This document shows, one piece after another, positions 1 to 64,000 of a stretch of DNA of 64,000 nucleotides; within the stretch, counting starts at the first letter, position 1; the number at the start of each line of letters is the position of its first letter. A model generated the notes under the pieces. The model ran no database searches. It worked only from the letters and a program-made list of their open reading frames with translations, and was not told where the DNA came from. The translations under genes and the position numbers were made by a program. This DNA comes from Blautia sp. (lineage in GTDB: Bacteria; Bacillota; Clostridia; Lachnospirales; Lachnospiraceae), in assembly GCA_023667395.1 (NCBI GenBank), contig JAMPAC010000001.1:206680-270679 (forward strand), written 5' to 3'.

Positions 1-52
1 CCTGGACACCCTGATTAAGAGTCAGGTGCTCTACCAACTGAGCTAGCGGTGC
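1..52 (-). tRNA. tRNA-Lys (CTT anticodon), 3' part outside the window
   Basis: Read on the minus strand, the 5' half of a tRNA is visible. It has an acceptor start GCACCGC, the D-arm AGCTCAGTTGGTAGAGC, and an anticodon arm CCTGA-CTCTTAA-TCAGG whose seven-base loop carries anticodon CTT, which reads AAG lysine codons. The variable region and the start of the T-arm follow up to the window edge. The T-loop and 3' acceptor strand lie outside. No promoter could be judged. Confidence 0.93.
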
Positions 53-141
53 ATTCCTTTGCATTATGCTTGTCTCTCACAACGCAATGACTATTATATT
101 ATATCTGTTACTAAAATGCAACCCCTTTTTCAAAAAATTTT

Positions 142-350
142 CTATACGAAATCCTCCCGCATGGGTGTAAAGATATCCAGCAGGATTCCTTCTTCCAGGC
201 AGACGCAGCCGTGCTCAATCCCGTCCTTTTTCAGCAGACTGTCCCCGGGATTGACAATCCTCTTCTCATCGGCGATCGTAAATTCAAACTGTCCGCTTCC
301 TGCTCAATGTCGCCATTCACATTCCAAATACGATCTTTTTCAGTTTTCAT
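142..350 (-). pseudogene. Decayed cupin-domain gene (internal deletion and frameshift)
   Basis: An ATG overlaps the 3' end of the MFS gene and begins a peptide MKTEKDRIWNVNGD. After about 20 codons the reading frame is wrong. In another frame the sequence continues as GQFEFTIADEKRIVNPGDS, then DGIEHGCVCLEEG and DIFTPMREDFV, ending at the TAG at 142-144. The second part is what I recall as the C-terminal half of small single-domain cupins, with one metal-ligand His (GIEHG). The first cupin motif, with its HxH ligands, is missing. An intact family member would be about 110 residues, so this looks like an internal deletion plus frameshift. Function is probably lost. A sequencing error could explain the frameshift but not the missing segment. 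Confidence 0.6.
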
Positions 351-1521
351 TGTTGTTCCTCCTGACATATTTGTTCAACGCTATGATCAGCGCCAGATCC
401 ACCAATACCACAATGACAATGGAACTCATGCCATAGGCGATTCCCGCACTCTCCGCTATCCTGCCTATCACCGACGGCATCAGGATCGATCCCATACTCG
501 CCATCGTCAGGATAAAACTCCACGCCATGGCATATTTCTGGATCAGCGTTCCGCAGAAAGAAACAGTGGTTGGATAGATTCCCGCCATGCTGTAGCCAAA
601 TCCCATGATGCCAATGACAATCGGCAATGTGCTCCTGCTGAGCAGCAGCCAGAAGAAAAATGCCACCACGCCAAATCCCATGACCACCAGCAGCCGTTCT
701 TTCTGCACCCGCTCCGAAGCCCATGCAACGGTCAGTCTCCCCGCCAGCATCATGATCCACAATACGCTGGCCATAAGCTGCGACAGGGAATCGCTCAACA
801 GACCTGTGTCCACAAAATAAGTGATCAGCCAGCCGATGACGCCCTGCTCCGCACATAGGTAGAAAAACAGGGTAAACGTGCAGAGATAAAACAGCGGCTC
901 CCTAAAGAATCCCAAATTACCGCTTTTCTTTTCCTTTTTTTCTTCCGGTTTTACCTCGTCCACGGGAATCAGGAAATACAGGATCCAGCTGAGGATTCCC
1001 ATGGCAACCATAAAATAGCAGGCATAAACCCAGTTCGCCGCATCTGTACGCGTCAGAAGCGTCAGAAAGATCGGAAACAGGAACGCGCCGATGGAAAACA
1101 TGGCGTGCAGGCCATTCAGGAAACCTGCTTTCCCCGGCGCCAGGTTATTGATGGTAAAATTACCGAAATTGCTGGACGCGCCTCTTGCCAGTCCGGTCAT
1201 CAGAAAAGCCGCCACCAGCGCAGCCGGTGAATTTCCCAGCAGGATCAGCAGATAGGAAACGGCATAGCAGGCATTAAACAACAGTATGCTTTTCTTCCGC
1301 CCAATCAGCGCGGGCAGCGCCCCCGCCATGAATCCTGACGCCAGATTTCCCACGGAATGCAGGCTCACAAGCATTCCAGCGAACGCGTAATTAAGTCCCC
1401 TGCTGTCCCGGATATAGGGAAGCAGTGACCCGATCGACAGCGCCAATACACCATTGAGCATAAACGCTGAATAAGTAAAATACAACTGCTTTTTTTCTTT
1501 GGCTGTCTTAAAATATTGCAT
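340..1521 (-). CDS. MFS transporter
   Basis: A 393-residue major facilitator superfamily permease with about twelve hydrophobic segments and a loop reading GRKK after the second or third helix, which is the usual MFS motif A position. The start MQYFKTAKEKK is chosen because an AAAGAGG ribosome site lies just upstream; a longer open frame has no credible start and overlaps the AraC gene. It lies 34 bases downstream of an AraC-type regulator on the same strand, and a cupin remnant overlaps its end, so the three were probably one operon. Small-molecule transport under AraC control is inferred. The substrate cannot be read from the sequence. Confidence 0.85.
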   Translation of the reverse strand: MQYFKTAKEKKQLYFTYSAFMLNGVLALSIGSLLPYIRDSRGLNYAFAGMLVSLHSVGNLASGFMAGALPALIGRKKSILLFNACYAVSYLLILLGNSPAALVAAFLMTGLARGASSNFGNFTINNLAPGKAGFLNGLHAMFSIGAFLFPIFLTLLTRTDAANWVYACYFMVAMGILSWILYFLIPVDEVKPEEKKEKKSGNLGFFREPLFYLCTFTLFFYLCAEQGVIGWLITYFVDTGLLSDSLSQLMASVLWIMMLAGRLTVAWASERVQKERLLVVMGFGVVAFFFWLLLSRSTLPIVIGIMGFGYSMAGIYPTTVSFCGTLIQKYAMAWSFILTMASMGSILMPSVIGRIAESAGIAYGMSSIVIVVLVDLALIIALNKYVRRNNNEN

Positions 1522-1555
1522 TTTGTTTTCATCCTCTTTCTTGTTCCTGCATCGG

Positions 1556-2512
1556 TCATATCTGAAAAATATGCTTCGTGGCGCTGTCCTCATAGGAAAG
1601 CACCTCGTTCTGCTGCGGCGCCAGCAGATGTTCCCTGCGGTAATGGGTGGGCGAACTGTGCATATACTGCTGGAACTGCCTGTTGAAGCTGGACAGGCTG
1701 CGGTAGCCCGTCTGCTGCGCAATGATATTAATGGGTTCCCGGTTCAGGTAAATCAGGTGGCAGGCCTGCTGGATGCGGTAATGCTGGATATATTCCAGGG
1801 GACTGATTCCCACCACTCTCTTAAACACCCGCCGGAAATGGCTCTCGCAGATACCGCAGTGGGCGGCAAGATCCTGTATGGATATGGCTTCCGTATAATG
1901 TTCATAAATATAGGTAAGGGCGGAGCGCACATAATGATGCTCACAGGCCGGTTCCTCCGGGGAGCCGTCGTTCACGTCCCCTGTCAGCGTCAGGCGGTTC
2001 ATCTCGGCGCAGAGCGCCACAAAGAGGCCGTGCACCGATCTCTGATACAGGGATTTCTTACCATGGAACTCCTGAAAAATTCCGGACAGGTACAAATGCA
2101 GTACAGGAAACTCTTCCCGCCTGATGATCACCGGAAGCTTCTGCGGAATGTAAAAATACTGCCAGAGCGCGTCACAGCCGCTGCCCTCTTCCTGAAACAG
2201 CAGCTTCGGCTCCACATACAGATATTCCCACACACTGGGAGCGGAGTCATTTACCGCAATATGGGAAACCTGGGGGAAAATAACGCTGTAATCGCCGGAC
2301 TGATAAGGAAAACTGTCCGACTCCCCGCAGTAGATCTGACCGGTACCGCCCAGGCAGCATCCAATCTCTATTCCATTATGAAAATGCAGGAATTCCGGAA
2401 CCGAAACCCCATTGATCCAGTAATCTCCCAGAAAAGCCAGAACGGGAAAAGAGGCCGGAAAATCATAGGGGCGGTAAGCCAGCGGCAAATGTCCAAATGA
2501 GCGTTTCTGCAT
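1556..2512 (-). CDS. AraC-family transcriptional regulator
   Basis: 318 residues. The N-terminal half is a cupin-like sensor domain with a histidine pair at FLHFHNG and a GDYSVIFP strand. The C-terminal ~100 residues hold two helix-turn-helix units, ISIQDLAAHCGICESHFRRVF and INIIAQQTGYRSLSSFNRQF, typical of AraC/XylS proteins. The start MQKRSFGH follows AAGGAG at nine bases; earlier ATGs are too close to that site or upstream of it. It is divergent from the 2629-12907 cluster and precedes the MFS gene. It probably binds a small sugar-like or amino-acid-like ligand and controls one or both flanking units. Confidence 0.9.
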   Translation of the reverse strand: MQKRSFGHLPLAYRPYDFPASFPVLAFLGDYWINGVSVPEFLHFHNGIEIGCCLGGTGQIYCGESDSFPYQSGDYSVIFPQVSHIAVNDSAPSVWEYLYVEPKLLFQEEGSGCDALWQYFYIPQKLPVIIRREEFPVLHLYLSGIFQEFHGKKSLYQRSVHGLFVALCAEMNRLTLTGDVNDGSPEEPACEHHYVRSALTYIYEHYTEAISIQDLAAHCGICESHFRRVFKRVVGISPLEYIQHYRIQQACHLIYLNREPINIIAQQTGYRSLSSFNRQFQQYMHSSPTHYRREHLLAPQQNEVLSYEDSATKHIFQI

Positions 2513-2571
2513 AGTTTTCATCTCCTTAGCGGCAAGCATGAAGCCGTCCGCCACTGTATAATATGTATAAA

Positions 2572-2600
2572 AGTATAGCGGAAAACGCAGAAAAAGTAAA
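2572..2600 (-). promoter_or_regulatory. Putative sigma-A promoter of the AraC gene
   Basis: On the minus strand, TTTACT (2595-2600) and TATACT (2572-2577) are separated by 17 bases. They lie about 60 bases upstream of the AraC start and inside the divergent intergenic region. A TATAAT at 2557-2562 on the plus strand lacks a matching -35 box, so the promoter of the rightward cluster is not resolved. Confidence 0.5.
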
Positions 2601-2628
2601 CAAATTCACAATACGATAAAAGGCGGGA

Positions 2629-3894
2629 ATGAAAATGATCGGAATTATGCAGCGGGAAATCGTATGCGCGCTGGGCTGTACGGAACCAAGCGCGGTAGCG
2701 CTGGCAGTGGCGAAAGCAAGGGAGACCCTGGGGGAAGAACCGGATAAGGTACTGCTTCAGGTCAGCGGCAATATTTTAAAGAATGCTATGAGTGTGGGCA
2801 TACCCGGTACGAACCTGAAAGGCATCGAGACGGCAGCGGCCCTGGGCTGCGTGGCAGGGAAAACGGAATACGGGCTGGAAGTTCTCCGGGGCATCGACCA
2901 GGGTCACATACGGCAGGCCCGGGAAATGATAGGGCAGGGCAGGCTGGAGATCCAGTTAAAGGATTGCGAGGAACGCCTTTACATAGAAGCGAAATGCGTA
3001 AAAGGCGACAGATCGGCGGAAGCGGTCATCGAACGTTATCACACCAATTTCGTCAATGTCTGCAAAAACGACAGGGTGATTTACTTTAAGGATAAGGAAG
3101 CGGTCACGGAGGAAAATACAGGAATCTATCAGCTGACCCTCCGGGGCATCTGGGACTTTATACAGCAGTGCAGCCTGGAACAGCTGCAATTTTTGGATGA
3201 AGTCATAGAAGTAAACAGCCGGATCGCCGAGGAAGGGTTGAAAGGCGATTACGGCATGGGTGTGGGAAAGCATCTGGCACAGCGGGGAAAACAGGATCAG
3301 GAAATGGACTTCCAGACCTACGTGGTATCCTATGTATCCGCAGCCGCAGACGCAAGGATGGCAGGCTGTCCCCTCCCCGTCATGGCCACCACGGGAAGCG
3401 GCAATCAGGGACTGACCGCGTCCCTCCCCGTGATCGCCGCAGCCAGACGGCTGGGATGCAGCAGGGAGCAGATGTACCGGGGGCTTGCCTTGAGCGAACT
3501 TGTGACCATCCATGTAAAAGAATATATCGGCAAGCTGTCTGCGCTGTGCGGCTGCGCCATTGCGGCGTCCATCGGCAGCGCCTGCGGGATCACTTATCTG
3601 CTGGGCGGACAGTACGAGAATGTGGAATATGCCGTGAAGAACATGGTAGCGGATATTTCCGGCCTGATCTGCGACGGCGCCAAGGCCGGATGCGCCCTGA
3701 AGATAGCCACATCCATAGCAGGAGCCATACAGTGCGCCTACCTGGCCCTGGAGGGCGTGGAAGCGCCGGATCGGGACGGTATCGTCTGCGAGAGCGTGGA
3801 GGATACCATCTGCAACCTGGGAAACCTGGGAAACAACGGAATGCGCGCCACGGACCACGTCATACTGGATATGATGCTTGCGAAAGAGTCGTAA
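2629..3894 (+). CDS. L-cysteine desulfidase / L-serine dehydratase alpha-type enzyme (UPF0597/YhaM family)
   Basis: 421 residues of the serine dehydratase alpha-like family that includes archaeal L-cysteine desulfidase and E. coli YhaM/CyuA. Seen here: the N-terminal GCTEPSAVALAVAKA motif with Cys17, a CGCAIAASIGSACGITYLLGG stretch, and ICDGAKAGCALK near the C-terminus. In this family these cysteines hold an oxygen-sensitive [4Fe-4S] cluster that activates the substrate hydroxyl or thiol. The reaction would be cysteine to pyruvate, sulfide and ammonia, or a related elimination. It is the first gene of a rightward cluster with two dipeptidases, which fits breakdown of imported peptides. The start is uncertain by two codons (ATG at 2629 or 2635). 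Confidence 0.82.
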   Translation: MKMIGIMQREIVCALGCTEPSAVALAVAKARETLGEEPDKVLLQVSGNILKNAMSVGIPGTNLKGIETAAALGCVAGKTEYGLEVLRGIDQGHIRQAREMIGQGRLEIQLKDCEERLYIEAKCVKGDRSAEAVIERYHTNFVNVCKNDRVIYFKDKEAVTEENTGIYQLTLRGIWDFIQQCSLEQLQFLDEVIEVNSRIAEEGLKGDYGMGVGKHLAQRGKQDQEMDFQTYVVSYVSAAADARMAGCPLPVMATTGSGNQGLTASLPVIAAARRLGCSREQMYRGLALSELVTIHVKEYIGKLSALCGCAIAASIGSACGITYLLGGQYENVEYAVKNMVADISGLICDGAKAGCALKIATSIAGAIQCAYLALEGVEAPDRDGIVCESVEDTICNLGNLGNNGMRATDHVILDMMLAKES

Positions 3895-3920
3895 AAAATT
3901 CAAATAAAATGGAGGCTGCT

Positions 3921-4886
3921 ATGACGAAAAAAGAGAGACTGTTGAGAGCGTTTCAAAATCAGGAAGTGGACAAGGTTCCCATGGGGTTCTGGTATCATTT
4001 TTCCCCCGATGACGATTTCGGTCAGGAGACGGTGAACCAGCACCTGGAACTGTTCCGCGAGACCGGCATGGATATGATCAAGGTCATGTGCGACGGTTAT
4101 TTTAACTATCCCAACCCCTATATTGAGAAAGTAACATGCCCCGAGGACTGGTTTGGGCTGACGCCTTTGGGCGAGGACCATCCCTACATCACAAAGCAGG
4201 TGGAACGCGTCAAAGGGGTTGTGGAGGGCGTCCAGGGAGAATGCTGCGTATTTTATAACGTATTCTGCCCCATGTCCCTGATGCGCTTCGGCACCAGCGA
4301 GGAACTTCTGATGGAGCATCTGAAAGCTAATCCGGAAGCCGTATGCCATGCGTTCGAGGTGATTGCACAGGACATCAAGACCCTGGTCCGCAGGCTGATC
4401 ACCGAGGCTGGCTGCGACGGCATATATTACTGCGTACAGAACGCGGAGACGTTCCGCTTTACCGCAGAGGAATACCGCAGGCTGGTAAGACCCTCCGACC
4501 TGGACGTGCTGGAGTATGCAAATACCTTGAGCGACAATAATATCCTGCACTGCTGCGGCTGGGCGGGAGACCCCAACAGGATTGAGGTATGGCAGGATTA
4601 CCCCGCCAAAGCCGTGAACTGGGCCGTCTATGTGGAAAACCTTTCCCTGGCGGAGGGCAAAAAGTTCTTCGGCGGACGCTGTGCCCTGGGCGGCTTTGAC
4701 AATCGTAAGGAGGGGCTGCTCTACTCCGGGACAAGGGAAGAGATCGAGAAAGAAGTGGAACGGCTTTTGGAGGAAGCGGGAACCACAGGCGTCATTCTGG
4801 GCGCGGACTGCACCGTACCCTCTGATATCGACCATGAGAGATTTCTCTGGATCAGGGAAAAGCTTGACGCGATGGCGGAAGCATAA
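3921..4886 (+). CDS. Uroporphyrinogen decarboxylase (URO-D) superfamily protein
   Basis: 321 residues with the URO-D fold signature: an N-terminal KKERLLRAFQNQEVDKVPMGFW segment, a central GCDGIYYCVQN strand, HCCGWAG, and a C-terminal GVILGADCTVPSD. The family covers true HemE and corrinoid-dependent methyltransferases such as MtaA. The N-terminal arginine motif of HemE is absent and HCCGWAG resembles a metal-binding site, so heme synthesis is unlikely. The start follows GGAGG at seven bases; a longer in-frame extension overlaps the desulfidase gene and is rejected. It lies 26 bases after the desulfidase gene. A role in demethylation or another small-molecule conversion is inferred only. Confidence 0.8.
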   Translation: MTKKERLLRAFQNQEVDKVPMGFWYHFSPDDDFGQETVNQHLELFRETGMDMIKVMCDGYFNYPNPYIEKVTCPEDWFGLTPLGEDHPYITKQVERVKGVVEGVQGECCVFYNVFCPMSLMRFGTSEELLMEHLKANPEAVCHAFEVIAQDIKTLVRRLITEAGCDGIYYCVQNAETFRFTAEEYRRLVRPSDLDVLEYANTLSDNNILHCCGWAGDPNRIEVWQDYPAKAVNWAVYVENLSLAEGKKFFGGRCALGGFDNRKEGLLYSGTREEIEKEVERLLEEAGTTGVILGADCTVPSDIDHERFLWIREKLDAMAEA

Positions 4887-5053
4887 CCGCCTTTCCCTGT
4901 CAGGCAGCCCTGCATCGGCGGGACACACGGAACGCAACGATTTTCACACACGAATGTGCGCCAGCGGAAGCTCAACGCTTTACAGCGCCAAAAAGCCGCA
5001 GGCTGCAGAAAGGCATGGTAAATGCAATGAATCAGGAAAAAGGATATGAAACC

Positions 5054-6007
5054 ATGAAATATAACCGGACAGGAGCCAGCGGCCTGCTGCTTCCGGCAAT
5101 GAGTTTCGGGCTCTGGCACAATTTCGGGGAGGATCGTCCCTACGAGACCGCCAGGGATATGGCGCTCACCGCTTTTGAAGCAGGCATTACCCACTTCGAC
5201 CTGGCCAATAATTACGGCCCCCCGGCGGGAAGCGCGGAGTACACCATGGGAAAGATTCTTCGGGAAGAACTGCATTCCCACAGGGACGAACTGATCCTGT
5301 CCACCAAGGCGGGCTACGGCATGTGGCCGGGTCCTTACGGGGACGGCGGCTCCAGAAAATATCTCATGGCGTCCCTGGATCAGAGCCTGGTCAGGCTGGG
5401 TGTGGACTATGTGGATATTTTCTACCATCACAGGCCGGATCCCGACACCCCTCTGGAAGAAACCATGGGGGCTCTCGTGGATATCGTCCGTCAGGGCAAG
5501 GCCTTATATATAGGGCTATCCAATTACGGCCCCGAAGCGCTGGAGCAGGCAGCGGGAATCCTGGAGGGCATGGGAAGCAGATGCCTCATCCATCAGCACC
5601 GCTACTCCATGCTGGACAGGAAAAATAAATGCCTCCTGCCAGTGGTAAAGCAGAAGAAAATGGGCTCCATCGCTTTCTGCCCCCTGGAACAGGGACTTCT
5701 GACGGACAAATATCTCCACGGAATTCCAAAGGATTCCAGGGCTGCAGGGAACAGCGTTTTCCTGGGCAGTGAAAATATTACCGCCGAATATCTGGAGAAG
5801 GCCGGGAAGCTGAACGAACTGGCTCTGCAGAGAGGGCAGTCCCTGGCGCAGATGGCGCTGGCTTACGCCCTGAAAGACGGCGAACTGACTTCCTTGATCC
5901 TGGGCGCCAGCCGCCCGGGACAGATCCTGGAAAATATCAAAGCACTGGAGAAGCCTGATTTCACGGAGGATGAAATGCAGCGCATTGAGGAGATTATATC
6001 ACTATGA
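5054..6007 (+). CDS. Aldo/keto reductase (YghZ/AKR14-like)
   Basis: 317 residues, a TIM-barrel NAD(P)H-dependent oxidoreductase. The catalytic tetrad is visible as Asp49 and Tyr54 (HFDLANNYG), Lys85 (ILSTKAGY) and a His pair at 125-126 (DIFYHHRPD). The segment GLSNYGPEALEQ and the C-terminal GASRPGQILEN are cofactor-binding elements. The closest well-known relatives reduce glyceraldehyde-3-phosphate or similar short aldehydes. The start MKYNRTG follows AAGGAT; an upstream ATG at 5015 lacks a ribosome site. Its stop overlaps the next gene's start (ATGA), so the two are translationally coupled. Confidence 0.88.
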   Translation: MKYNRTGASGLLLPAMSFGLWHNFGEDRPYETARDMALTAFEAGITHFDLANNYGPPAGSAEYTMGKILREELHSHRDELILSTKAGYGMWPGPYGDGGSRKYLMASLDQSLVRLGVDYVDIFYHHRPDPDTPLEETMGALVDIVRQGKALYIGLSNYGPEALEQAAGILEGMGSRCLIHQHRYSMLDRKNKCLLPVVKQKKMGSIAFCPLEQGLLTDKYLHGIPKDSRAAGNSVFLGSENITAEYLEKAGKLNELALQRGQSLAQMALAYALKDGELTSLILGASRPGQILENIKALEKPDFTEDEMQRIEEIISL

Positions 6008-7548
6008 ACGAACAGGATATCAGAGAGTGGATCGACCGGAAGATTCCGGAGTTGGTGGAAACGCTGAAAACTATCTGTCGTGTGCGCAGTGTGGCAGAGA
6101 CGAAAGATCCCTCCTGCAAACCCTATGGCGAGGGCTGCAAAAAGGCGCTTCACGATATGCTGGCCATAGGCAGGGAGGCAGGTTTTTCTACAGAGAACTT
6201 TGACGACTATGTGGGGCGCATCTCCTGCCCCGGAAAACAGAAAGAAAATATTGCCATCTGGGCGCATCTGGACGTGGTGGACGAAGGAGACGGCTGGGAT
6301 TATGCCCCTTACGACCCCATTGTGAAAGACAATTATTTCATCGCCAGGGGCTGCCAGGATAATAAAAGTTCCGCTGTCATGGGGCTGTATGTGCTCAAAT
6401 ACATGAAAGAGCATAACATTGTTTTAAACCATACCCTGGATCTGTATCTGGGAACCTGCGAGGAACAGGGTATGTACGACCTGGATTATTTTACCGGACA
6501 TTACGAATGCCCCACGCTCTCGCTGGTTCCGGACAGCGGTTTCCCCGTCTGCTGCGGGGAAAGGGGCTCCTTTAACGGTGAGCTGACCCAGCGGGAGCCG
6601 GTGAGCGGCGAACTGATCGACATTACCTGCGACTGCGGCCAGTATACCGTGCCGGACAAGGCTGACGTCATCCTGTCCTATACAGAGGAACGATGGGCAA
6701 AGTGTACAGCGGCCTTATCCGGGAACGCTGACATATCCGGCATAACTATCGACGTTGCAAAGCCGGACACAGACAATGCTGAAAAAAGCGCAAAACGAAA
6801 TGCCAGCAAAATTGACGTCACCAGAAAAGACGATGAAATCCACATTTTGGCCACAGGAATCTCCACCCAGGCTGCCAATCCCGATAACGGTGACAGCGCG
6901 TTAACCCGGCTGGCAGACTTCCTATGTGACAACCGGCTGCTTCCCGAATCCGACCTGCGCATCTTTGCCCTGGCCAGGGATATCAACAGACGCCACAACG
7001 GAGAGGCTTTGAACGTGTTCTGTGAGGATCCCCTCTCCGGCCCCATGGTGATGGTGGCCACGCAGCTGTCCCTGCGCCGGGAACCGAATGGGAGCAGGAT
7101 ACCCGTGCTGGGATTCATCTCCAAGTTTCCGGTGACCAGGAACGATGTTCCCTATGAGGAGCGCGCCGGAAAAGCCGCCGCAGAGAGAGGTTTTACCTTA
7201 AAGGTAAGCCGACTCTCCAAGGCCAATTACTTTAACCCGGAGAGACAGGTGGTGAAGCGGCTGACGGAATGCAGCAATGAGGTGCTGGGCAGACAGGACA
7301 AGCCCTTTGTCATGAGCGGCGGCACTTATGCCAGAAAGCTTCCCAACGCCTTTGCGTTCGGGACGGGTATGCCCCTCCCCAAACGGCCCGAGGCCATATT
7401 CCGTCCGGGACACGGGGACTACCACCAGCCGGACGAGAGTATTTCGCTGGAGCGTATCCGTAAGGCGCTGGAAATCTATATCAAAGGGATCCTGCGGATC
7501 GACGAACTGGATATCGGCGGAAATGAAAACCCGGAACCGCAGGACTAA
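6004..7548 (+). CDS. M20-family metallopeptidase, Sapep-type dipeptidase
   Basis: 514 residues of the Sapep/PepV branch of M20 zinc or manganese peptidases. Metal ligands and catalytic residues are in place: H88 and D90 (WAHLDVVD), D119 (GCQDNKSS), the E153-E154 pair (GTCEEQG), D177 (VPDSGFPV), and a late His in [26 protein letters not shown] is the typical C-terminal substrate-carboxylate element. It should hydrolyse dipeptides or N-blocked amino acids in the cytoplasm. The central lid domain is diverged from its paralogue at 11390. It overlaps the aldo/keto reductase gene by four bases. Confidence 0.88.
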   Translation: MNEQDIREWIDRKIPELVETLKTICRVRSVAETKDPSCKPYGEGCKKALHDMLAIGREAGFSTENFDDYVGRISCPGKQKENIAIWAHLDVVDEGDGWDYAPYDPIVKDNYFIARGCQDNKSSAVMGLYVLKYMKEHNIVLNHTLDLYLGTCEEQGMYDLDYFTGHYECPTLSLVPDSGFPVCCGERGSFNGELTQREPVSGELIDITCDCGQYTVPDKADVILSYTEERWAKCTAALSGNADISGITIDVAKPDTDNAEKSAKRNASKIDVTRKDDEIHILATGISTQAANPDNGDSALTRLADFLCDNRLLPESDLRIFALARDINRRHNGEALNVFCEDPLSGPMVMVATQLSLRREPNGSRIPVLGFISKFPVTRNDVPYEERAGKAAAERGFTLKVSRLSKANYFNPERQVVKRLTECSNEVLGRQDKPFVMSGGTYARKLPNAFAFGTGMPLPKRPEAIFRPGHGDYHQPDESISLERIRKALEIYIKGILRIDELDIGGNENPEPQD

Positions 7549-7732
7549 AATTTATAAAAAGTGTGTTCGCTGTCCCATTTTCAAGGACAGTTTACGCAGA
7601 TATAAAGAAGCAGCAAACAAAGCAGTAAAAAGAAAGGGAGAAAAGAGAAAAGTAAACAGCAAAACAATTGCAGGCATCAAAACTGCAGCAAGTAACATCA
7701 AAACGTAAAACAAATGAGAAGGGAGAAACAAC
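7549..7732 (+). other. Intergenic leader before the binding-protein gene
   Basis: No gene is seen here. A short hairpin (CTGTCC, nine-base loop, GGACAG at 7570-7590) is followed by only a weak T-rich stretch, so it may be a partial terminator or a processing site. The rest is A-rich and ends in a ribosome site GAAGGGAG before the binding-protein ATG. I could not identify a convincing promoter. Confidence 0.4.
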
Positions 7733-9412
7733 ATGAAGAAATGGAAAAAAACAAGTACCCTGTTGGCGGCAGTACTGGCGGCTTCCACACTGCTTGCGGG
7801 CTGCGGCGACGCGACTGACGGCAGCAGCGCAGGCAGCGGAGCCACCGGCGGCAGCAGTGCAGCGGCTTCACAGGGAGGCCCCGCCCATCCCATCGGCGAC
7901 GGCTCCGTTACCCTGACCATCTTCTGCGATTTCCAGACCGCAGCAAGATCCTATTACACCGACCTGGGCGACAATCCCGTGGTACAGTGGATCGAGAAAG
8001 ATACCGGGCTGAACCTGGAATTCATCCATGCCCCGGTGGGAGACGACGGCACATTCTTCCAGAATATGCTGGCTGGCGGCGACCTGCCCGACCTGATCTT
8101 CTCCAGCAGATTCCAGACCCACTATCCCGGCGGCGTGGAGGGCGCCATCAACGACGGCCTGCTGTATGACGTAACGGAACTGGTAGAGCAGAACGCACCC
8201 AATTTCTGGGCGCTCTGTGATGACGAGAACGATCCCGATATCCAGAAGAAGATACGCGGCGACCAGGGCATGATCATCAAATTCGGCAGTACGTTCCTGC
8301 CCCCTACCGACAACAATAAGGTGTTCAACGGACTTGTCATCAGACAGGACTGGCTGGACAAATATAATCTGGAAGCACCCGTGACACTGGATGAGTATAC
8401 GGAAGTACTCCGCACTTTCAAGGAGAACGGCGTGGAATATCCCCTGGCGCTGTGCGAGTTCTTTAATCAGTCACAGTTCAGCGCAAACAACCCCATCGCT
8501 TCCGCTTTCGGCGTGTCCGTAAAGGAATTTGACCTGGATGCGGACGGCAACGTACACTACTGCAGAACCCAGGACGGCTATAAGGAATTCCTGAAATTCC
8601 TTCACGGCTGGGCGGAAGAGGGCCTCATCGACGAAGACCTTGTAAGCCGCAGCATCGATGATGCCCTGAGACTGTTCCAGGGAGGGCAGGCAGGAATGTG
8701 CTTTGCCCATACCTATAACGTAAAGCAGTCCGTGGCAGTAGGCCCGGCGTCAGACCCTGAGTTCAAGCTTCTGTGCCTGGAGATGCCCAAGATCAACGCA
8801 GGCGACGCGACCCACCTTTCCTCCCCTACCAGGTCCATCAACAGCAATTCCTGGCAGGTATACGCGAAAACAAAGTACCCCGAAGAAGCGGTCGCTTTCA
8901 TCGACTATCTGATGAGCCCTGACATACTGCTGCTCACCGCATGGGGAACCAATGAGGGAGAAAACAAGACCTACCAGATCAACGCCGACGGTCAGAGAGA
9001 GTTTACCGAATTCGTGACCAACAACCCCGACGGCCTGGATTACGACACCGTCCGCGCGTTGAATATGTGCGCACCTTTCCAGATCAAGTACGACGAGACC
9101 ATGGAAGCGTCACAGTACTCCGAGGCGGAATGCCATCAGTCATGGGATGCATGGGGCAAGCAGAACGACGGCGACTGGAATCTTCCCAGATACCTTACGC
9201 TGACCACTGCGGAATCCGAGGAACTGACCAGGATCAAGCAGGATCTTGCCAACTATTCCGACGAGATGGTATATAAGTTCATCTTCGGACAGGAAGACAT
9301 CGACGCTAACTGGGACGCTTTCGTGGCGGAACTGGAGCGCCTGGGCAGCACACGCGGCGAGGAGATCAACAAGGAAGCTTATGACAGATACCTGGAGCGT
9401 GGCAGCAACTGA
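7733..9412 (+). CDS. ABC importer solute-binding lipoprotein (LplA-like)
   Basis: 559 residues. Residues 1-24 form a lipoprotein signal peptide with a basic start (KKWKK), a hydrophobic core and lipobox LLAGC, so Cys24 should be lipidated outside the membrane. A Gly/Ser/Ala-rich linker follows. The mature part has features of the large (>500 residue) extracellular binding proteins that pair with LplB/LplC permeases, for example NPVVQWIEKDTGLNLEF, GDLPDLIFS and YPEEAVAFIDYLMSP. It delivers a carbohydrate or carbohydrate-like ligand to the permeases at 9504 and 10442. The surrounding dipeptidases suggest the ligand may contain amino acids; this is inference. Confidence 0.9.
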   Translation: MKKWKKTSTLLAAVLAASTLLAGCGDATDGSSAGSGATGGSSAAASQGGPAHPIGDGSVTLTIFCDFQTAARSYYTDLGDNPVVQWIEKDTGLNLEFIHAPVGDDGTFFQNMLAGGDLPDLIFSSRFQTHYPGGVEGAINDGLLYDVTELVEQNAPNFWALCDDENDPDIQKKIRGDQGMIIKFGSTFLPPTDNNKVFNGLVIRQDWLDKYNLEAPVTLDEYTEVLRTFKENGVEYPLALCEFFNQSQFSANNPIASAFGVSVKEFDLDADGNVHYCRTQDGYKEFLKFLHGWAEEGLIDEDLVSRSIDDALRLFQGGQAGMCFAHTYNVKQSVAVGPASDPEFKLLCLEMPKINAGDATHLSSPTRSINSNSWQVYAKTKYPEEAVAFIDYLMSPDILLLTAWGTNEGENKTYQINADGQREFTEFVTNNPDGLDYDTVRALNMCAPFQIKYDETMEASQYSEAECHQSWDAWGKQNDGDWNLPRYLTLTTAESEELTRIKQDLANYSDEMVYKFIFGQEDIDANWDAFVAELERLGSTRGEEINKEAYDRYLERGSN

Positions 9413-9428
9413 CCGGACAGGAAAAACC

Positions 9429-9483
9429 GTGCGCCCGCCGGGCGCACTATGACCGGGGCGGGTTTTCGAACCGCCCCGTTTTT
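9429..9483 (+). terminator. Tandem hairpins, the second terminator-like, between binding protein and permease
   Basis: Two stable stem-loops follow the binding-protein stop codon. The first is a perfect 8-bp stem (GTGCGCCC, loop GCC, GGGCGCAC; 9429-9447). The second (9455-9477) pairs GGGGCGG with CCGCCCC around a TTCG tetraloop, with one bulged G, and is followed by GTTTTT. The permease gene starts 20 bases downstream with its own ribosome site. Partial termination or protection of the upstream mRNA would give more binding protein than permease. That arrangement is known from other importer operons. Confidence 0.75.
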
Positions 9484-9503
9484 CCAACGAAAGGAGGAGG
9501 TTT

Positions 9504-10430
9504 ATGGGCGTAAAAACTCCGTTTATCAAGAGATTATGGAAGAACATGGCAGCTCACCCGCTGCTCTATCTGATGATCCTGCCTGTTCTGGCATATTTTG
9601 TGATTTACCATTATTATCCCATGTACGGAATGATCATATCCTTTTTTGACTATGTTCCCACCAAGGGGATCTTTGGAAGTAATTTTGTGGGATTAAAGCA
9701 TTTCAGGGCGTTTCTGGAGGATCCGTACTTTTTCCGCACCATGCGGAATACCCTGTCCATCAACCTCCTGCTTTTGCTGTTTGGCTTTCCTTTTCCCATT
9801 GTGTTCGCCATCCTGCTGAACGAACTACGCAGCGCCAGATTCCGCAAAGTGACCCAGACCGTGACTTATATGCCGCACTTTATCTCCACTGTGGTGATCT
9901 GCGGCCTTATGCTGGATTTCTGTAAATCCAAGGGCGTGATCACCACCATAGTGAGCGCCGTGTCAGGAATGGAGCCGATAAACCTGTTCAGCCAGTCCGC
10001 TTTCTTCCAGCCGCTCTATGTGCTGATGTGTATCTGGCAGGAATTCGGCTGGGATTCCATCATTTACTTTGCCGCCCTGACCGGCATCGACCAAACGCTT
10101 TACGAGGCGGCGGACATTGACGGCGCAGGCAGATGGAAAAAGATCCTCCACATCACCATTCCCGGCATTTCCCCCACCATCATCATCCTGCTGATCATGC
10201 GTATCGGCAACATGATGACCCTGGGATGGGACAAGATCCTGCTGCTCTACAACCCCATGATCTACGAAAAGGCGGACGTGATCTCCACCTATGTGTACCG
10301 GATCGGCCTTATGAACTTCCAGTACAGCTTTTCCACGGCGGTGGGCGTCTTTAATTCGGTGATCAATTTCCTGTTGCTGCTCTCCGCCAACGCGGTCAGC
10401 AAAAAAGTCAATGAGACCAGTCTTTGGTAG
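9504..10430 (+). CDS. ABC sugar transporter permease (LplB-like)
   Basis: 308 residues and six predicted membrane helices. It carries the cytoplasmic EAA loop EAADIDGAGRWKKILHITIP that contacts the ATPase. The opening PLLYLMILPVLAYFVIYHYYPMYG and the VTYMPHFIST stretch are typical of LplB-type permeases. It has a strong AAAGGAGGAGG ribosome site. It forms a heterodimer with the product of the next gene, 11 bases downstream. No ATPase gene is nearby, so a shared MsmK-type ATPase encoded elsewhere is expected. Confidence 0.92.
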   Translation: MGVKTPFIKRLWKNMAAHPLLYLMILPVLAYFVIYHYYPMYGMIISFFDYVPTKGIFGSNFVGLKHFRAFLEDPYFFRTMRNTLSINLLLLLFGFPFPIVFAILLNELRSARFRKVTQTVTYMPHFISTVVICGLMLDFCKSKGVITTIVSAVSGMEPINLFSQSAFFQPLYVLMCIWQEFGWDSIIYFAALTGIDQTLYEAADIDGAGRWKKILHITIPGISPTIIILLIMRIGNMMTLGWDKILLLYNPMIYEKADVISTYVYRIGLMNFQYSFSTAVGVFNSVINFLLLLSANAVSKKVNETSLW

Positions 10431-10441
10431 GAGGTGTGGAG

Positions 10442-11317
10442 ATGAAAAAGAAACGTATCGGACCTTTTCAGGTCATCAATGTATTGATCATGCTTTTTCT
10501 GATCTTTATAACGCTTTATCCCCTGTATTACGTGGCGCTGGCTTCCATCAGCGATCCCATCCTGCTGAAATCCCACACGGGCCCGCTTTTGTGGGTTCTG
10601 GGCGAGCCCACCCTGGCAGGGTATGAGAGAACGCTGGCAAACAGGAATCTGTTCAACGGATTTAAGATCACATTGTTTTACCTTATAGTGGGCACATCCA
10701 TGCAGCTGATCCTGACCAGCCTGGGCGCCTATGTGGTTTCCAGGAAGCATTTCCTGATCCGCAACGGCGTGATGAAATTCATGGTGTTCACCATGTTTTT
10801 CAGCGGGGGGCTGATCCCCATGTTTTTCGCTATCCGCAATACGGGGATCTACAACACCATATGGGTGTCCTCCATTCCCTATGCCGTCAGCGCCTACAAC
10901 CTGATCATTATGAGAACCTTTTTCAGTTCCATACCGGAAAGCCTGGAGGAGGCCGCCATCATCGACGGCGCCAATGATTTCACCGTATTTTCCAGGGTGA
11001 TCATGCCCCTGTCCAAGCCCGTGGTGGCAGTGATGATGTTATATTACGGCGTGGGACAGTGGAACTCCTGGTTTCCCGCAGCCATGTTCAACAGGGATCG
11101 TAAGATCTATCCCCTGCAGATGATCCTCCGCGAGATCCTCATCGAAAATCAGGAGCAGAGCGCGGATTCGCTGTTTGCGGCGGTGGAGCAGTCCTTTTCA
11201 AACGACCTTGTGAAATACTGTACCATCGTGGTGTCCACGGTTCCCATATTGGTCATTTATCCTTTTTTGCAGAAATATTTTGAAAAAGGTGTTATGATAG
11301 GGGCAGTAAAGGGATAA
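10442..11317 (+). CDS. ABC sugar transporter permease (LplC/YtcP-like)
   Basis: 291 residues with six hydrophobic segments and EAA loop LEEAAIIDGANDFTVFSRVIMP. The C-terminus FLQKYFEKGVMIGAVKG is diagnostic of this permease class. The start MKKKRIG follows AGGAGG; an earlier in-frame start precedes that site and is rejected. It is the partner of the 9504 permease. The end is followed by a 72-base spacer and then a second dipeptidase gene with its own AGGAGG site. Confidence 0.92.
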   Translation: MKKKRIGPFQVINVLIMLFLIFITLYPLYYVALASISDPILLKSHTGPLLWVLGEPTLAGYERTLANRNLFNGFKITLFYLIVGTSMQLILTSLGAYVVSRKHFLIRNGVMKFMVFTMFFSGGLIPMFFAIRNTGIYNTIWVSSIPYAVSAYNLIIMRTFFSSIPESLEEAAIIDGANDFTVFSRVIMPLSKPVVAVMMLYYGVGQWNSWFPAAMFNRDRKIYPLQMILREILIENQEQSADSLFAAVEQSFSNDLVKYCTIVVSTVPILVIYPFLQKYFEKGVMIGAVKG

Positions 11318-11389
11318 ACAGCTTCGGAATGCCGAAGTGCAGAAGCCGGAACAAATTGCCGCAAGCGGCAATTGCATAGGAGGACGGAC

Positions 11390-12907
11390 ATGGACAGAGA
11401 ATTATACGATAAGGTCAGCCGGTGGTTCGACGATCACCGGGAGGAAATGACAAAGGATATCATGCGGCTGGTGCGGATTCCCAGCGTTTCCTGCCCCCAG
11501 GAGGGGGAGGAGGCTCCTTTCGGGTCAGGGTGCAGGGACTGTCTGGAGGAAATGCTGGCGCTGGGCCAGGAGCAGGGTTTCTGCACGGAAAATTATGAGA
11601 ACCGGGTAGGAAGCATCGGTTCCCGGGATAAGGACTGGGACAATATGATCGGCTTCTGGAACCATCTGGATGTGGTTCCGGTAGGGAATCAGTGGATTTA
11701 TGAGCCTTTTGAGCCCGTCCTGAAAGATTATTTCCTCATAGGACGGGGCGCCCAGGATAACAAGGGGCCTGCGGTGGGAATCCTGTACATGATGAAATGC
11801 CTGCGGGAACTGGAGATTCCCATGAAACACCAGCTGCGCCTGTTTGTGGGATGCGACGAGGAGCGCGGCATGGCGGATATGGAATATTACACCAGCCGTT
11901 ATCCCGCTCCCCGCCTGTCCATGATCGCGGACAGCGGATTCCCCGTATGTTACGGGGAAAAGGGAATCATTGAGGGCAGTTTTCACAGTCGGGAACCCGT
12001 CAGTGACCTGATCCTGGAGCTGGCAGGCGGCAGCGCCAGCAATATGATCCCGGACGCCGCTTATGTGGTGGTGCGGGCGACGGATGAACTTGCGGAAGCT
12101 TTGCAGGAACACATGAGATCAAGGCAGACAGACGTATCATCCCTTCCTGGCAGGACAGACGCAGTTCCGGCGATTGCGGAACAACAGAATTTCACACATA
12201 TTAACGTGGAACAGCAGGACGACACCATCCGCATCTCTGCCACAGGCAAAAGCAAACACAGCGCTTTCCCCGAAGGCAGCGTAAACGCAATCCACGAACT
12301 GATGTATTTTCTGAGCGAACTGACTTCATTGCCGGAAAAGGACAGGGAACTGTTCGGCAGGCTGGCATATCTGTCCGAGGAATATTACGGCGAACATACA
12401 GGCATCGCTGGCAGCGACGAAGTATCCGGCAGAACGACCTGTGCCGCTACGGTACTGAAGCTTCAGGACAGGAAAGTGTCTTTGCATTTTAACATCCGCT
12501 ATGTCATCACGGCGGACAGAACCATGCTTTCTGATAACCTGTCGCGGACGGCGGCGGAAAACGGGCTGGTCTGGGAGACGGAACGGGACTCCGCCCCGAA
12601 TTATTTCCCCAAAGAACACCCCGCAGTGCAGCTTCTCACAGACCTTTACAACGAGATCACGGGAAGCCATGCGGAAAGCTTCGTCATGGGCGGCGGAACC
12701 TACGCCAGGAAACTGCCCAGGGCCTTTGCCTACGGGGTGGGCGGGATGCAGGAATCAGAGGAAGACCTGCAGCTGAAAAAGCAGCTTTTCCTCCCCGGAC
12801 ACGGCGGCGCACATGAGCCGGACGAGGGGCTGAACCTGCGGCTTCTGACGGAAGCAATGAAAATATACACCATGGCGGTGATCGCTTTGAACGACTGTGA
12901 AATATGA
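11390..12907 (+). CDS. M20-family metallopeptidase, second Sapep-type dipeptidase
   Basis: 505 residues, paralogous to the 6004 gene. It retains NHLDVVP (His/Asp ligands), [11 protein letters not shown], the acidic pair in [21 protein letters not shown], the [16 protein letters not shown] element and the late [12 protein letters not shown] histidines. The start MDRELYDK follows AGGAGG at six bases. Two related dipeptidases flanking one importer suggest breakdown of a mixture of peptides or of an amino-acyl conjugate. The central domain differs most between the two, which points to different substrate preference. Confidence 0.88.
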
Positions 12908-12956
12908 CGCAAGGTCGCAGCAATTCAATGACCTGTCTGAACTGTTTTACGCAGGA

Positions 12957-13922
12957 TCAGCTTTCCACGCCGATCTCGCCGCTTGCCTTATAGGGAGCGT
13001 ACCTGGGCGCGGATTTCAGGATCTCACGCTTCTCATTGCGGAAAGCCTGGGGACTGCATCCCATGATCTCGCGGAAAGTCCGGTTGAAACCGGAATGGGA
13101 CTGGAACCCTGTATCCAGCGCGATGGAAAGGATACTGTCCTCCGTGCTGATCAGGAAATAACACGCTTTCCGGATCCGGACGCCGCGCAGATACTGGAGC
13201 GGCGTCTGGCGGAACCCGCTGCGGAAATACGTGAGGAACTGCTTCCCGGACAACCCGCACAGCTGCGCCAGGAGCGCAACATCCGGCTCCCTGGCATATT
13301 CCCTGTCCATGTAGGATATGGCGGGGAACAGCCGGGCGCGAAGATTCTCCGGCCGACACTCGGCAGGACGCTCCGCACCGGAATCCCCGTAATTTTCCAG
13401 GTTCCAGCGGTAAAGCCGCACCAGCAGCGTCTCCAACAGCCCTGAGACCGTCTGGAGACAGTATTCCTCTTTCTGCATGATCGTCTTGATGATCAGACGG
13501 ATCAGCACCGCTTCCTCTTGAAAAGCGCTTGCCCTGAAAATCTTCGGGAAATCCGCATAACGATACCATAACATTTCCTCCGGCAGCCCCTTGGGGTAAA
13601 AAGGCGCCAGCGCCTCCTGGGGATTGAAAAAAAGATAGTGACAGCACACATCCGTATCCTCCTGGGGCGGGAAAAAGGAGGCATGGGTATAAAACGGGGG
13701 CAGAAAAAGAAAATCGCCCGCATCCACCTGCCTGTAAGTATTTTCCAGGTTCCACGTCATGGAGCCTTTCTCACATAACGCGACCTCAATACAGTTGTGG
13801 AAATGGATAAAGTCAACATGGTCGGAAATCTGAACCCCCTGCATCAAAAGCATGGGAAATCCCTGCGAAAATTCGTACTCACGGTATGTAATGGGGAGGG
13901 AAAGAAAATCTTTGGCAGTCAT
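12957..13922 (-). CDS. AraC-family transcriptional regulator
   Basis: 321 residues. The N-terminal cupin-like domain has FIHFHNCIEVALCEKG and GDFLFLPPFYTH. C-terminal HTH units are VALLAQLCGLSGKQFLTYF and ILSIALDTGFQSHSGFNRTF. Its ATG overlaps the stop of the upstream AAA-ATPase gene in an ATGA junction, so it is translated from the same mRNA. It converges with the dipeptidase gene, leaving about 49 bases between stops. It is the second AraC protein bracketing the 2629-12907 cluster, but its coupling to the ATPase gene leaves the target open. Confidence 0.9.
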   Translation of the reverse strand: MTAKDFLSLPITYREYEFSQGFPMLLMQGVQISDHVDFIHFHNCIEVALCEKGSMTWNLENTYRQVDAGDFLFLPPFYTHASFFPPQEDTDVCCHYLFFNPQEALAPFYPKGLPEEMLWYRYADFPKIFRASAFQEEAVLIRLIIKTIMQKEEYCLQTVSGLLETLLVRLYRWNLENYGDSGAERPAECRPENLRARLFPAISYMDREYAREPDVALLAQLCGLSGKQFLTYFRSGFRQTPLQYLRGVRIRKACYFLISTEDSILSIALDTGFQSHSGFNRTFREIMGCSPQAFRNEKREILKSAPRYAPYKASGEIGVES

Positions 13923-15520
13923 GGTAAGTCTCCTGCCCGGAAAGCATCGCGTGCCAGTTTTTCAATCACGCAGCTATGCCGCTTATTTTTATTATCTTTA
14001 TCGTAATTTATTCCCACCAACAGAACTTCTCCCACATAACCCTCCAATGCCTGGGTATAATTCCTGTCCCTGATCTGTTTGATCGCTGTATCAGCAGACT
14101 TGTCATACTTCAGTTCAACTACAAGCGCAGGCTTACCAGACAAGGGCAGAGGCAAAAACACAATATCTGCAAATCCCCGGCCTGTTGGCAATTCCCGAAT
14201 AAGGCGATAATCTTTTCTCGCGCTGTAGTATGCAAGGCCAATTGCACAACTTAAAGAATTTTCATCATTGTAGGTTAAAATCGAAGCCACCTCCGTATGG
14301 GCCCGATCCAACCCCTCCGCCACTTTTTCCCCATCACAGCGCAGGGTATCCTCCAACAACTTTTCCGATGCATTCAAAATACGCATGATCTCCGGCCATC
14401 CGCCCACGCTCATGGCATTTTCAAACTCTCCGATAATCTCCTTGTTGGGAACAAAGGCTTTCTTTGCCTCCGCATCATATCCCAGATATCCCAGATGAAT
14501 CAGCAGCGTCAACACATCGTCCTTGGTCTTGAATGTGCGCATATCATTCTGAAAACTGAGTGTATTAACCCTGATGCTTTCGCCACTCAACATCCGCACA
14601 ATATCTGAACGAAGCCCGTCAAAATCCATATCCATATAAATCTTTAATGCTTCATAAGTTTCGGTGGAAGTCCAATAATTGGAAAAATAACCGCATTTCA
14701 TTGCTGCCACCACCGACCTTGGATTATATACATGTTTAATTTTCCTAAAGCAATAACCATCATACCAACTACTAATCCCGAAAAAATCCATATTATATTT
14801 CTTACATAATTCCTTTACTTCATTTTCTGTAAATCCAGTATATTCCTCAAAATCAATCTGGTCTGTCATGGAATATTCCCAAAACATATTTAACGCCGAA
14901 TGCTGTCCGTATTTTTTAATGGGAAGTATCCCCGTCATATAAGCAAGCGCCACATACGGCTGGTCCTTTAAGAGATTGCGCAGGAAATCGAGATACTGCT
15001 TTTGAAGGTTTTCTGATTCCTGTCGCTCCCGCATGACACAATCCCACTCATCCAGCAGAAAAATAAACTTTTTTCCTGTTTTTGCATATATTCTTCGGAG
15101 CGCATCCGCAAGTCCTGTGTCCGGCTTTTTTATATAAATTCCATATTCTTCCACCAGTTCCTCAAGGACTTCCTGCTCCAGATATTCTGTCACGCCTTGA
15201 TCTTTCGCGCCGATCAGGAACTGCTGCATATTCAGGGAGATTACATCATATTGATTCAGATACTTCTCAAAAGTAGGATCATTTTCTATTCTTCGTCCTA
15301 CAAAAAGTTCCTGGGAATCACAGCCACGACTATAATAAGCCGCAAGCATATTCAGTGTCATAGATTTTCCAAAACGCCGCGGTCTGCTTACACAGATAAA
15401 TTTCTGATCGGTATTCATATATTTATTTGTATATGCGATCACTCCGGTTTTATCTACATAAATCTCTGATTGAATGGATTCTCTGAAACAATCATTTCTA
15501 GGGTTTAGATAAATTCCCAT
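13919..15520 (-). CDS. AAA-ATPase-like protein with C-terminal PD-(D/E)XK nuclease domain
   Basis: 533 residues. Walker A is SRPRRFGKSMTLNML near residue 50 and Walker B is FIFLLDEWD near 135. The C-terminal part carries the nuclease-fold core FADIVFLPLP then ALVVELKYDKS. This matches the architecture called AAA-ATPase_like plus PDDEXK_9, usually multicopy in Bacteroidetes and Clostridia. The biological role is not established; links to mobile or conflict functions have been suggested. The start follows GGAGGAGG. It is more AT-rich than its neighbours, consistent with transfer. Confidence 0.85.
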   Translation of the reverse strand: MGIYLNPRNDCFRESIQSEIYVDKTGVIAYTNKYMNTDQKFICVSRPRRFGKSMTLNMLAAYYSRGCDSQELFVGRRIENDPTFEKYLNQYDVISLNMQQFLIGAKDQGVTEYLEQEVLEELVEEYGIYIKKPDTGLADALRRIYAKTGKKFIFLLDEWDCVMRERQESENLQKQYLDFLRNLLKDQPYVALAYMTGILPIKKYGQHSALNMFWEYSMTDQIDFEEYTGFTENEVKELCKKYNMDFFGISSWYDGYCFRKIKHVYNPRSVVAAMKCGYFSNYWTSTETYEALKIYMDMDFDGLRSDIVRMLSGESIRVNTLSFQNDMRTFKTKDDVLTLLIHLGYLGYDAEAKKAFVPNKEIIGEFENAMSVGGWPEIMRILNASEKLLEDTLRCDGEKVAEGLDRAHTEVASILTYNDENSLSCAIGLAYYSARKDYRLIRELPTGRGFADIVFLPLPLSGKPALVVELKYDKSADTAIKQIRDRNYTQALEGYVGEVLLVGINYDKDNKNKRHSCVIEKLARDAFRAGDLP

Positions 15521-15544
15521 GCAATGCCTCCTCCACATCTATGA

Positions 15545-15973
15545 TTATCCTTTTGATTTCCTGCAGTCCTTACAATACCCATACAACTCCAGCTTATGCC
15601 CGGTCACTGTAAAGTCCCCCGTCTCCTGCCCAAAATGGATATGCGTGAAAGGGCAGCTTTGCAGAGCGATCCTCTTATGGCACTCCAGGCAGACGGCATA
15701 ATGGGTGTGTCCGCCCCGGTTCAGTTCATAGACCAGATTGCCGCCTCCCATCCAGGCAGTCTTTGACACAAAACCCTTTTCCTCAAACGTTGCCAGGATC
15801 CTGTAGATTGTGGAAAGCGCATAATCCCCGCCCTCCGCCCGCTTTTCCGCCAGATGGTAAATCTGCACCGCGCTGAGCGGTTCCGCCGCCTCATACAGCA
15901 CGGCATATACATTTTTCCGCTGCCTTGTCCATTTTATTCCCTTTGGGTACTCTATTTCTTTCTGTTCCGCCAT
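15545..15973 (-). CDS. Fur-family metalloregulator
   Basis: 142 residues. The N-terminal winged helix is KWTRQRKNVYAVLYEAAEPLSAVQIYHLA. It is followed by the Fur-type DNA-recognition segment YALSTIYRILATFEEKGFV. The C-terminal dimer domain has a HTHYAVCLECHKR strand and a final YGYCKDC, giving the two CxxC pairs of the structural zinc site. The start follows GGAG. It is the last gene of an operon with a metal-permease-like protein and probably controls it through the palindrome at 17558-17596. Which metal or peroxide it senses (Zur, Mur, PerR or other) cannot be decided by eye. Confidence 0.88.
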   Translation of the reverse strand: MAEQKEIEYPKGIKWTRQRKNVYAVLYEAAEPLSAVQIYHLAEKRAEGGDYALSTIYRILATFEEKGFVSKTAWMGGGNLVYELNRGGHTHYAVCLECHKRIALQSCPFTHIHFGQETGDFTVTGHKLELYGYCKDCRKSKG

Positions 15974-16066
15974 ATCAATTCTCCGTACTGGGGCATCCAT
16001 TATGCAGATGCCTTTCTTTCAATGTCATGACCAAAGCTCAAACCTGTAAATATATAAACTGCATCC

Positions 16067-16672
16067 TCAATACAGTGTCGCCATCTGCCGATACTCAAAA
16101 TCCGGTTCACGCACCAGGAAGATATCCCTTTCCGGCATTTTGTCCAGGCTATGTAACAGGTTGACAATATGCCATTGATAGTACCATTCCCCGGTATCAT
16201 AGTCCAGATTACGCTCATTCCAGAACACGCGCCCATACTGTCCTGCTCCCAGAGAAAAGGCTGTCTCGTTTAAAATATCATGGCGGTACAGGGAAGAATC
16301 CGTATTATGGTAATCCCTGTTATGTCCCCGCCTGACCGGTTGGCCGCTGCGGCGTTCATCATAAAAAAATGACACCTCGTAACTCCCCGCATCCCAACGG
16401 ACAGCTAAATTAGTAAGGTTTAAATCCTGCGCCGAAGGATAGCATTGGATGCGGTATCCGTCATCCAGGTACAACGCCTGAACCACAGCCTCTTTCTGCC
16501 AGAAACTCAGACGGTGCACAAGTATATCCCCATGGAACATATCAGGAAATCGCTCCAGGGAATATGCCATGGGAAATTCTGTACGGATCCCAGCGGAAGC
16601 AGAACCCCTTTCCCTCTTGCCCCAGGCAAGGCGGATATCCTGAATCAAAAGCAAATGATACACCCCCTGCAC
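16067..16672 (-). CDS. Protein of unknown function in a Fur-family operon
   Basis: 201 residues if started at GTG 16672; the true start may be a few codons later because no clear ribosome site is visible. I do not recognise the family. The sequence is rich in aromatic, Asp, Arg and His residues (for example RRGHNRDYHNTDSSLYRHDIL and WYYQWHIVNLLH), has no membrane segment and no signal peptide, and is probably a cytoplasmic beta-rich protein. It sits nine bases after the permease gene and upstream of the Fur-family gene. A role in metal handling is suggested by position only. Confidence 0.65.
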   Translation of the reverse strand: MQGVYHLLLIQDIRLAWGKRERGSASAGIRTEFPMAYSLERFPDMFHGDILVHRLSFWQKEAVVQALYLDDGYRIQCYPSAQDLNLTNLAVRWDAGSYEVSFFYDERRSGQPVRRGHNRDYHNTDSSLYRHDILNETAFSLGAGQYGRVFWNERNLDYDTGEWYYQWHIVNLLHSLDKMPERDIFLVREPDFEYRQMATLY

Positions 16673-16681
16673 ACATGCTTC

Positions 16682-17518
16682 TCACGCTAATCCTACCACA
16701 ACTCCCACAAAAACGCCAATAAAATATAGCAGTCCCAGAATCTTCAGGTTCTCTTTCCTGTCATGATTCACGCGGAACAAAACCAGCAGTCCCACCCCGG
16801 AACCAGTGAGCAGTCCTGCCAGCATGGCTCCCGTACCGATCACTCCCTCCAGATACAACTGGGTGATCGCCACGGAACCCGCGCAGTTGGGAATCAGCCC
16901 CACCAGACCTGCCAGAACAGGACCCAGCACTTTGCGGTTCAGGATCAGCCCCGCCAAAACGTCCTCCCCCACAAAGAAGAAAAGCAGGTTCAGCAAAAAG
17001 GTAATGACCAGGATAAAACCGCCGATCTGCGCTGTATGCACCAAAGCGGAACGGAAAATGCTTCCCTCCTCGCAATGGCATCGCTCCTGCTCGCAAATCT
17101 CATGGATATGATGCTCTTCCTCCCTGTGACGGGAAAAGACCACATCAACCGCAAAACCCGCCGCAATACCGATCGCCGCCTTTGCCAATAATATCAACAC
17201 AATGGTCCGGACCGGCGCCTGCTCCGAAATCAGAATGGGCAGCATTTCATCCGAGGTGGACAGATAGATCGCCAGCAAAGTTCCCAGCGTAATCACCTTT
17301 CCCGCATACAAATTGGATGCCGCCGCAGAAAATCCGCATTGGGGCACTATTCCCAGCGCACCGCCGACCACAGGCCCCAGTTTCCCCGCCCTCCGCACCA
17401 GCCCCTGGGCTTTCCGCCCCGTCTTATGCTCCAGATATTCCATTCCCAGATAAGTCAAAAACAAAAACGGAATCAACTTCACAGTATCCAGCAAAGTATC
17501 TATCATAACGCCCGACAT
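16682..17518 (-). CDS. Putative heavy-metal/manganese permease (ArsP_2-like)
   Basis: About 278 residues, strongly hydrophobic. An internal two-fold repeat shows in the matched motifs GIVPQCGFSAAASNLYAG and GLIPNCAGSVAITQLYLEG, each with a Pro-x-Cys in a membrane segment. The central cytoplasmic or periplasmic loop HREEEHHIHEICEQERCHC is a likely metal-binding site. This matches the putative 10-TM heavy-metal exporter family, often annotated as a manganese transporter. Several ATGs cluster at the start; I use the third of three consecutive Met codons, seven bases after GGAGG. It is the first gene of the operon, behind a strong promoter and operator. Confidence 0.8.
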   Translation of the reverse strand: MSGVMIDTLLDTVKLIPFLFLTYLGMEYLEHKTGRKAQGLVRRAGKLGPVVGGALGIVPQCGFSAAASNLYAGKVITLGTLLAIYLSTSDEMLPILISEQAPVRTIVLILLAKAAIGIAAGFAVDVVFSRHREEEHHIHEICEQERCHCEEGSIFRSALVHTAQIGGFILVITFLLNLLFFFVGEDVLAGLILNRKVLGPVLAGLVGLIPNCAGSVAITQLYLEGVIGTGAMLAGLLTGSGVGLLVLFRVNHDRKENLKILGLLYFIGVFVGVVVGLA

Positions 17519-17557
17519 CATCATGCCTCCATCCATAGATAAAGAAATTCTAACGCA

Positions 17558-17596
17558 AGTACTAGATGCAAATGAGTTGCATTTGCATCTAGTACT
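17558..17596. promoter_or_regulatory. 39-bp palindromic operator of the metal operon
   Basis: A perfect inverted repeat: arm AGTACTAGATGCAAATG, spacer AGTTG, arm CATTTGCATCTAGTACT (17 + 5 + 17). It begins within the -10 box of the promoter and extends across the presumed transcription start. A shorter nested palindrome ATGCAA-ATGAG-TTGCAT is also present. The layout fits a repressor site for the Fur-family protein encoded at the end of the operon. Confidence 0.8.
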
Positions 17597-17621
17597 ATAC
17601 CACATTCTGGCATCTTGTCAA
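17594..17621 (-). promoter_or_regulatory. Sigma-A promoter of the metal operon
   Basis: On the minus strand TTGACA (17616-17621) and TATAGT (17594-17599) are 16 bases apart, a near-consensus promoter. The -10 box overlaps the first bases of the palindromic operator, so a bound repressor would block RNA polymerase. Confidence 0.8.
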
Positions 17622-17652
17622 GCACTTATCCTTATATTGCTGCCAGTAACCA

Positions 17653-17829
17653 GGCGGCGTCATGCTGTCCTGTCATAGGCGGACTTTGGGGGACGCACTT
17701 AGCGGAGATGAAATCCACTGCCTACGCAGACTTGAACGCGAACGCCCTATTCGCGTGCTAGTCGTAGTTGGCAGTTAGTTCAGCGCCGCGTTGTCCCGTC
17801 CGCATAGGACAGGACAGTATGACGCCGCC
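17653..17829. repeat. 177-bp imperfect palindromic element
   Basis: Outer arms of 32 bases (17653-17684 and 17798-17829) are nearly perfect reverse complements, differing at about three positions. The inner segments keep partial complementarity (GCCTACGC / GTAGTTGGC and ACGCGAA / TTCGCGT), so the whole could fold into one long hairpin. It lies between the 3' end of the anti-sigma gene and the metal-operon promoter and contains no gene. It could be a miniature inverted-repeat element, a dispersed structured repeat, or a long terminator. No flanking target duplication was recognised. Confidence 0.65.
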
Positions 17830-17866
17830 GTCCCATCCACCATAAACCGACAAGCCGCCACCCCCC

Positions 17867-18928
17867 CTACTCCCCCAAAGAAAACGTCACCATCCACTCC
17901 CCTTCCACATGAATCCCCGACACCCAGAAATCCCCCCGCAAAGAATATTCCGACAATTCCTCCGGCGATATCGCAAACACCTCATCCGTATACGCCACCG
18001 TCTCTGTCTCCTCCGTAGTTCCCCGAAAATGCAGACTATAATCAGAATCCCTCCCATCGCCCCGGCTGTCCACTACCCGAAAGAACCCATGATTATCATT
18101 CTCCAGGTTGTCCTGAGCCGCCTGCTGAATATGCAGCATCCCATCCACATACCCCATCCCTGTCAGTTCCATTCCCTCCACAGGGAACCGCTCATCCCCC
18201 TGTCCGGGAACCAGCACTTTCGCCTCATGCTCATTAAAACCCACGTAGTCGCTCCAGTGCAGCCCTCCCGCTCCACTTAAGGAAGCGGTCATAGTCCGGG
18301 GATTTTCCTCCGCCTCCGTCAACGGTATGGGAATCTCGATATCCTCATAATACTCCTTCCGCCCGATCAATTCCCTGACGGAAAAGGTGACTTTCCCCGT
18401 CCCGACCTCCTTATCATCCGTTATGGTGATCAGATAAGTAACGATCCCCGTCTCCTCATCAAATCCCACTTTCTCACAGTGCCCGATACTGCTGTCCGCA
18501 TTGGTCCAGATATTGTAGCTGTCGTAGAGATCCGTAGTGGCGTCAATGCGGTCTCCCACCAGATCCTGCAAGGTAATATAGACCTGCGCCTCATTGCCCT
18601 GTATGCTGGCGGATACCACCTCCATGCGGATGCCCTGATCCTCGTCCCACATCTGCACGGGCACGAACCTCTGGGCCAGTCCCGGGGATACCAGATGCAT
18701 CAGCTGATAAATGGCAGGATTCGACGCCATCACCGGCAGGGTGATGCAGGCGCACAGACATACCGCCGCAGCCGCAGCCGAGATCTTCAGGAGTTTCCCG
18801 CCCAGATACCTGCCCGGATGCTCCCTCTTTTCCTTCCGTTCCCTGGCCTCCTGCAGAAGTTCCTCAAGCAGCGCCTGATCCGGCGCGATCTGTTCATTCA
18901 TTTTCAGATATCTTTCTTTCAATCCCAT
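17867..18928 (-). CDS. Anti-sigma factor, DUF4179-type membrane protein
   Basis: 353 residues. The first ~45 are charged and cytoplasmic. A single membrane segment follows (KISAAAAAVCLCACITLPVMA), then an ~285-residue extracellular beta-rich domain of the DUF4179 type. It overlaps the ECF sigma gene by 35 bases. The chosen ATG has a strong GGAGGAGG site lying inside the sigma gene; a second ATG nine codons on has a weak site. It should bind the sigma factor at the membrane and release it on an envelope signal. Confidence 0.85.
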   Translation of the reverse strand: MGLKERYLKMNEQIAPDQALLEELLQEARERKEKREHPGRYLGGKLLKISAAAAAVCLCACITLPVMASNPAIYQLMHLVSPGLAQRFVPVQMWDEDQGIRMEVVSASIQGNEAQVYITLQDLVGDRIDATTDLYDSYNIWTNADSSIGHCEKVGFDEETGIVTYLITITDDKEVGTGKVTFSVRELIGRKEYYEDIEIPIPLTEAEENPRTMTASLSGAGGLHWSDYVGFNEHEAKVLVPGQGDERFPVEGMELTGMGYVDGMLHIQQAAQDNLENDNHGFFRVVDSRGDGRDSDYSLHFRGTTEETETVAYTDEVFAISPEELSEYSLRGDFWVSGIHVEGEWMVTFSLGE

Positions 18929-19394
18929 AGCCTTCCTCCTCCAAAATCTCTTTCAGCATGGCTCTCGCCCTGGTCAGCTGGGTTCTCACCGTGGACTCTT
19001 TTCGCCGGAGGATCTTCGCGATCTTTGCCACCGGCAGTTCCTCATAGTAAAAAAGATGTATCACGTCCCGGTACTTCTGCGGAAGCCTGGAAAGTTCCCT
19101 GTACAGTTCCAGGCTTTCCTTTTCCTCAAAGGGCAGATCCTCCTCCAACGCCACGGTGCGCTTTTTCCAGAGGGATGCCAGCAGCGTGTTGGAACAGTTG
19201 ACCGTCACCCGCAGGAGCCATGCCTTGCAGTGTTCCTCATTTTCAAATATGGGACGCTTCTTCAACAGCCGCAGGAATACTTCCTGATAAACCTCGTCTG
19301 CGTCCTCCTTTGTCCCCGTCCTGGCAAAGGCCAGGCGGTAGACCATATCAGAGTATGTCCTGATGATCTGTTCGGGATCATATCCTGTGCGCAT
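18894..19394 (-). CDS. ECF-type sigma-70 factor
   Basis: 166 residues. Region 2 is YSDMVYRLAFARTGTKEDADEVYQEVFLRLL and region 4 is LPQKYRDVIHLFYYEELPVAKIAKIL with the recognition helix at STVRTQLTRARAMLK. There is no region 3, as usual for ECF factors. It is co-translated with the anti-sigma gene and divergent from the histidine kinase gene. Target promoters are unknown. An AAAGGAGG site lies 11 bases before the start. Confidence 0.93.
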   Translation of the reverse strand: MRTGYDPEQIIRTYSDMVYRLAFARTGTKEDADEVYQEVFLRLLKKRPIFENEEHCKAWLLRVTVNCSNTLLASLWKKRTVALEEDLPFEEKESLELYRELSRLPQKYRDVIHLFYYEELPVAKIAKILRRKESTVRTQLTRARAMLKEILEEEGYGIERKISENE

Positions 19395-19455
19395 GGATGA
19401 TCTGGCCTCCTTTCACTGTTAATACCGTGGGGATACGCGAAAAGCTACAAAAACA

Positions 19456-19484
19456 ATTATACCATTTCCCAAAATATGTGATAA
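19456..19484 (-). promoter_or_regulatory. Putative promoter of the sigma/anti-sigma operon
   Basis: On the minus strand, TTATCA (19479-19484) and TATAAT (19456-19461) are separated by 17 bases, about 60 bases before the sigma start. This is a sigma-A-like promoter, so basal expression need not depend on the ECF factor. Confidence 0.5.
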
Positions 19485-19520
19485 AATATATTTGTTACAG
19501 ATATTTTTATGGGGATCCTT

Positions 19521-21341
19521 ATGAAAACAGCGGAGCGTTTCAAAAAGAATATCCGGCTTCCCGCAGGCAGCATCCAGAAAAGGATACTGATCATTACCAT
19601 ATCCTGCCTGTTCTGCATGTGTGTCATCATCAGTTCCGTCAGCTTCTATGTCTTCCAGAATTATCTGCGGAACAGCCTGATCCACTCTACGGAGGCCAGC
19701 CTGCAGCTGCTCTCGGATTCCATCAACAGCGGTATGGACGATATTTCACAGATGGTACGATTCTGCCAGACTAACACGAATATTGCTACTTATATACAGC
19801 GGAATTCCAATCCCAGTTCCATCCTGTCCGTGTCCACCTACGACCGCATGTACGAGGAATATGGCAACAATCCGTCAAGGGACTATATCAACAGGCTGGC
19901 GGTGGTCACCAACGAACATTTTTTACAGATTGTCAGCGCCACCTATTCCTCCACCGCCGACCTGGCGGCCGAGGTGCCCGAACTGCCTTATTTTGACAGG
20001 CTGCTGGAGGCCAATACCTACGATTTTTCCACCGGATTTGTAAAAGACCCTTTTTCCCGCAACGGAAAAAACGTGCTTCCGGTGATCCGGCCCATCACTT
20101 ATAAATACAATTCCGTCCGGGGCGGCGTCCTCTTTCTGGAAATCTCTTCGGACTTATTTACCAGTTCCCTGAAGCGTTATACGACTGCGGAGGACAGCTA
20201 CATGTATCTGTCCATAGGCGGGCACAGTTACGTTTATCGGGACGACGGCCTTGTGGAAATGGACGAGCCTTACCAGATCACGCGGGATCTGTCTTCTTCC
20301 ACGCTGACTGAAAGCATCAGCGTCAAGGAGATTCAGGACGGGGAGGGTTCCCGCCTGGTGCTGATCTCTCCCCTGAACATGCCGGACTGTTATATCTGCC
20401 AGAGCATCTCCCGTTCCGAACTGCGGGATCAGCAGCTGCTCCTGTGGCCCATCCTGGGCGGCACGCTGGTCAGCATTGTAGGGATCGGTATCCTGCTGAT
20501 GATTACCCTGAACCGCATGATCAGCGTACCAGTTTCCAGGATCAGGGCAAAAATGCTGCGGGTGGCGGACGGCGACTTTGAACGCGATCCCTCTATCGAA
20601 TGGAATCACGAACTGGGCGAGATTGGAAAGGGCATCAACGACCTGTCCGAAAATGTCTACCTGCTGATGAACCGGAGGCTGGAGGACGAGAAGCAGAAGA
20701 AAGACCTGGAATATAAAGTGCTCCAGAGCCAGATCAATCCTCACTTTATCTACAACACGCTGAATTCCATCAAATGGATGGCCACCGTCCAGGGCTCCAC
20801 GGGAATCTCAGAGATGACCACCGCCCTGGCGAAACTGCTGAAAAGCATTTCCAAGGGGACGCGGCTGATGGTTCCCATTGAGGAAGAACTTTCGCTTTTA
20901 CAGGATTATTTTACCATCCAGAGTTACCGTTACGGCGGCACCATCACCATGGAGATCCGGGTGGACGAGGATTCCCTGCTGCAGTACCAGATCATAAAAT
21001 TTACCTTACAGCCCTTAGTAGAAAACGCTATTTTCCACGGCGTGGAACCCAAGGGAGCGGGGCATATCCTGATCCATGTTTCCTTTGAACAGCTGACGGA
21101 GGAAAGCGAGTCTTCCATCCGCATCGATGTGACCGACGACGGCATCGGGATGCCTGCGGAGCAAGCTGCCCGGATCCTCCTGTCCAATGGGGACAACAGC
21201 ACGGAATTCTTCCGGGAGATCGGGGTAAGCAACGTGCATAAGAGATTACAATACGAGTTTGGCGATGCTTATGGCATCACAATAGAAAGTGTGGAGGGCG
21301 AATACACCACCATGTCCATCCACATCCCATGCAGATTATAA
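19521..21341 (+). CDS. YesM-type sensor histidine kinase
   Basis: 606 residues. One membrane helix near residues 22-45, an extracellular sensor region of about 260 residues, a second helix near 310-332, then a HAMP segment (SVPVSRIRAKMLRVADGDFERD). The His_kinase motif LQSQINPHFIYNTLNSIKWMA carries phospho-acceptor His408. The ATPase domain has N-box QPLVENAIFHGVEPKG and G-box DDGIGM. Such kinases usually sense extracellular sugars or importer state. It is paired with the response regulator 10 bases downstream. The start at 19521 follows GGGGAT. Confidence 0.92.
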   Translation: MKTAERFKKNIRLPAGSIQKRILIITISCLFCMCVIISSVSFYVFQNYLRNSLIHSTEASLQLLSDSINSGMDDISQMVRFCQTNTNIATYIQRNSNPSSILSVSTYDRMYEEYGNNPSRDYINRLAVVTNEHFLQIVSATYSSTADLAAEVPELPYFDRLLEANTYDFSTGFVKDPFSRNGKNVLPVIRPITYKYNSVRGGVLFLEISSDLFTSSLKRYTTAEDSYMYLSIGGHSYVYRDDGLVEMDEPYQITRDLSSSTLTESISVKEIQDGEGSRLVLISPLNMPDCYICQSISRSELRDQQLLLWPILGGTLVSIVGIGILLMITLNRMISVPVSRIRAKMLRVADGDFERDPSIEWNHELGEIGKGINDLSENVYLLMNRRLEDEKQKKDLEYKVLQSQINPHFIYNTLNSIKWMATVQGSTGISEMTTALAKLLKSISKGTRLMVPIEEELSLLQDYFTIQSYRYGGTITMEIRVDEDSLLQYQIIKFTLQPLVENAIFHGVEPKGAGHILIHVSFEQLTEESESSIRIDVTDDGIGMPAEQAARILLSNGDNSTEFFREIGVSNVHKRLQYEFGDAYGITIESVEGEYTTMSIHIPCRL

Positions 21342-21351
21342 AGGAGAAATC

Positions 21352-22965
21352 ATGTACAAATTACTTATCGTGGATGATGAGCCCCTGGTTCAGGTGGGCA
21401 TCAAGTCCATGCTGGACTGGGCGGAACTGGATATCGAAGTGATCGGCACCGCAGTCAACGGACAGGCTGCCCTCAGGATCATATATGAACAGTCCCCCGA
21501 TATCGTGATCACGGATGTGAAAATGCCAGTCATGAGCGGTCTGGAACTGATCAGGAAATGCCGGGAAAAATACGGCAACGAATACCCTTATTTCATCATC
21601 CTCACAAGCTACGAGGATTTCCATATGGTCAAGGAGGCCATCACTTATCAGGTGACGGATTATCTGGTAAAAATGGAACTTACCCCCGCTTCCCTGACGG
21701 AAGCCATAGGGCGGGTACTGAAGCGGATCCAGGAATCGGCAAACAGGAACGTTTCCCCGGAAAGCATTGTACATCCCTTTTACGACAAATTTTTCATCAG
21801 GCTGATCAACAACCTGTTTGAATCGGAGGAGCAGTTTGCCCTGCAGAGCCGGGATCTGAACCTGGATTTCCATTACGGGGGTTATGTCTGCTGCTATGGG
21901 GAAATGACCGGCAATCAGGCGGATTCCCTGCCCATGGAGAAGCAGCTGTCCCTGTTTTCCACCTCCATGCAGATGCTGAAAGAACTGACAGGCAAATACC
22001 GCCCCTGTTTCTGCCTCTCCCTGGACACCAGGCACTTTGCCCTGATCTTCTGCTATGAGGCAGGACAGGCCGATACGTTCTCTTACGGGCCGGAATTGAA
22101 GGATATCCTGGCAAAAATCAGCGAGACCCTGACCAAGTACTATAATGTGTCTTTCCGCTGCGGCATCGGCAGCATGGTGGATGCGCCTCTCGCCATCTGC
22201 GACTCCTATCAGTGCTCCAGACAGGCGAATCTTTCCACGGAGGAGGAAAACCCGATTGCCTTTTTTGAGGAGTGTATCAAGTCAGCGAAGAACCCCCCCC
22301 AACACAGTTTTTTCAACATCAGCCTGTTCCGCCAGGATCTGACCAGGGCATTTGAGGAGTATGACGCCGATATCCTGAACCGCACGCTGGATAATCTGTG
22401 CGAACTTTTCCTGTCCCACCCCGACCATTTCGTGCAGGTTCTGGATGGCGCTTGTAATATTTTATACCTGTCCATTTCCCTGCTCCAGGACGGGGAGCGG
22501 ATCGTATCCGATTTCTTCCGGGATAATCCCGACGGATACCGCTCCATCTACAAGCAGACCACCGTGGAGCAGATCGTCAACTGGCTCACTTATTTTAAAC
22601 GACAGATGTGCCAGCTGTTTGAGAGCCACCATAAGGATTACAAGAATCACATTGTGACCAATGTGAAAAAATATATCAACGCCCATTTGAAAGAACGCCT
22701 TTCCCTGAACGAGGTGGCGGCGGTATTCGGCATCAGCCCCAACTATCTGAGCCAGCTTTTCGGCAAGTATAACGACGTAGGATTCTCCGAGTACATCAAC
22801 ACCTGTAAGATCACGGAGAGCAAACGCCTGCTGACGGAAGGCAACCTTAAGGTTTACGAGGTGGCGGAGATGCTGGGCTTTGAGAGCGCCTTTTATTTCA
22901 GCAAGGTATTCAAAAAGGTGGAGGGCGTCTCGCCTACCGAATATTTGAACAATCAATTCATGTGA
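21352..22965 (+). CDS. YesN-type response regulator with AraC DNA-binding domain
   Basis: 537 residues. The receiver domain (1-120) has the DDE acidic pocket and phospho-acceptor Asp55 (IVITDVKMP). A ~290-residue middle region of the YesN type follows. The last ~100 residues are AraC HTH units: LSLNEVAAVFGISPNYLSQLF and LKVYEVAEMLGFESAFYFSKVF. AAGGAG precedes the start. With the kinase it should activate nearby carbohydrate genes, most simply the heparinase-family gene 11 bases downstream. Confidence 0.93.
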   Translation: MYKLLIVDDEPLVQVGIKSMLDWAELDIEVIGTAVNGQAALRIIYEQSPDIVITDVKMPVMSGLELIRKCREKYGNEYPYFIILTSYEDFHMVKEAITYQVTDYLVKMELTPASLTEAIGRVLKRIQESANRNVSPESIVHPFYDKFFIRLINNLFESEEQFALQSRDLNLDFHYGGYVCCYGEMTGNQADSLPMEKQLSLFSTSMQMLKELTGKYRPCFCLSLDTRHFALIFCYEAGQADTFSYGPELKDILAKISETLTKYYNVSFRCGIGSMVDAPLAICDSYQCSRQANLSTEEENPIAFFEECIKSAKNPPQHSFFNISLFRQDLTRAFEEYDADILNRTLDNLCELFLSHPDHFVQVLDGACNILYLSISLLQDGERIVSDFFRDNPDGYRSIYKQTTVEQIVNWLTYFKRQMCQLFESHHKDYKNHIVTNVKKYINAHLKERLSLNEVAAVFGISPNYLSQLFGKYNDVGFSEYINTCKITESKRLLTEGNLKVYEVAEMLGFESAFYFSKVFKKVEGVSPTEYLNNQFM

Positions 22966-22976
22966 GGGATATGGCA

Positions 22977-24800
22977 ATGGAAAAACGGTTTTTAAACACA
23001 ATGGAAAACTTCTGGGAAAAAAATGACCGGCTGCGGGATTTCCGACCCTTTCCCGATATTGACGACAGAAAGGCTTACGAGGAACTTCCCCTGGAACTGC
23101 GCCAGACTTTGATCGAACAGGGAGAAGCTTATCTGGGCTATGATTATCCGGCGATCCACGCCACGGAGTTTATGAAGTTCAAGCACACCGGGAACCGTGT
23201 GGACTATGAAAATCTCTATTTTGAGAGACGCTACGCCTTAAATGCCCTGGCAGCGGCGGAATGCGTGGAGGATCAGGGACGTTTTCTGGACGATATCATC
23301 AACGGCATCTTTGCCATCTGCGAAGAAAGCGCCTGGCAGCTTCCGCCCCACAATACTTACGTCCGCAACGCCCCCCAGGAAATCCTGCCCGACATCACCC
23401 ATCCCGTGATGGATCTGTTTGCCTGCGAGACGGGAGCCCAGCTTGCCTGCGTCCGCTATCTGCTGGGAAGCCGCCTGGACAGGGTAAGCCCTTTCATCAA
23501 TGCCCGCATTGCCTACGAACTGGAACGGCGCATTTTAATCCCTTACATCCACGAGCATTTCTGGTGGATGGGAAAAGACGGGGAGCCCATGTGCAACTGG
23601 ACTCCCTGGTGTACCCAGAACGTGCTGCTGGCTGTCTTTTTACACGGCGCGCTTCCCGGCACGGAAAAGGCCGTTACCCTGAAAGCTGCGGAAAGCCTGG
23701 ATTATTTCCTGAAGGATTACGGCGAGGACGGCTGCTGTGACGAGGGCGCCCAGTATTTCCGCCATGCGGGGCTGTGCCTGGACGGCGCGGCGGATATCCT
23801 GAACCGGATCACGGGTGGAGCCTTTGAGGAATTGTACGCATGGGATAAGGTAAAAAATATTGCCGCCTACATTTTCCACGTGCATGTGGACGACAGATAT
23901 TATATCAATTTCGCGGACTGCTCCCCTGTGGCGGGACGTGCGGGTGTGCGGGAATTCCTGTTCGGCAGGCGCACCTCCCAGCCGGAACTGATGCTTTTCG
24001 CCGCTAGGGATTTCAAGGCGGCGCAGGGAGATATTTTTGCGGACGAATCCAACAGGCTGAACCTTTTTTACAGGATGCAGACCATATTCCATTATCAGAA
24101 AATTATGAATTATGACACCTCCCGGACGCCGGTGCACCAGGATATGTATTATCCCAGCGTAGGGCTGTTCCTCTCCAGGAACGATACGTTCTGCCTGGCG
24201 GTGAAAGCGGGGGACAACGACGACAGCCACAACCACAACGACACCGGAAGCTTTACCCTGTACAAAAACGGGCGGCCCCTGTTCGTTGACATCGGCGTGG
24301 AAAGCTATACCGCCAGGACTTTTTCCTCCCACAGGTACGAGATCTGGACCATGCAGTCCTGCTATCACAACCTGCCCACCATTGAGGGACTGGACCAGCA
24401 CGACGGCGAAGAGTACCGCGCCACGGAGGTGGAAACCGCTTTCCAGGACACGGAGAGCGGCATCTCCATGGAACTGTCCGGCGCTTATCCCCTGAAAACC
24501 TGCAAAAAACACTATACGCGCAGCATTTTTTTTGATAAAATTAAGGATAGGATTCTGTTGAAAGACAGCACGGACGCCGGGAATGTGATCTTAAACTTCA
24601 TCACATATGAGAAGCCGTCGGTCACAGACGGTCACATGGAGATTGGTTCCCTGGCGCAGGCCTGCTTTTCAGGGGCGGCCCCCATGGCGGTGGAAGTCCT
24701 GCCCATCACGGACGCAAGGCTGCGAACCGCATGGGATCACGATCTGTACCGCATCCAGCTGGCTATGACAGCGGCGGAATTTCAACTGGAAATAAAATAG
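22977..24800 (+). CDS. Heparinase II/III-family protein (candidate polysaccharide lyase)
   Basis: 607 residues with an N-terminal alpha-toroid and a C-terminal heparinase II/III-like beta domain. Visible landmarks are WTPWCTQNVLLAVFLHG, GCCDEGAQYFRHAGL, and the AGDNDDSHNHNDTGSFTLYKNGRPLFVDIGV segment with the metal/active-site histidines typical of the family. No signal peptide is seen, so it should act in the cytoplasm on imported oligosaccharides containing uronic acid. Substrate is unassigned. It is the third gene in a sensor-regulator-enzyme unit. The chosen ATG follows GAGGGAT. Confidence 0.82.
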   Translation: MEKRFLNTMENFWEKNDRLRDFRPFPDIDDRKAYEELPLELRQTLIEQGEAYLGYDYPAIHATEFMKFKHTGNRVDYENLYFERRYALNALAAAECVEDQGRFLDDIINGIFAICEESAWQLPPHNTYVRNAPQEILPDITHPVMDLFACETGAQLACVRYLLGSRLDRVSPFINARIAYELERRILIPYIHEHFWWMGKDGEPMCNWTPWCTQNVLLAVFLHGALPGTEKAVTLKAAESLDYFLKDYGEDGCCDEGAQYFRHAGLCLDGAADILNRITGGAFEELYAWDKVKNIAAYIFHVHVDDRYYINFADCSPVAGRAGVREFLFGRRTSQPELMLFAARDFKAAQGDIFADESNRLNLFYRMQTIFHYQKIMNYDTSRTPVHQDMYYPSVGLFLSRNDTFCLAVKAGDNDDSHNHNDTGSFTLYKNGRPLFVDIGVESYTARTFSSHRYEIWTMQSCYHNLPTIEGLDQHDGEEYRATEVETAFQDTESGISMELSGAYPLKTCKKHYTRSIFFDKIKDRILLKDSTDAGNVILNFITYEKPSVTDGHMEIGSLAQACFSGAAPMAVEVLPITDARLRTAWDHDLYRIQLAMTAAEFQLEIK

Positions 24801-24811
24801 AGGTTACTGAT

Positions 24812-25483
24812 ATGCGTATTGAAGAATTGAGACCGGGACAGGAGCTCACCCTGTTCGTCAGCGTAAACAACAATTCCCTGGTTTTCACCAGCAAGGTACA
24901 GGAGATTAATTACAGGAGGCACATGATCTTCGCGGACGCCGTTTTTCAGGACGGCAAGCCCATATCTTTCAGGGGAAAGGGCGTTATTGTAAACGTCCTT
25001 GCCGCCACGGGGGATGAGAAACCGCATTTATTCAGAAATGTGTCAAATACCCTGCTGAGACGCTCCGACGGGACGCTCTGCTACAGCTTTACCACAATCG
25101 CGGAGAGTGTGTCTTATAATCGGCGGGAAAATTTCCGCTGCTACGTGGGCATTGAGACTTCCATCCGGCTCGATTCCAACCGCGCCGCCTATGAAGCTAC
25201 CATCCGCGACGTCAGTTCCAACGGTTTTGCGGTAGTTTGTGACAGTGATGTCAACTTCCAGGAGGGAAATCTGGTCCATGTTGTCCTCAATGACCAGATC
25301 GACGGCTTTGGCGAAAAGTATTATTTCCACCTGTACGGCCTGGTGGCCCGGATCCAGGAACTGGAAAACGGCAAGACCGTTTACGGCTGCCGTTTAAATA
25401 ACCATGTGGCGGGACTGGATTCCTATCTCATGAAGAAAGAGCGCAGCCGCCTGAAGAGGAACAACTACAGCCGTTTCCGGTAA
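24812..25483 (+). CDS. PilZ-domain protein (YcgR-like, c-di-GMP receptor)
   Basis: 223 residues. An N-terminal YcgR-like barrel (1-100) is followed by a PilZ domain with the c-di-GMP signature RRENFRCYVG (RxxxR) and DVSSNGFAV (DxSxxG), both intact. It ends in a basic tail KKERSRLKRNNYSRFR. YcgR-type proteins couple c-di-GMP to flagellar motors or to polysaccharide machinery. It lies 11 bases after the heparinase-family gene and converges with aguB eight bases later. No flagellar gene is nearby. Confidence 0.88.
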   Translation: MRIEELRPGQELTLFVSVNNNSLVFTSKVQEINYRRHMIFADAVFQDGKPISFRGKGVIVNVLAATGDEKPHLFRNVSNTLLRRSDGTLCYSFTTIAESVSYNRRENFRCYVGIETSIRLDSNRAAYEATIRDVSSNGFAVVCDSDVNFQEGNLVHVVLNDQIDGFGEKYYFHLYGLVARIQELENGKTVYGCRLNNHVAGLDSYLMKKERSRLKRNNYSRFR

Positions 25484-25491
25484 GTATAAGT

Positions 25492-26367
25492 TTATTGTGT
25501 GATCTTTCCATACATTTCCGGGCGTCTGTCCCGGAACAGCCCCCAGCTGAAGCGGAGTTCTTCCACGGCTTCCAGGTCAAAGGTACGGAGGAGAATCTTC
25601 TCCTCTGTTCTTCCGGCTTCCTCCAACACTTCCCCTGTTTCATCCGTAATAAAAGAAGAACCGTAAAATACCAACTTTGAACGCTGACCGTTATTTCCCT
25701 TTGCAGGCGCCACATTCTCCTCACCTATGCGGTTGGCTGCAATCACTGGAATCACGTTTGCTGCCGCATGTCCCTGCATACACCTCCGCCAGTGGGACAT
25801 ACTGTCACATTCGATAATGGGCTCGGAACCGATCGCCGTGGGATACAGCAGCAGCTGTGCGCCCATCAGCGCCATACACCGGGCCGCCTCGGGGAACCAC
25901 TGATCCCAGCAGATGCCCACGCCGATCTTCCCGTAAGCGGTATCCCACACCCGAAAACCCGTATTCCCCGGCGTAAAATAAAATTTTTCCTGATAGAAAT
26001 GGTCGTCAGGAATATGCGTCTTCCGATACACGCCCAGGACGCTTCCGTCCGCGTTTATGACCGCCACGGAATTGTAGGTAACGTTTTCCTCCCTCTCGAA
26101 AAAACTGATGGGAAGCACCAGCTTTAACTCCGCCGCCACTTTGCAGAAATGACAGACAGCAGGGTTCTCCTCCAACTTTGTGGCAAGACCGTAAGAATCA
26201 TAATTCCTCTCCTGGCAAAAGTACCAGGTCTCGAACAATTCCGGAAGCAGTACGACCTGCGCGCCTTTCGCCGCCGCTTCCCGCACCAGTCTGTCCGCTG
26301 CCGCTATATTTTCTTCCCGGGAACGGCTGCAGTACATCTGCACCGCCGCTATGGTTATGTTTTTCAT
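25492..26367 (-). CDS. aguB: N-carbamoylputrescine amidase
   Basis: 291 residues of the nitrilase superfamily. The Glu-Lys-Cys triad is visible: Glu43 (LLPELFETWYF), Lys116 (YRKTHIPDD) and Cys153 (GVGICWDQWFPEAAR). The reaction is N-carbamoylputrescine to putrescine, CO2 and ammonia. The HIPDDHFYQEKFYFTPG segment is characteristic of AguB. Its ATG overlaps the aguA stop by four bases. With AguA it makes putrescine from agmatine. Confidence 0.93.
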   Translation of the reverse strand: MKNITIAAVQMYCSRSREENIAAADRLVREAAAKGAQVVLLPELFETWYFCQERNYDSYGLATKLEENPAVCHFCKVAAELKLVLPISFFEREENVTYNSVAVINADGSVLGVYRKTHIPDDHFYQEKFYFTPGNTGFRVWDTAYGKIGVGICWDQWFPEAARCMALMGAQLLLYPTAIGSEPIIECDSMSHWRRCMQGHAAANVIPVIAANRIGEENVAPAKGNNGQRSKLVFYGSSFITDETGEVLEEAGRTEEKILLRTFDLEAVEELRFSWGLFRDRRPEMYGKITQ

Positions 26368-27479
26368 TCTGATTTCCCCTCCCTGCCCACTGGAATCTGC
26401 TGTGTAATGCAATGGATATTTCCCCCGCCGATCAGGATATCCCTGGCATAGATCTGCACCACTTCCCTGTCAGGGAACAGTTCCTGCAGGATCGCTTTCG
26501 CTTTCTCATCCGCAGGGTCGCCAAATCCCGGCATGACCACTGACCGATTGGCAATATAAAAATTTACATAGGACGCCGCCAGCCTTTCTCCCGGTGTGCG
26601 GGCGGGCTCATCCCAGCAGGCGTCCAGCCCCTGGCACTCCTCTGCGGTGACGGTCACAGGCTTTGGCAGGGGCAGCTTATGAACCTGGATACTCCTGCCC
26701 CTGGCATCCCTGACCTGGCTCAGATAATCCAGGCAGGACTTGGACATCTGATACTGGGCGTCCTCCCGATCCTCCGTCCACGCCAGCACTGCCTCCCCGG
26801 GTCTTACAAAGGCGCAGATATTATCCACATGCCCATTGGTCTCATCCCGGTATATCCCGCAGGGCAGCCATAAAACCACGGATACCCCCAGGTATTCTTT
26901 CAGGGTATTCTCTATTTCTTCCCGGGTCAGCTGCGGATTGCGCCCCCGGCTGAGCAGGCAGCTTTCCGTCACCATGCAGGTACCCTCACCGTCCACATGG
27001 ATGGAACCGCCCTCCAGGATAAAGTCGCGTTTATGATATACGTCCCTGTTCAAAAGATCGCAGAGTTTTCTCGCCATCCGGTTGTCGCTGTCCCAGGGAA
27101 AATATAAACCGTCATGGAGCCCGCCCCATGCGTTAAACCCCCAGTCTATCCCCCTTACGTCTCCCTGCGCGTTCCTGACAAAGGTGGGGCCGTAATCCCT
27201 TGCCCAGGCATCATTGCTGGACATTTCCACCACACGGATATGAGCCGGGAGCAGCATCCTGGCATTGTCATACTGCGCAGCGCTGGCGCATACCGTCACA
27301 TTCTCCGAAGCCGCTATGGCCTCCGCCACCTGCACAAAAGCCTTCCGCGCCGCATAACCGCCATACTGCCAGGAATCGGAGCGTTCCGGGAAGATCATGA
27401 GGCAGCCCTCATGAGGCTCGTATTCCGCCGGCATATGATAACCGTCGGCCGCCGGTGTAGAATTGTTGATAATCTTCAT
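26364..27479 (-). CDS. aguA: Agmatine deiminase
   Basis: 371 residues, full length for the family. The catalytic cysteine is Cys357 in GGGNIHCITQQ. Other active-site elements are NDAWARDYGPTF, LEGGSIHVDGEG and DETNGHVDNICAF. It converts agmatine to N-carbamoylputrescine and ammonia. No putrescine carbamoyltransferase or carbamate kinase gene is nearby, so this serves polyamine synthesis, not the ATP-yielding agmatine pathway. It starts 18 bases after the ABC permease stop behind GGGAGG, so it is likely in the same operon. Confidence 0.94.
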   Translation of the reverse strand: MKIINNSTPAADGYHMPAEYEPHEGCLMIFPERSDSWQYGGYAARKAFVQVAEAIAASENVTVCASAAQYDNARMLLPAHIRVVEMSSNDAWARDYGPTFVRNAQGDVRGIDWGFNAWGGLHDGLYFPWDSDNRMARKLCDLLNRDVYHKRDFILEGGSIHVDGEGTCMVTESCLLSRGRNPQLTREEIENTLKEYLGVSVVLWLPCGIYRDETNGHVDNICAFVRPGEAVLAWTEDREDAQYQMSKSCLDYLSQVRDARGRSIQVHKLPLPKPVTVTAEECQGLDACWDEPARTPGERLAASYVNFYIANRSVVMPGFGDPADEKAKAILQELFPDREVVQIYARDILIGGGNIHCITQQIPVGREGKSE

Positions 27480-27497
27480 GTTAGCCTCCCTCTTCCG

Positions 27498-30400
27498 CTA
27501 ATCCACGCTCTTCAAGGATTCCGTCATACTGATCCTCTCCAGCTTGCCGTTCATCAGCCGGTTTACCAGCCACGCAAACAGGTATGTCAGTACCACGCTG
27601 TAGAGGTAACTGACCGGACGCACCCGGATATCGAAAGCGATCATATCCACCTGGATCTCATTTATCACAAACCAGTGAAGCAGGCGTCCCAGGGGCAGCC
27701 CCACCACGATCCCCATGGCTGCCAGCACCATATTCTCACGGAAAACATAGGACGCCGTTTCCCCCTTATGGAATCCCAGAACCTTGATCGTGGCGATCTC
27801 ACGGATGCGCTCCGTAATGTTGATATTAGTCAGATTATACAGCACGATAAACGCCAGCCCCGCCGCGCAGGCAATGACGAACACCACGATCAGGTCAAGG
27901 CTTTTCATCATGCTGGAAAACCGCTCCATGGTATCTGCATTCACGGACACGCTGGCCACATCCTCCCATTTCATCAACGCCGCCGCGACCAGGTGCACAT
28001 CCGCGTCCTCCGGAATATTGAGATAAAGATTCCTGTAACCAGCCTCCTCGCCTGTCTGCTCCCTGTAAGTTTCATCGTTGATATAGACATAATTATAGAT
28101 AAAATTCTGGTTGATTCCCGACACCCTTGCGGTGATGGTCTGCATATCCTCATTCTGGAGCGTGACGGTATCTCCCACGGCGATTCCGAAAACCCCTGCA
28201 ATCTTATTCGTGATCACCATTTCGCCCGCTTCGGGAAATGCCAGCGGTTCCCCGTCTGCGGTATGCAGATCCAGGAATGACGTCATATCTGTCTCTTTAT
28301 CAAATGCCAGCAGATTGACCGACTTTCTGCCACTTTCCGTCACCAGGTCATAGGTGGTCTCATAAACCGGCACATACTGCCCGCCGTCCGCACCGATGGC
28401 ATCCCTGACGATCTCTTTTGTTTCATCCAGCGTTCCCTCAGCGATATCCTCGGAAAATAATACGTCCAGGTCGTAAATCTGTATCTCACCAAACTGCTGC
28501 GTAGCCACATCCGCAATGGAATCCTTGATGCCAAACCCCGTCACCAGAAGCGCCGTACACCCGCTGATTCCCATTACCATCATGACCAGCCTCTTCCGGT
28601 AGCGGAAAATATTCCGTATGGACACCTTTCTCAGGAAACCCAGACGTTTCCAGATAAATGATACATATTCCAGGAATACTCTCTTTCCCGCCTTCGGCGA
28701 TTTCGGCCTCATCAGCTGCGCCGCCACCTCTTTCAGTTCCATGCGGCATGACAGCCATGTGGTGCCCACGGAACAGAGGATGGAAACAAACAGGGAAATG
28801 GCCGCAAGCTTCCAGTCAAACACATAGACCAACGTATCCACCCGGTACATGATACGGTATGCTGCCCAAAGAACCTGGGGAAACAACCAGGTTCCTCCCG
28901 CATAACCAATGATACAGCCGAGCACTGCAGCCGAACCGGAGTAGAACATATACTTGGACATGATGACCCTCTCGCTGTAGCCCAACGCCTTGAGCACACC
29001 GATCTGTGTCCTCTGTTCCTCCACCATACGGTTCATGGTGGTAATGCACACCAAGGCCGCCACCAGGAAAAAGAACACAGGGAAAATATTGGCGATTCCT
29101 TCCACGATAGTGGAATCATTTTCAAAACACGCATACCCTATATTCGTGTCACGACCAAGCAGATAGCTGTCAGGCGGCTCCAGATCCGCTATCTCCTGCT
29201 CCGCATCGTCAATCTCCCTCTGGGCATCTGCAATCTTCTCGTCAAACTCCCTCACGCCGTCTTCATATTCTGCCAGGCCGTCCTCATACTCCGCCTGCCC
29301 GTCCGCCAGTTCCTGCTCCTTTTCCGCGATCGTCCGCTCCGCATCCTCTATCTCTTTTCTGGCGTCGGCAAGCTGTTTCCTACCATCTTCAATCTGTTCC
29401 TTGGCTTCCTCCAGCGCCGCCCTGCCATCGGCAAGTTCCCTCTGGGCTTCTTCCAGCTGCTTCCTGCCGACCTCCAGTTCCCGCCAGCCCGCTTCGATCT
29501 GTTCCGCCCCCCTCAGCAGCTGCTGCTCATAAGCCGCAAGCGTGGACAATCCCTCCGTAATGGCGCTGCGCTGCTGCTCGATCTGTTCGAATCCTGCCCG
29601 GATCCCTGCCTCGCTTTCCAGGAGCATCTCCATCTGCCCGGTCAGTTCCTCAGGCACAGCGCTTTCGCCATATGCATCGATCATCTTCTGAAGATTCTCC
29701 CGCGCCAGAGCCAACATGGCTCCCTGAGACCGCAATTCCTCTTCCGCCTTGTCAAGTTCCTGCATACCAGCCGCCGCATCCGCCCCAAGAATCGCTTTCT
29801 GCTCCTCAAACTGCTTTCTCCCGGCCTCCAGTTCCCTGTCAGCCGCTGTCAGGTCTATACTGCCCTGACTCACTTCGTCAAAGCCTTTCCTTACTTCCTC
29901 CTCCCCATCCGCAAGTTCCCTCTCCTTATCCGCTATCTCCCTTTCACCGTCGGCAAGTTCCTTTTCCTTATCCGCCACGGTTTTTCGCGCGTCTTCTAAC
30001 TCCTTTCGGGCATCTGCCAGCTGCCTCTCCCCATCTTCCAGCTGTTCCCGTGCGTCTTCCAGTTCCTCCCGCGCATCCGCAAGTTCTTCCTCTGCGTCCG
30101 CTTTCTCCGTCTCAAATTCCTCTTTTGCATCCGCAAGTTCTTCCTCCGCATCCGCAAGAATCCTCTGATACCGCATGTCCGCAGCCTGGGAAGCACAATC
30201 CTCCCAGACGGCCTCTTTCTCCTCAATGAAATCCTTGTATGTATCACTGTACAGGGAAAACCCTTCCGCAAATTTGACATAGATCTCCGTATAATAATCC
30301 ACATCAAAGCCCTCATAGGGCAGATAGATAAAGCCGCTGACCTTGCCCGTCCCCAGGGAAGTATTTCCCCGCTCATACTGAATATAGAGAGGCGACTGTA

Positions 30401-30911
30401 CAATGCCTACAATGGTATATTCCCTGCGGGCAAAATGTTCCAGATCCTCCTCCGCGTTATTTTCGGACAGCAGCAATGCCTCCCCGATACTTTCTTCCGT
30501 AAAGACATTGGCATCCACCACGCACTCCTCGGCGTTCTCAGGCATTCTCCCTTTCAGAACCACCAGCCTGTTCAGTTCCTCCGTGATGCTGTGAACCTTT
30601 GCCACACTCTCATTCCCCGCAGCATCCTGAAAAATGATGTCAAAAGAGACCGCACCCTCCGCCCCCAGCACACCCTCCTGCTGCCTCAGATACGCTGCCT
30701 CCTCCTCTTCAAACCCCATGGTGGACAACAGCCGGAAATCGTAGAATTCCTGCTCTTCAAGGTAATTCCCCGTGGTCGTCACCATAGCGTCCCTGGTCAC
30801 CTTGAGACCTGCAAAAAAACCCACGCCTAACGCCACTATTGCAAGGATTGCAATAAATCGTCCGAAACTTTCTTTAATTTCCCGTAATGTCGATTTCCAG
30901 ATTGTTTTCAT
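27498..30911 (-). CDS. FtsX/MacB-type ABC permease with a very long coiled-coil insert
   Basis: 1137 residues. A first membrane helix at ~18-38 (FIAILAIVALGVGFFAGL) is followed by an extracellular domain, then ~340 residues (about 245-585) of Glu/Lys/Ala heptads built from variants of ELADARKELEDA. After that come three helices, another extracellular domain and three C-terminal helices, giving two FtsX domains. It partners with the ATPase at 30919. Such exporters act on lipids, peptides or cell-wall regulation. The coiled coil probably reaches through the cell wall. Specific function is unknown. Confidence 0.88.
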   Translation of the reverse strand: MKTIWKSTLREIKESFGRFIAILAIVALGVGFFAGLKVTRDAMVTTTGNYLEEQEFYDFRLLSTMGFEEEEAAYLRQQEGVLGAEGAVSFDIIFQDAAGNESVAKVHSITEELNRLVVLKGRMPENAEECVVDANVFTEESIGEALLLSENNAEEDLEHFARREYTIVGIVQSPLYIQYERGNTSLGTGKVSGFIYLPYEGFDVDYYTEIYVKFAEGFSLYSDTYKDFIEEKEAVWEDCASQAADMRYQRILADAEEELADAKEEFETEKADAEEELADAREELEDAREQLEDGERQLADARKELEDARKTVADKEKELADGEREIADKERELADGEEEVRKGFDEVSQGSIDLTAADRELEAGRKQFEEQKAILGADAAAGMQELDKAEEELRSQGAMLALARENLQKMIDAYGESAVPEELTGQMEMLLESEAGIRAGFEQIEQQRSAITEGLSTLAAYEQQLLRGAEQIEAGWRELEVGRKQLEEAQRELADGRAALEEAKEQIEDGRKQLADARKEIEDAERTIAEKEQELADGQAEYEDGLAEYEDGVREFDEKIADAQREIDDAEQEIADLEPPDSYLLGRDTNIGYACFENDSTIVEGIANIFPVFFFLVAALVCITTMNRMVEEQRTQIGVLKALGYSERVIMSKYMFYSGSAAVLGCIIGYAGGTWLFPQVLWAAYRIMYRVDTLVYVFDWKLAAISLFVSILCSVGTTWLSCRMELKEVAAQLMRPKSPKAGKRVFLEYVSFIWKRLGFLRKVSIRNIFRYRKRLVMMVMGISGCTALLVTGFGIKDSIADVATQQFGEIQIYDLDVLFSEDIAEGTLDETKEIVRDAIGADGGQYVPVYETTYDLVTESGRKSVNLLAFDKETDMTSFLDLHTADGEPLAFPEAGEMVITNKIAGVFGIAVGDTVTLQNEDMQTITARVSGINQNFIYNYVYINDETYREQTGEEAGYRNLYLNIPEDADVHLVAAALMKWEDVASVSVNADTMERFSSMMKSLDLIVVFVIACAAGLAFIVLYNLTNINITERIREIATIKVLGFHKGETASYVFRENMVLAAMGIVVGLPLGRLLHWFVINEIQVDMIAFDIRVRPVSYLYSVVLTYLFAWLVNRLMNGKLERISMTESLKSVD

Positions 30912-30918
30912 TGATCCG

Positions 30919-31623
30919 TTACCACTCTATCTCATCTATATCCACGATCCTGTCGTTTTTCACCATGCTGACCACCGTGCCGCTCTTCACGGTAATAATC
31001 CTGTCTGCCATGGCCGTCAGCGCCTGATTGTGGGTAATGACCACCACTGTCCGGCCTTTCTGCCTGCAGGTATCCTGAAGCAGCTTCAGAACCGCCTTTC
31101 CGGTATTATAGTCCAGCGCCCCCGTAGGCTCGTCACAGAGCAGAAGCTTGGGATTCTTCGCCAACGCCCTGGCAATGGCCACCCTCTGCTGTTCGCCTCC
31201 CGAAAGCTGGGCAGGAAAATTGTTCATCCTGTCCTTCAGCCCCACCTCCTGAAGCACCTGGGCCGCATCCAGTGGCTCCCTGCAGATCTGCGCCGCCAGT
31301 TCCACATTCTCATGAGCCGTCAGATTCTGCACCAGATTATAAAACTGGAATACAAACCCAATATCATACCGCCGGTAATCGGTCAGCTGCTTTTTATTGT
31401 AGGCGGAGATTTCCTGCCCGTCCAGCATGACGCGCCCGCTGGTCAGGCTGTCCATTCCCCCCAGGATATTCAATATGGTGGTTTTCCCGGCTCCGGAGGC
31501 CCCCACGATGACGCAGAACTCTCCCTGCTGGATCTCAAAATTCACATCCCGGAGCGCCAGGATCTCCACCTCGCCCGTCCGGTATATCTTCTTCACATTC
31601 TCAAACGTTACAAACGCACTCAT
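30919..31623 (-). CDS. ABC transporter ATP-binding protein (LolD/MacB class)
   Basis: 234 residues with Walker [11 protein letters not shown]-loop FVFQFYNL, signature [15 protein letters not shown], Walker [13 protein letters not shown] and H-loop ITHNQ. This is the MacB-type ATPase for the FtsX-like permease seven bases downstream. The start [10 protein letters not shown] is preceded by AGGAATCGGA; an upstream frame extension lacks a start signal. Confidence 0.95.
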
Positions 31624-31661
31624 TCCGATTCCTGCTGCCTTTCCTCTTTGTGGTTTATTCC

Positions 31662-31667
31662 AGTATA
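31662..31667 (-). promoter_or_regulatory. Putative extended -10 promoter of the ABC-aguAB operon
   Basis: On the minus strand TATACT is preceded by TGT, an extended -10 element. No good -35 box is present. It lies about 39 bases before the ATPase start and just past the terminator of the upstream gene. Confidence 0.4.
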
Positions 31668-31692
31668 ACATATTTTCTGTTTGAAATTTATT

Positions 31693-31724
31693 AAAAAACA
31701 GGAAACTCTTGAAAAGTTTCCTGC
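31693..31724 (-). terminator. Intrinsic terminator of the HEPN-like/ATPase unit
   Basis: On the minus strand CAGGAAACT, a seven-base loop and AGTTTCCTG form a perfect 9-bp stem followed by TTTTTT. It lies 25 bases past the stop of the 892-residue protein. Confidence 0.85.
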
Positions 31725-31748
31725 TTCATTTAACAAACATTTACACAC

Positions 31749-34427
31749 TTATTTGGTCACCAATAATGAAACCAACTTAACCCCGCCGCGTCTGGATTTA
31801 TTGTAGCCCAAGGCATAACGTATACTTTCCGAAATATAATATTCGCCATCCGCTTCTTTAAGATAACCAAAACGTTCCAGATTCCGTTTGTCTTCGATTC
31901 CCAATTTGTCCATCACATTATCCTGCAAAGGCACTTGTTTATCTTTCTGCTCTATTTCCTGTAATTTTCGAAAACTGCTCTGCAACTGATAAATTTCCTT
32001 TTCGACTTCGCCAAACTTTTCCCTTGAGCACTCTCGGATTGCCTGTTTCATATCGTCCGGAAACAAGAAACGATCCTGAAAAGCAAGCAGCTTATCATTC
32101 AATTCATATCCCGCAGCATACTCCATAAACCGCACAATATCTCTTGCCTGCAGCTGTCCATTAAAATCAGACAATGAAGCCAGAACCCACCGTACAGTGT
32201 ATGCCTGATTGGAACTGTTTTGCCCCATTTTAACTCCCCATACTTTGGCAAGATCCTCCTCAATCATATCCCTTCCAGCCTCTTCTACCAGTATGGGGTT
32301 ATCTCTCCAGTGCACTCCGCTTACATTACCTGCCCGATCAGCTAGTTTTAATGCTAATTGTAAAGCATCTTTCTGAGTCCAATTCAATTCATACCGCACA
32401 TATTGACTGCGGAACTGTTCAAAATTCGTACCTATGGATAACTCGGCAATGTCCTTTCTCAGAAAAACGATAATCCCCACATTATTCCCCTGCTGTTCTG
32501 TCAGGAAATTGATAGTTCCCCTACACAGTGTTCTGATACCACATTTTTGCACAATATCTTTTTCAAAATCTTCAAAGATATTTTCCAGGCCATCAAATAA
32601 AAATATAATCTTGCGATTCTGTTTTTTCAGATTTTCCTGCAATTCCTCCCATGAAAATATTTTCTCAAACATTCCCAAAATCAATTTCTGCCAAAATGTG
32701 TGCCACCCTTGCTCATCCAGCCTTTGCTTAATTGCGTTTTTGACGAGGTTGGTATTTTCCATCAGAAAATCACTGCCAAATTTCATCTGTGAAATATCTT
32801 TGTTGCATTTTTCTCTGCACAAAGTCAATATCTCACCAATTCCTGTTCTATCTTCACTGCACAAAACCGGACAAATCAGTGTCTCTGTTCCTTGCTCTGA
32901 TTTTTCCCCTATCATTGCCAGAAATTTCTCCCATGTCTGCGCTTTTAACATTTGCAAATAAAGATATGTCTTTCCCGAACCTTTTGCCCCCAGAATATTT
33001 ATCCTAGGAATATCTTCTGAAAAATCTCCAAGCTGACGGACTGCCCTGGTAGTTAGCATATTAGATATATCCCCGCCTTCAGCCGCAATGCTTTTTTCAC
33101 AAATCTCATGCAATGCTTTGCGGAATTTCCTAATCTGCTGTCTGTCATATTCCTTAACCGGCATATTTTGACTTTCAAAAATTTTAGCGACAATTCCGCT
33201 ATCTTTCAGAGGTTTTGTCGTATTTCTTGCTAAGTCCAGACTTTTGCATATCTGCTCTAAATCACCAAGATGAATTAAAGCTTCGTTATACGCCAGTTCT
33301 TCTATTCTGTCTGCCATCTGGATATCCCCTGCCACATCATCCCCATCTGATATTCCATCCTCCTGTAAAAGCAGATGATATGCATTATCTCTATCTTCTC
33401 CCCAGAACACATCATTCTTCACCATTGTAAAGAATATTTTCTTCACAGCAGAATCATTTCCCTTTTGCTTTCTTAATTCTCTGAGAACCAGGTTCGTTCC
33501 ACTGACAGACTGCAGGGAAGTTGAACTGATCAAATATTTGTCTACCCTTGGATCAAATAAAAAAGGGGACGAATATTCGCTGAACCCCGCTCTCAAATCT
33601 ACAAATACCGCATCAACATCAAGGCATTTCCCAATCTGTGCAAGCGTATCAGCAATAATATATTTATTAGTCTCACCTGCCATAATACGTTCCGGATTGG
33701 AATAAACATCCAACATCTGATTCTCCTCACGATATGTCGGTAGAAAGTACTGTGCAAGTTCCAATTTCTCTCCTTGAAATACAAGAGATGAACGTCCTAC
33801 AAGGCGGCTGATGTCTTCTACAATATCTTTTTTGTTTCCCTTAGCCCCAATAATCGCCAGAACATCCAGATAGCTGATTGTATAATGATTATTTTTCCGC
33901 CCCAGCCATGTTAATCCCGGCGCCTCCGTGTCTCCATCCACAATCAAAACCTTTTTGCCGCTTCCATAAAGATTCATCATCTCCCGAACAGCTGCAATTA
34001 AAGTAAGCGTTCTTCCAACTCCACCTTTATAAGAATGAAATGCAACTACCGGAATGTCCAACTCATCCAATTCTGGAGGTTCTACACTGTCCGCATCTGA
34101 CACATAGGAAAAATCCTTAAACAAGGGAAACGGTTTTACGATCCTTTCATTTGTTGCTTCCTCTATATAAACCTGCATCGTTGTCTGCGTAACCGGAATT
34201 TGTATCATGTTGGCCTCTGTGTCAAAATATTGTTTCAGAAGCCCTTTCAGATATCTTTTTGCATCCTCTTGTATCTCCGCAGACATCGATTTAACATATA
34301 TGACTGCCTCCGTGCTGAAAACATCAACCTTTATCCACTGTGTCGGCCAATCATTCCTGTGCAGCAGTAATCTTCTTTCAATATCATGCCATGTATATAG
34401 CACCAATGCCTCATAGTCCATCTGCAT
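31749..34427 (-). CDS. Double P-loop NTPase: KGGVGR-type ParA-like domain plus AAA-type domain
   Basis: 892 residues. Residues 1-120 are an uncharacterised alpha/beta region. A ParA/MinD-like domain follows, with the variant P-loop HSYKGGVGRT (131-140) and VDGDTEAPGL (163-172). After a helical linker there is a second P-loop ILGAKGSGKT (478-487) and Walker B IIFLFDGLEN (607-616), then a helical tail of STAND/AAA character and a C-terminal winged-helix-like end. ParA-like proteins with KGGVGR occur in bacterial conflict systems. Its start follows the HEPN-like gene by two bases behind AGGAGG. The pair is AT-rich against the neighbourhood and carries its own promoter and terminator. Function is inferred, not known. 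Confidence 0.75.
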   Translation of the reverse strand: MQMDYEALVLYTWHDIERRLLLHRNDWPTQWIKVDVFSTEAVIYVKSMSAEIQEDAKRYLKGLLKQYFDTEANMIQIPVTQTTMQVYIEEATNERIVKPFPLFKDFSYVSDADSVEPPELDELDIPVVAFHSYKGGVGRTLTLIAAVREMMNLYGSGKKVLIVDGDTEAPGLTWLGRKNNHYTISYLDVLAIIGAKGNKKDIVEDISRLVGRSSLVFQGEKLELAQYFLPTYREENQMLDVYSNPERIMAGETNKYIIADTLAQIGKCLDVDAVFVDLRAGFSEYSSPFLFDPRVDKYLISSTSLQSVSGTNLVLRELRKQKGNDSAVKKIFFTMVKNDVFWGEDRDNAYHLLLQEDGISDGDDVAGDIQMADRIEELAYNEALIHLGDLEQICKSLDLARNTTKPLKDSGIVAKIFESQNMPVKEYDRQQIRKFRKALHEICEKSIAAEGGDISNMLTTRAVRQLGDFSEDIPRINILGAKGSGKTYLYLQMLKAQTWEKFLAMIGEKSEQGTETLICPVLCSEDRTGIGEILTLCREKCNKDISQMKFGSDFLMENTNLVKNAIKQRLDEQGWHTFWQKLILGMFEKIFSWEELQENLKKQNRKIIFLFDGLENIFEDFEKDIVQKCGIRTLCRGTINFLTEQQGNNVGIIVFLRKDIAELSIGTNFEQFRSQYVRYELNWTQKDALQLALKLADRAGNVSGVHWRDNPILVEEAGRDMIEEDLAKVWGVKMGQNSSNQAYTVRWVLASLSDFNGQLQARDIVRFMEYAAGYELNDKLLAFQDRFLFPDDMKQAIRECSREKFGEVEKEIYQLQSSFRKLQEIEQKDKQVPLQDNVMDKLGIEDKRNLERFGYLKEADGEYYISESIRYALGYNKSRRGGVKLVSLLVTK

Positions 34428-34429
34428 TT

Positions 34430-34849
34430 CTACCTCCTCGCCTCACAATCATGTAACAGTGATAATGTTTGCTTTAAATTATTTTCAACAATCTGTTCCA
34501 AGGCTTCTCCCTCTCTGCAGCGAATACCATATCTCCACATCTCATGGTATCGGGAAGCATCTATTGTTTCGCCATCCAATGCACTGTGCAAATCAGGAAA
34601 CATATTACATTTCTGTTCTAATCCTATCCTTTTCAGCAGCTTCTGTAAATCATGTTTTAAATTCCTGTCATCGTTTGACAGTTTTGTATAAATGAAATAA
34701 TTTTCATTCACTAATAGCTGGTATTTTACCCCACATTCAACTGCATAAAAAAGCAATAATCTGCGAGCGCAATTATCCTCGATTTTTCCCGCCACTGCTT
34801 CCTGTCTGTTTCTGCTCCTCAATAATTCAGTTGAACGAACGTCCAGCAT
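34430..34849 (-). CDS. Small HEPN-like helical protein
   Basis: 139 residues, all-helical by appearance. LLLFYAVECGVKYQLL, KHDLQKLLKRIGL and ASRYHEMWRYGI match the order and character of HEPN-domain helices. The usual HEPN RNase motif (Arg, four to six residues, His) is not clearly present; RNLKH has only three residues between. It may therefore be a non-catalytic or diverged HEPN. RBS AGAGGA precedes the ATG. It is translationally coupled to the large NTPase, so the two probably work as a pair (effector or sensor plus ATPase). Confidence 0.6.
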   Translation of the reverse strand: MLDVRSTELLRSRNRQEAVAGKIEDNCARRLLLFYAVECGVKYQLLVNENYFIYTKLSNDDRNLKHDLQKLLKRIGLEQKCNMFPDLHSALDGETIDASRYHEMWRYGIRCREGEALEQIVENNLKQTLSLLHDCEARR

Positions 34850-34879
34850 AATCGTTCCTCTTTCCGCTATCTTTTCCTA

Positions 34880-34908
34880 ATTTTAACATAGAAGCCAATC
34901 GAGCACAA
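34880..34908 (-). promoter_or_regulatory. Putative promoter of the HEPN-like/ATPase unit
   Basis: On the minus strand TTGTGC (34903-34908), a 17-base spacer and TAAAAT (34880-34885) with a TG extension upstream. It lies ~30 bases before the small gene and gives the pair an independent promoter. Confidence 0.5.
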
Positions 34909-34916
34909 CCCACACT

Positions 34917-35702
34917 TCACAACCGCCCTGCCTGCATGGCAAGCACATAATCCGCCGTATTCTCCCCGGCTTCCCGCCCCACTATATTATAGGCTTCCTG
35001 AAAATAATGGAAGTCATCCTTCATCAAACCCCGCTCTTTCATCTTTGCAAGGGATTCAGACACCATCACCACATTTTCATTCGTCCGGGCGATTTCATCC
35101 TGCGCCGCCATGATCTCACTGTAATCCTGCCCCCCGGAACCGTTATAATGTCCTATCCTGACCAGAAAACACTTCTCAATCCCTGCCTGCAGCATATGAT
35201 CCAGCATACGTTCAAACTCCGCGCGGTACTGCTCCCCCGGCTTGGCGATATCGCCGTCCGACTCCCCCTGGCACCAGAGCATGAATTTATGCCTGACAGA
35301 AAAATGATTATCCTGCAGAAAGTCTACTGCCGCTTCCAGCCTTGCTGTGGCGTCTTGTAAAAATATGCCGCCCGACTGCCACTGGTCGATCCTGCTGCCG
35401 CCCTTTGACGCCGATACTCCCACAATGGGAACGCCGGTCTTTATATAATAGACATTGGCAAAAGCCGTCACCATGGAGCCCGTCTTCATATGACCGTCAT
35501 CAATGCCGCCCGGACGGTTTTCAAAGCGCCCGAATGGTTCTTCCATCACATATAATCTATCCGGATCCGATACCGCCCGGTATTCGTATCCCGCGCCATC
35601 CAGCAATCTGGGCGCTCCCTGGCAATGCTCCTGTGTCACAATGCCCCGTCCCGCCATATTGGACTGGCCCATGAACAGAAATAAATCAATTGTTTTTCCC
35701 AT
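34917..35702 (-). CDS. SASA-family carbohydrate acetylesterase (sialate O-acetylesterase-like)
   Basis: 261 residues, SGNH-type hydrolase. Ser14 sits in LFMGQSNMAGRG. The oxyanion-site segment is WCQGESDGD and the DxxH pair is in KDDFHYFQEAYN. The family removes acetyl groups from sialic acids or plant polysaccharides. No signal peptide is present, so it is cytoplasmic. Its start overlaps the end of the ApbE gene by 17 bases with AGGAAAGGA in front. No sialic acid catabolic genes are nearby, so plant acetyl-xylan-type substrates are equally possible. Confidence 0.85.
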   Translation of the reverse strand: MGKTIDLFLFMGQSNMAGRGIVTQEHCQGAPRLLDGAGYEYRAVSDPDRLYVMEEPFGRFENRPGGIDDGHMKTGSMVTAFANVYYIKTGVPIVGVSASKGGSRIDQWQSGGIFLQDATARLEAAVDFLQDNHFSVRHKFMLWCQGESDGDIAKPGEQYRAEFERMLDHMLQAGIEKCFLVRIGHYNGSGGQDYSEIMAAQDEIARTNENVVMVSESLAKMKERGLMKDDFHYFQEAYNIVGREAGENTADYVLAMQAGRL

Positions 35703-36777
35703 TCCTTTCCTGAACCTCCACCACATTCACAGTCATATCGCCATATTCACTTTGCAGGGAAAACCTGGCTTCCATGCCTTCCGTGATATAAATATTCCCA
35801 TCTTCCATAACCAGGATCATATCAAAGTCCCCCTGCTGCCTCCAGTAATCTTCCGCCCTCTCCCTGCCCATCACAAAAAGAGCGGTGGAAAGAGCGTCGC
35901 ACCGTTTTCCTTCTCCGGCGATAACCGTCACCGAAGCCACCCCGTTATCCACGGGATATCCTGTGGCGGGATCCATGATATGCCCATACCGTTTGCCGTC
36001 CTCGCCGATAAAGTACCGCTCATAACTTCCCGATGTGACCACCGCCGCGTCCGCCACCCGGATCACCCCCAGCATCCCGTCGGAAAAAGGACTTTTCAGT
36101 CCCACCCGCCAGTAACTGCCGTCGGGCTTGGCGCCGATGGCCTGAATATTTCCGCCGATATCCAGCAGGGCAGAGGAAACGCCGTTCTCCTGTAACGCCT
36201 GCGCTGCTTCGTCGCCTGCGAATCCCTTTCCCACGGCTCCCAGATCCAGCATGGTACCGGCATCCAGGGAAAGTTCCCCCTTTTCCAGGCATACCCGGTC
36301 ATATCCCACATATTCCAGAAGTTCCCCGATCTCCGTTTGGGAGGGTACGCGGTTCTCCCCCGTGGTAAATCCCCATGCCATGAGAACCGGATAGATTGTG
36401 GGTTCCAGGGCTCCGCCTGTGTCTTCCGCCATTTCAAGGGCAAAGGCGACCAGCTTTTCCGTCTCCCCGCTCACGGCCACAGGCTGCCCATTGCTGTGGT
36501 TGACCGCATAAATATCGCTGCCCGCATCCGTGACAGACCACAGGCTTTCCAGTTCCGCGATCCGATTCTCCGCCTCCAGGAGGGCATGTTCCGCATTAGC
36601 TCCGTAGGCGGTAAAGGTCATATAGGTGTCCATGGCAAAAAAGGACTCCGAATACGCTTTCCTGTCGCTGCCGGACAGGGCGGAGCAGGCGGTAAGACTG
36701 ACAAATATGGGAAACGTCAGAAATATCGTTTTTATAATCTGTTTTTTGTTCTTCCAGTCAGCCAACCCTTTTCCCAT
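35686..36777 (-). CDS. apbE: FAD:protein FMN transferase lipoprotein
   Basis: 363 residues from ATG 36777. A signal peptide (IIKTIFLTFPIFVSLTAC) with lipobox LTAC marks a lipoprotein. Flavin-transferase motifs are MDTYMTF, EPTIYPVLMAWGF, LDLGAVGKGFAGDEAA, SGSYERYF and HIMDPATGYP. It attaches FMN to a Thr in exported flavoproteins such as RnfG/NqrC or extracellular reductases. An upstream start at 36870 lies before the predicted promoter start site and is rejected. The ribosome site at 36777 is poor, so the exact start is uncertain. Confidence 0.88.
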   Translation of the reverse strand: MGKGLADWKNKKQIIKTIFLTFPIFVSLTACSALSGSDRKAYSESFFAMDTYMTFTAYGANAEHALLEAENRIAELESLWSVTDAGSDIYAVNHSNGQPVAVSGETEKLVAFALEMAEDTGGALEPTIYPVLMAWGFTTGENRVPSQTEIGELLEYVGYDRVCLEKGELSLDAGTMLDLGAVGKGFAGDEAAQALQENGVSSALLDIGGNIQAIGAKPDGSYWRVGLKSPFSDGMLGVIRVADAAVVTSGSYERYFIGEDGKRYGHIMDPATGYPVDNGVASVTVIAGEGKRCDALSTALFVMGRERAEDYWRQQGDFDMILVMEDGNIYITEGMEARFSLQSEYGDMTVNVVEVQERNGKNN

Positions 36778-36847
36778 ACCGGAACACCAGCTTTCTGTAT
36801 CCTTTACGCGTCTTTGTCCGTCGCCTGCGGGAATTTTTTCAATATCT

Positions 36848-36876
36848 ATTTTACCGCAGCCGCTGTTCAATGTCTA
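36848..36876 (-). promoter_or_regulatory. Putative promoter of apbE
   Basis: On the minus strand TAGACA (36871-36876), a 17-base spacer and TAAAAT (36848-36853). The expected start site falls near 36841, about 65 bases before the apbE ATG. Confidence 0.55.
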
Positions 36877-36959
36877 ATGTTTTTCCACATAAACAGACGG
36901 GGCCTCCCCAGAGAAAGTGTATCTTTCTCCAAGGGTTGTTTTTATATGATTTTGTAATC

Positions 36960-37148
36960 TCAAAAGGAGTCGTTGTTGCTGCATCCCGGCTCAAGAGCCA
37001 CATTGAAAATCCCGACCTGCGACGTGCGATGTACCATCAAGGAATCCGTAATACCCGGAGCCATCAGCGCAACCATCGTCACAATGCAGCAGGTTTTCAG
37101 GTCAATATCCTGATGGTTCCAGTTTCCCCCGACCCGTACATCATCCAT
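36960..37148 (-). pseudogene. Possible remnant of a carboxymuconolactone decarboxylase-like gene
   Basis: A 62-codon frame contains DIDLKTCCIVTMVALMAPGITDS, which resembles the core helix of carboxymuconolactone decarboxylase-like proteins (pattern D-x-KTR-x-x-VT-x-x-AL). The family's catalytic cysteine and the flanking helices are missing and the ends do not match. No ribosome site is seen. It is most likely a decayed fragment. The rest of the 36778-37263 interval holds the apbE promoter and the symporter terminator. Confidence 0.35.
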
Positions 37149-37190
37149 GATAGTCTGTATTTATCACATGGTTTCCGCAAAGAAACCTTA

Positions 37191-37239
37191 AAAAAATATA
37201 AGTGCCGATTCAGGAACTTTCTGCCCCATCACGGCACTT
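37191..37239 (-). terminator. Terminator of the dehydrogenase/symporter operon
   Basis: On the minus strand AAGTGCCG, a 24-base loop and CGGCACTT form an 8-bp stem followed by ATATTTTTT. It lies 25 bases past the symporter stop. Confidence 0.65.
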
Positions 37240-37263
37240 ACATTATAACGATATAGCCAATAT

Positions 37264-38628
37264 TCATGATTTCTTTCCATTTTTCAGTTCTTCTACAATC
37301 TCATTATAATACTTTTTGTTCAGACGGTAGAAAAACAATACAGCTGCCGTTACAAGCCAAAGAACTCCCGGAACGGTTGTGAATGCATGCTTCATTACCG
37401 CAAGCACGGCATCATTCTGCTGCTGATTCGCCACATATCCGAATTTTCCAAGCATTCCGGCTAATAATGCAGTTCCGATTGCCATCCCGACTTTGTTGCC
37501 AAGGGAAATAAACGCATATTGAAAACCATCATTCCTTAAGCCTGTCTTCCACTGCCCATACTCTGCACAATCCGGAATAATCGCATAAATTGCCGTGTTA
37601 AACCCGGAGAAAAAGAACTGTGTTAACCCGGAAAAAATATAGAAGGCCACAGGATTCTCTTTTACACTGAACAAATACAGCACAAGCATGGAACAGCCTG
37701 TCAGCAATGCAAAGATCGATGCCGCACGTCCTTTATTGTTTGTCTTTCTAAACACCGGCTGAAAGCATGCCGCTCCTATGATTGACGGGATAATAATGCA
37801 CATGGAATAAGTTGTGTAATAAGAGGCATTCCCTTCAACATAGGTAAAATAGTAAAGGATATCCGCGTTTCTCCCATACAGGGTAAAGCCAAACAGTATC
37901 TGTCCAGCCAGCGCCAGCAGATATGGCTGGTTCTGCAAAACAGCCTTTAACTGTACTTTTATGGAAATTTTCTCCTTTTCCGGCATCTGCACAGTCTCTT
38001 TTGTCTTTGCAAAGCAGAAGAAATGACATGCCGCAAAAATACAGCCATAGATAACCGCTACCGTGAGATAACCCGTTTTGGGACTGTCTTTCCCGAATGC
38101 TGTGACAAGCGGGACTGTAATAATGTTGATAATCCCAATGGCAATCATGGCCGCTACAGAACGGGAAGTATTGATTTTCGCCCTCTCGTCAATACTCTGT
38201 GTCATTGCACCGCACAGTGTGCCATATGGAATATTTACACAGGTATAGCCTAATACCAGCAGACAATATGTAATGATCATATAAATAATCTTTGCTGTAT
38301 TTGACCAGTCCGGATGCGCCCAGAAACTCAGTACAAGGATAATTGCCGTAATCGGCGCAGCGAACAGAAGCCACGGACGATACCGTCCCCATCTTGATTT
38401 TGTCTTATCCGTAAGCCCCCCGATGATCGGATCATTGATGGCATCCCAGAACCGGGAAAAGAGCATCAGTCCCGAAACGGCTGCCATGCTGATCCCAAAC
38501 ACATCCGTATAAAATATCATCAGAAAATTGCTGACAAACATCCAGCTGAAATTACATCCCACATCCCCAAAGCCATACGCAATTTTACTGATTAAAGGTA
38601 CTCTTTCATCGTTGTTTTTGCTTCCCAT
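37264..38628 (-). CDS. GPH-family sugar:cation symporter
   Basis: 454 residues with 12 membrane helices. Typical glycoside-pentoside-hexuronide elements are YGFGDVGCNFSWMFVSNFLMIFYTDVFGI, WDAINDPIIGGLTDKTKSRWGRYRPWLL and the C-terminal DCAEYGQWKTGLRNDGFQYAF. The start follows GGGAGG at five bases. It should import a glycoside, pentoside, uronide or polyol with Na+ or H+. It follows the dehydrogenase gene by 31 bases in the same operon. Confidence 0.92.
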   Translation of the reverse strand: MGSKNNDERVPLISKIAYGFGDVGCNFSWMFVSNFLMIFYTDVFGISMAAVSGLMLFSRFWDAINDPIIGGLTDKTKSRWGRYRPWLLFAAPITAIILVLSFWAHPDWSNTAKIIYMIITYCLLVLGYTCVNIPYGTLCGAMTQSIDERAKINTSRSVAAMIAIGIINIITVPLVTAFGKDSPKTGYLTVAVIYGCIFAACHFFCFAKTKETVQMPEKEKISIKVQLKAVLQNQPYLLALAGQILFGFTLYGRNADILYYFTYVEGNASYYTTYSMCIIIPSIIGAACFQPVFRKTNNKGRAASIFALLTGCSMLVLYLFSVKENPVAFYIFSGLTQFFFSGFNTAIYAIIPDCAEYGQWKTGLRNDGFQYAFISLGNKVGMAIGTALLAGMLGKFGYVANQQQNDAVLAVMKHAFTTVPGVLWLVTAAVLFFYRLNKKYYNEIVEELKNGKKS

Positions 38629-38659
38629 ACAAACCTCCCTGTAACCGTAATCCATTATC

Positions 38660-39685
38660 CTACTCCTGCACATTGATGATAACTTTCATCGTGTTTTCCC
38701 GGTTATCATCAATATACTGATAAGCTTTCAGATAATCCCGGAATGCAAATGTCCTGGAAATTAATGGTTTCAGCAAAACCTTCCCCTCGTTTACAAGACG
38801 AATTCCATCCAGATAATCATCATGCCGGTACATCATGGTGCTTTTTATATCCAGTTCATGGTCATTGGCAACCGCAAGGTCAACCTCGGCCATTCCCGCA
38901 AAGACAGCGACCAGGACAATAACACTTCCTTTCCTTGCATATTTAATAGCCTGCCCCATTGTGACATTGTTTCCCGCGCAGTCATAGATAACGTCTGCCT
39001 TATCCGGTCCAAACGCCTCTAACATTGCCTCCCCGAAATCTTTATGCAACGTATTGACACATACATCGATGCCGCACTCTTTTGCCTTTTCCAAGCGAAG
39101 ATCGCTGACGTCCGTAATCATCACCTTTTCCGCCCCCATTCCCTTGGCTGTCTGCGCCACCAGATTCCCAATCGGTCCTGCACCAATCACAACAATATTC
39201 ATACCTGTGACATCGCCGACCTGTTTTACGCCATGCACAGCTACCGCAAGCGGCTCAATCATTGCGCCTTCCTCGAAGGACATTTCCTCCGGGATCGGTG
39301 TTACCTTGGATGCGTCTACGGCAAAAAATTCAGACGCGGTTCCTGTTGTCTGGAATCCCATTACTTTCAGTTCCTCACAGAGATTGTACTTTCCATGGCG
39401 GCAAGGATAACATTTGCCGCAATATACCTGCGGCTCGATCGTAACCTTCTGCCCAATATGAAACCCTTCTACATTCGCCCCAATTTCCGTAATCTCCCCT
39501 GAAACCTCATGTCCCTGGGTTACCGGATAAGAAGTAAAAGGATGCTTTCCATGATACACATGAATATCCGAACCACATATGCCGATATTCATGATTTTTA
39601 CCATTACCTGATCATCCTTTAACCGTGGAAGCGGCACCTCGTTAAAAATGATTTCTCCCGGCTTTGTCATGACCTGCTGTAACAT
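38660..39685 (-). CDS. Zinc-dependent medium-chain alcohol/polyol dehydrogenase
   Basis: 341 residues. Catalytic zinc ligands are Cys37 (GICGSDIH) and the His-Glu in QGHEVSGEI. Structural zinc cysteines are in VYCGKCYPCRHGKYNLC. The NAD site is VVIGAGPIGNL. It is closest to sorbitol, L-iditol, L-idonate-5 or galactitol-phosphate dehydrogenases. With the GPH symporter and the ROK regulator it forms a small sugar-acid or polyol utilisation unit. The exact substrate is not determinable here. Confidence 0.9.
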   Translation of the reverse strand: MLQQVMTKPGEIIFNEVPLPRLKDDQVMVKIMNIGICGSDIHVYHGKHPFTSYPVTQGHEVSGEITEIGANVEGFHIGQKVTIEPQVYCGKCYPCRHGKYNLCEELKVMGFQTTGTASEFFAVDASKVTPIPEEMSFEEGAMIEPLAVAVHGVKQVGDVTGMNIVVIGAGPIGNLVAQTAKGMGAEKVMITDVSDLRLEKAKECGIDVCVNTLHKDFGEAMLEAFGPDKADVIYDCAGNNVTMGQAIKYARKGSVIVLVAVFAGMAEVDLAVANDHELDIKSTMMYRHDDYLDGIRLVNEGKVLLKPLISRTFAFRDYLKAYQYIDDNRENTMKVIINVQE

Positions 39686-39705
39686 AATGATTTACCTCTC
39701 TTTCT

Positions 39706-39738
39706 TTTTATTAACTCTTTTATTAATTATTTTATTAA
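39706..39738. promoter_or_regulatory. Three TTTTATTAA direct repeats, 12-bp period (candidate ROK operator)
   Basis: TTTTATTAA occurs at 39706-39714, 39718-39726 and 39730-39738, exactly 12 bases apart. It lies between the -10 box and the start of the dehydrogenase gene. A-tract/T-tract TTTATTAA elements are common binding sites of ROK/XylR repressors, and a ROK protein is encoded next door. Confidence 0.6.
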
Positions 39739-39747
39739 AGCAATTAC

Positions 39748-39776
39748 ATTATTGCACTGACACTTCACAATGTCAA
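39748..39776 (-). promoter_or_regulatory. Promoter of the dehydrogenase/symporter operon
   Basis: On the minus strand a consensus TTGACA (39771-39776), a 17-base spacer and AATAAT (39748-39753). The direct repeats lie directly downstream, so a bound repressor would block elongation or initiation. Confidence 0.75.
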
Positions 39777-39837
39777 TACATTCTTCAAATTTCACCTTTT
39801 TTCACAAAGTTCCATTTCTGTTTTTGTTAAAATCGCA

Positions 39838-39881
39838 CAAAAAAACAGCCATTACATCACTTACCCGAATGTAATAGCTGT
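39838..39881 (-). terminator. Terminator of the ROK regulator gene
   Basis: On the minus strand ACAGCTATTACAT pairs with ATGTAATGGCTGT (one mismatch), followed by a run of seven or more T. It separates the regulator from the dehydrogenase promoter. Confidence 0.8.
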
Positions 39882-39899
39882 CTCTTTTCACTTTTCAAT

Positions 39900-40991
39900 C
39901 TATATATTTTCTATAAATCTCCAGAAAAACTGCTTCGCCACCCCCACTGCCGATGCCTCTTTCCGATAAGAACAGTTTTTCAAATAACTCAGATCACTGT
40001 CAAACAAATTATATTGAAAGATTTTCTGCCCCAGTTCAAACATATAATCAGGCAGATAACCTCCCACATCTCCTCCTAAAATAATATCCGTATCATAAGA
40101 CATCCGCAGATTAGATATTAATATCGCCAGATGTTCCAGGTATTCTTCCCATACTTTACCTGCCTCTGCATCCGTATGTATTTTTTTCATAAAATCTTCT
40201 AATTTTTCTTTCCCATCATGTGTCAGTACACTTGCCGCACAATAAGCGTCTGCACATCCAGATTTTCCACAATAACATTTTCTGCCGCCCGGCACCAGGA
40301 GCATATGTCCAAATTCGCCCGCCTTACGGTTCTGCCCGGTAAATAACTGACCGTCAATGCAGACGGCCCCGCCAAGCGTGTTATTTAAAGACAGGTAAAT
40401 GGAATTTCTTAATTTCTGCGGGTTTTCCGCCAACATTGCCGCATTTGCATCGTTTTCATAGTACACCGGCATTGCCGCAATCTGCTCAATCATTTTCAGG
40501 CTGTAATTTTCCAGATTTAACGCATGGGATTTCACAAGCACCTTTTCCCTTTGGTTAATGATTCCAGGCATGGAAATGCCAAGCCCCAGTATTTTATCCG
40601 ACGGAATTTCCGCCTCATAAAATTCTTGTAGCTTCTCTGACAATTTCGTATAGTATGTTATACTGGTGTCAAATTTCATCCGAATGCGTTCCTGCTTCAG
40701 GATTTCCCCGCACATATTAACCAGAACCATCCCAAGATGATTGGGTGTAATATCCATCCCCAAAGCATACCGATAATCACATGACAGGCCAATTTCCACT
40801 GCCTTTCGCCCTCCGGTTGATTCCCTTTCGCCTTTTTCTACGATCACTCCGTCCTCTATCAGTTCATTTACATTGGATAATATGGTGGGCATACTGATAT
40901 TCAGCTGTTTTGCTAATTCTACTTTGGAAGTATTCCCCTGATTTAACATATAGTTAAGTATTTTATACTTAGGTTTATTTATATGCAGCAT
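39900..40991 (-). CDS. ROK-family transcriptional regulator (XylR/NagC-like)
   Basis: 363 residues. The N-terminal winged helix is KYKILNYMLNQGNTSKVELAKQLNISMPTILSNVNEL. The ROK sugar-binding part has GMDITPNHLGMVLVNM, ENDANAAMLAE and the zinc motif CYCGKSGCADAYC. The start MLHINKPK follows GGAGGAG; an upstream ATG includes that site itself. It probably represses the downstream dehydrogenase/symporter operon via the TTTTATTAA repeats until a sugar ligand binds. Confidence 0.92.
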   Translation of the reverse strand: MLHINKPKYKILNYMLNQGNTSKVELAKQLNISMPTILSNVNELIEDGVIVEKGERESTGGRKAVEIGLSCDYRYALGMDITPNHLGMVLVNMCGEILKQERIRMKFDTSITYYTKLSEKLQEFYEAEIPSDKILGLGISMPGIINQREKVLVKSHALNLENYSLKMIEQIAAMPVYYENDANAAMLAENPQKLRNSIYLSLNNTLGGAVCIDGQLFTGQNRKAGEFGHMLLVPGGRKCYCGKSGCADAYCAASVLTHDGKEKLEDFMKKIHTDAEAGKVWEEYLEHLAILISNLRMSYDTDIILGGDVGGYLPDYMFELGQKIFQYNLFDSDLSYLKNCSYRKEASAVGVAKQFFWRFIENI

Positions 40992-41030
40992 AATCTCCTC
41001 CATCTACACAAAACGCTTATAGCCCACTTA

Positions 41031-41879
41031 TCAACGCCCCTTCACAGGCTCCTCCTCCCAGCCTATGATCTGGCCGGTACTGTCGATCTCAAATTCATAC
41101 TCCGTGCCGTTATAGATAATCTTGCCCTCGTATTCTATGCGTCCGTCGTCGCGATCCGTTTCAAATTCCCTGATATCGCTCTCGGACGCGCCGGGAACTT
41201 TGGCCAGCGCCAGCGCCTTGGCATCCTCGGCGGTAATGGTTCCGCCTGCGGATTGGGACTGCATATCATGCTCCGCGTCATAATCATAACTCACGATCTC
41301 TCCGCTGAAAGCATCTATTTCATAATCGTATTCTTTCAAATCAGCCGTATAAAATTCCAGTTCGTACACCTGGCGTCCGTTCTCATAATCCAGTTTATCC
41401 TCCACAAAAGTCACCTGATCGGCTGTCAGCCCGGCATGGGTCAACGCCTTTGCCTTGGCATCCTCAAGGGTGATCGTTCCTGTGCCGCTCCCTGCCGCAG
41501 GGCTGGATACAGACTGTCCCGCCCCATGGTATTCGCCCGAATGACTTTCCGAATGGTGCTCCGTGCCGGCCGCCGCAGCGCTTTCCTGTTGGTTCTCTAC
41601 GGCATCATATATATTCACTTCCGCAACCGTACCGGCAAGCACATCGATCTCGACCTGATAACGCTGGCCATCCGCCACAATATCGATCAGATAATAGTCC
41701 TTATTATCAGAGCTGACCAGATCCGCAGTGACGGAATCCGCTCCTTCAGCCGTCTTGCCGCATGTGTCCAGCGCCAGCTGTTTCGCCTGATCCGCTCCGA
41801 TATAAGACTGCTGCTCACCGCATCCCCCAAACACAAGCAATGCCAGAATCATAATCCCGGAAATATATTTCTTTTTCAT
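41031..41879 (-). CDS. Lipoprotein with three PepSY-like domains
   Basis: 282 residues. Residues 1-20 form a lipoprotein signal peptide with lipobox FGGC. The mature protein has three PepSY-like units: IGADQAKQLALD, ITLEDAKAKALTHAG and ITAEDAKALALAKV, each followed by a Y/E/D-rich hairpin such as YEFEID. A His/Ser/Gly linker (HHSESHSGEYHG) lies between the first and second. PepSY proteins often inhibit proteases or sit near the cell surface. It is divergent from the MATE gene. Confidence 0.88.
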   Translation of the reverse strand: MKKKYISGIMILALLVFGGCGEQQSYIGADQAKQLALDTCGKTAEGADSVTADLVSSDNKDYYLIDIVADGQRYQVEIDVLAGTVAEVNIYDAVENQQESAAAAGTEHHSESHSGEYHGAGQSVSSPAAGSGTGTITLEDAKAKALTHAGLTADQVTFVEDKLDYENGRQVYELEFYTADLKEYDYEIDAFSGEIVSYDYDAEHDMQSQSAGGTITAEDAKALALAKVPGASESDIREFETDRDDGRIEYEGKIIYNGTEYEFEIDSTGQIIGWEEEPVKGR

Positions 41880-42019
41880 TGACTGCTTCCTCCTTATTTT
41901 TGAACGGTAGTCCTGTCAGCGGAAAACCGGTCTTCCAAAATCCTATAGTCGGCAAAGACAAAGTATGGTATGCTGAATGTATGGATTATGGACTCAGTAT
42001 ACCACAAGGAATAAATAAA

Positions 42020-43357
42020 ATGAATCAAAATTTAACCAAAGGACCCGTGATACGTTCCATGCTGCGCTTCGCCGTCCCCATGATCCTGGGGAACCTGCTG
42101 CAGCAGTGTTATAATATCGCTGACACACTGATCGTCGGAAAATTCCTTGGTTCCAACGCATTGGCCGCCGTGGGATCTTCCTTTACGCTGATGACCTTTC
42201 TGACCTCCATCCTGCTGGGACTCTGCATGGGCAGCGGAACCGTGTTTTCCATCCGTTTCGGCGGGCAGGATGAAAAAGGGTTGAAAGAAAGTGCATACGC
42301 CTCTTTCGCGCTGGTCGCGGGGCTGACGCTCCTGCTGAATATCCTTGCTTTCGTTTCCCTGGACGGAATCCGCTACTTTCTCCGGGTACCGGCGGAGGTA
42401 TGGGGCGGTATGCGGGAATACCTGGCGGTCATCTTCTGCGGCATCACCGCTTCCTTTTTATATAATTATTTTGCATCTTTCCTGCGCGCCATAGGGAATT
42501 CCGTTGTGCCGCTGGTCTTCCTGGCGGTTTCCGCCGGACTGAATATCCTGCTGGATCTGTGGTTCGTGCTGGGACTCAATCGGGGGATTGCCGGGGCGGC
42601 GGAAGCCACCGTGATCGCACAGTATATTTCCGGCCTGGGCATTACCGCCTATGCCCTGCTTGGCTGCCCGCAGCTGAAACCTGACAGGACATGCAGGATC
42701 CGCTGGGCATGCATCAAAGAGATCGCCGGATTTTCCGTCCTCACCTGTATCCAACAGTCGATCATGAACTTGGGGATCCTGATGGTACAGGGGCTGGTCA
42801 ACAGCTTCGGCCCGACGATCATGGCTGCCTTTGCCGCCGCCGTGAAGATCGACGCGTTCGCCTATATGCCCGTGCAGGATTTTGGAAATGCATTCTCCAC
42901 TTTTATCGCCCAGAATTACGGCGCAAAAAAAGAAGACCGCATCCGTGACGGTCTGAAAGGCGCTGTCTTGCTTTCCGCAGCCTTCTGCGCTGCAGTATCC
43001 GCGCTGGTATGGATCTTTGCCCGCCCGCTGATGGAACTGTTTGTGGAATCAGGCGAGACAGCGGTGGTGACGGAGGGCATCCGTTACCTGCATATTGAAG
43101 GCGCCTTTTACTGCGGGATCGGCTGTCTGTTCCTGCTGTACGGCCTGTACCGGGCGCTGGGCAGACCGGGTATGTCCGTGGTTCTCACCGTTATTTCCCT
43201 GGGCACCCGCGTGGCGCTGGCTTATATCCTCTCCGCCATTCCCGCCTTTGGCGTGGCGGGGATCTGGTGGTCGGTTCCCATCGGCTGGTTCCTGGCGGAT
43301 ATGACCGGGATCATCTACTATATTTTCCGAAAGAACAGGCTGCTTTCCTTTACATAA
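42020..43357 (+). CDS. MATE-family efflux transporter
   Basis: 445 residues and 12 membrane helices. The opening LTKGPVIRSMLRFAVPMILGNLLQQCYNIADTLIVGKFLG and the central QQSIMNLGILMVQGLVNSFG are typical of MATE (DinF/NorM-type) proteins. The start MNQNLTKGP follows AAGGAA; a longer upstream frame extends through the divergent promoter region and is rejected. It should export drugs or metabolites using a cation gradient. It converges with the response regulator gene, ten bases apart. Confidence 0.92.
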   Translation: MNQNLTKGPVIRSMLRFAVPMILGNLLQQCYNIADTLIVGKFLGSNALAAVGSSFTLMTFLTSILLGLCMGSGTVFSIRFGGQDEKGLKESAYASFALVAGLTLLLNILAFVSLDGIRYFLRVPAEVWGGMREYLAVIFCGITASFLYNYFASFLRAIGNSVVPLVFLAVSAGLNILLDLWFVLGLNRGIAGAAEATVIAQYISGLGITAYALLGCPQLKPDRTCRIRWACIKEIAGFSVLTCIQQSIMNLGILMVQGLVNSFGPTIMAAFAAAVKIDAFAYMPVQDFGNAFSTFIAQNYGAKKEDRIRDGLKGAVLLSAAFCAAVSALVWIFARPLMELFVESGETAVVTEGIRYLHIEGAFYCGIGCLFLLYGLYRALGRPGMSVVLTVISLGTRVALAYILSAIPAFGVAGIWWSVPIGWFLADMTGIIYYIFRKNRLLSFT

Positions 43358-43367
43358 TGCCGTCTTT

Positions 43368-44126
43368 TTATGATTTGCCCAGTATTTCCTCAATCTTCCC
43401 AACCAGAATCTCCTTTACGGGAGGTTTTAAATAATAACCCGCCGGTTTTAATTCCAACACGGCGTTTATGTGATCCCTGCTGTTTACGCCAGTCAGGAAG
43501 ATAACCGGGATATCGCGGAGTTCCTCCTCCGCACGGATCATTTCCAACGTCATGCGCCCGTCGCAGACCGGCATCTCATAATCCAGCAGGATCAGGTCGG
43601 GTCGCTTTTTCCCCATGGAAGTCATGGCCTGCGCGCCGGAGATGGCAACCGAAACGTCAAAATGATCCTCCAGCATGGCTTTTACCGTGCGCAGTGTGGC
43701 GCCGTTGTCATCCACCACCAAAACATGCTTTTTCGCGGTGGCTGTCCCGTCTGTCCCGGCTTCGGCGCCTGCCCCGATCCGGCTGCAGACCGCCCGATAG
43801 ATATCCTGGTTTTCAACCGGGCGGGTCAGGTTTTCAAACTGCGTCTCCTCATAATATTTCGTAAAATAGGAGCATTCCTCTTTCGTCCCTATGGTAATAA
43901 CCGGAGTATCCGTATATTCCGTGCTCAACAGATAAAATATGGATGGATCCAGATCATATGCACCCACCAGGCTGATCAGCGCCAGATCTGGCTTTACCAC
44001 CTTCAGCATACCTTCCACGACACTTGCGTTTTCGGAACACAACTGCACATGAAAATATTCTGACAGGTAAGAATTCACATCCTTTATAATGTCGTTCAGT
44101 TTCCCGATCAGTAATATTTTTTTCAT
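43368..44126 (-). CDS. Two-receiver response regulator without output domain
   Basis: 252 residues. The N-terminal ~110 residues resemble a receiver but lack the acidic pocket and phospho-Asp (KPDLALISLVGAYDLD), so they are probably degenerate. The C-terminal receiver is complete: VLVVDDNGATLR, phospho-acceptor Asp in LILLDYEMPVCDG, the Thr in IFLTG and Lys in YYLKPP. No DNA-binding domain is present. It overlaps the hybrid kinase gene by four bases and is its likely partner. Confidence 0.88.
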   Translation of the reverse strand: MKKILLIGKLNDIIKDVNSYLSEYFHVQLCSENASVVEGMLKVVKPDLALISLVGAYDLDPSIFYLLSTEYTDTPVITIGTKEECSYFTKYYEETQFENLTRPVENQDIYRAVCSRIGAGAEAGTDGTATAKKHVLVVDDNGATLRTVKAMLEDHFDVSVAISGAQAMTSMGKKRPDLILLDYEMPVCDGRMTLEMIRAEEELRDIPVIFLTGVNSRDHINAVLELKPAGYYLKPPVKEILVGKIEEILGKS

Positions 44127-47100
44127 TGTTTGCTCGCTTTCTGTCCGGAAAGCTGTTTTATGATCGTCTGAACATAATCCTCAGTCTGTTCCGAATCCAA
44201 ATTTTCCACCGCCGCTTTCAACAGATCCACATTTTTCTGCACCTCGTCTTTATACCGGTATGTACAGATCAGCTTCATCTTTTCATCGGCCTCGTCGATA
44301 TCCATATCCTGCATGGCAATGCGGAGCATCTCCAGCAGCGCGCAGATAATGGAACCATCCTCCATCTCCGCCTTTTCCTCCGGCGCTTTTATCCCGAATA
44401 CGCCTGTCAGCTTTTCCCTGTAACCGTTCCATTCCGCCAGAAAGATCGGATGCATGCTGTGAATGGTTTCCGACTGTTCCTCCCTTGCCGCATCCTCAAG
44501 CGCTTTCGCCATTCCCGCAAGGGGAACAATGCCCACTGTGGCAGCCAGGCTTTTCATGGCATGTACCTGGATGCGGTAAGGTGAAAAATCTCCAGCGGCG
44601 CAGATGTCCTGATAGCAGGCTGCCAGCTTTTCAGCCGCCGTCGGTATCTGCTCATAAAACGCTTCCACCGTATCCTGCAGCAGGTTCCTATCGGACAAAT
44701 GCAGCCACGCGTAATTCCAGTCCAGTCCCTCCACCATCGGAAGCTGTTCCAGGTCAGGCTTTCCTGCGGTCATTTCCGCAGATTCCATGGAAACTGTCCG
44801 TTCCGCTGCTTTCACCAATTCCTCCGGAAGATAGTCCCGCAGCATTTTCTCCAGCTTCTCTGAAACGATTGGCTTCGACAGATAATCATTAAAGCCGCTT
44901 GCCAGATACCGCTCCCTTGCGCCGGAGATCGCATTTGCCGTTAAGGCTATCACTGGCGTATTCCTGCAGGGATTCCCAGAATCCGCCCGCATCCTTTTCA
45001 GCGTTTCCAGGCCGTCCATCTCCGGCATCATGTGATCCAAAAAGATTATGTCAAAATGTTTCTGTTTTGTCAACTCAAGACATTTCGCGCCGCTTTCCGC
45101 CTCCGTGATCTTTACCTGCGTCTGATTCAGCAGGTTGCCGAATACCTTGCGGTTGACCGCATTGTCGTCCACCACCAGCACTTCGGCATCCGGCGCCGTA
45201 AAGGCCGCCGCATACGTATAATCCGCAGCCAGCTGCTGCACATTCCGTTCGAAATCCCCGATCGGCTTATCTTCCACAATGTCCTGTTCCAGATAGAAGA
45301 AAAACCTGGAACCTTTTCCATAGACGCTCTCCACCTGCAGACGGCTCCCCATCATCTGCAGCAGCTGGAGGGTGATACTCATGCCCAGACCGGTTCCCTC
45401 GATATTGCGGTTCCTCTCTTCCTCGATCCTCTCAAATTCCGCATAAAGCTTTGGCAGGTCTTCCTCCCTGATTCCGATCCCCGTGTCCTCTATCTCAAAG
45501 TACAGCGTTACTCTTCCATTTTCTTTCTTTTCCCTGCGGACGCGGAACCAGATGTCGCCTTCTTTCGTGTATTTTACCGCGTTGGTCAGGATGTTCGTAA
45601 GCACCTGGCGGATCCTTACGTCATCCCCGTGCAAAGTGCAGGGAATCCCACGGTCAGCCTCCACATGGAACCGCAGATCCTTACTTTTCATCCGCATCTC
45701 CGTCATATTTGCCAGGTCGTGGATCATGCTGCTCACATCATAATCGGCGGGGATGATCTCCATTTTCCCGGATTCTATCTTGGAGAGATCCAAAATGTCG
45801 TTGACAATCGACAGGAGCGACTGTCCAGCCGTAAAAATATCCATGGCATATTCCCGGATCTTCGTTTCCCGGGCTTCCCTTAAGATCATTTCGTCCATGC
45901 CCAGTACCGCATTGATGGGGGTTCGGATCTCATGCGACATATTGGCAAGGAATTTCCCTTTCGCCTCACTTGCGGCGAGAGCTTTCCGGGCGCTTTCCTC
46001 CGCCTCCTTTTTATAATCCCGCGCGACGCGGATGATGTGACATCCCGCAAGGACAAATAGAAACAGGGTCATGGCGTACTGGCTGTTTTTTACGCTTCCC
46101 CATATGCTGAGCGATTTGTCCGCCCTTACAGCCGCCAGTTCCCCCGCCAACAGTATCATGCCGATGACGGCCATAAGCCAATGTACCTTTTCCCCGATTG
46201 TCACAGCCTCTTTTATGAACAAAAAGATGCCTGCCACTATGACCATCCGGAACAGCAGAGCCGTAATCCATGCCATATCGGCCAGGTCATATACATTGCA
46301 TACCTGCAAGATCAACTGGACAAACACATTCAGATTTGCAGCTGCGAACATGATCATAAAAAATCTGGTATAAGCCTTTTTCAGATTTTTTTCCAGGTAC
46401 AGCAGCAAAAATATGGGGATCAACATGATAAAAAGATACTGCCCTATGGAGTAGATCGCTTTCGCCCCGTACAGGACGCTCAGCATTTCCGTCCGAACCA
46501 GATAATACAGTCCGGTGTCTATGCCCAACGCGGCCAGCCAGAATACGCCGTATGTCCTTTGGCTGGTCAGCATGCATACAACCCCCAGGATCACAAACAC
46601 CACAGTACAGACCAGTATGACAATGCAACAGAAAAAGTTTTCCAGATTATTTTCGATCAAACGCAGGATCGCGGTATCTCTCTGGGATACGGTCACCCTG
46701 CTCAATGTAGCGGCAGCATTTTCATAGGAAGATGTGAGTTCGATCCGCAGGATTCCGTCCCCTATATGGTCGGGCAGATCCACGAAATTGATCCTGTTAC
46801 CCGGCGATTTACCGAACATGCGCTGATTCTCAACGCCATACTGATAGATGACGCTGTCGTTCAGGCTTACACGCACTGTGGATTCCGTGGAATAAAAAAT
46901 CATTGTAAGCCCCGCATATTCCTGCGGAACCGTATTCTGGAACACTATCATCTCATCAGATGCGCTTGTGCCCTCATAGGGAAGGGTTACGGCAGCGCCT
47001 GCGTCTTCCTTTTCGCCAGTTTCCGGGTCTGACTTTATATGCAGTTCTCCCGACAACGGAACCTCAGACAACTCTCCCGGCGCATCCCCGCCACCCGGCT

Positions 47101-47275
47101 GCCTTATCACGGCAGCCGCCGAGACGCACTGCCAGTTATCATTCATCTCATAAATGACATTTTCATCTGTAGCATCATCTTCCGACTGAAATTGATGCAG
47201 AATCACAAACACACACAATATCGTTAAAATTGTGATCCCGATAACAACATTGTAATATTTTTTCATGCTTTTCAT
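44123..47275 (-). CDS. Hybrid sensor histidine kinase with receiver and Hpt domains
   Basis: About 1050 residues. An N-terminal membrane helix, an extracellular domain of ~170 residues, then about seven helices (7TMR-DISM-like). A HisKA domain follows with SHEIRTPINAVLG, then an ATPase domain with N-box ILTNAVKYT, G1 DTGIGI and G2 EGTGLGMSI. A receiver has IIFLDHMMPEMDG, and the C-terminal Hpt has its His in QVHAMKSLAATVG. A complete phosphorelay is thus on one chain and can pass phosphate to the response regulator downstream. Start MKSMKKYYN follows AAGGGAT; an ATG four codons earlier overlaps it. Confidence 0.9.
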   Translation of the reverse strand: MKSMKKYYNVVIGITILTILCVFVILHQFQSEDDATDENVIYEMNDNWQCVSAAAVIRQPGGGDAPGELSEVPLSGELHIKSDPETGEKEDAGAAVTLPYEGTSASDEMIVFQNTVPQEYAGLTMIFYSTESTVRVSLNDSVIYQYGVENQRMFGKSPGNRINFVDLPDHIGDGILRIELTSSYENAAATLSRVTVSQRDTAILRLIENNLENFFCCIVILVCTVVFVILGVVCMLTSQRTYGVFWLAALGIDTGLYYLVRTEMLSVLYGAKAIYSIGQYLFIMLIPIFLLLYLEKNLKKAYTRFFMIMFAAANLNVFVQLILQVCNVYDLADMAWITALLFRMVIVAGIFLFIKEAVTIGEKVHWLMAVIGMILLAGELAAVRADKSLSIWGSVKNSQYAMTLFLFVLAGCHIIRVARDYKKEAEESARKALAASEAKGKFLANMSHEIRTPINAVLGMDEMILREARETKIREYAMDIFTAGQSLLSIVNDILDLSKIESGKMEIIPADYDVSSMIHDLANMTEMRMKSKDLRFHVEADRGIPCTLHGDDVRIRQVLTNILTNAVKYTKEGDIWFRVRREKKENGRVTLYFEIEDTGIGIREEDLPKLYAEFERIEEERNRNIEGTGLGMSITLQLLQMMGSRLQVESVYGKGSRFFFYLEQDIVEDKPIGDFERNVQQLAADYTYAAAFTAPDAEVLVVDDNAVNRKVFGNLLNQTQVKITEAESGAKCLELTKQKHFDIIFLDHMMPEMDGLETLKRMRADSGNPCRNTPVIALTANAISGARERYLASGFNDYLSKPIVSEKLEKMLRDYLPEELVKAAERTVSMESAEMTAGKPDLEQLPMVEGLDWNYAWLHLSDRNLLQDTVEAFYEQIPTAAEKLAACYQDICAAGDFSPYRIQVHAMKSLAATVGIVPLAGMAKALEDAAREEQSETIHSMHPIFLAEWNGYREKLTGVFGIKAPEEKAEMEDGSIICALLEMLRIAMQDMDIDEADEKMKLICTYRYKDEVQKNVDLLKAAVENLDSEQTEDYVQTIIKQLSGQKASKQ

Positions 47276-47391
47276 ATATCCCTTCATCCATAATGCGCAG
47301 GCGCGGCGTATCCCGCGAAATCAGACTAAGCGCATTATACCATTTCCCACGGAAGAAATAAAGAAAAACAGGAACTTTCCGCTTATTCCCC

Positions 47392-47565
47392 GTAACAGTT
47401 CAGCCATGGAATGATTCACAAGCTGTGCGTGGGTGCTTGCACACTAAGCACTGATTGCGGATCATTCCATGAGCGGAACGCCCTCAAATGAAATAAAAGA
47501 TGAGCCACAAAGCGGCGACAGATGCGAAACAGACGCTTTTATGAATTTAAGGGCTGAACTGTTAC
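47392..47565. repeat. Nested inverted-repeat element at a gene end
   Basis: Outer perfect 14-bp arms GTAACAGTTCAGCC (47392-47405) and GGCTGAACTGTTAC (47552-47565). Next to the left arm is ATGGAATGAT (47406-47415), whose reverse complement ATCATTCCAT is at 47461-47470, so the inner hairpin is compact and the outer one encloses about 80 extra bases. The right arm overlaps the stop of the 47565 gene. It looks like a dispersed palindromic repeat with an insertion. No gene is seen between 47288 and 47564. Confidence 0.6.
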
Positions 47566-48182
47566 TATTCCCCATACGTGCAATTATTTAAAAACGAAAC
47601 CAATATATTTCCCAAATCCTCCTCAACCCCCTCCCTGCAGGTCAGTTCCACGCACACTGACGTGTCGTTATAAACGCCAAATGCCGATACTCCCCTCTCA
47701 TAGGGATTGCTTTCGCTGACACAGTTATACGTGAGCAGGCTGTACGACTGTCCGTTACAGACAATCTCCTCCTCCGCCAGGATCTCATAATTCCCCCTGG
47801 CGGCGTCCATCCATTTTATCATATCCTTGCGGGCTTCCTCCTCATTTTTATGCTCTCCCAGCACCAGGTAAAGCTGGGCGTCATACAGGTCAACGGTAGC
47901 GCCCTCGCTGTTCTCATAAGGAACCGAATCTCCCATACTCCACGCCGCATAATACAGGCCGTTGGCCGACAGCACATCCTTGCTGTCCAGCAGCGCCAGA
48001 CGGTTGTCCGCATTCTGGATGGTCAGATGATGCCCCACCTGCAAAAACCCCGAGTCGGACCATGTATCTTCCTGTTCCGCCTGCATGGGAAAGGAAACAT
48101 AATAATATCCCGCCAGCGAAAACAGCGCCACAATGGCAATGCATATCACAATCTTAAATGTCATGCCGTTTTTCGATTTCAT
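47565..48182 (-). CDS. Membrane-anchored protein of unknown function
   Basis: 205 residues. A single N-terminal membrane helix (IVICIAIVALFSLAGYYYV) is followed by an extracellular domain of ~170 residues. I do not recognise the family. The extracellular part contains four cysteines, two near the C-terminus (CVELTCREG, LNNCTYGE), and a YDAQLYLVLGEHKNEEEARKDMIKWMD segment. It lies 50 bases downstream of another membrane-anchored unknown and is probably co-transcribed. Surface localisation is inferred. Confidence 0.7.
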   Translation of the reverse strand: MKSKNGMTFKIVICIAIVALFSLAGYYYVSFPMQAEQEDTWSDSGFLQVGHHLTIQNADNRLALLDSKDVLSANGLYYAAWSMGDSVPYENSEGATVDLYDAQLYLVLGEHKNEEEARKDMIKWMDAARGNYEILAEEEIVCNGQSYSLLTYNCVSESNPYERGVSAFGVYNDTSVCVELTCREGVEEDLGNILVSFLNNCTYGE

Positions 48183-48232
48183 CCTGATTCCTCCGTGTCA
48201 GTTTTTTCTGTTTACAGGCGCCTGCGGAACCG

Positions 48233-49015
48233 TCACATTGTCCTGCAGCTTTCATAAAGCGCATCCCACAATTCCGCGCACCTGTCCGCATAGTCCGTGC
48301 TGTCCTCGGTAAAAAAGCAGCGTCTCCCGATGGAAAGCCCCGCCAGCAGTTCCTGGTTACTGCCTGTTATCTTCTTCCCAAGTATGGATGTGGAATATTC
48401 CCCCAGATCCATTTCCGCAAGAAGCGGACAATCCGACCAGGGGATCACTTTATCCTCCGTGGCAAAATCCGTGTCCCCGGGACAGCTTCCATCCATGGCG
48501 GCGATCAGCTGGTACTGCCGCTGGAACCGTTCCGGGTCGTCCATCAGGAAAAGATAGCTTTCACAGTCTGAAATATCGCCGATCAGGGAAAGTTCCGAAG
48601 CATATTCGTATTGAGCCATTTCCGGGTCGGTGCTGTTCAGGCCGGAAAGGTACTGATTGACCCGGACAATGACCTCCCCGTCCCCGTTAAAATCATCGGC
48701 AAGCAGGGCAAAGGCATCCTCCAGCGCAGACACCGTATCCGCAGGCAGTTCCGCCTTTCCCACATAGGCAATCTGCAGGTCAGGCGCCTTGGTCCACCAT
48801 CCCAGATAGTTTCCGGCCACATTGATGATGATACCCAGGAGAATGACGCCGCAGATCACATACCATTTATAGTAATACCACCAGTTCTTCCACTTTCCCC
48901 ACTGCTGTTGTTTCCGGGTAAGTTCAGGCACTTCCATGATCTGTGTGCCTTCCGCTTCCCTTTGATCCGCTGGCAGTTTTGATTTGCTTAAATATTCCAG
49001 GTCTCCTATGCGCAT
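48233..49015 (-). CDS. Membrane-anchored protein of unknown function
   Basis: 260 residues from the ATG at 49015, which follows GGGAG at ten bases. An N-terminal cytoplasmic part (~55 residues, charged) is followed by WWYYYKWYVICGVILLGIIINV as a membrane helix and an extracellular domain of ~180 residues. The domain includes DLQIAYVGKAELPADTVSALEDAFALL and DFNGDGEVIVRVNQYLSG, where DFNGDGEV resembles a calcium-binding or EF-hand-like loop. A longer reading frame upstream overlaps the LacI region and is rejected. Family not recognised. It probably forms a pair with the 47565 product. Confidence 0.7.
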   Translation of the reverse strand: MRIGDLEYLSKSKLPADQREAEGTQIMEVPELTRKQQQWGKWKNWWYYYKWYVICGVILLGIIINVAGNYLGWWTKAPDLQIAYVGKAELPADTVSALEDAFALLADDFNGDGEVIVRVNQYLSGLNSTDPEMAQYEYASELSLIGDISDCESYLFLMDDPERFQRQYQLIAAMDGSCPGDTDFATEDKVIPWSDCPLLAEMDLGEYSTSILGKKITGSNQELLAGLSIGRRCFFTEDSTDYADRCAELWDALYESCRTM

Positions 49016-49119
49016 ATCTTCATTACTCCCGTTTCTTTCCGTCCGTGAGCCGCTTATTCCCGTCATCCTGTCCCAGGAAAACGCGTCGCGTTTTTCCGTT
49101 TGCAATTGGCTGCCGTATT

Positions 49120-50118
49120 TTATGCTTCCCACCGCTCCAAAGTCGTTCCTCCATACGCGTATGTCACAGGCAGGCAGACCAGCGGCGGCTTCACCGGCAT
49201 GTTTTCCTGCAGCAGCAGTTCCACGCACATTTCCGCGATCTCCGACACGGGCTGTACAATGGTGGAACACACATACTCCCCGCCCAGATCCTTCGTCCCG
49301 TCAAAGCCGATCAGCTGCACATCCTCCGGTACTCTCTGCCCCAGCCTGTGCAGCACTTTCAAAACATAGTCCGCCACGCCGTCGGTGACGCAGAACAGTC
49401 CGTCAAAAGCCAGTTTCCCATCCTGCATATGGGATATAAGGAATTCATCAAATCCCTCATAGGGATCCCCGTCGTTTAATATCTTCATCTCATAGGAAAG
49501 ATTCCGGGAAAGGCAGCCGTTCTCAAATCCCGCTTTCCGCTTGTTGGGCTCGTTGGTCAGGGAAGCCCCCGTCCGCAGAAAGGCTACATTCTTACAGCCC
49601 AGATCCGCCAGCTTCTCCGCCGCCATCATGCCGCCTGCAAAATTATCACTGGCCACACAGGGAATCCTGGTTCCCATGGAACGGTCGATGGCCACAAAGG
49701 GAGTTCCCTCCTCGATCTCCAGATCGGGATTATAGGTCAGGCCGATGATCCCGTCCACCTTATTCTGCTGTGCCATCCTGATATATTCCTGCTCCTGTCC
49801 CATATCATAATCGGTGGAACAGAGCAGCATCCGGTATTTTCTCTTTAATAAAGAAATATTAATATAGTAGGCCAGTGAACCATAAAAAGGTTCTTTTGTG
49901 TTCGGAATCAGCACGGCCACGGTGTGCGTCTTCTGCAGCTTAAGCCCCTGGGCGTAGCTGTTGACCTGGTAATTCAGTTTCCTGATGGCTTCCTCCACGC
50001 GGATCCTGTAAGATTCCCCCACAGGCAGGCCGTTGACCACCTTGGAAACAGTCCCCAGCGCCACCCCCGCCTCCGCAGCGACATCCTTCATGGTAGGAGT
50101 GGAATTTGTCTTGTTCAT
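49120..50118 (-). CDS. LacI-family transcriptional regulator of the fructan/sucrose operon
   Basis: 332 residues. The N-terminal HTH is PTMKDVAAEAGVALGTVSKVVNGL, followed by the hinge helix RVEEAIRKLNYQVNSYAQGL. The rest is a periplasmic-binding-protein-like sugar sensor (AVLIPNTKEPFYGSLAYYI, FVAIDRSMGTRIPCVASDN, IGFDGTKDLGGEYVCSTIVQP). It is divergent from the ABC/GH32/PfkB operon. The intergenic region holds two palindromes that suit it as operators. The likely inducer is a fructose-containing sugar. Confidence 0.92.
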   Translation of the reverse strand: MNKTNSTPTMKDVAAEAGVALGTVSKVVNGLPVGESYRIRVEEAIRKLNYQVNSYAQGLKLQKTHTVAVLIPNTKEPFYGSLAYYINISLLKRKYRMLLCSTDYDMGQEQEYIRMAQQNKVDGIIGLTYNPDLEIEEGTPFVAIDRSMGTRIPCVASDNFAGGMMAAEKLADLGCKNVAFLRTGASLTNEPNKRKAGFENGCLSRNLSYEMKILNDGDPYEGFDEFLISHMQDGKLAFDGLFCVTDGVADYVLKVLHRLGQRVPEDVQLIGFDGTKDLGGEYVCSTIVQPVSEIAEMCVELLLQENMPVKPPLVCLPVTYAYGGTTLERWEA

Positions 50119-50210
50119 GATAAAAGAGCCTCCGTAAATCGTTTCATGGAAAATGGATACAAAACGGTTAATAAGACAAATAATCTGTATCTTTTTTCCA
50201 CTTTTTATTC

Positions 50211-50239
50211 ATTATAATACATGAAAATCTGTTTGTAAA
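50211..50239 (-). promoter_or_regulatory. Promoter of the LacI-type gene
   Basis: On the minus strand TTTACA (50234-50239), a 17-base spacer and a perfect TATAAT (50211-50216). The 50244 palindrome begins five bases upstream of the -35 box. Confidence 0.75.
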
Positions 50240-50243
50240 GTGC

Positions 50244-50265
50244 TTTCATGAAATATTTCATGAAA
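50244..50265. promoter_or_regulatory. 22-bp palindrome, candidate LacI-family operator
   Basis: A perfect palindrome made of two TTTCATGAAA units sharing an AT-rich centre. It sits next to the -35 box of the regulator gene and about 105 bases upstream of the -35 box of the sugar operon. Autoregulation or looping with the second operator is plausible. The third-base variant TTTCATGGAAA also occurs near 50143-50153. Confidence 0.65.
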
Positions 50266-50368
50266 CGTTATGCACAATTTTCATTAGTAAAATTGTTCAA
50301 ATTGCTATTACTCGATTTGGTATAAATAACGAAATGCACAATAATCATTAAAAAAATATAAATAAATG

Positions 50369-50397
50369 TTGACCAAAAAGTGAAATGATGCTACCAT
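50369..50397 (+). promoter_or_regulatory. Putative promoter of the fructan/sucrose operon
   Basis: TTGACC (50369-50374), a 17-base spacer and TACCAT (50392-50397). The -10 box is weak, which suits a regulated promoter. The start site would fall near 50405, followed by a 110-base leader. Confidence 0.55.
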
Positions 50398-50418
50398 TTC
50401 AACAAGAAACACAAATAA

Positions 50419-50448
50419 CGTTTCACGAACGGCGCGCGGCGTGAAACG
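50419..50448. promoter_or_regulatory. Inverted repeat CGTTTCACG / CGTGAAACG, candidate LacI-family operator
   Basis: Perfect 9-bp arms at 50419-50427 and 50440-50448 with a 12-base GC-rich spacer. It lies just downstream of the expected start of transcription. The TGAAACG core is typical of LacI/CcpA-family sites. The spacing is wider than in classical operators, so each arm could also be a half of overlapping sites. Confidence 0.6.
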
Positions 50449-50514
50449 GACAGTCAGCCGGAATATGCTTACGAAAATAATAAATGATCCGTCTGACAAG
50501 AAAGGAGAGAAAGA

Positions 50515-51456
50515 ATGAGCAAGAACAAGTCAGCTGCTGCAAGTCCCGCAGTCACAGTGCAAAGGCCGCTGAAAAGGCGTCTGGTGGATCACTGGCAGTT
50601 ATACGCAATGCTGCTGATCCCCGTTGTACTGACTGTCATCTACAAGTACATACCGATGTACGGTATCCAGATCGCTTTCAGGGATTACAAGGCCAGCCGT
50701 GGATTCATGGGGAGCGAATGGGTCGGTTTTGAATGGTTCCAGCGGTTCTTCAGCGCACCGACCTTTGGGCGTATGATGAAAAACACGATCTTACTGAGTT
50801 TCTTCAGCCTGCTGTGGGGATTCCCGATTCCCATCATCCTGGCGCTGATGCTGAACCAGGTGAGGTTCCAGCGTTTTAAGAGAGTTACCCAGACTGTGCT
50901 TTACGCGCCCCACTTTATTTCCGTTATGGTCATCTGCGGTATGATCAAGATCTTTTTAAGCCCCTCCGGCGGTCTTTTGAACCTGATCGCGGGAACCTCC
51001 ATCGATTTCCTCACGGAATCTTCCGCTTTCCGTACCATTTACATTGCTTCCGGCATCTGGCAGGATGCAGGCTGGGGAATCATCGTTTACATGGCTACCC
51101 TGTCCAATGTGGATACCTCCCTCTATGAGGCGGCAAAGGTGGACGGCGCATCCATGTTCCAGCGGATCCTGCATATCGACGTACCCGCGCTGAGATCCGT
51201 CATGGTGCTGAACCTGATCATGAGCGCAGGCGGCCTGATGAACGTGGGATTTGAAAAGGTATGGCTGCTGCAGACGGATCTGAACAAGGCAACCAGCGAC
51301 GTGATCGCCGTTTACGTTTACCAGCAGGGTATTGAAAACGCCAAGTACAGTTATTCCACGGCGGTAGGCCTGTTCAATACGGTTATCAACATCATCCTGC
51401 TGATCGTTGTGAACAAGATCGCAGGCAAGATTTCAGAAGACACAAGCTTCATTTAG
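50515..51456 (+). CDS. ABC sugar transporter permease (LplB-like), fructan/sucrose operon
   Basis: 313 residues, six membrane helices and EAA loop YEAAKVDGASMFQRILHIDVP. LLIPVVLTVIYKYIPMYGIQIAFRDYK and VLYAPHFISVMVICG are typical of LplB-type permeases. AAGGAGAG precedes the ATG. First gene of the operon, with the second permease 11 bases downstream. No ATPase gene is present in the operon. Confidence 0.92.
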   Translation: MSKNKSAAASPAVTVQRPLKRRLVDHWQLYAMLLIPVVLTVIYKYIPMYGIQIAFRDYKASRGFMGSEWVGFEWFQRFFSAPTFGRMMKNTILLSFFSLLWGFPIPIILALMLNQVRFQRFKRVTQTVLYAPHFISVMVICGMIKIFLSPSGGLLNLIAGTSIDFLTESSAFRTIYIASGIWQDAGWGIIVYMATLSNVDTSLYEAAKVDGASMFQRILHIDVPALRSVMVLNLIMSAGGLMNVGFEKVWLLQTDLNKATSDVIAVYVYQQGIENAKYSYSTAVGLFNTVINIILLIVVNKIAGKISEDTSFI

Positions 51457-51467
51457 GAGGTGTGAAT

Positions 51468-52376
51468 ATGAGCGCAAATACAAAATCCGGAAAGCTGACA
51501 GGATTTTCCGAAAAAACCAGCGATATCATCCTGGTGATCTTTTGTACCATTTTCCTGTTGATCGTCGCTTATCCATTGTATTACATTCTGATCGCTTCCG
51601 TATCAGATCCATACGATGTTTATGCAGGCAAGACTTTCCTGCTGCCCAGCCAGTTCACACTGGAAGGATATAAGGCGGTATTTGCCGATTCCAGTATTCT
51701 GACGGGATTACTCAACAGCTTTAAATACACCATCATCGGCACTGTTTTTTCCGTGGTAATGCTTTACCTGTCGGCCTATCCTCTGAGTGTAAAGAGCCTG
51801 CCGGGCCGGAAATGGATCAGCATCTTCTTTATCATTACCATGTATTTCGGCGGCGGTATGGTTCCCACCTACCTGGTTGTAAAGCAGACCGGCCTGATCA
51901 ACAATATCTGGGCGCTGTTCCTGCCGGGCGGCGTGGGCGTAGGCAACATGATCATCGTCAGGAATTTCTTTGAGAACAGCATTCCCAAGGAAATGACGGA
52001 GGCTGCGGATATAGACGGCGCTTCCAAGTGGACCACGTTCCTCAAGATCGTGGTGCCCTTAAGCCGCTCCATCATGGCAGTTATGGTGGTATTCAGCATG
52101 GTGGCTTACTGGAACGACTGGTTTACGGCCATGATCTACCTGCCCTCTCCCAGCAGGGCTCCGCTGCCCCTGGTACTGCGCAATATCCTGATCAAGAGTT
52201 CGGCCAGCGCAAGCCAGGCAAGCACCATATCCGGCGGATTTGCGGAACTGAACAGGATGACGGAGATGATCAAGTTTTCATCCATTATCATAGCGGCCGC
52301 TCCCATGCTGGTAGTGTACCCGTTTGTACAGAAATACTTTGAAAAAGGCTTTATGGCCGGTGCAGTAAAAGGTTAA
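51468..52376 (+). CDS. ABC sugar transporter permease (LplC/YtcP-like), fructan/sucrose operon
   Basis: 302 residues, six membrane helices. EAA loop TEAADIDGASKWTTFLKIVVP and the diagnostic C-terminus FVQKYFEKGFMAGAVKG are present. The ATG follows AGGAGG at seven bases; a GTG two codons earlier is too close to that site. It dimerises with the 50515 product. Confidence 0.92.
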   Translation: MSANTKSGKLTGFSEKTSDIILVIFCTIFLLIVAYPLYYILIASVSDPYDVYAGKTFLLPSQFTLEGYKAVFADSSILTGLLNSFKYTIIGTVFSVVMLYLSAYPLSVKSLPGRKWISIFFIITMYFGGGMVPTYLVVKQTGLINNIWALFLPGGVGVGNMIIVRNFFENSIPKEMTEAADIDGASKWTTFLKIVVPLSRSIMAVMVVFSMVAYWNDWFTAMIYLPSPSRAPLPLVLRNILIKSSASASQASTISGGFAELNRMTEMIKFSSIIIAAAPMLVVYPFVQKYFEKGFMAGAVKG

Positions 52377-52394
52377 TCAGGAGGAGGTCATGTT

Positions 52395-54080
52395 ATGAGT
52401 AAGCAGAAAGCATACAACTGTGGCAAAAAACTTGTATCCTGTGCGCTTGCGGCGGGTCTCGTCCTGTCGATGACGGCGTGCGGCGACAAGGATTACGGCC
52501 ACCATGAAAAAGGGGTGGCAAATCCCGACACTTCCCAGACGGAGTTCGCGATCATGGGCGGCCAGAGCGCGTTAAGCCCCGGCTATGACAATAATACCGT
52601 CCTGAACCAGCTTCAGGAAGACGTAGGGATCAATATTGAATGGACCACCATGAGCGAGTCCCTGGGCGAGCAGGTCAACATCCGTATCGCGGGCGACGAA
52701 CTTCCGGACGCATTTATGGGCGTGGGCTTCAGCAACTATGATATTTCCCGCTATGGGGATGACGGCACCTTTATCGACCTGACCCCCTATCTGACCGAGG
52801 AATACATGCCCAACCTGGCAAAGATTCTGGAAGAAAACCCGGATATCCGCAGCGCCATCACCATGGACGACGGATATATCTACGGCCTCCCTGCGGGAGA
52901 GCGCATGGGAACCGCCGGTATCGGCGCGCCGGAGGACTACAGCATTTATTCCATTCCCCAGTTCTCCATGATCAACAAGGCATGGCTGGACGACCTGGGA
53001 CTGGAAGTTCCCACCACGCTGGATGAACTTCACACCGCGCTGCAGGCATTCAAGGACAATGATATGAGCGCCAAATATTACGGCAACGCTCCGGGAAGCA
53101 CCATTCCCATGAGTACCGGATTCGATCAGTGGTGCTGGGGACAGAATATCTTCTATTCCGGCTTCGGCTTCACCAACTGGCCCAACGACGTGTGCAACGA
53201 CCTTGTCCTGCGCAATGACGGAACCGTGGAATTCATGTGCGTGACAGATCAGTACAGGGATGCGGTCACCTATTTCCATGACTGGTACGCGGAAGGGCTG
53301 ATGGACGTGGAAATGTTCAGCCAGGGCGACACCCAGCTGATCGCGAAATGTTCCCAGGGTTATGTGGGCGTTTCCACCTGGTGGTACATTGAGGAACTGA
53401 TGGGCGATTATGCGGAGGATTATGTGTTCCTGCCCATCCTTGACGGTCCCGACGGCACCCACAACGTGACCATCCGTACCGGCGGCGGCATCAACAGCGG
53501 ACAGCTGAACATCACCAAGAAATGCAAGAGCCCCGCGACGCTGCTGAAATTCTTCGATATGTGGTACGACCCCGAAATCGTCATGCAGCTTCAGTATGGC
53601 CCTATCGGCACTTACTTTACGGCGCAGGACGAGAACGGCGTATGGTTGAGCATTTCCGATGAGGAGAGCCGGGAAAGATTCGGCAAAGGCTCCGGCGAGT
53701 TAAAGGGCGAATGCGAGGTTGCAGGACCCAAGCTGATCCTGAGCGACTATTACCAGACTACTTTCCGGATGGAAGACCGTGCCATCGAACGTCTGACAGA
53801 CCTGTATGATTACTGGATGCCCTATGTGGCGGATACCACCACTTATCCGGTGGACTGCGTATTCACCGGCAGGGAACTGGACGACATCGACTGGTACAAA
53901 TCCAACTTCGAGAGTGCCGTATCGGAACAGGAAGGCCTCTGGCTGAAGAACGGCGGCCCCACGGACGAGGAATGGAACGCTTACATCGATCACCTGAGAG
54001 ATAAATGCGGCATGGATAAGCTTCTGGATGTGTACCAGAACGCATATGACCGCTATTCAGGGAAAGTAACGGCGGAATAA
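52395..54080 (+). CDS. ABC importer solute-binding lipoprotein, fructan/sucrose operon
   Basis: 561 residues. Signal peptide with lipobox SMTAC and lipidated Cys29, then a mature >500-residue binding protein of the same class as the 7733 gene. Elements include DNNTVLNQLQEDVGINIEWTT, GDELPDAFMGVG and FDMWYDPEIVMQLQYGP. Position before GH32 and PfkB genes suggests fructo-oligosaccharide or sucrose binding. RBS GGAGGAGG is strong. A hairpin with little T-run follows the stop. Confidence 0.9.
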   Translation: MSKQKAYNCGKKLVSCALAAGLVLSMTACGDKDYGHHEKGVANPDTSQTEFAIMGGQSALSPGYDNNTVLNQLQEDVGINIEWTTMSESLGEQVNIRIAGDELPDAFMGVGFSNYDISRYGDDGTFIDLTPYLTEEYMPNLAKILEENPDIRSAITMDDGYIYGLPAGERMGTAGIGAPEDYSIYSIPQFSMINKAWLDDLGLEVPTTLDELHTALQAFKDNDMSAKYYGNAPGSTIPMSTGFDQWCWGQNIFYSGFGFTNWPNDVCNDLVLRNDGTVEFMCVTDQYRDAVTYFHDWYAEGLMDVEMFSQGDTQLIAKCSQGYVGVSTWWYIEELMGDYAEDYVFLPILDGPDGTHNVTIRTGGGINSGQLNITKKCKSPATLLKFFDMWYDPEIVMQLQYGPIGTYFTAQDENGVWLSISDEESRERFGKGSGELKGECEVAGPKLILSDYYQTTFRMEDRAIERLTDLYDYWMPYVADTTTYPVDCVFTGRELDDIDWYKSNFESAVSEQEGLWLKNGGPTDEEWNAYIDHLRDKCGMDKLLDVYQNAYDRYSGKVTAE

Positions 54081-54111
54081 AACTGACATACAAAAAACAC
54101 AGGGGAGTTTG

Positions 54112-54152
54112 ATACCGGAGCAGAAAGGGGGCGGATTTTTCTGCTCCGGTAT
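54112..54152 (+). terminator. Perfect 15-bp hairpin after the binding-protein gene
   Basis: ATACCGGAGCAGAAA (54112-54126) and TTTCTGCTCCGGTAT (54138-54152) form a perfect 15-bp stem with an 11-base loop. The sequence after it (TGTAATTATT) has only a weak T-run, so it may protect mRNA or attenuate instead of terminating fully. Confidence 0.65.
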
Positions 54153-54210
54153 TGTAATTATTCCGAAAAAACCTATTGTGGAAACAGGCTCAGAATGATA
54201 AACTGTAACT

Positions 54211-54249
54211 GTTCAGAACCGGGCAGTGTTTTCGAGGCTGGTTCTGAAC
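54211..54249. repeat. Inverted repeat GTTCAGAACC / GGTTCTGAAC before the GH32 gene
   Basis: Perfect 10-bp arms at 54211-54220 and 54240-54249 with a 19-base spacer, 48 bases upstream of the GH32 ATG. The left arm follows GTAACT, giving partial likeness to the GTAACAGTTCAG arm of the element at 47392. It could be an operator, an mRNA structure or a dispersed repeat. Confidence 0.5.
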
Positions 54250-54297
54250 GATTGCGGTAAACTTTAAAAGTTCATGTAAAGGAGCGTTGAATTCGCT

Positions 54298-55785
54298 ATG
54301 ACAAGTCAGACATTGTGGGAAGCCCGCAAATATGAGGAGGCTTTCGGAAAAACGATTTCCAAGGAGGAGCGGCCGGGCTTTCATTTGTCCCCCCGCACCG
54401 GATGGATGAACGATCCTAACGGCTTTTGCTGGTATGGGGGAAAATATCATTTATTTTATCAATATTATCCCTATGATACCCATTGGGGTCCCATGCACTG
54501 GGGACACGCGGTAAGCCGGGATCTGCTGCACTGGAGTTATCTTCCCGCAGCCCTGGCTCCGGATGAAATCTATGATAAGGATGGGTGCTTTTCCGGCAAT
54601 GCGCTTGTGCTCCCTGACGGCAGACAGCTGCTGATGTATACGGGCGTGGTCAGGGAACGTCAGCCCAACGGCGGTTACAATGAAGTGCAGACCCAGTGCC
54701 TGGCTGTGGGCGACGGCATCGACTACATAAAATACGAGAACAATCCCGTTCTGGACGAGAAAGACCTGCCCGAGGGCTGCAGCAGATATGATTTCCGCGA
54801 CCCTAAAATGTGGCGGGAAACGGACGGCACTTACCGCTGTATCATCGGCAACCGGCCTGCAGACGGCAGCGGACAGATCCTGCTCTTTACCAGTCCCGAC
54901 GGTTTTGAGTGGCACTATAAAAAGGTGCTGGCGGAAAACCACGATCGTTTTGGAAAGATGTGGGAATGTCCCGACTTTTTCTTCCTGGATGGGAAATGGG
55001 TATTGCTGACCAGCCCCCAGGATATGATGCCCGCGGGATTTGAATACCATAATGGCAACGGGACGCTCTGCCTGATCGGAGACTATGATAAAGCCACGGA
55101 AGATTTTACAGAAGAATCGAATCAGTCCATTGATTACGGCATTGATTTCTATGCCCCCCAGACGGTTCTGACCCAGGACGGACGCCGGGTAATGATCGGA
55201 TGGATGCAGAACTGGGATACCTGTACCCATAGAGGGACACACGAAAAGGGCTGGTATGGCCAGATGAGCCTGCCCCGAGAATTATCCATCAAAAACGGAC
55301 GCCTGTATCAGGCTCCCATCAGGGAGCTGGAGTCTCTGAGGCAGAATAAGGCAGTTTATGAAAATGTCACCGTATCAGAAACTGTCACGCTGGATGGCGT
55401 CAAAGGACGCCGGGTGGATATGGAAGTGACAATCCGCCCGGAAGAAGGCTGCGATCTGTACCGGAAATTCGCGATCCGCTTCGCCCAGAACGAACAGTAC
55501 CACACCTCCCTCAGTTTCCGGCCCCATGAGTCGGTACTGAAGATCGACCGGAAATTCTCCGGTTCCAGAAAAGCGATCATCCACCAGCGGCGCAGCAAGG
55601 TGAGCCATCAGGATGGACGGTTAAAGCTGCGTATCATTCTGGACCGATACAGTGTGGAGGTCTTCGTAAACGACGGGATACAGGTGGTATCCGCCGTCCT
55701 GTACACGGATCAGGAGGCGGACGGCATTTCTTTCCTGGCGGACGGAACGGTGAATATTGACGTGGTAAAATATGACCTTATTTAG
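54298..55785 (+). CDS. Glycoside hydrolase family 32 (sucrose / fructo-oligosaccharide hydrolase)
   Basis: 495 residues. Catalytic nucleophile Asp39 in WMNDPNG, transition-state stabiliser Asp168 in YDFRDPK and acid/base Glu223 in MWECPDFF are all present. The C-terminal beta-sandwich is complete (VEVFVNDGIQVVSAVLY). No signal peptide, so it acts in the cytoplasm on imported beta-fructosides, releasing fructose. It may be a sucrose(-phosphate) hydrolase or an exo-fructosidase. AAGGAG lies 12 bases before the ATG. Confidence 0.95.
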   Translation: MTSQTLWEARKYEEAFGKTISKEERPGFHLSPRTGWMNDPNGFCWYGGKYHLFYQYYPYDTHWGPMHWGHAVSRDLLHWSYLPAALAPDEIYDKDGCFSGNALVLPDGRQLLMYTGVVRERQPNGGYNEVQTQCLAVGDGIDYIKYENNPVLDEKDLPEGCSRYDFRDPKMWRETDGTYRCIIGNRPADGSGQILLFTSPDGFEWHYKKVLAENHDRFGKMWECPDFFFLDGKWVLLTSPQDMMPAGFEYHNGNGTLCLIGDYDKATEDFTEESNQSIDYGIDFYAPQTVLTQDGRRVMIGWMQNWDTCTHRGTHEKGWYGQMSLPRELSIKNGRLYQAPIRELESLRQNKAVYENVTVSETVTLDGVKGRRVDMEVTIRPEEGCDLYRKFAIRFAQNEQYHTSLSFRPHESVLKIDRKFSGSRKAIIHQRRSKVSHQDGRLKLRIILDRYSVEVFVNDGIQVVSAVLYTDQEADGISFLADGTVNIDVVKYDLI

Positions 55786-55849
55786 GGTAGGGATACGTCA
55801 TTCTTCATCCGGATTTTAGATTCTGCAGAGCGGAATCATGGAGGTTAGT

Positions 55850-56815
55850 ATGAAAAAATTTGATGTTGTCGCTTTAGGCGAATTATTGATCGATTTTACG
55901 GAAAACGGAATGAGCGGCCAGGGAAACCCCATTTACGAGGCCAATCCCGGCGGCGCGCCCTGCAACGTGCTGGCCATGCTGAACAGGGCAGGCAGGAAGA
56001 CCGCTTTTATCGGAAAGGTGGGGAAAGATATCTTTGGCAGCCGCCTGAGGGCAGTTCTGGAGGAAGTGGGGATCGATACCTCCAACCTGGTCACGGATGA
56101 GGATGCCAGAACCACCCTCGCCTTTGTGGAAACGCTGCCCGGCGGCGACAGGGACTTTTCCTTTTACCGCAACCCCGGCGCGGATATGATGTTAAGGGAA
56201 GACGAACTGCAGGAAGGCCTGATCCGGAATACCGAAATCTTCCACTTCGGAACCCTTTCCATGACACACGAGGGCGTGCGGCGGGCAACCAGAAAGGCAA
56301 TTGCGATTGCGAAAGAGAGCGGCGCGCTGATATCCTTTGACCCGAACCTGCGCCCGCCCCTGTGGGACTCCCTTGAAGAGGCCAGGGAGCAGGCCGCCTA
56401 CGGCTTTTCCCAGTGTGATATCCTGAAAATCTCGGACAATGAGATCCAGTGGTTTACCGGGGAGGATGATTTCGATACCGGCATCAGGAAGCTGCAGGAG
56501 CAGTACCATATTCCCCTGATCATGCTCTCCATGGGCCGGGAGGGAAGTCGCGCCTATTATAAGGATCTGCGCGTGGAAGTGGAGCCTTTCCTGCAGGATG
56601 GCACCATAGAGACTACTGGCGCAGGAGATACGTTCGGTGCCTGCTGCCTGCACCATGTATTACAATATGGCCTGGACAACCTGGATGAGGAAAAGCTGAC
56701 AGAAATGCTGACCTTTGCCAATGCGGCTGCCTCCATCGTCACCACCAGGAAAGGCGCCCTGCGCGTGATGCCTGAAGTGGAGGAAGTGGAAGCCTTTATC
56801 AACAGCAGGAAATAA
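55850..56815 (+). CDS. PfkB-family carbohydrate kinase, probable fructokinase
   Basis: 321 residues. PfkB signature 1 is NPGGAPCNVLAMLNRAG and signature 2 with the catalytic Asp is TTGAGDTFGACCL. The lid strands ALGELLIDFTEN and GSRAYYKDLRVEVEPF are typical of fructokinases. It converts fructose from GH32 into fructose-6-phosphate. GGAGG precedes the ATG at five bases; an upstream in-frame ATG contains that site. Last gene of the operon. Confidence 0.92.
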   Translation: MKKFDVVALGELLIDFTENGMSGQGNPIYEANPGGAPCNVLAMLNRAGRKTAFIGKVGKDIFGSRLRAVLEEVGIDTSNLVTDEDARTTLAFVETLPGGDRDFSFYRNPGADMMLREDELQEGLIRNTEIFHFGTLSMTHEGVRRATRKAIAIAKESGALISFDPNLRPPLWDSLEEAREQAAYGFSQCDILKISDNEIQWFTGEDDFDTGIRKLQEQYHIPLIMLSMGREGSRAYYKDLRVEVEPFLQDGTIETTGAGDTFGACCLHHVLQYGLDNLDEEKLTEMLTFANAAASIVTTRKGALRVMPEVEEVEAFINSRK

Positions 56816-56825
56816 GACAAGACTG

Positions 56826-56860
56826 ACAAACCGGAAGCGCATGCACGCTTCCGGTTTTGT
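56826..56860. terminator. Bidirectional terminator between the PfkB gene and the flavoprotein gene
   Basis: ACAAACCGGAAGCG pairs with CGCTTCCGGTTTTGT around a five- to six-base loop. A T-run (TTTTG) follows on the plus strand and TTTGT on the minus strand, serving the two convergent genes. Confidence 0.8.
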
Positions 56861-56879
56861 ATGTAAAGCAAAATATCTT

Positions 56880-57497
56880 TTAACGGATAAAGTTCATCCT
56901 TGCGAAAGGCTCCTTTTCCGGGATGCCGTACTTCTCTTTCCCGAGGGCGATGCTCTTCATCAGGAACGCCATGTTATGCGCCAGGGTGCGCATCATCTGC
57001 AGACCCTCCAGATCCTGCTCCGCCTCCCCCGGCGCCGCGCCGTGGATGCCGTTCCAGTACTGCCCGGAGGCAATGGGCATTCCCGCAATGCCGAAGAATT
57101 TATTCAATTCGTCATAGGTCGCCGTCAGGCCGCCGCGCCTTGCCGCCGCCACCGCTGCGCCCACTTTCATGGTCTTGTCGAAACGGGTGCTGTAGAAAAG
57201 CCTGGTCAGGAAAGCCACCAGCGTGGCGTTGGCGGATGCATAGTAAACGGGACTTCCCACCACAAGCCCGTCGCACTCCTCAAACTTCCCCGCCGCCGCG
57301 TTCACGGCATCGTCAAACACACATTTGCCGTTCCTGGCGCACTGCCCGCAGCCGATGCATCCCCGGATATCCTGGTTGCCGATATGCAGGATCTCCACTT
57401 CGATCCCCTCCTCCGCGAACACCTTTTCCATCTCACGCAGGGCTACATAGGTATTTCCCTGTGGTTTCGGGCTTCCGTTGATCATTAATACTTTCAT
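56880..57497 (-). CDS. Iron-sulfur flavoprotein (NADPH-dependent FMN reductase-like)
   Basis: 205 residues. The flavodoxin-like fold starts with MINGSPKPQGNTYVAL (phosphate loop) and includes VVGSPVYYASANATLVAFLTRLFY. A compact cysteine motif GCIGCGQCARNGKC binds a [4Fe-4S] cluster, as in Isf-type proteins. It transfers electrons to small oxidised substrates. Partner and substrate are unknown. It stands alone between convergent terminators. Confidence 0.9.
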   Translation of the reverse strand: MKVLMINGSPKPQGNTYVALREMEKVFAEEGIEVEILHIGNQDIRGCIGCGQCARNGKCVFDDAVNAAAGKFEECDGLVVGSPVYYASANATLVAFLTRLFYSTRFDKTMKVGAAVAAARRGGLTATYDELNKFFGIAGMPIASGQYWNGIHGAAPGEAEQDLEGLQMMRTLAHNMAFLMKSIALGKEKYGIPEKEPFARMNFIR

Positions 57498-57538
57498 GTT
57501 CCTACCTCCGTCTTATTATTTAAGTGTTGCTGCTTTCA

Positions 57539-58936
57539 TTATACAATTTTTTCCAAAATATCTTTATATGGAACCAACGTAACGTTGCCCATCTTGTCGG
57601 CAGCCTCCACACAGCCCTTTGTGAATCCCTCTTTTGCAAATAAGTACAACCAGATTTTATTGTAATGGAATGCCCGGCTTCGCTGTATCAACATTTCCAA
57701 AACACCCTTATCAACCTTTTCATTTGTCCATTTACACTCGCCAAACAGTGCTGTATCCCTGTCCTGTTCCCCCATAATATCTATCTCTGTTTGACTCCGG
57801 GTAAACGGATCCGTCCCCCACCAACGTCCCAGACTCCTGAACTCTACGGGAGATTCTCCCGTTAACAGCAGTTTCCAAAGGTACTGTTTGCATATCTCCT
57901 CAAATACTTTTCCCATATAGTCCGACAAATATGGTTCTATCCGCCTGTAAGCCAGGTCGGCAGCGCCGCGGCAGATAATGGACTTATTCTCCGGTACAAA
58001 CCGGTACCAGAATCGAAACATATTATCAGCAATACTGTAAATCGACTTCCGGGATGCCTTTTCGCCATATGGCGTTTCCCTTTGGATCAGTCCCAATGCA
58101 ATCAGATTTTTTAAATAAGCGGCACAAACGCTGGTTTCCTCTCCAACCTTTGTAGAAATTTCCGCCATACGCGAAGCGCCTGTTGCAACAGCCGTGATAA
58201 TTGCATTATAAAGCGCAGGTTCCCTTACTTCCTGCTTTAGCAGGTTTTCCGGCTCTTCAAAAAGCGAGGAAATCGGGTTTAAAAACGTAGCCTTAATATT
58301 ATCCTCAATACTCAGCCTGTCATCCATCTGCAGCAGATACTGCGGCGTCCCTCCCGCCATGCCATAAATCAACGCTTTCTCTTCACCGGAAAAATTCCTG
58401 GAATATCGGCACGTATCCGCAAAATCAAAAGGCAGTATCTTCATCTGTGCTGTCCGTCTGCCATAGAGCGGGGCTTTGTATGCCAATACATGATCTTCCA
58501 TATATGACATGGAAGATCCGCAAAGAATCAGCATTAATTTAGAGCGGTCCCTGTATCGGTCGATCAATAGCTGTAAAGTGGAGGCAAAGCTTTTTGACGA
58601 ACGGGCCACATACGGATACTCGTCGATCACCAGAACCAGACGGTTTCTTTCCGCCAGCTTAAAAACATATTCCAGTGCTGCCTGAAAGGAAACAAATGCT
58701 GTCTCCGCCGGAACACCCATTCCGAATTCCATGATATTTTTGCTGAAATTTTCCAGATTCTGTTTGGCATTGCTCTCTACACCCATAAAATAAATTGCCT
58801 GTTTATCTCTGATAAACTGGCTGATAAGCGCTGTTTTTCCCACACGACGGCGTCCATATATAACTGCGAACTCAAATTTATCAGATGCGGATAATTGTTC
58901 AAGGGATTTCAATTCGTGCTCTCTTCCAATAAACAT
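57539..58936 (-). CDS. Archaeal-type ATPase with DUF234 nuclease-like C-terminus
   Basis: 465 residues. AAA/STAND P-loop YGRRRVGKTALISQF near residue 30, Walker B VLVIDEYPYVAR near 105, GGTPQYLLQ and an arginine sensor region. A winged helix follows (SRMAEISTKVGEETSVCAAYLKNL). The C-terminal DUF234 domain has a PD-(D/E)XK-like core (EIDIMGEQD...FGECKW). The family is widespread in archaea and Clostridia and its role is not established. AT-rich; likely accessory. Confidence 0.88.
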   Translation of the reverse strand: MFIGREHELKSLEQLSASDKFEFAVIYGRRRVGKTALISQFIRDKQAIYFMGVESNAKQNLENFSKNIMEFGMGVPAETAFVSFQAALEYVFKLAERNRLVLVIDEYPYVARSSKSFASTLQLLIDRYRDRSKLMLILCGSSMSYMEDHVLAYKAPLYGRRTAQMKILPFDFADTCRYSRNFSGEEKALIYGMAGGTPQYLLQMDDRLSIEDNIKATFLNPISSLFEEPENLLKQEVREPALYNAIITAVATGASRMAEISTKVGEETSVCAAYLKNLIALGLIQRETPYGEKASRKSIYSIADNMFRFWYRFVPENKSIICRGAADLAYRRIEPYLSDYMGKVFEEICKQYLWKLLLTGESPVEFRSLGRWWGTDPFTRSQTEIDIMGEQDRDTALFGECKWTNEKVDKGVLEMLIQRSRAFHYNKIWLYLFAKEGFTKGCVEAADKMGNVTLVPYKDILEKIV

Positions 58937-58962
58937 ACTCCTGCCTCCCAGCCGTTACATGA

Positions 58963-58994
58963 TATGTTATATTGTCTGATCTCAGTATAACATA
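58963..58994 (-). promoter_or_regulatory. Extended -10 promoter with inverted repeat, upstream of the DUF234 ATPase
   Basis: TATGTTATA (58963-58971) and TATAACATA (58986-58994) form perfect 9-bp arms. On the minus strand the right arm contains TGT-TATACT (TATACT at 58984-58989), an extended -10 element. The ATPase ATG is ~48 bases downstream. The palindrome may be an operator for self-control. Confidence 0.45.
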
Positions 58995-59018
58995 CCGCCA
59001 TATTTTAGTCAATTACGA

Positions 59019-59046
59019 TTTACTTATTTACGATTTACTTTATAAT
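59019..59046 (+). promoter_or_regulatory. Putative promoter of the FHA/PP2C/kinase operon
   Basis: TTTACT (59019-59024), a 16-base spacer and a perfect TATAAT (59041-59046), about 100 bases before the first gene. The sequence ACGATTTACTT occurs twice, 15 bases apart, across the promoter and could bind a regulator. Confidence 0.55.
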
Positions 59047-59143
59047 ATGTCTCCCCCACGGAAACCAGTTGGACGATTCGAAAAACACGACTGTTACAAT
59101 GGTAACAATTCAGCAGTCACAAAAGAAAGGAACAGAAATCTAT

Positions 59144-59860
59144 ATGAAATTCATGGAAGCGGTAGAGCATGTTTTTTCCCACTATGCCGTATTTGAGGGG
59201 CGCGCCAGACGCAGCGAATTCTGGTATTTTCAATTGTTCTATTATCTCGTCCTGACAGCCTTGGCCACGCTGGCCTTCACCGGCATTGCAGCCTTGCTGA
59301 TCCCCGTCTTCATGGTGGGAGCCCTCGTCCCCAACCTGGCGGTCTGCTGGCGGCGGCTTCACGACATTGGCAGAAGCGGCCTGTGGTATTTCATCAGCCT
59401 TGTCCCCTTAGTGGGCACTATCCTGATGATCGTATGGCTTTCACAGGACAGTCAGCCCGGCGACAACCAATATGGACCCAATCCCAAGAATCCGGGGCGT
59501 TACAACGCTCCCCCCGCGCAAAACACGGCATTGCCGGGGCGCGGATGCCTCGCCGTACAGTGTCTTTCGGGGCCGCTGCAGGGACAGACCTATCCCATAC
59601 GGGGCGGGGAGATTCTGTTTGGACGGGAATCGGCCTGCGCCGTCAGGATGCCGGAGGGAACTCCCGGGATCAGCAGGCGGCACTGCTGTATCAGGTGGCA
59701 GCAGGGAGTACCCATGCTGATTGACCTGTCGTCCAGCTACGGCACCTTTTTGGCGGATGGGAAAAAACTTCCGCCCCACTACCCGGAACCGGTTGCCGCC
59801 GGAACACGCTTTTATCTCGGAAACAGGGGAAACCTTTTTCAAATAATTGTCTATTCATAA
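59144..59860 (+). CDS. DUF805 membrane protein fused to an FHA domain
   Basis: 238 residues. The N-terminal ~120 residues are DUF805: GRARRSEFWYFQLFYYLVL, then LAVCWRRLHDIGRSGLWYFISLVPLVG and the terminal GDNQYGPNP. The C-terminal ~90 are an FHA domain with IRGGEILFGRE, ISRRHCCIRW and DLSSSYGTFLADGKKL, carrying the phosphothreonine-binding Arg, Ser-Arg-x-His and Ser/Thr residues. The fusion places a phosphopeptide reader at the membrane. AAAGGAAC precedes the start. First gene of the signalling operon, 13 bases before the next. Confidence 0.88.
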   Translation: MKFMEAVEHVFSHYAVFEGRARRSEFWYFQLFYYLVLTALATLAFTGIAALLIPVFMVGALVPNLAVCWRRLHDIGRSGLWYFISLVPLVGTILMIVWLSQDSQPGDNQYGPNPKNPGRYNAPPAQNTALPGRGCLAVQCLSGPLQGQTYPIRGGEILFGRESACAVRMPEGTPGISRRHCCIRWQQGVPMLIDLSSSYGTFLADGKKLPPHYPEPVAAGTRFYLGNRGNLFQIIVYS

Positions 59861-59873
59861 GGAGGAAACAAAC

Positions 59874-60503
59874 ATGGCGGAGATCAGACAGAAAATCATC
59901 AGCTGTCCCAAAGGGCATTACTATGATGCCAACAGATACGAAAGCTGCCCCTACTGCACCACGGGAGGCTTCTCACCCACCGTTGACCCTTTTGCAGGAG
60001 CGGGATCCGGGGACGGTATCGGGCCGACGGAATACGACGGCGGCGGATCAGGAAATGGCTACGGAAACTTTACCCCCACGGAGGCTCCTGAAGTCAAAAA
60101 ACGTGTGGCGGAGTCCATGAGCAAGACACAGTTTGTGGACGCTTCCACTCCTGCGGGACTGCCCTCGCCTGTAGTCGGATGGCTGGTGGCAGTGGAGGGT
60201 CCCAGCCGGGGATCGGACTACCGGATCCATACCGGCTACAACTACATCGGCAGGGAAGCCGGCGATATCCGTATTCCGGGGGACAACACCATATCGGCGG
60301 AAAAGGACACCAACGTTACCTATGTGCCCCAGACAAAGAAATTCTACATTGCCCACGAACAGGGGAAAAATGTCCTGCTGGTCAACGATCTCCCCGTGAT
60401 CGGCGGCAGCATGGAACTACATAACTATGACATCATTATGATCGGCACCACCAAGCTGATGTTTGTAGGCTTATGCGGCGATAAGTTCAGCTGGGGCGAC
60501 TGA
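59874..60503 (+). CDS. Zinc-ribbon protein with FHA-like domain
   Basis: 209 residues. A zinc ribbon CPKGHYYDANRYESCPYC at 11-28, a Gly-rich linker, then an FHA-like domain (VGWLVAVEGPSRGSDYRIHTGYNYIGREAGDIRI) in which the usual Ser-Arg-x-His is replaced by ISAEKD, so classical phosphothreonine binding may be altered. The TKTQFVDAS-like linker (SKTQFVDASTP) could be phosphorylated by the kinase at the end of the operon and read by partner FHA domains. AAGGAGG precedes the ATG. Its stop overlaps the next ATG. Confidence 0.82.
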   Translation: MAEIRQKIISCPKGHYYDANRYESCPYCTTGGFSPTVDPFAGAGSGDGIGPTEYDGGGSGNGYGNFTPTEAPEVKKRVAESMSKTQFVDASTPAGLPSPVVGWLVAVEGPSRGSDYRIHTGYNYIGREAGDIRIPGDNTISAEKDTNVTYVPQTKKFYIAHEQGKNVLLVNDLPVIGGSMELHNYDIIMIGTTKLMFVGLCGDKFSWGD

Positions 60504-61576
60504 TGCGGAAAGGCTTGGTTATTAATATGACACTTTATAACATGGCAATAAATCATTTCATTCTGTTGTCAGGAAATGACGCAGAAGCGACAGAATCCCT
60601 GATACCGGAATCCCCGATACCGGAATCCCCGATACCGAAAAATCTGACCACACTGATCCCGGTTGTAGGCGCTGTGGCCGCCGTTATACTGCTGGCGCTC
60701 TGTCTGTTCCTGTTCTTCCGTATCAGAGGCAAAAAGAAAAGGGAGGCGGAAAACATGGCGGCTGGAAACTTACCGGAAATTGCCCCCATTGGGGATGTGC
60801 GGGTAGGAAAACTGCATGAGCAGGGCGCCCGGGAGGGACAGCAGGACTGCTTCGGCGTGTCAGATCAGTCCCTGATGCGGGGCCGGGGTCTGCTGGCGGT
60901 AGTGGCTGACGGAATGGGCGGCCTGTCGGACGGCGACAAGGTCAGCGCCGCAGCAGTCAGCGCGGTTTTGGACGGATTTGCCCTGTATCGGGGCAAATGT
61001 ACACAGGAACAGCAGCTGCTCATGCTGGCAAGGCAGGCGGTGGAAGCCGTGGACGAACTGCTGGGTCCCTCCGGCTATAACAAAAGCGGCTCCACCCTGG
61101 TCATGGGACTGGTTCGAGACAGCTTGTTTTCTTTCCTGTCCATCGGGGACAGCCGGATCTGCCTGTACCGCCACGGACTGTTGATGCAGCTGAACCGGGA
61201 ACATATTTTCCGGAACCAACTGGCTCTCGACGCCATAAACGGGGAGCTTCCCCTGCAGGACGCATACACAGACTCCCGCAGCAGCGGCCTTACCAGCTTT
61301 CTCGGCATGGGCGCGCTGGAACACATCGATATGCCCGCGTCGCCCCTGCGGCTGATCCCGGGAGATAAACTGCTGTTGATGAGCGACGGCGTTTACAACG
61401 CCCTGAACGAGGAGGAGTTGATCTCTTCGTTAAAAGGCTCTCCCGAAGACGTGGTGTCAAACCTCCGTCAGGCCATCCTGGAAAAAGGCTTTACCAACCA
61501 GGACAATTACACAGCCGTCATTCTGGAATGTATGCCCGTCAGCAGCGAAGAACAGGCAAGGAAAGAACAGGAATAG
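60503..61576 (+). CDS. Membrane-anchored PP2C-family Ser/Thr phosphatase
   Basis: Up to 357 residues. A membrane helix (LIPVVGAVAAVILLALCLFLFF) near residues 51-72 follows an IPESP repeat stretch. The PP2C domain has VVADGMGGLSDG (metal Asp), STLVMGLV, SIGDSRICLYR, LLLMSDGVYNAL and NQDNYTAVIL, so all metal ligands are present. It should reverse phosphorylation by the operon's kinase, at the membrane. The start is uncertain: ATG 60503 (TGATG junction) or ATG 60527. N-terminal residues before the helix look extracellular. Confidence 0.9.
   Translation: MRKGLVINMTLYNMAINHFILLSGNDAEATESLIPESPIPESPIPKNLTTLIPVVGAVAAVILLALCLFLFFRIRGKKKREAENMAAGNLPEIAPIGDVRVGKLHEQGAREGQQDCFGVSDQSLMRGRGLLAVVADGMGGLSDGDKVSAAAVSAVLDGFALYRGKCTQEQQLLMLARQAVEAVDELLGPSGYNKSGSTLVMGLVRDSLFSFLSIGDSRICLYRHGLLMQLNREHIFRNQLALDAINGELPLQDAYTDSRSSGLTSFLGMGALEHIDMPASPLRLIPGDKLLLMSDGVYNALNEEELISSLKGSPEDVVSNLRQAILEKGFTNQDNYTAVILECMPVSSEEQARKEQE
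60593..60637 (+). repeat. Three 15-bp in-frame tandem repeats
   Basis: GAATCCCTGATACCG followed by two copies of GAATCCCCGATACCG. Inside the PP2C gene they encode the IPESP repeats of the extracellular stretch. The unit length keeps the frame, so copy number can vary without loss of function. Confidence 0.8.
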
Positions 61577-61579
61577 AAA

Positions 61580-62302
61580 ATGAGTGGATCGATCTTATAC
61601 GCAAATTATACGGATACAGGCGGACGCCCCTGCAACGAGGACACAGTGGACCATAAATGGACCGGACAGGATCACCTCTGCGTAGTGCTGGCTGACGGCC
61701 TGGGCGGACACGGAGGCGGGAAATCGGCATCCCAGGAAGCGGTAAAGACGATCCTGGAAAGCTGGGAGCATTCCTTTACTCCCAACGACCTGTGCGACCT
61801 GATCCTGGACGCCCACCGTCAGGTCCTGGCCCTGCAGACGCCTGTCTGCAGGATGAAGACCACCGTGGTGGTACTGGCGGTGGAGCCGGAGCGGGCCATA
61901 TGGGCTCACGTGGGCGATTCCAGGCTTTATCATTTCCTGGACGGAAAACTGATCTTCCAGACCAGGGATCACAGCGCCTCGCAGATCGCAGTGCTGATGA
62001 ACCAGATCAGGCCTGAGGAAATCCGCTTCCATGAGGATCGCAGCCATATTTTCCGAGCCCTGGGGCAGGAAAACGGGTTAAGCGTGGACACTCAGGAACA
62101 GCCCCTTTCCCCTGGACGGCACGCTTTCCTCCTCTGCAGCGACGGCTTCTGGGAATACGTCTATGAAAAGGAAATGGAGGAGGATCTGCATCTTTCGGCA
62201 TCCCCTGAGGACTGGCTGGAACGCATGAGAGCCCGTCTGGGCAGCCGGGCCGGTCAGGACAACGACAACAATACCGCAGCTGCAGTCTGGCTGACGGTCT
62301 GA
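61580..62302 (+). CDS. Soluble PP2C-family Ser/Thr phosphatase
   Basis: 240 residues. VVLADGLGGHGGG, AHVGDSRLYHF, FLLCSDGFWEYV and GQDNDNNTAAAVWL give the full PP2C metal site. No membrane segment. It starts three bases after the stop of the first phosphatase. Two phosphatases of different location in one operon suggest separate control of membrane and cytoplasmic substrates. Confidence 0.92.
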   Translation: MSGSILYANYTDTGGRPCNEDTVDHKWTGQDHLCVVLADGLGGHGGGKSASQEAVKTILESWEHSFTPNDLCDLILDAHRQVLALQTPVCRMKTTVVVLAVEPERAIWAHVGDSRLYHFLDGKLIFQTRDHSASQIAVLMNQIRPEEIRFHEDRSHIFRALGQENGLSVDTQEQPLSPGRHAFLLCSDGFWEYVYEKEMEEDLHLSASPEDWLERMRARLGSRAGQDNDNNTAAAVWLTV

Positions 62303-62332
62303 TTCTTTGAAAAGGAAGGATACAACCAAACC

Positions 62333-63742
62333 ATGAGAAAAATAAACACCAAAATCAAACTGCGGATCCTGAGTGTCTGCATATGCCTGTTTTCCCTGGT
62401 ATGCACCGGATGCTCCGGGTCATCTTCCAGCGCTTCCGGATATACGGATGCCAAGAACGGCGTGGTGGTGGTCTGCGAATATCTGGCCAATATCGCCGTG
62501 GAAAAAGACGGACAATATATGACCGTGTCAGACGCGGAACAGGCGATTGCCCACGGCAGCGGTTTTTTCATAGGAAACACGGGAGAAAATCCCCAATACC
62601 TGATCACCAACTATCATGTGATCGAGGATTACATGGAATATAACGCAGGAGAAACTTTCTTTGTGGAGGACACGGACGGGATCATTTATTACATGAAGAG
62701 TTACCTCCGGGTCTACTTTGATTCCTCGGATTACGCGGAGGCCTATGTGGTGGACTACAACAAAACCGCTGATGTGGCGGTTCTGCGCCTGGAGAAGCCC
62801 ACTGACGCCCGGAAAGCCCTGCTTCTCTGTTCTCCCACGAACGACATGGTGGGATCCAAGGTTTACGCCATCGGCTACCCCGGCCTGTCCGACAATCTCA
62901 GTGTGGATTCCGTCACTTCCTGGGGACTGGATGATATCACCCTTACATCTGGCATCATCAGCCGCCTGACCACCACATCCGGAACCGGCGTGCAGAGCAT
63001 ACAGATCGACGTTGCCATCAAGCATGGAAATTCCGGCGGCCCGCTGGTCAACGAAAGCGGATCCGTTCTGGGCATCAATACATGGAGTGTCACCAACAGC
63101 AGCGCAGAAGAAACAAATTATGCCGTCAATATCGATGAGGTCATCGCTCTCCTGAACCTCCACAGCATACCATATGCCACGGAATCCTCTGCAGGCCATG
63201 GGGCGAATCCGGCGGTCATTATTGGTATCTGTGCGGCCGTCGCCGTTATAGCGGTAATCCTCATCCTGGTGATTCTCAAAGGCAGGAAATCCTCCGGTGA
63301 AAAGTCCGGTACACCGTCACAGCCTGCTTCCCAGGACGGCGGATATACTCCTGCACCCCCCGCACCGCCGTCAGGCTCCGCAGCCCCCGGACGCAAAACC
63401 GATCCACAGGATTCCGGGTTCCGGCTCCAGGGCGTGTCAGGAGCGCTGGAGGGAAGGCGTTTTATGATCAGAAAGGACAGCCCGCTGACACTGGGACGGA
63501 ATCCTGATATCTGTAATGTGACATTTCCCGCCAATACTACGGGTGTCAGCAATCAACACTGTCAGATCTGGTATGACCATGGAAAAATTTACATTAAGGA
63601 TCTGGGATCCAGTCACGGCACTTTCCTCGTCTCAGGGGCGAAGCTGGCCGCAAACCAGCCCATGCTGCTGTCTCCGGGAGAGAGTTTCAGCCTGGGTTCC
63701 GAGGAGCAGACTCTGGTATTAGTTCAAAAGGGAGGCAATTAA
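62333..63742 (+). CDS. Exported trypsin-like protease with transmembrane segment and FHA domain
   Basis: 469 residues. An N-terminal signal sequence ends in a lipobox-like CTGC (Cys27). The trypsin-like (HtrA-type) domain has His95 (ITNYHVIED), Asp147 (TADVAVLRL) and Ser234 (GNSGGPLV). A membrane helix lies at ~293-316, a Pro/Ala/Ser linker follows, and the last ~100 residues are an FHA domain with LGRNPD, VSNQHCQIW and LGSSHGTFL. The order puts the protease outside and the phosphothreonine reader inside, so the protein can link cytoplasmic phosphorylation to surface proteolysis. GGAAGG precedes the start. Confidence 0.9.
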   Translation: MRKINTKIKLRILSVCICLFSLVCTGCSGSSSSASGYTDAKNGVVVVCEYLANIAVEKDGQYMTVSDAEQAIAHGSGFFIGNTGENPQYLITNYHVIEDYMEYNAGETFFVEDTDGIIYYMKSYLRVYFDSSDYAEAYVVDYNKTADVAVLRLEKPTDARKALLLCSPTNDMVGSKVYAIGYPGLSDNLSVDSVTSWGLDDITLTSGIISRLTTTSGTGVQSIQIDVAIKHGNSGGPLVNESGSVLGINTWSVTNSSAEETNYAVNIDEVIALLNLHSIPYATESSAGHGANPAVIIGICAAVAVIAVILILVILKGRKSSGEKSGTPSQPASQDGGYTPAPPAPPSGSAAPGRKTDPQDSGFRLQGVSGALEGRRFMIRKDSPLTLGRNPDICNVTFPANTTGVSNQHCQIWYDHGKIYIKDLGSSHGTFLVSGAKLAANQPMLLSPGESFSLGSEEQTLVLVQKGGN

Positions 63743-63743
63743 A

Positions 63744-64000
63744 ATGGCTGATCAGTTTTGTCCCCATTGCATGCATCATCTGTCCAAGGCGCAGAATTTC
63801 TGCCCTGACTGCGGCATGGACATCAATATGGAAGCGCCGCCCCACCATCTGCCCATAGGCACGGTACTGCGCAACAGGGGAAAACACGCTTTTCTATTCG
63901 GCGTGGTGAAAGGCGAGGGCGGCTTTGGCCTTACCTATATTGGCAGGGAATTGTCCTCTGACCGCCTGGTGGCGATCAAGGAATATTATCCTTTCCGCTG
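63744..64000 (+). CDS. Zinc-ribbon Ser/Thr protein kinase (cut by the window edge)
   Basis: The first 85 codons only. A zinc ribbon CPHCMHHLSKAQNFCPDCG is followed by the start of a Ser/Thr kinase domain: the glycine loop KGEGGFGLTYIGREL and the ATP-binding Lys in VAIKEYYPF, a form common in Clostridia. The start ATG follows GGGAGG, just after the protease stop (TAAAATG). It is the probable writer for the FHA readers and PP2C erasers upstream. The rest lies outside the window. Confidence 0.9.
   Translation, partial: MADQFCPHCMHHLSKAQNFCPDCGMDINMEAPPHHLPIGTVLRNRGKHAFLFGVVKGEGGFGLTYIGRELSSDRLVAIKEYYPFR

Follow-up and report, generated by a model that had tools for sequence, protein, structure and literature searches.

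A putative phage-defence gene pair in Blautia encodes a HEPN-like protein and a fused double-NTPase protein of the PDC-M28 type

The analysed DNA, hereafter the window, is a stretch of 64,000 nucleotides from a Blautia sp. genome (contig JAMPAC010000001.1). Its minus strand carries two ORFs encoding proteins of 139 and 892 residues, which are separated by a gap of 2 bases (Table 1). This arrangement, with two P-loops in the large protein, had been described in the original prediction, and we located both ORFs and both motifs. The GC contents of the small and large genes are 38.6% and 40.4%, respectively, against 52.5–54.3% for the neighbour genes at 27498–30911, 34917–35726, and 35686–36870. 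The pair is not the sole AT-rich region nearby, since a second such stretch (37264–41003, 41.0–46.5% GC) is located 2.4 kb from it. The predicted AT-richness relative to the flanks holds in the window and also in the relatives, where the pair has a lower GC content than its own flanks in all 44 loci whose flanks are long enough, the mean difference being 10.3 points. Of the promoter and terminator previously assigned to the pair, the terminator stands, as a stable hairpin followed by six U, whereas upstream of the small gene we found no consensus promoter match; promoter-like matches in the region are at chance level (8 found versus 9.3 expected). Among close relatives, purifying selection acts on both genes (dN/dS of about 0.05–0.25 where dS is estimable). 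For an empty-site comparison, the neighbouring esterase has orthologues in other genomes, and the surroundings of the three examined are not syntenic.

Table 1. Features of the gene pair, with positions in the window
Feature	Position	Strand	Remarks
Small gene, 139 aa	34430..34849	-	HEPN-like, PDC-M28A type; predicted effector/toxin
Residues 33-42 LFYAVECGVK, HEPN-like helix motif	34724..34753	-	L33, Y35, E38, G40, K42 invariant 49/49
His66, small protein	34652..34654	-	Invariant 49/49
Arg106-Tyr107 (WRYG), small protein	34529..34534	-	Invariant 49/49
Large gene, 892 aa	31749..34427	-	N-terminal domain + KGGVGR (ParA-like) NTPase + Sll1717/ORC-like NTPase; PDC-M28B/PDC-M28C fusion
N-terminal domain, residues 1-124, motif YTWxDIE	34056..34427	-	No known relative found
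First NTPase, residues ~125-320, KGGVGR variant of ParA/MinD fold	33468..34055	-	NCBIfam NF047398
Variant Walker A HSYKGGVGRTL	34005..34037	-	Kept in 56/56 aligned rows, except R139 (55/56)
Second NTPase region, residues ~430-820, Sll1717 / ORC-CDC6-like AAA+	31968..33140	-	NF047389, PDC-M28C, hhalign
Second Walker A GAKGSGKT, residues 480-487	32967..32990	-	G480, G483, G485, K486, T487 invariant 56/56
Intrinsic terminator of operon	31686-31726	-	Hairpin -15.6 kcal/mol, z = -5.28, then six U

The large protein was aligned with 55 homologues, all single ORFs of at least 820 residues, to give 56 rows. In its first NTPase, the motif HSYKGGVGRT corresponds to residues 131–140, with one R139Q as the sole change among the rows. 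The predicted ParA-like KGGVGR P-loop is borne out by the NCBIfam model AAA_KGGVGR (NF047398), which the window protein passes at 137.8 bits against a curated cut-off of 90. The second NTPase is present in all 56 aligned proteins, and the GAKGSGKT motif shows some changes at positions 481, 482, and 484. Against ATPase_Sll1717 (NF047389) this domain scores 62.5 bits (E = 3.9e-17); it is thus not a member by the NCBIfam rule, since the curated cut-off of 75 is not reached, and its similarity marks it as a clear relative of Sll1717. Single wider relatives just pass two further Pfam models, one ORC-CDC6-like (27.3 versus 27) and the other, the distant fused relative L117, nSTAND3 (27.6 versus 27.2). 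On the window protein itself, Pfam NACHT stays below its cut-off (13.9 versus 26.7 bits), and no domain of a nuclease or of any other enzymatic effector scored over cut-off in searches of Pfam, NCBIfam, and PADLOC.

The N-terminal domain had been called uncharacterised, and it keeps that description: a 40-row family profile searched against solved structures gave no convincing match (best E = 0.12). The N-terminus of the window family does not align to those of the wider M28 proteins. The N-terminus of L117 resembles BolA in Pfam (E = 0.0035, below cut-off) and in the PDB (E = 0.0031). A BolA-like domain was rejected for the window protein, given that the 40-row profile returned no BolA and the N-termini do not align.

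The original prediction held that the system could not be named. Profile searches link it to PDC-M28, a candidate system of PADLOC. The window large protein matches PDC-M28B (E = 3.5e-10, covering 70 residues around the first P-loop) and PDC-M28C (E = 7.5e-8), and at E ≤ 0.001 these models match 56 and 55 of the 56 large proteins, respectively. Against unfused C proteins, the second NTPase region reaches 98.1% in hhalign across 289 columns. Of the 49 small relatives, 14 match PDC-M28A weakly at a lax E ≤ 1 (best E = 2.8e-4), the next PADLOC family being matched by three members; the window small protein itself has no PDC-M28A match at E ≤ 1. Searches with the PDC-M28A model found nothing in the genomes that carry six distant loci, nor in the controls, which makes this null result uninformative. 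In the three-gene loci L113 and L116, B and C are separate genes. That PADLOC expects them to be separate is inferred from the separate models and these two loci, not from PADLOC rules. Judged by these matches, the pair is a fused two-gene form of PDC-M28. Three actinobacterial PDC-M28C matches were also found, listed as ORFs. According to the available part of one report, two other PDC candidates gave no defence in one native host (PMC12409345). Our literature search found no paper on KGGVGR, PDC-M28, Sll1717, or the E. coli accessions.

The small protein had been labelled HEPN-like. The window protein has no match to Pfam HEPN (PF05168), NCBIfam, or PADLOC in direct family searches, so the label holds only through relatives and profile links. 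Among five wider M28A-type partners searched with PF05168 (cut-off 22), those from Nostoc (22.1 bits), L116 (38.3 bits), and L117 (36.9 bits) pass, and those from L115 (14.8 bits) and L113 fail. On a plasmid of Calothrix, the depositor annotates a HEPN gene, which is followed by two further genes placed as B and C would be. A direct hhalign comparison of the window small family with HEPN is weak (13.6%), against at most 0.9% in 60 column-permuted controls; against M28A-type proteins it gives 91.4%, spanning 25 columns only. These links indirectly support a HEPN-like small protein. The canonical HEPN RNase motif Rx4-6H is not conserved in its family: in the alignment of 49 small proteins (single ORFs of at least 130 residues), Arg106 is invariant, yet a His follows 5–7 residues after it in only two. 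The Rx4-6H spacing occurs somewhere in 33 of the 49, at varying positions.

To define the relatives, we took the best 80 of 86, which correspond to 79 loci, and left out 13 (L093–L105) that matched over only about 45–100 residues at the P-loop. In 62 of the remaining 66 loci, the large gene has the small gene, whole or fragmentary, directly upstream. Among 299 genomes of the family, the same seven carry both genes, five of which were already among the records of the relative scan, and all nine small-protein matches adjoin a large one. The distances among small and among large proteins are also correlated (r = 0.956, 47 loci), and 1000 shuffles of the partners gave no value above 0.27. Failure to co-occur had been named beforehand as what would refute a single system; given the 62 of 66 loci and the seven of 299 genomes, the two genes form one system that travels as a unit. 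The sites of the copies are unrelated and their adjoining genes very diverse, and the nearest upstream neighbours fall into 57 different ORF clusters among 62 in the 66-locus set drawn from the best 80 of 86 relatives. With these varied neighbours and its AT-richness against the flanks, the pair behaves as a travelling self-contained cassette.

Presence of the pair is patchy, as seen in the 7 of 299 family genomes and in E. coli, where 11 of 5,426 genomes carry it. Four of these 11 E. coli loci were opened, and in all four the pair lies between the integrase and psu of P4-like satellites. The proteins of the P4-borne E. coli pair have the accessions WP_016245208 and WP_016245209. A scan of viral contigs with the small protein found a P2-like prophage with the pair between portal and gpA; scans with large proteins gave no new relative, one returning its own source only. 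The P2 gpA-gpQ and P4 int-psu loci are published defence hotspots, as the accessible part of Rousset et al. 2022 (PMC9122126) describes. Because relatives sit in both, a role in inter-phage conflict is suggested, and the earlier reading as a conflict system is strengthened. Among phage and plasmid records, the window protein as query retrieved one Nostoc plasmid, on which the closest annotated gene upstream is hsdR, and Microcystis phage Mic1, which has a fragment. We also scanned 120 of the 124 nearest neighbours with PADLOC at E ≤ 1e-5, having dropped four of at least 900 residues. The scan gave 21 families in 24 member-family pairs, so that at most 24 of the 120 neighbours match, a raw count with no background control. 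By that count, no defence neighbours are conserved across the 66 loci. Taken together, location favours defence.

Given the ParA-type fold of the first NTPase, the pair might instead be a partition or maintenance system, in which the ATPase and a small partner stabilise prophages, satellites, or plasmids. Relatives are indeed found on plasmids, and about a fourth of P2-like phages have a putative plasmid partitioning system at the same locus, according to the portion of PMC9122126 available to us. However, the partner is of HEPN type by profile links rather than ParB-like, every aligned large protein has a second ATPase, and the repeats close to the pair are short and two-copy, with no centromere-like array among them. 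Nor do copies at unrelated sites with very varied neighbours fit partitioning, and P4-like satellites adjoining tRNA-Leu carry the pair too. We therefore regard a partition system as very unlikely.

Damaged copies bear on which of the two proteins is harmful. Both ORFs are intact in 47 of the 66 loci; L074, whose small protein covers profile positions 9–136, is also counted as intact. In five loci (L037, L040, L042, L061, and L062), the small gene is damaged beside an intact large ORF. Both genes are damaged in eight loci, among them the borderline L082, in which the small gene lacks only the first 29 profile positions and the large gene is broken. Left out of these classes were L059, whose large ORF also lacks its N-terminus, and L033, L077, L078, and L083, which are at contig edges. 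In E. coli 2018-01-1CC, the small gene is intact and the large gene frameshifted. The lesion pattern points indirectly to the small protein as the harmful partner, with 2018-01-1CC as a clear counterexample and L082 as a borderline one.

The same two loci, where a small gene persists next to a broken large one, would suit an opposite assignment. The large protein would be the effector and act on incoming DNA, for example as a clamp, and its small HEPN-like partner would bind nucleic acid without catalysis, as an adaptor or sensor; the pair would be defensive and not toxin–antitoxin-like. Such an assignment fits the strong conservation of both NTPases and the lack of conservation of the HEPN RNase motif (Arg106 with a His in only two of 49), and non-catalytic roles of HEPN proteins are allowed for in the available part of PMC3710099. 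It is rather unlikely, however: no enzymatic effector domain over cut-off is found in the large protein, the small gene alone is damaged in five loci though it is the far smaller target, and elsewhere a KGGTGR-type ATPase gene follows a gene read as TIR, as if the upstream effector were exchangeable.

Alternatively, the pair might be a plain toxin–antitoxin (addiction) pair without phage defence, as predicted for the MAE_18760-type HEPN and ParA/Soj dyad, a comparable two-gene operon of HEPN and ParA-like ATPase (PMC3710099, in the part available). The small-gene lesion pattern and the patchy distribution at varied sites agree with addiction. On the other hand, location in the defence hotspots of P2 and P4 suggests conflict between phages, and the small (toxin) gene comes first in order. 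The large protein moreover bears two ATPases and is far bigger than a typical antitoxin. We thus consider a plain toxin–antitoxin pair improbable.

The pair is probably a phage-defence switch, in which a small killer-type protein is combined with a large control protein driven by two engines. Specifically, we favour by a modest degree a self-contained putative anti-phage cassette of the abortive-infection type, with the HEPN protein as effector and the double NTPase as sensor and restraint. In this putative model, the large protein would keep the HEPN protein inactive in the uninfected cell. Binding of a phage product or of incoming DNA would fall to its ORC/STAND-like AAA+ part, and the ParA-like part would alternate between assemblies that depend on ATP. 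Upon infection, the large protein would release or activate the HEPN protein, which may arrest growth by binding or cutting RNA through a non-canonical site, with His66 and Arg106-Tyr107 as candidates. As growth is arrested, phage spread would fail. A more doubtful extension is that the pair represents a new class of immune switch, in which a DNA-surfing ATPase of ParA type and an AAA+ sensor of ORC/STAND type, joined in one protein, physically carry a HEPN partner without the RNase motif; the partner might kill or arrest the cell through another active site (the invariant His together with Arg-Tyr), or it might block RNA and leave it uncut.

The analysis gives a database candidate a defined fused architecture and offers a concrete hypothesis on which of its two genes is harmful, and the homologue of E. 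coli P4-like satellites is a form suited to work in laboratory strains. If the proposal is correct, the switches used in bacterial immunity would include ParA-type ATPases, which are known chiefly for segregating DNA and plasmids, and what HEPN proteins lacking the RNase motif do would become directly testable.

Among known systems, the MAE_18760 dyad, a predicted toxin–antitoxin system (Anantharaman et al. 2013, PMC3710099, as far as its available part goes), resembles the pair in joining a small HEPN gene with a ParA-type ATPase gene, with a predicted HEPN effector and ATPase restraint. In contrast to the window family, the MAE_18760 HEPN is listed there as keeping the RNase motif. Two further differences are that the window-type HEPN matches PF05168 in three of five wider partners and that the window ATPase has an additional Sll1717/ORC-like NTPase. 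Homologous pairs occupy the same P2 and P4 loci as the hotspot systems, whereas no ParA-type ATPase with HEPN is described in the available part of PMC9122126. At the domain level, the first NTPase falls within AAA_KGGVGR, and the second is related to ATPase_Sll1717 at a score below the curated cut-off. The pair is most like PDC-M28, with the B and C matches in the large protein and the same gene order as in L113 and L116. It differs in that B and C, which are separate in L113, L116, and, by position, on the Calothrix plasmid, are fused in the window into one protein of 892 residues with an N-terminal domain of its own.

The small and large genes are coupled on the same strand just as the original prediction had it. 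The large protein carries a KGGVGR-type NTPase by the NCBIfam model NF047398 (137.8 bits against a cut-off of 90), and its second region is akin to the Sll1717 ATPase family at 62.5 bits, under the cut-off of 75. Every row of a 56-row alignment, comprising the window protein and 55 homologues with ORFs of at least 820 residues, retains the lysines of the two P-loops and the aspartates of the two Walker B motifs; R139Q occurs in one row. Both genes are under purifying selection. The window copy sits amid ordinary genes, no prophage being apparent around it on inspection, and is lower in GC than its immediate neighbours; this AT-richness relative to the flanks recurs in 44 of 44 relatives tested. 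A strong terminator closes the operon, whereas the search for a promoter of the window pair yielded no convincing one, so that only the terminator half of that claim stands.

The window holds further AT-rich sequence. The product of the 539-residue gene, which we take to be an AAA-ATPase/PD-(D/E)XK protein, shares 44–50% identity with genes near the HEPN cassette (both genes together) in the homologous loci L027, L046, L062 and L087, and weaker relatives lie near three further cassette loci. The 465-residue ATPase gene is another isolated low-GC NTPase gene with GC-richer neighbours.

Features of the window and of related loci, with positions in the window or in the numbered locus
Feature	Position	Strand	Basis
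Small gene, 139 aa	34430-34849	-	ORF
Large gene, 892 aa	31749-34427	-	ORF; 2 bases after small gene
539-aa gene, MGIYLNPRN..., 41.9% GC (AT-rich)	13919-15538	-	GC
465-aa ATPase, GREHELKSL...YGRRRVGKTALI, 44.5% GC (AT-rich)	57539-58936	-	GC
Another AT-rich stretch	37264-41003		GC
KGGTGR/KGGVGR-type ATPase genes with other partners	L180 2739-6280; L182 2434-4854		
Decayed cassette copy of genome G059 (G059:C25)	L024 8377-11055		
BolA-like N-terminus of distant fused relative	L117 5999-6310		
Mic1_05 of Microcystis phage Mic1	L107 4031-4651		
Pair of E. coli 2018-01-1CC	L187 8665-11336		

Scanning the genome collection with motifs of the large protein gave 79 loci from the best 80 of 86 relatives, from which 13 matching at the P-loop only were set aside. 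Among the remaining 66 loci from these best 80 relatives, 62 carry a homologue or fragment of the small gene in the same orientation as the large match, ending at most 336 bases upstream of the latter; the other four comprise one contig edge and three damaged copies, two of which hold remnants of the small gene. Of 299 family genomes drawn, one being that of the window, seven contain the small protein and the identical seven the large protein, and all nine small matches adjoin a large match; five of the seven were already in the first scan, so this draw tests for orphans and is not an entirely fresh sample. Furthermore, over 47 loci the partner distances of the two proteins show a correlation of r=0.956, while 1000 partner shuffles reach at most 0.27. 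The expected co-occurrence of the two genes is thus borne out.

The system, which the original prediction could not name, corresponds to a fused form of the PADLOC defence candidate PDC-M28. The window large protein shows a match to component B (3.5e-10) followed by one to component C (7.5e-8). Within the family, B is matched by all 56 large proteins and C by 55 of them, at E up to 0.001. When E up to 1 is allowed, a lax threshold, 14 of 49 small proteins match component A (best E 2.8e-4), and every other family is matched by at most three. At the wider relatives L113 and L116, PDC-M28 consists of three consecutive genes, whereas B and C are one protein in the window. Three consecutive genes, assigned to components by position, also lie on a Calothrix plasmid, the first being HEPN according to its depositors. 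A fused two-gene form like that of the window occurs at L117 and on a Nostoc plasmid, where hsdR is the nearest annotated gene upstream. By hhalign, the window family aligns with the fused forms at 99.9% over 739 columns, with unfused B at 98.7% over 275 columns and with unfused C at 98.1% over 289 columns. The N-terminus of the L117 protein resembles BolA (best PDB E=0.0031; four of ten PDB matches so named, the nine below the best having E of at least 0.19), and no such match was found in the window family; N-terminal domains may have been swapped between branches. PDCs, mainly the single-gene ones being meant, came from a guilt-by-embedding approach and are described as largely unvalidated in an excerpt of PMC12988326. 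Our literature search found no paper mentioning KGGVGR, PDC-M28, Sll1717 or the accessions of the E. coli pair.

The HEPN label of the small protein is supported through its relatives and not by direct search, as the profile libraries gave the window protein no HEPN assignment. Three of five wider M28A-type partners pass the Pfam HEPN cut-off of 22 (22.1, 38.3 and 36.9 bits), the other two not passing it. By hhalign, the window small family aligns with these partners at 91.4%, the alignment covering only 25 columns around VECGLK. The partners themselves reach 84.6% against an independent HEPN set; the direct comparison of the window family with that set is weak (13.6%, against at most 0.9% in 60 column-permuted controls). 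We thus regard the small protein, with reserve, as a putative HEPN protein on the strength of these profile comparisons. Conserved in it are the stretch LxYxVECGLK and, without exception, His66 and Arg106-Tyr107. At R106 the RNase motif Rx4-6H is not conserved, occurring there in just two of 49 small proteins; a fitting Arg-His spacing exists at some position, which varies, in 33 of 49. Toxicity is still possible for HEPN proteins without this motif, according to section 14 of PMC3710099.

The pair is a travelling cassette. Its nearest upstream and downstream ORFs (n=62 each) fall into 57 clusters on either side, these ORFs being mechanical calls of at least 100 residues of which some are surely spurious; many are presumably ordinary genes, such as spmA, truA and glmS. 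Genome G059 carries two intact, differing copies of different branches and a decayed third, the latter apparently the same locus as L087. Members of the gene tree, in which some long branches are unsure in placement, come from Lachnospiraceae, other Clostridia, two Bacilli genera, Treponema, a Bacteroidales bacterium and two actinobacteria. In three genomes with an orthologue of the neighbouring esterase, whose surroundings are non-syntenic, no empty site was found. The nearest upstream neighbour in L041, L048, L053 and L071 we take to be spmA, and spmA pieces of about 70–125 residues lie on the other or both sides in several loci (downstream in L042, L046, L053, L062 and L071), as if the cassette had repeatedly entered spmA and left duplicated pieces.

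Scanning viral contigs with the small protein revealed one relative, on a presumably P2-like contig whose genes, as read from their sequences, run from terminase and portal Q through the small and then the large gene to the replication protein gpA. This order places the pair in the gpA-gpQ hotspot (PMC9122126, section 10). In E. coli the pair occurs in 11 of 5,426 genomes, two being records of one strain, and is at least 99% identical throughout. In all four loci opened, tRNA-Leu and then integrase precede the small gene and psu comes after the large gene, one locus having an IS21-type element ahead of psu; this arrangement corresponds to the P4 int-psu hotspot (PMC9122126, section 8). The E. 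coli proteins are good proxies, since they match the window family profiles at 669.8 bits (large; positions 2-875 of 876) and 69.4 bits (small). Because of these two hotspot locations, we read the pair as a probable defence system. The 206-residue Mic1_05 resembles the middle of the second NTPase only (29.8% identity, E=1e-13; P-loop absent by eye) and, judged by this likeness, may be a remnant or possibly a decoy.

As to which part is harmful, the small gene is damaged beside an intact large ORF in five of the 66 loci from the best 80 of 86 relatives (L037, L040, L042, L061 and L062), by frameshift or N-terminal loss and on separate tree branches. Among the same loci, L077, at a contig end, is the sole one where the small ORF is full and the large gene broken; L082 is borderline, since the large gene is broken there too and the small ORF lacks its first 29 profile positions. 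E. coli 2018-01-1CC speaks against this pattern, its small gene being intact and its large gene split by a frameshift. Given that the small gene makes up 13.6% of the coding length, the chance of five out of five under even lesions is 4.6e-5, or 2.4e-4 with E. coli 2018-01-1CC counted and 7.6e-4 with L082 too, assuming equal detectability in a large-motif scan that could hide loci without any large gene. Searching the 299 genomes with the small protein found no small gene orphaned of its partner.

In the most likely reading, a two-engine sensor would both hold back and set off a HEPN effector. The ParA-like fold suggests ATP-dependent dimerisation and DNA association. Relatives of the second domain resemble ORC-CDC6-like and STAND ATPases, just at the cut-offs, and its C-terminus is presumably a winged helix. 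The gene right before a KGGTGR-type ATPase gene on a Rhizobium plasmid we take to encode TIR, and a Sinorhizobium match of this ATPase domain bears the annotation TIR protein; such neighbourhoods suggest that the partners of these ATPases may be exchangeable. On a Massilia plasmid, a KGGTGR/KGGVGR-type ATPase gene directly follows an annotated MqsA-type antitoxin gene. A dyad of HEPN with ParA/Soj is proposed as a toxin-antitoxin in a part of PMC3710099, beyond which the search on HEPN with ParA or Soj returned nothing, and this dyad is the nearest published idea found for the window pair.
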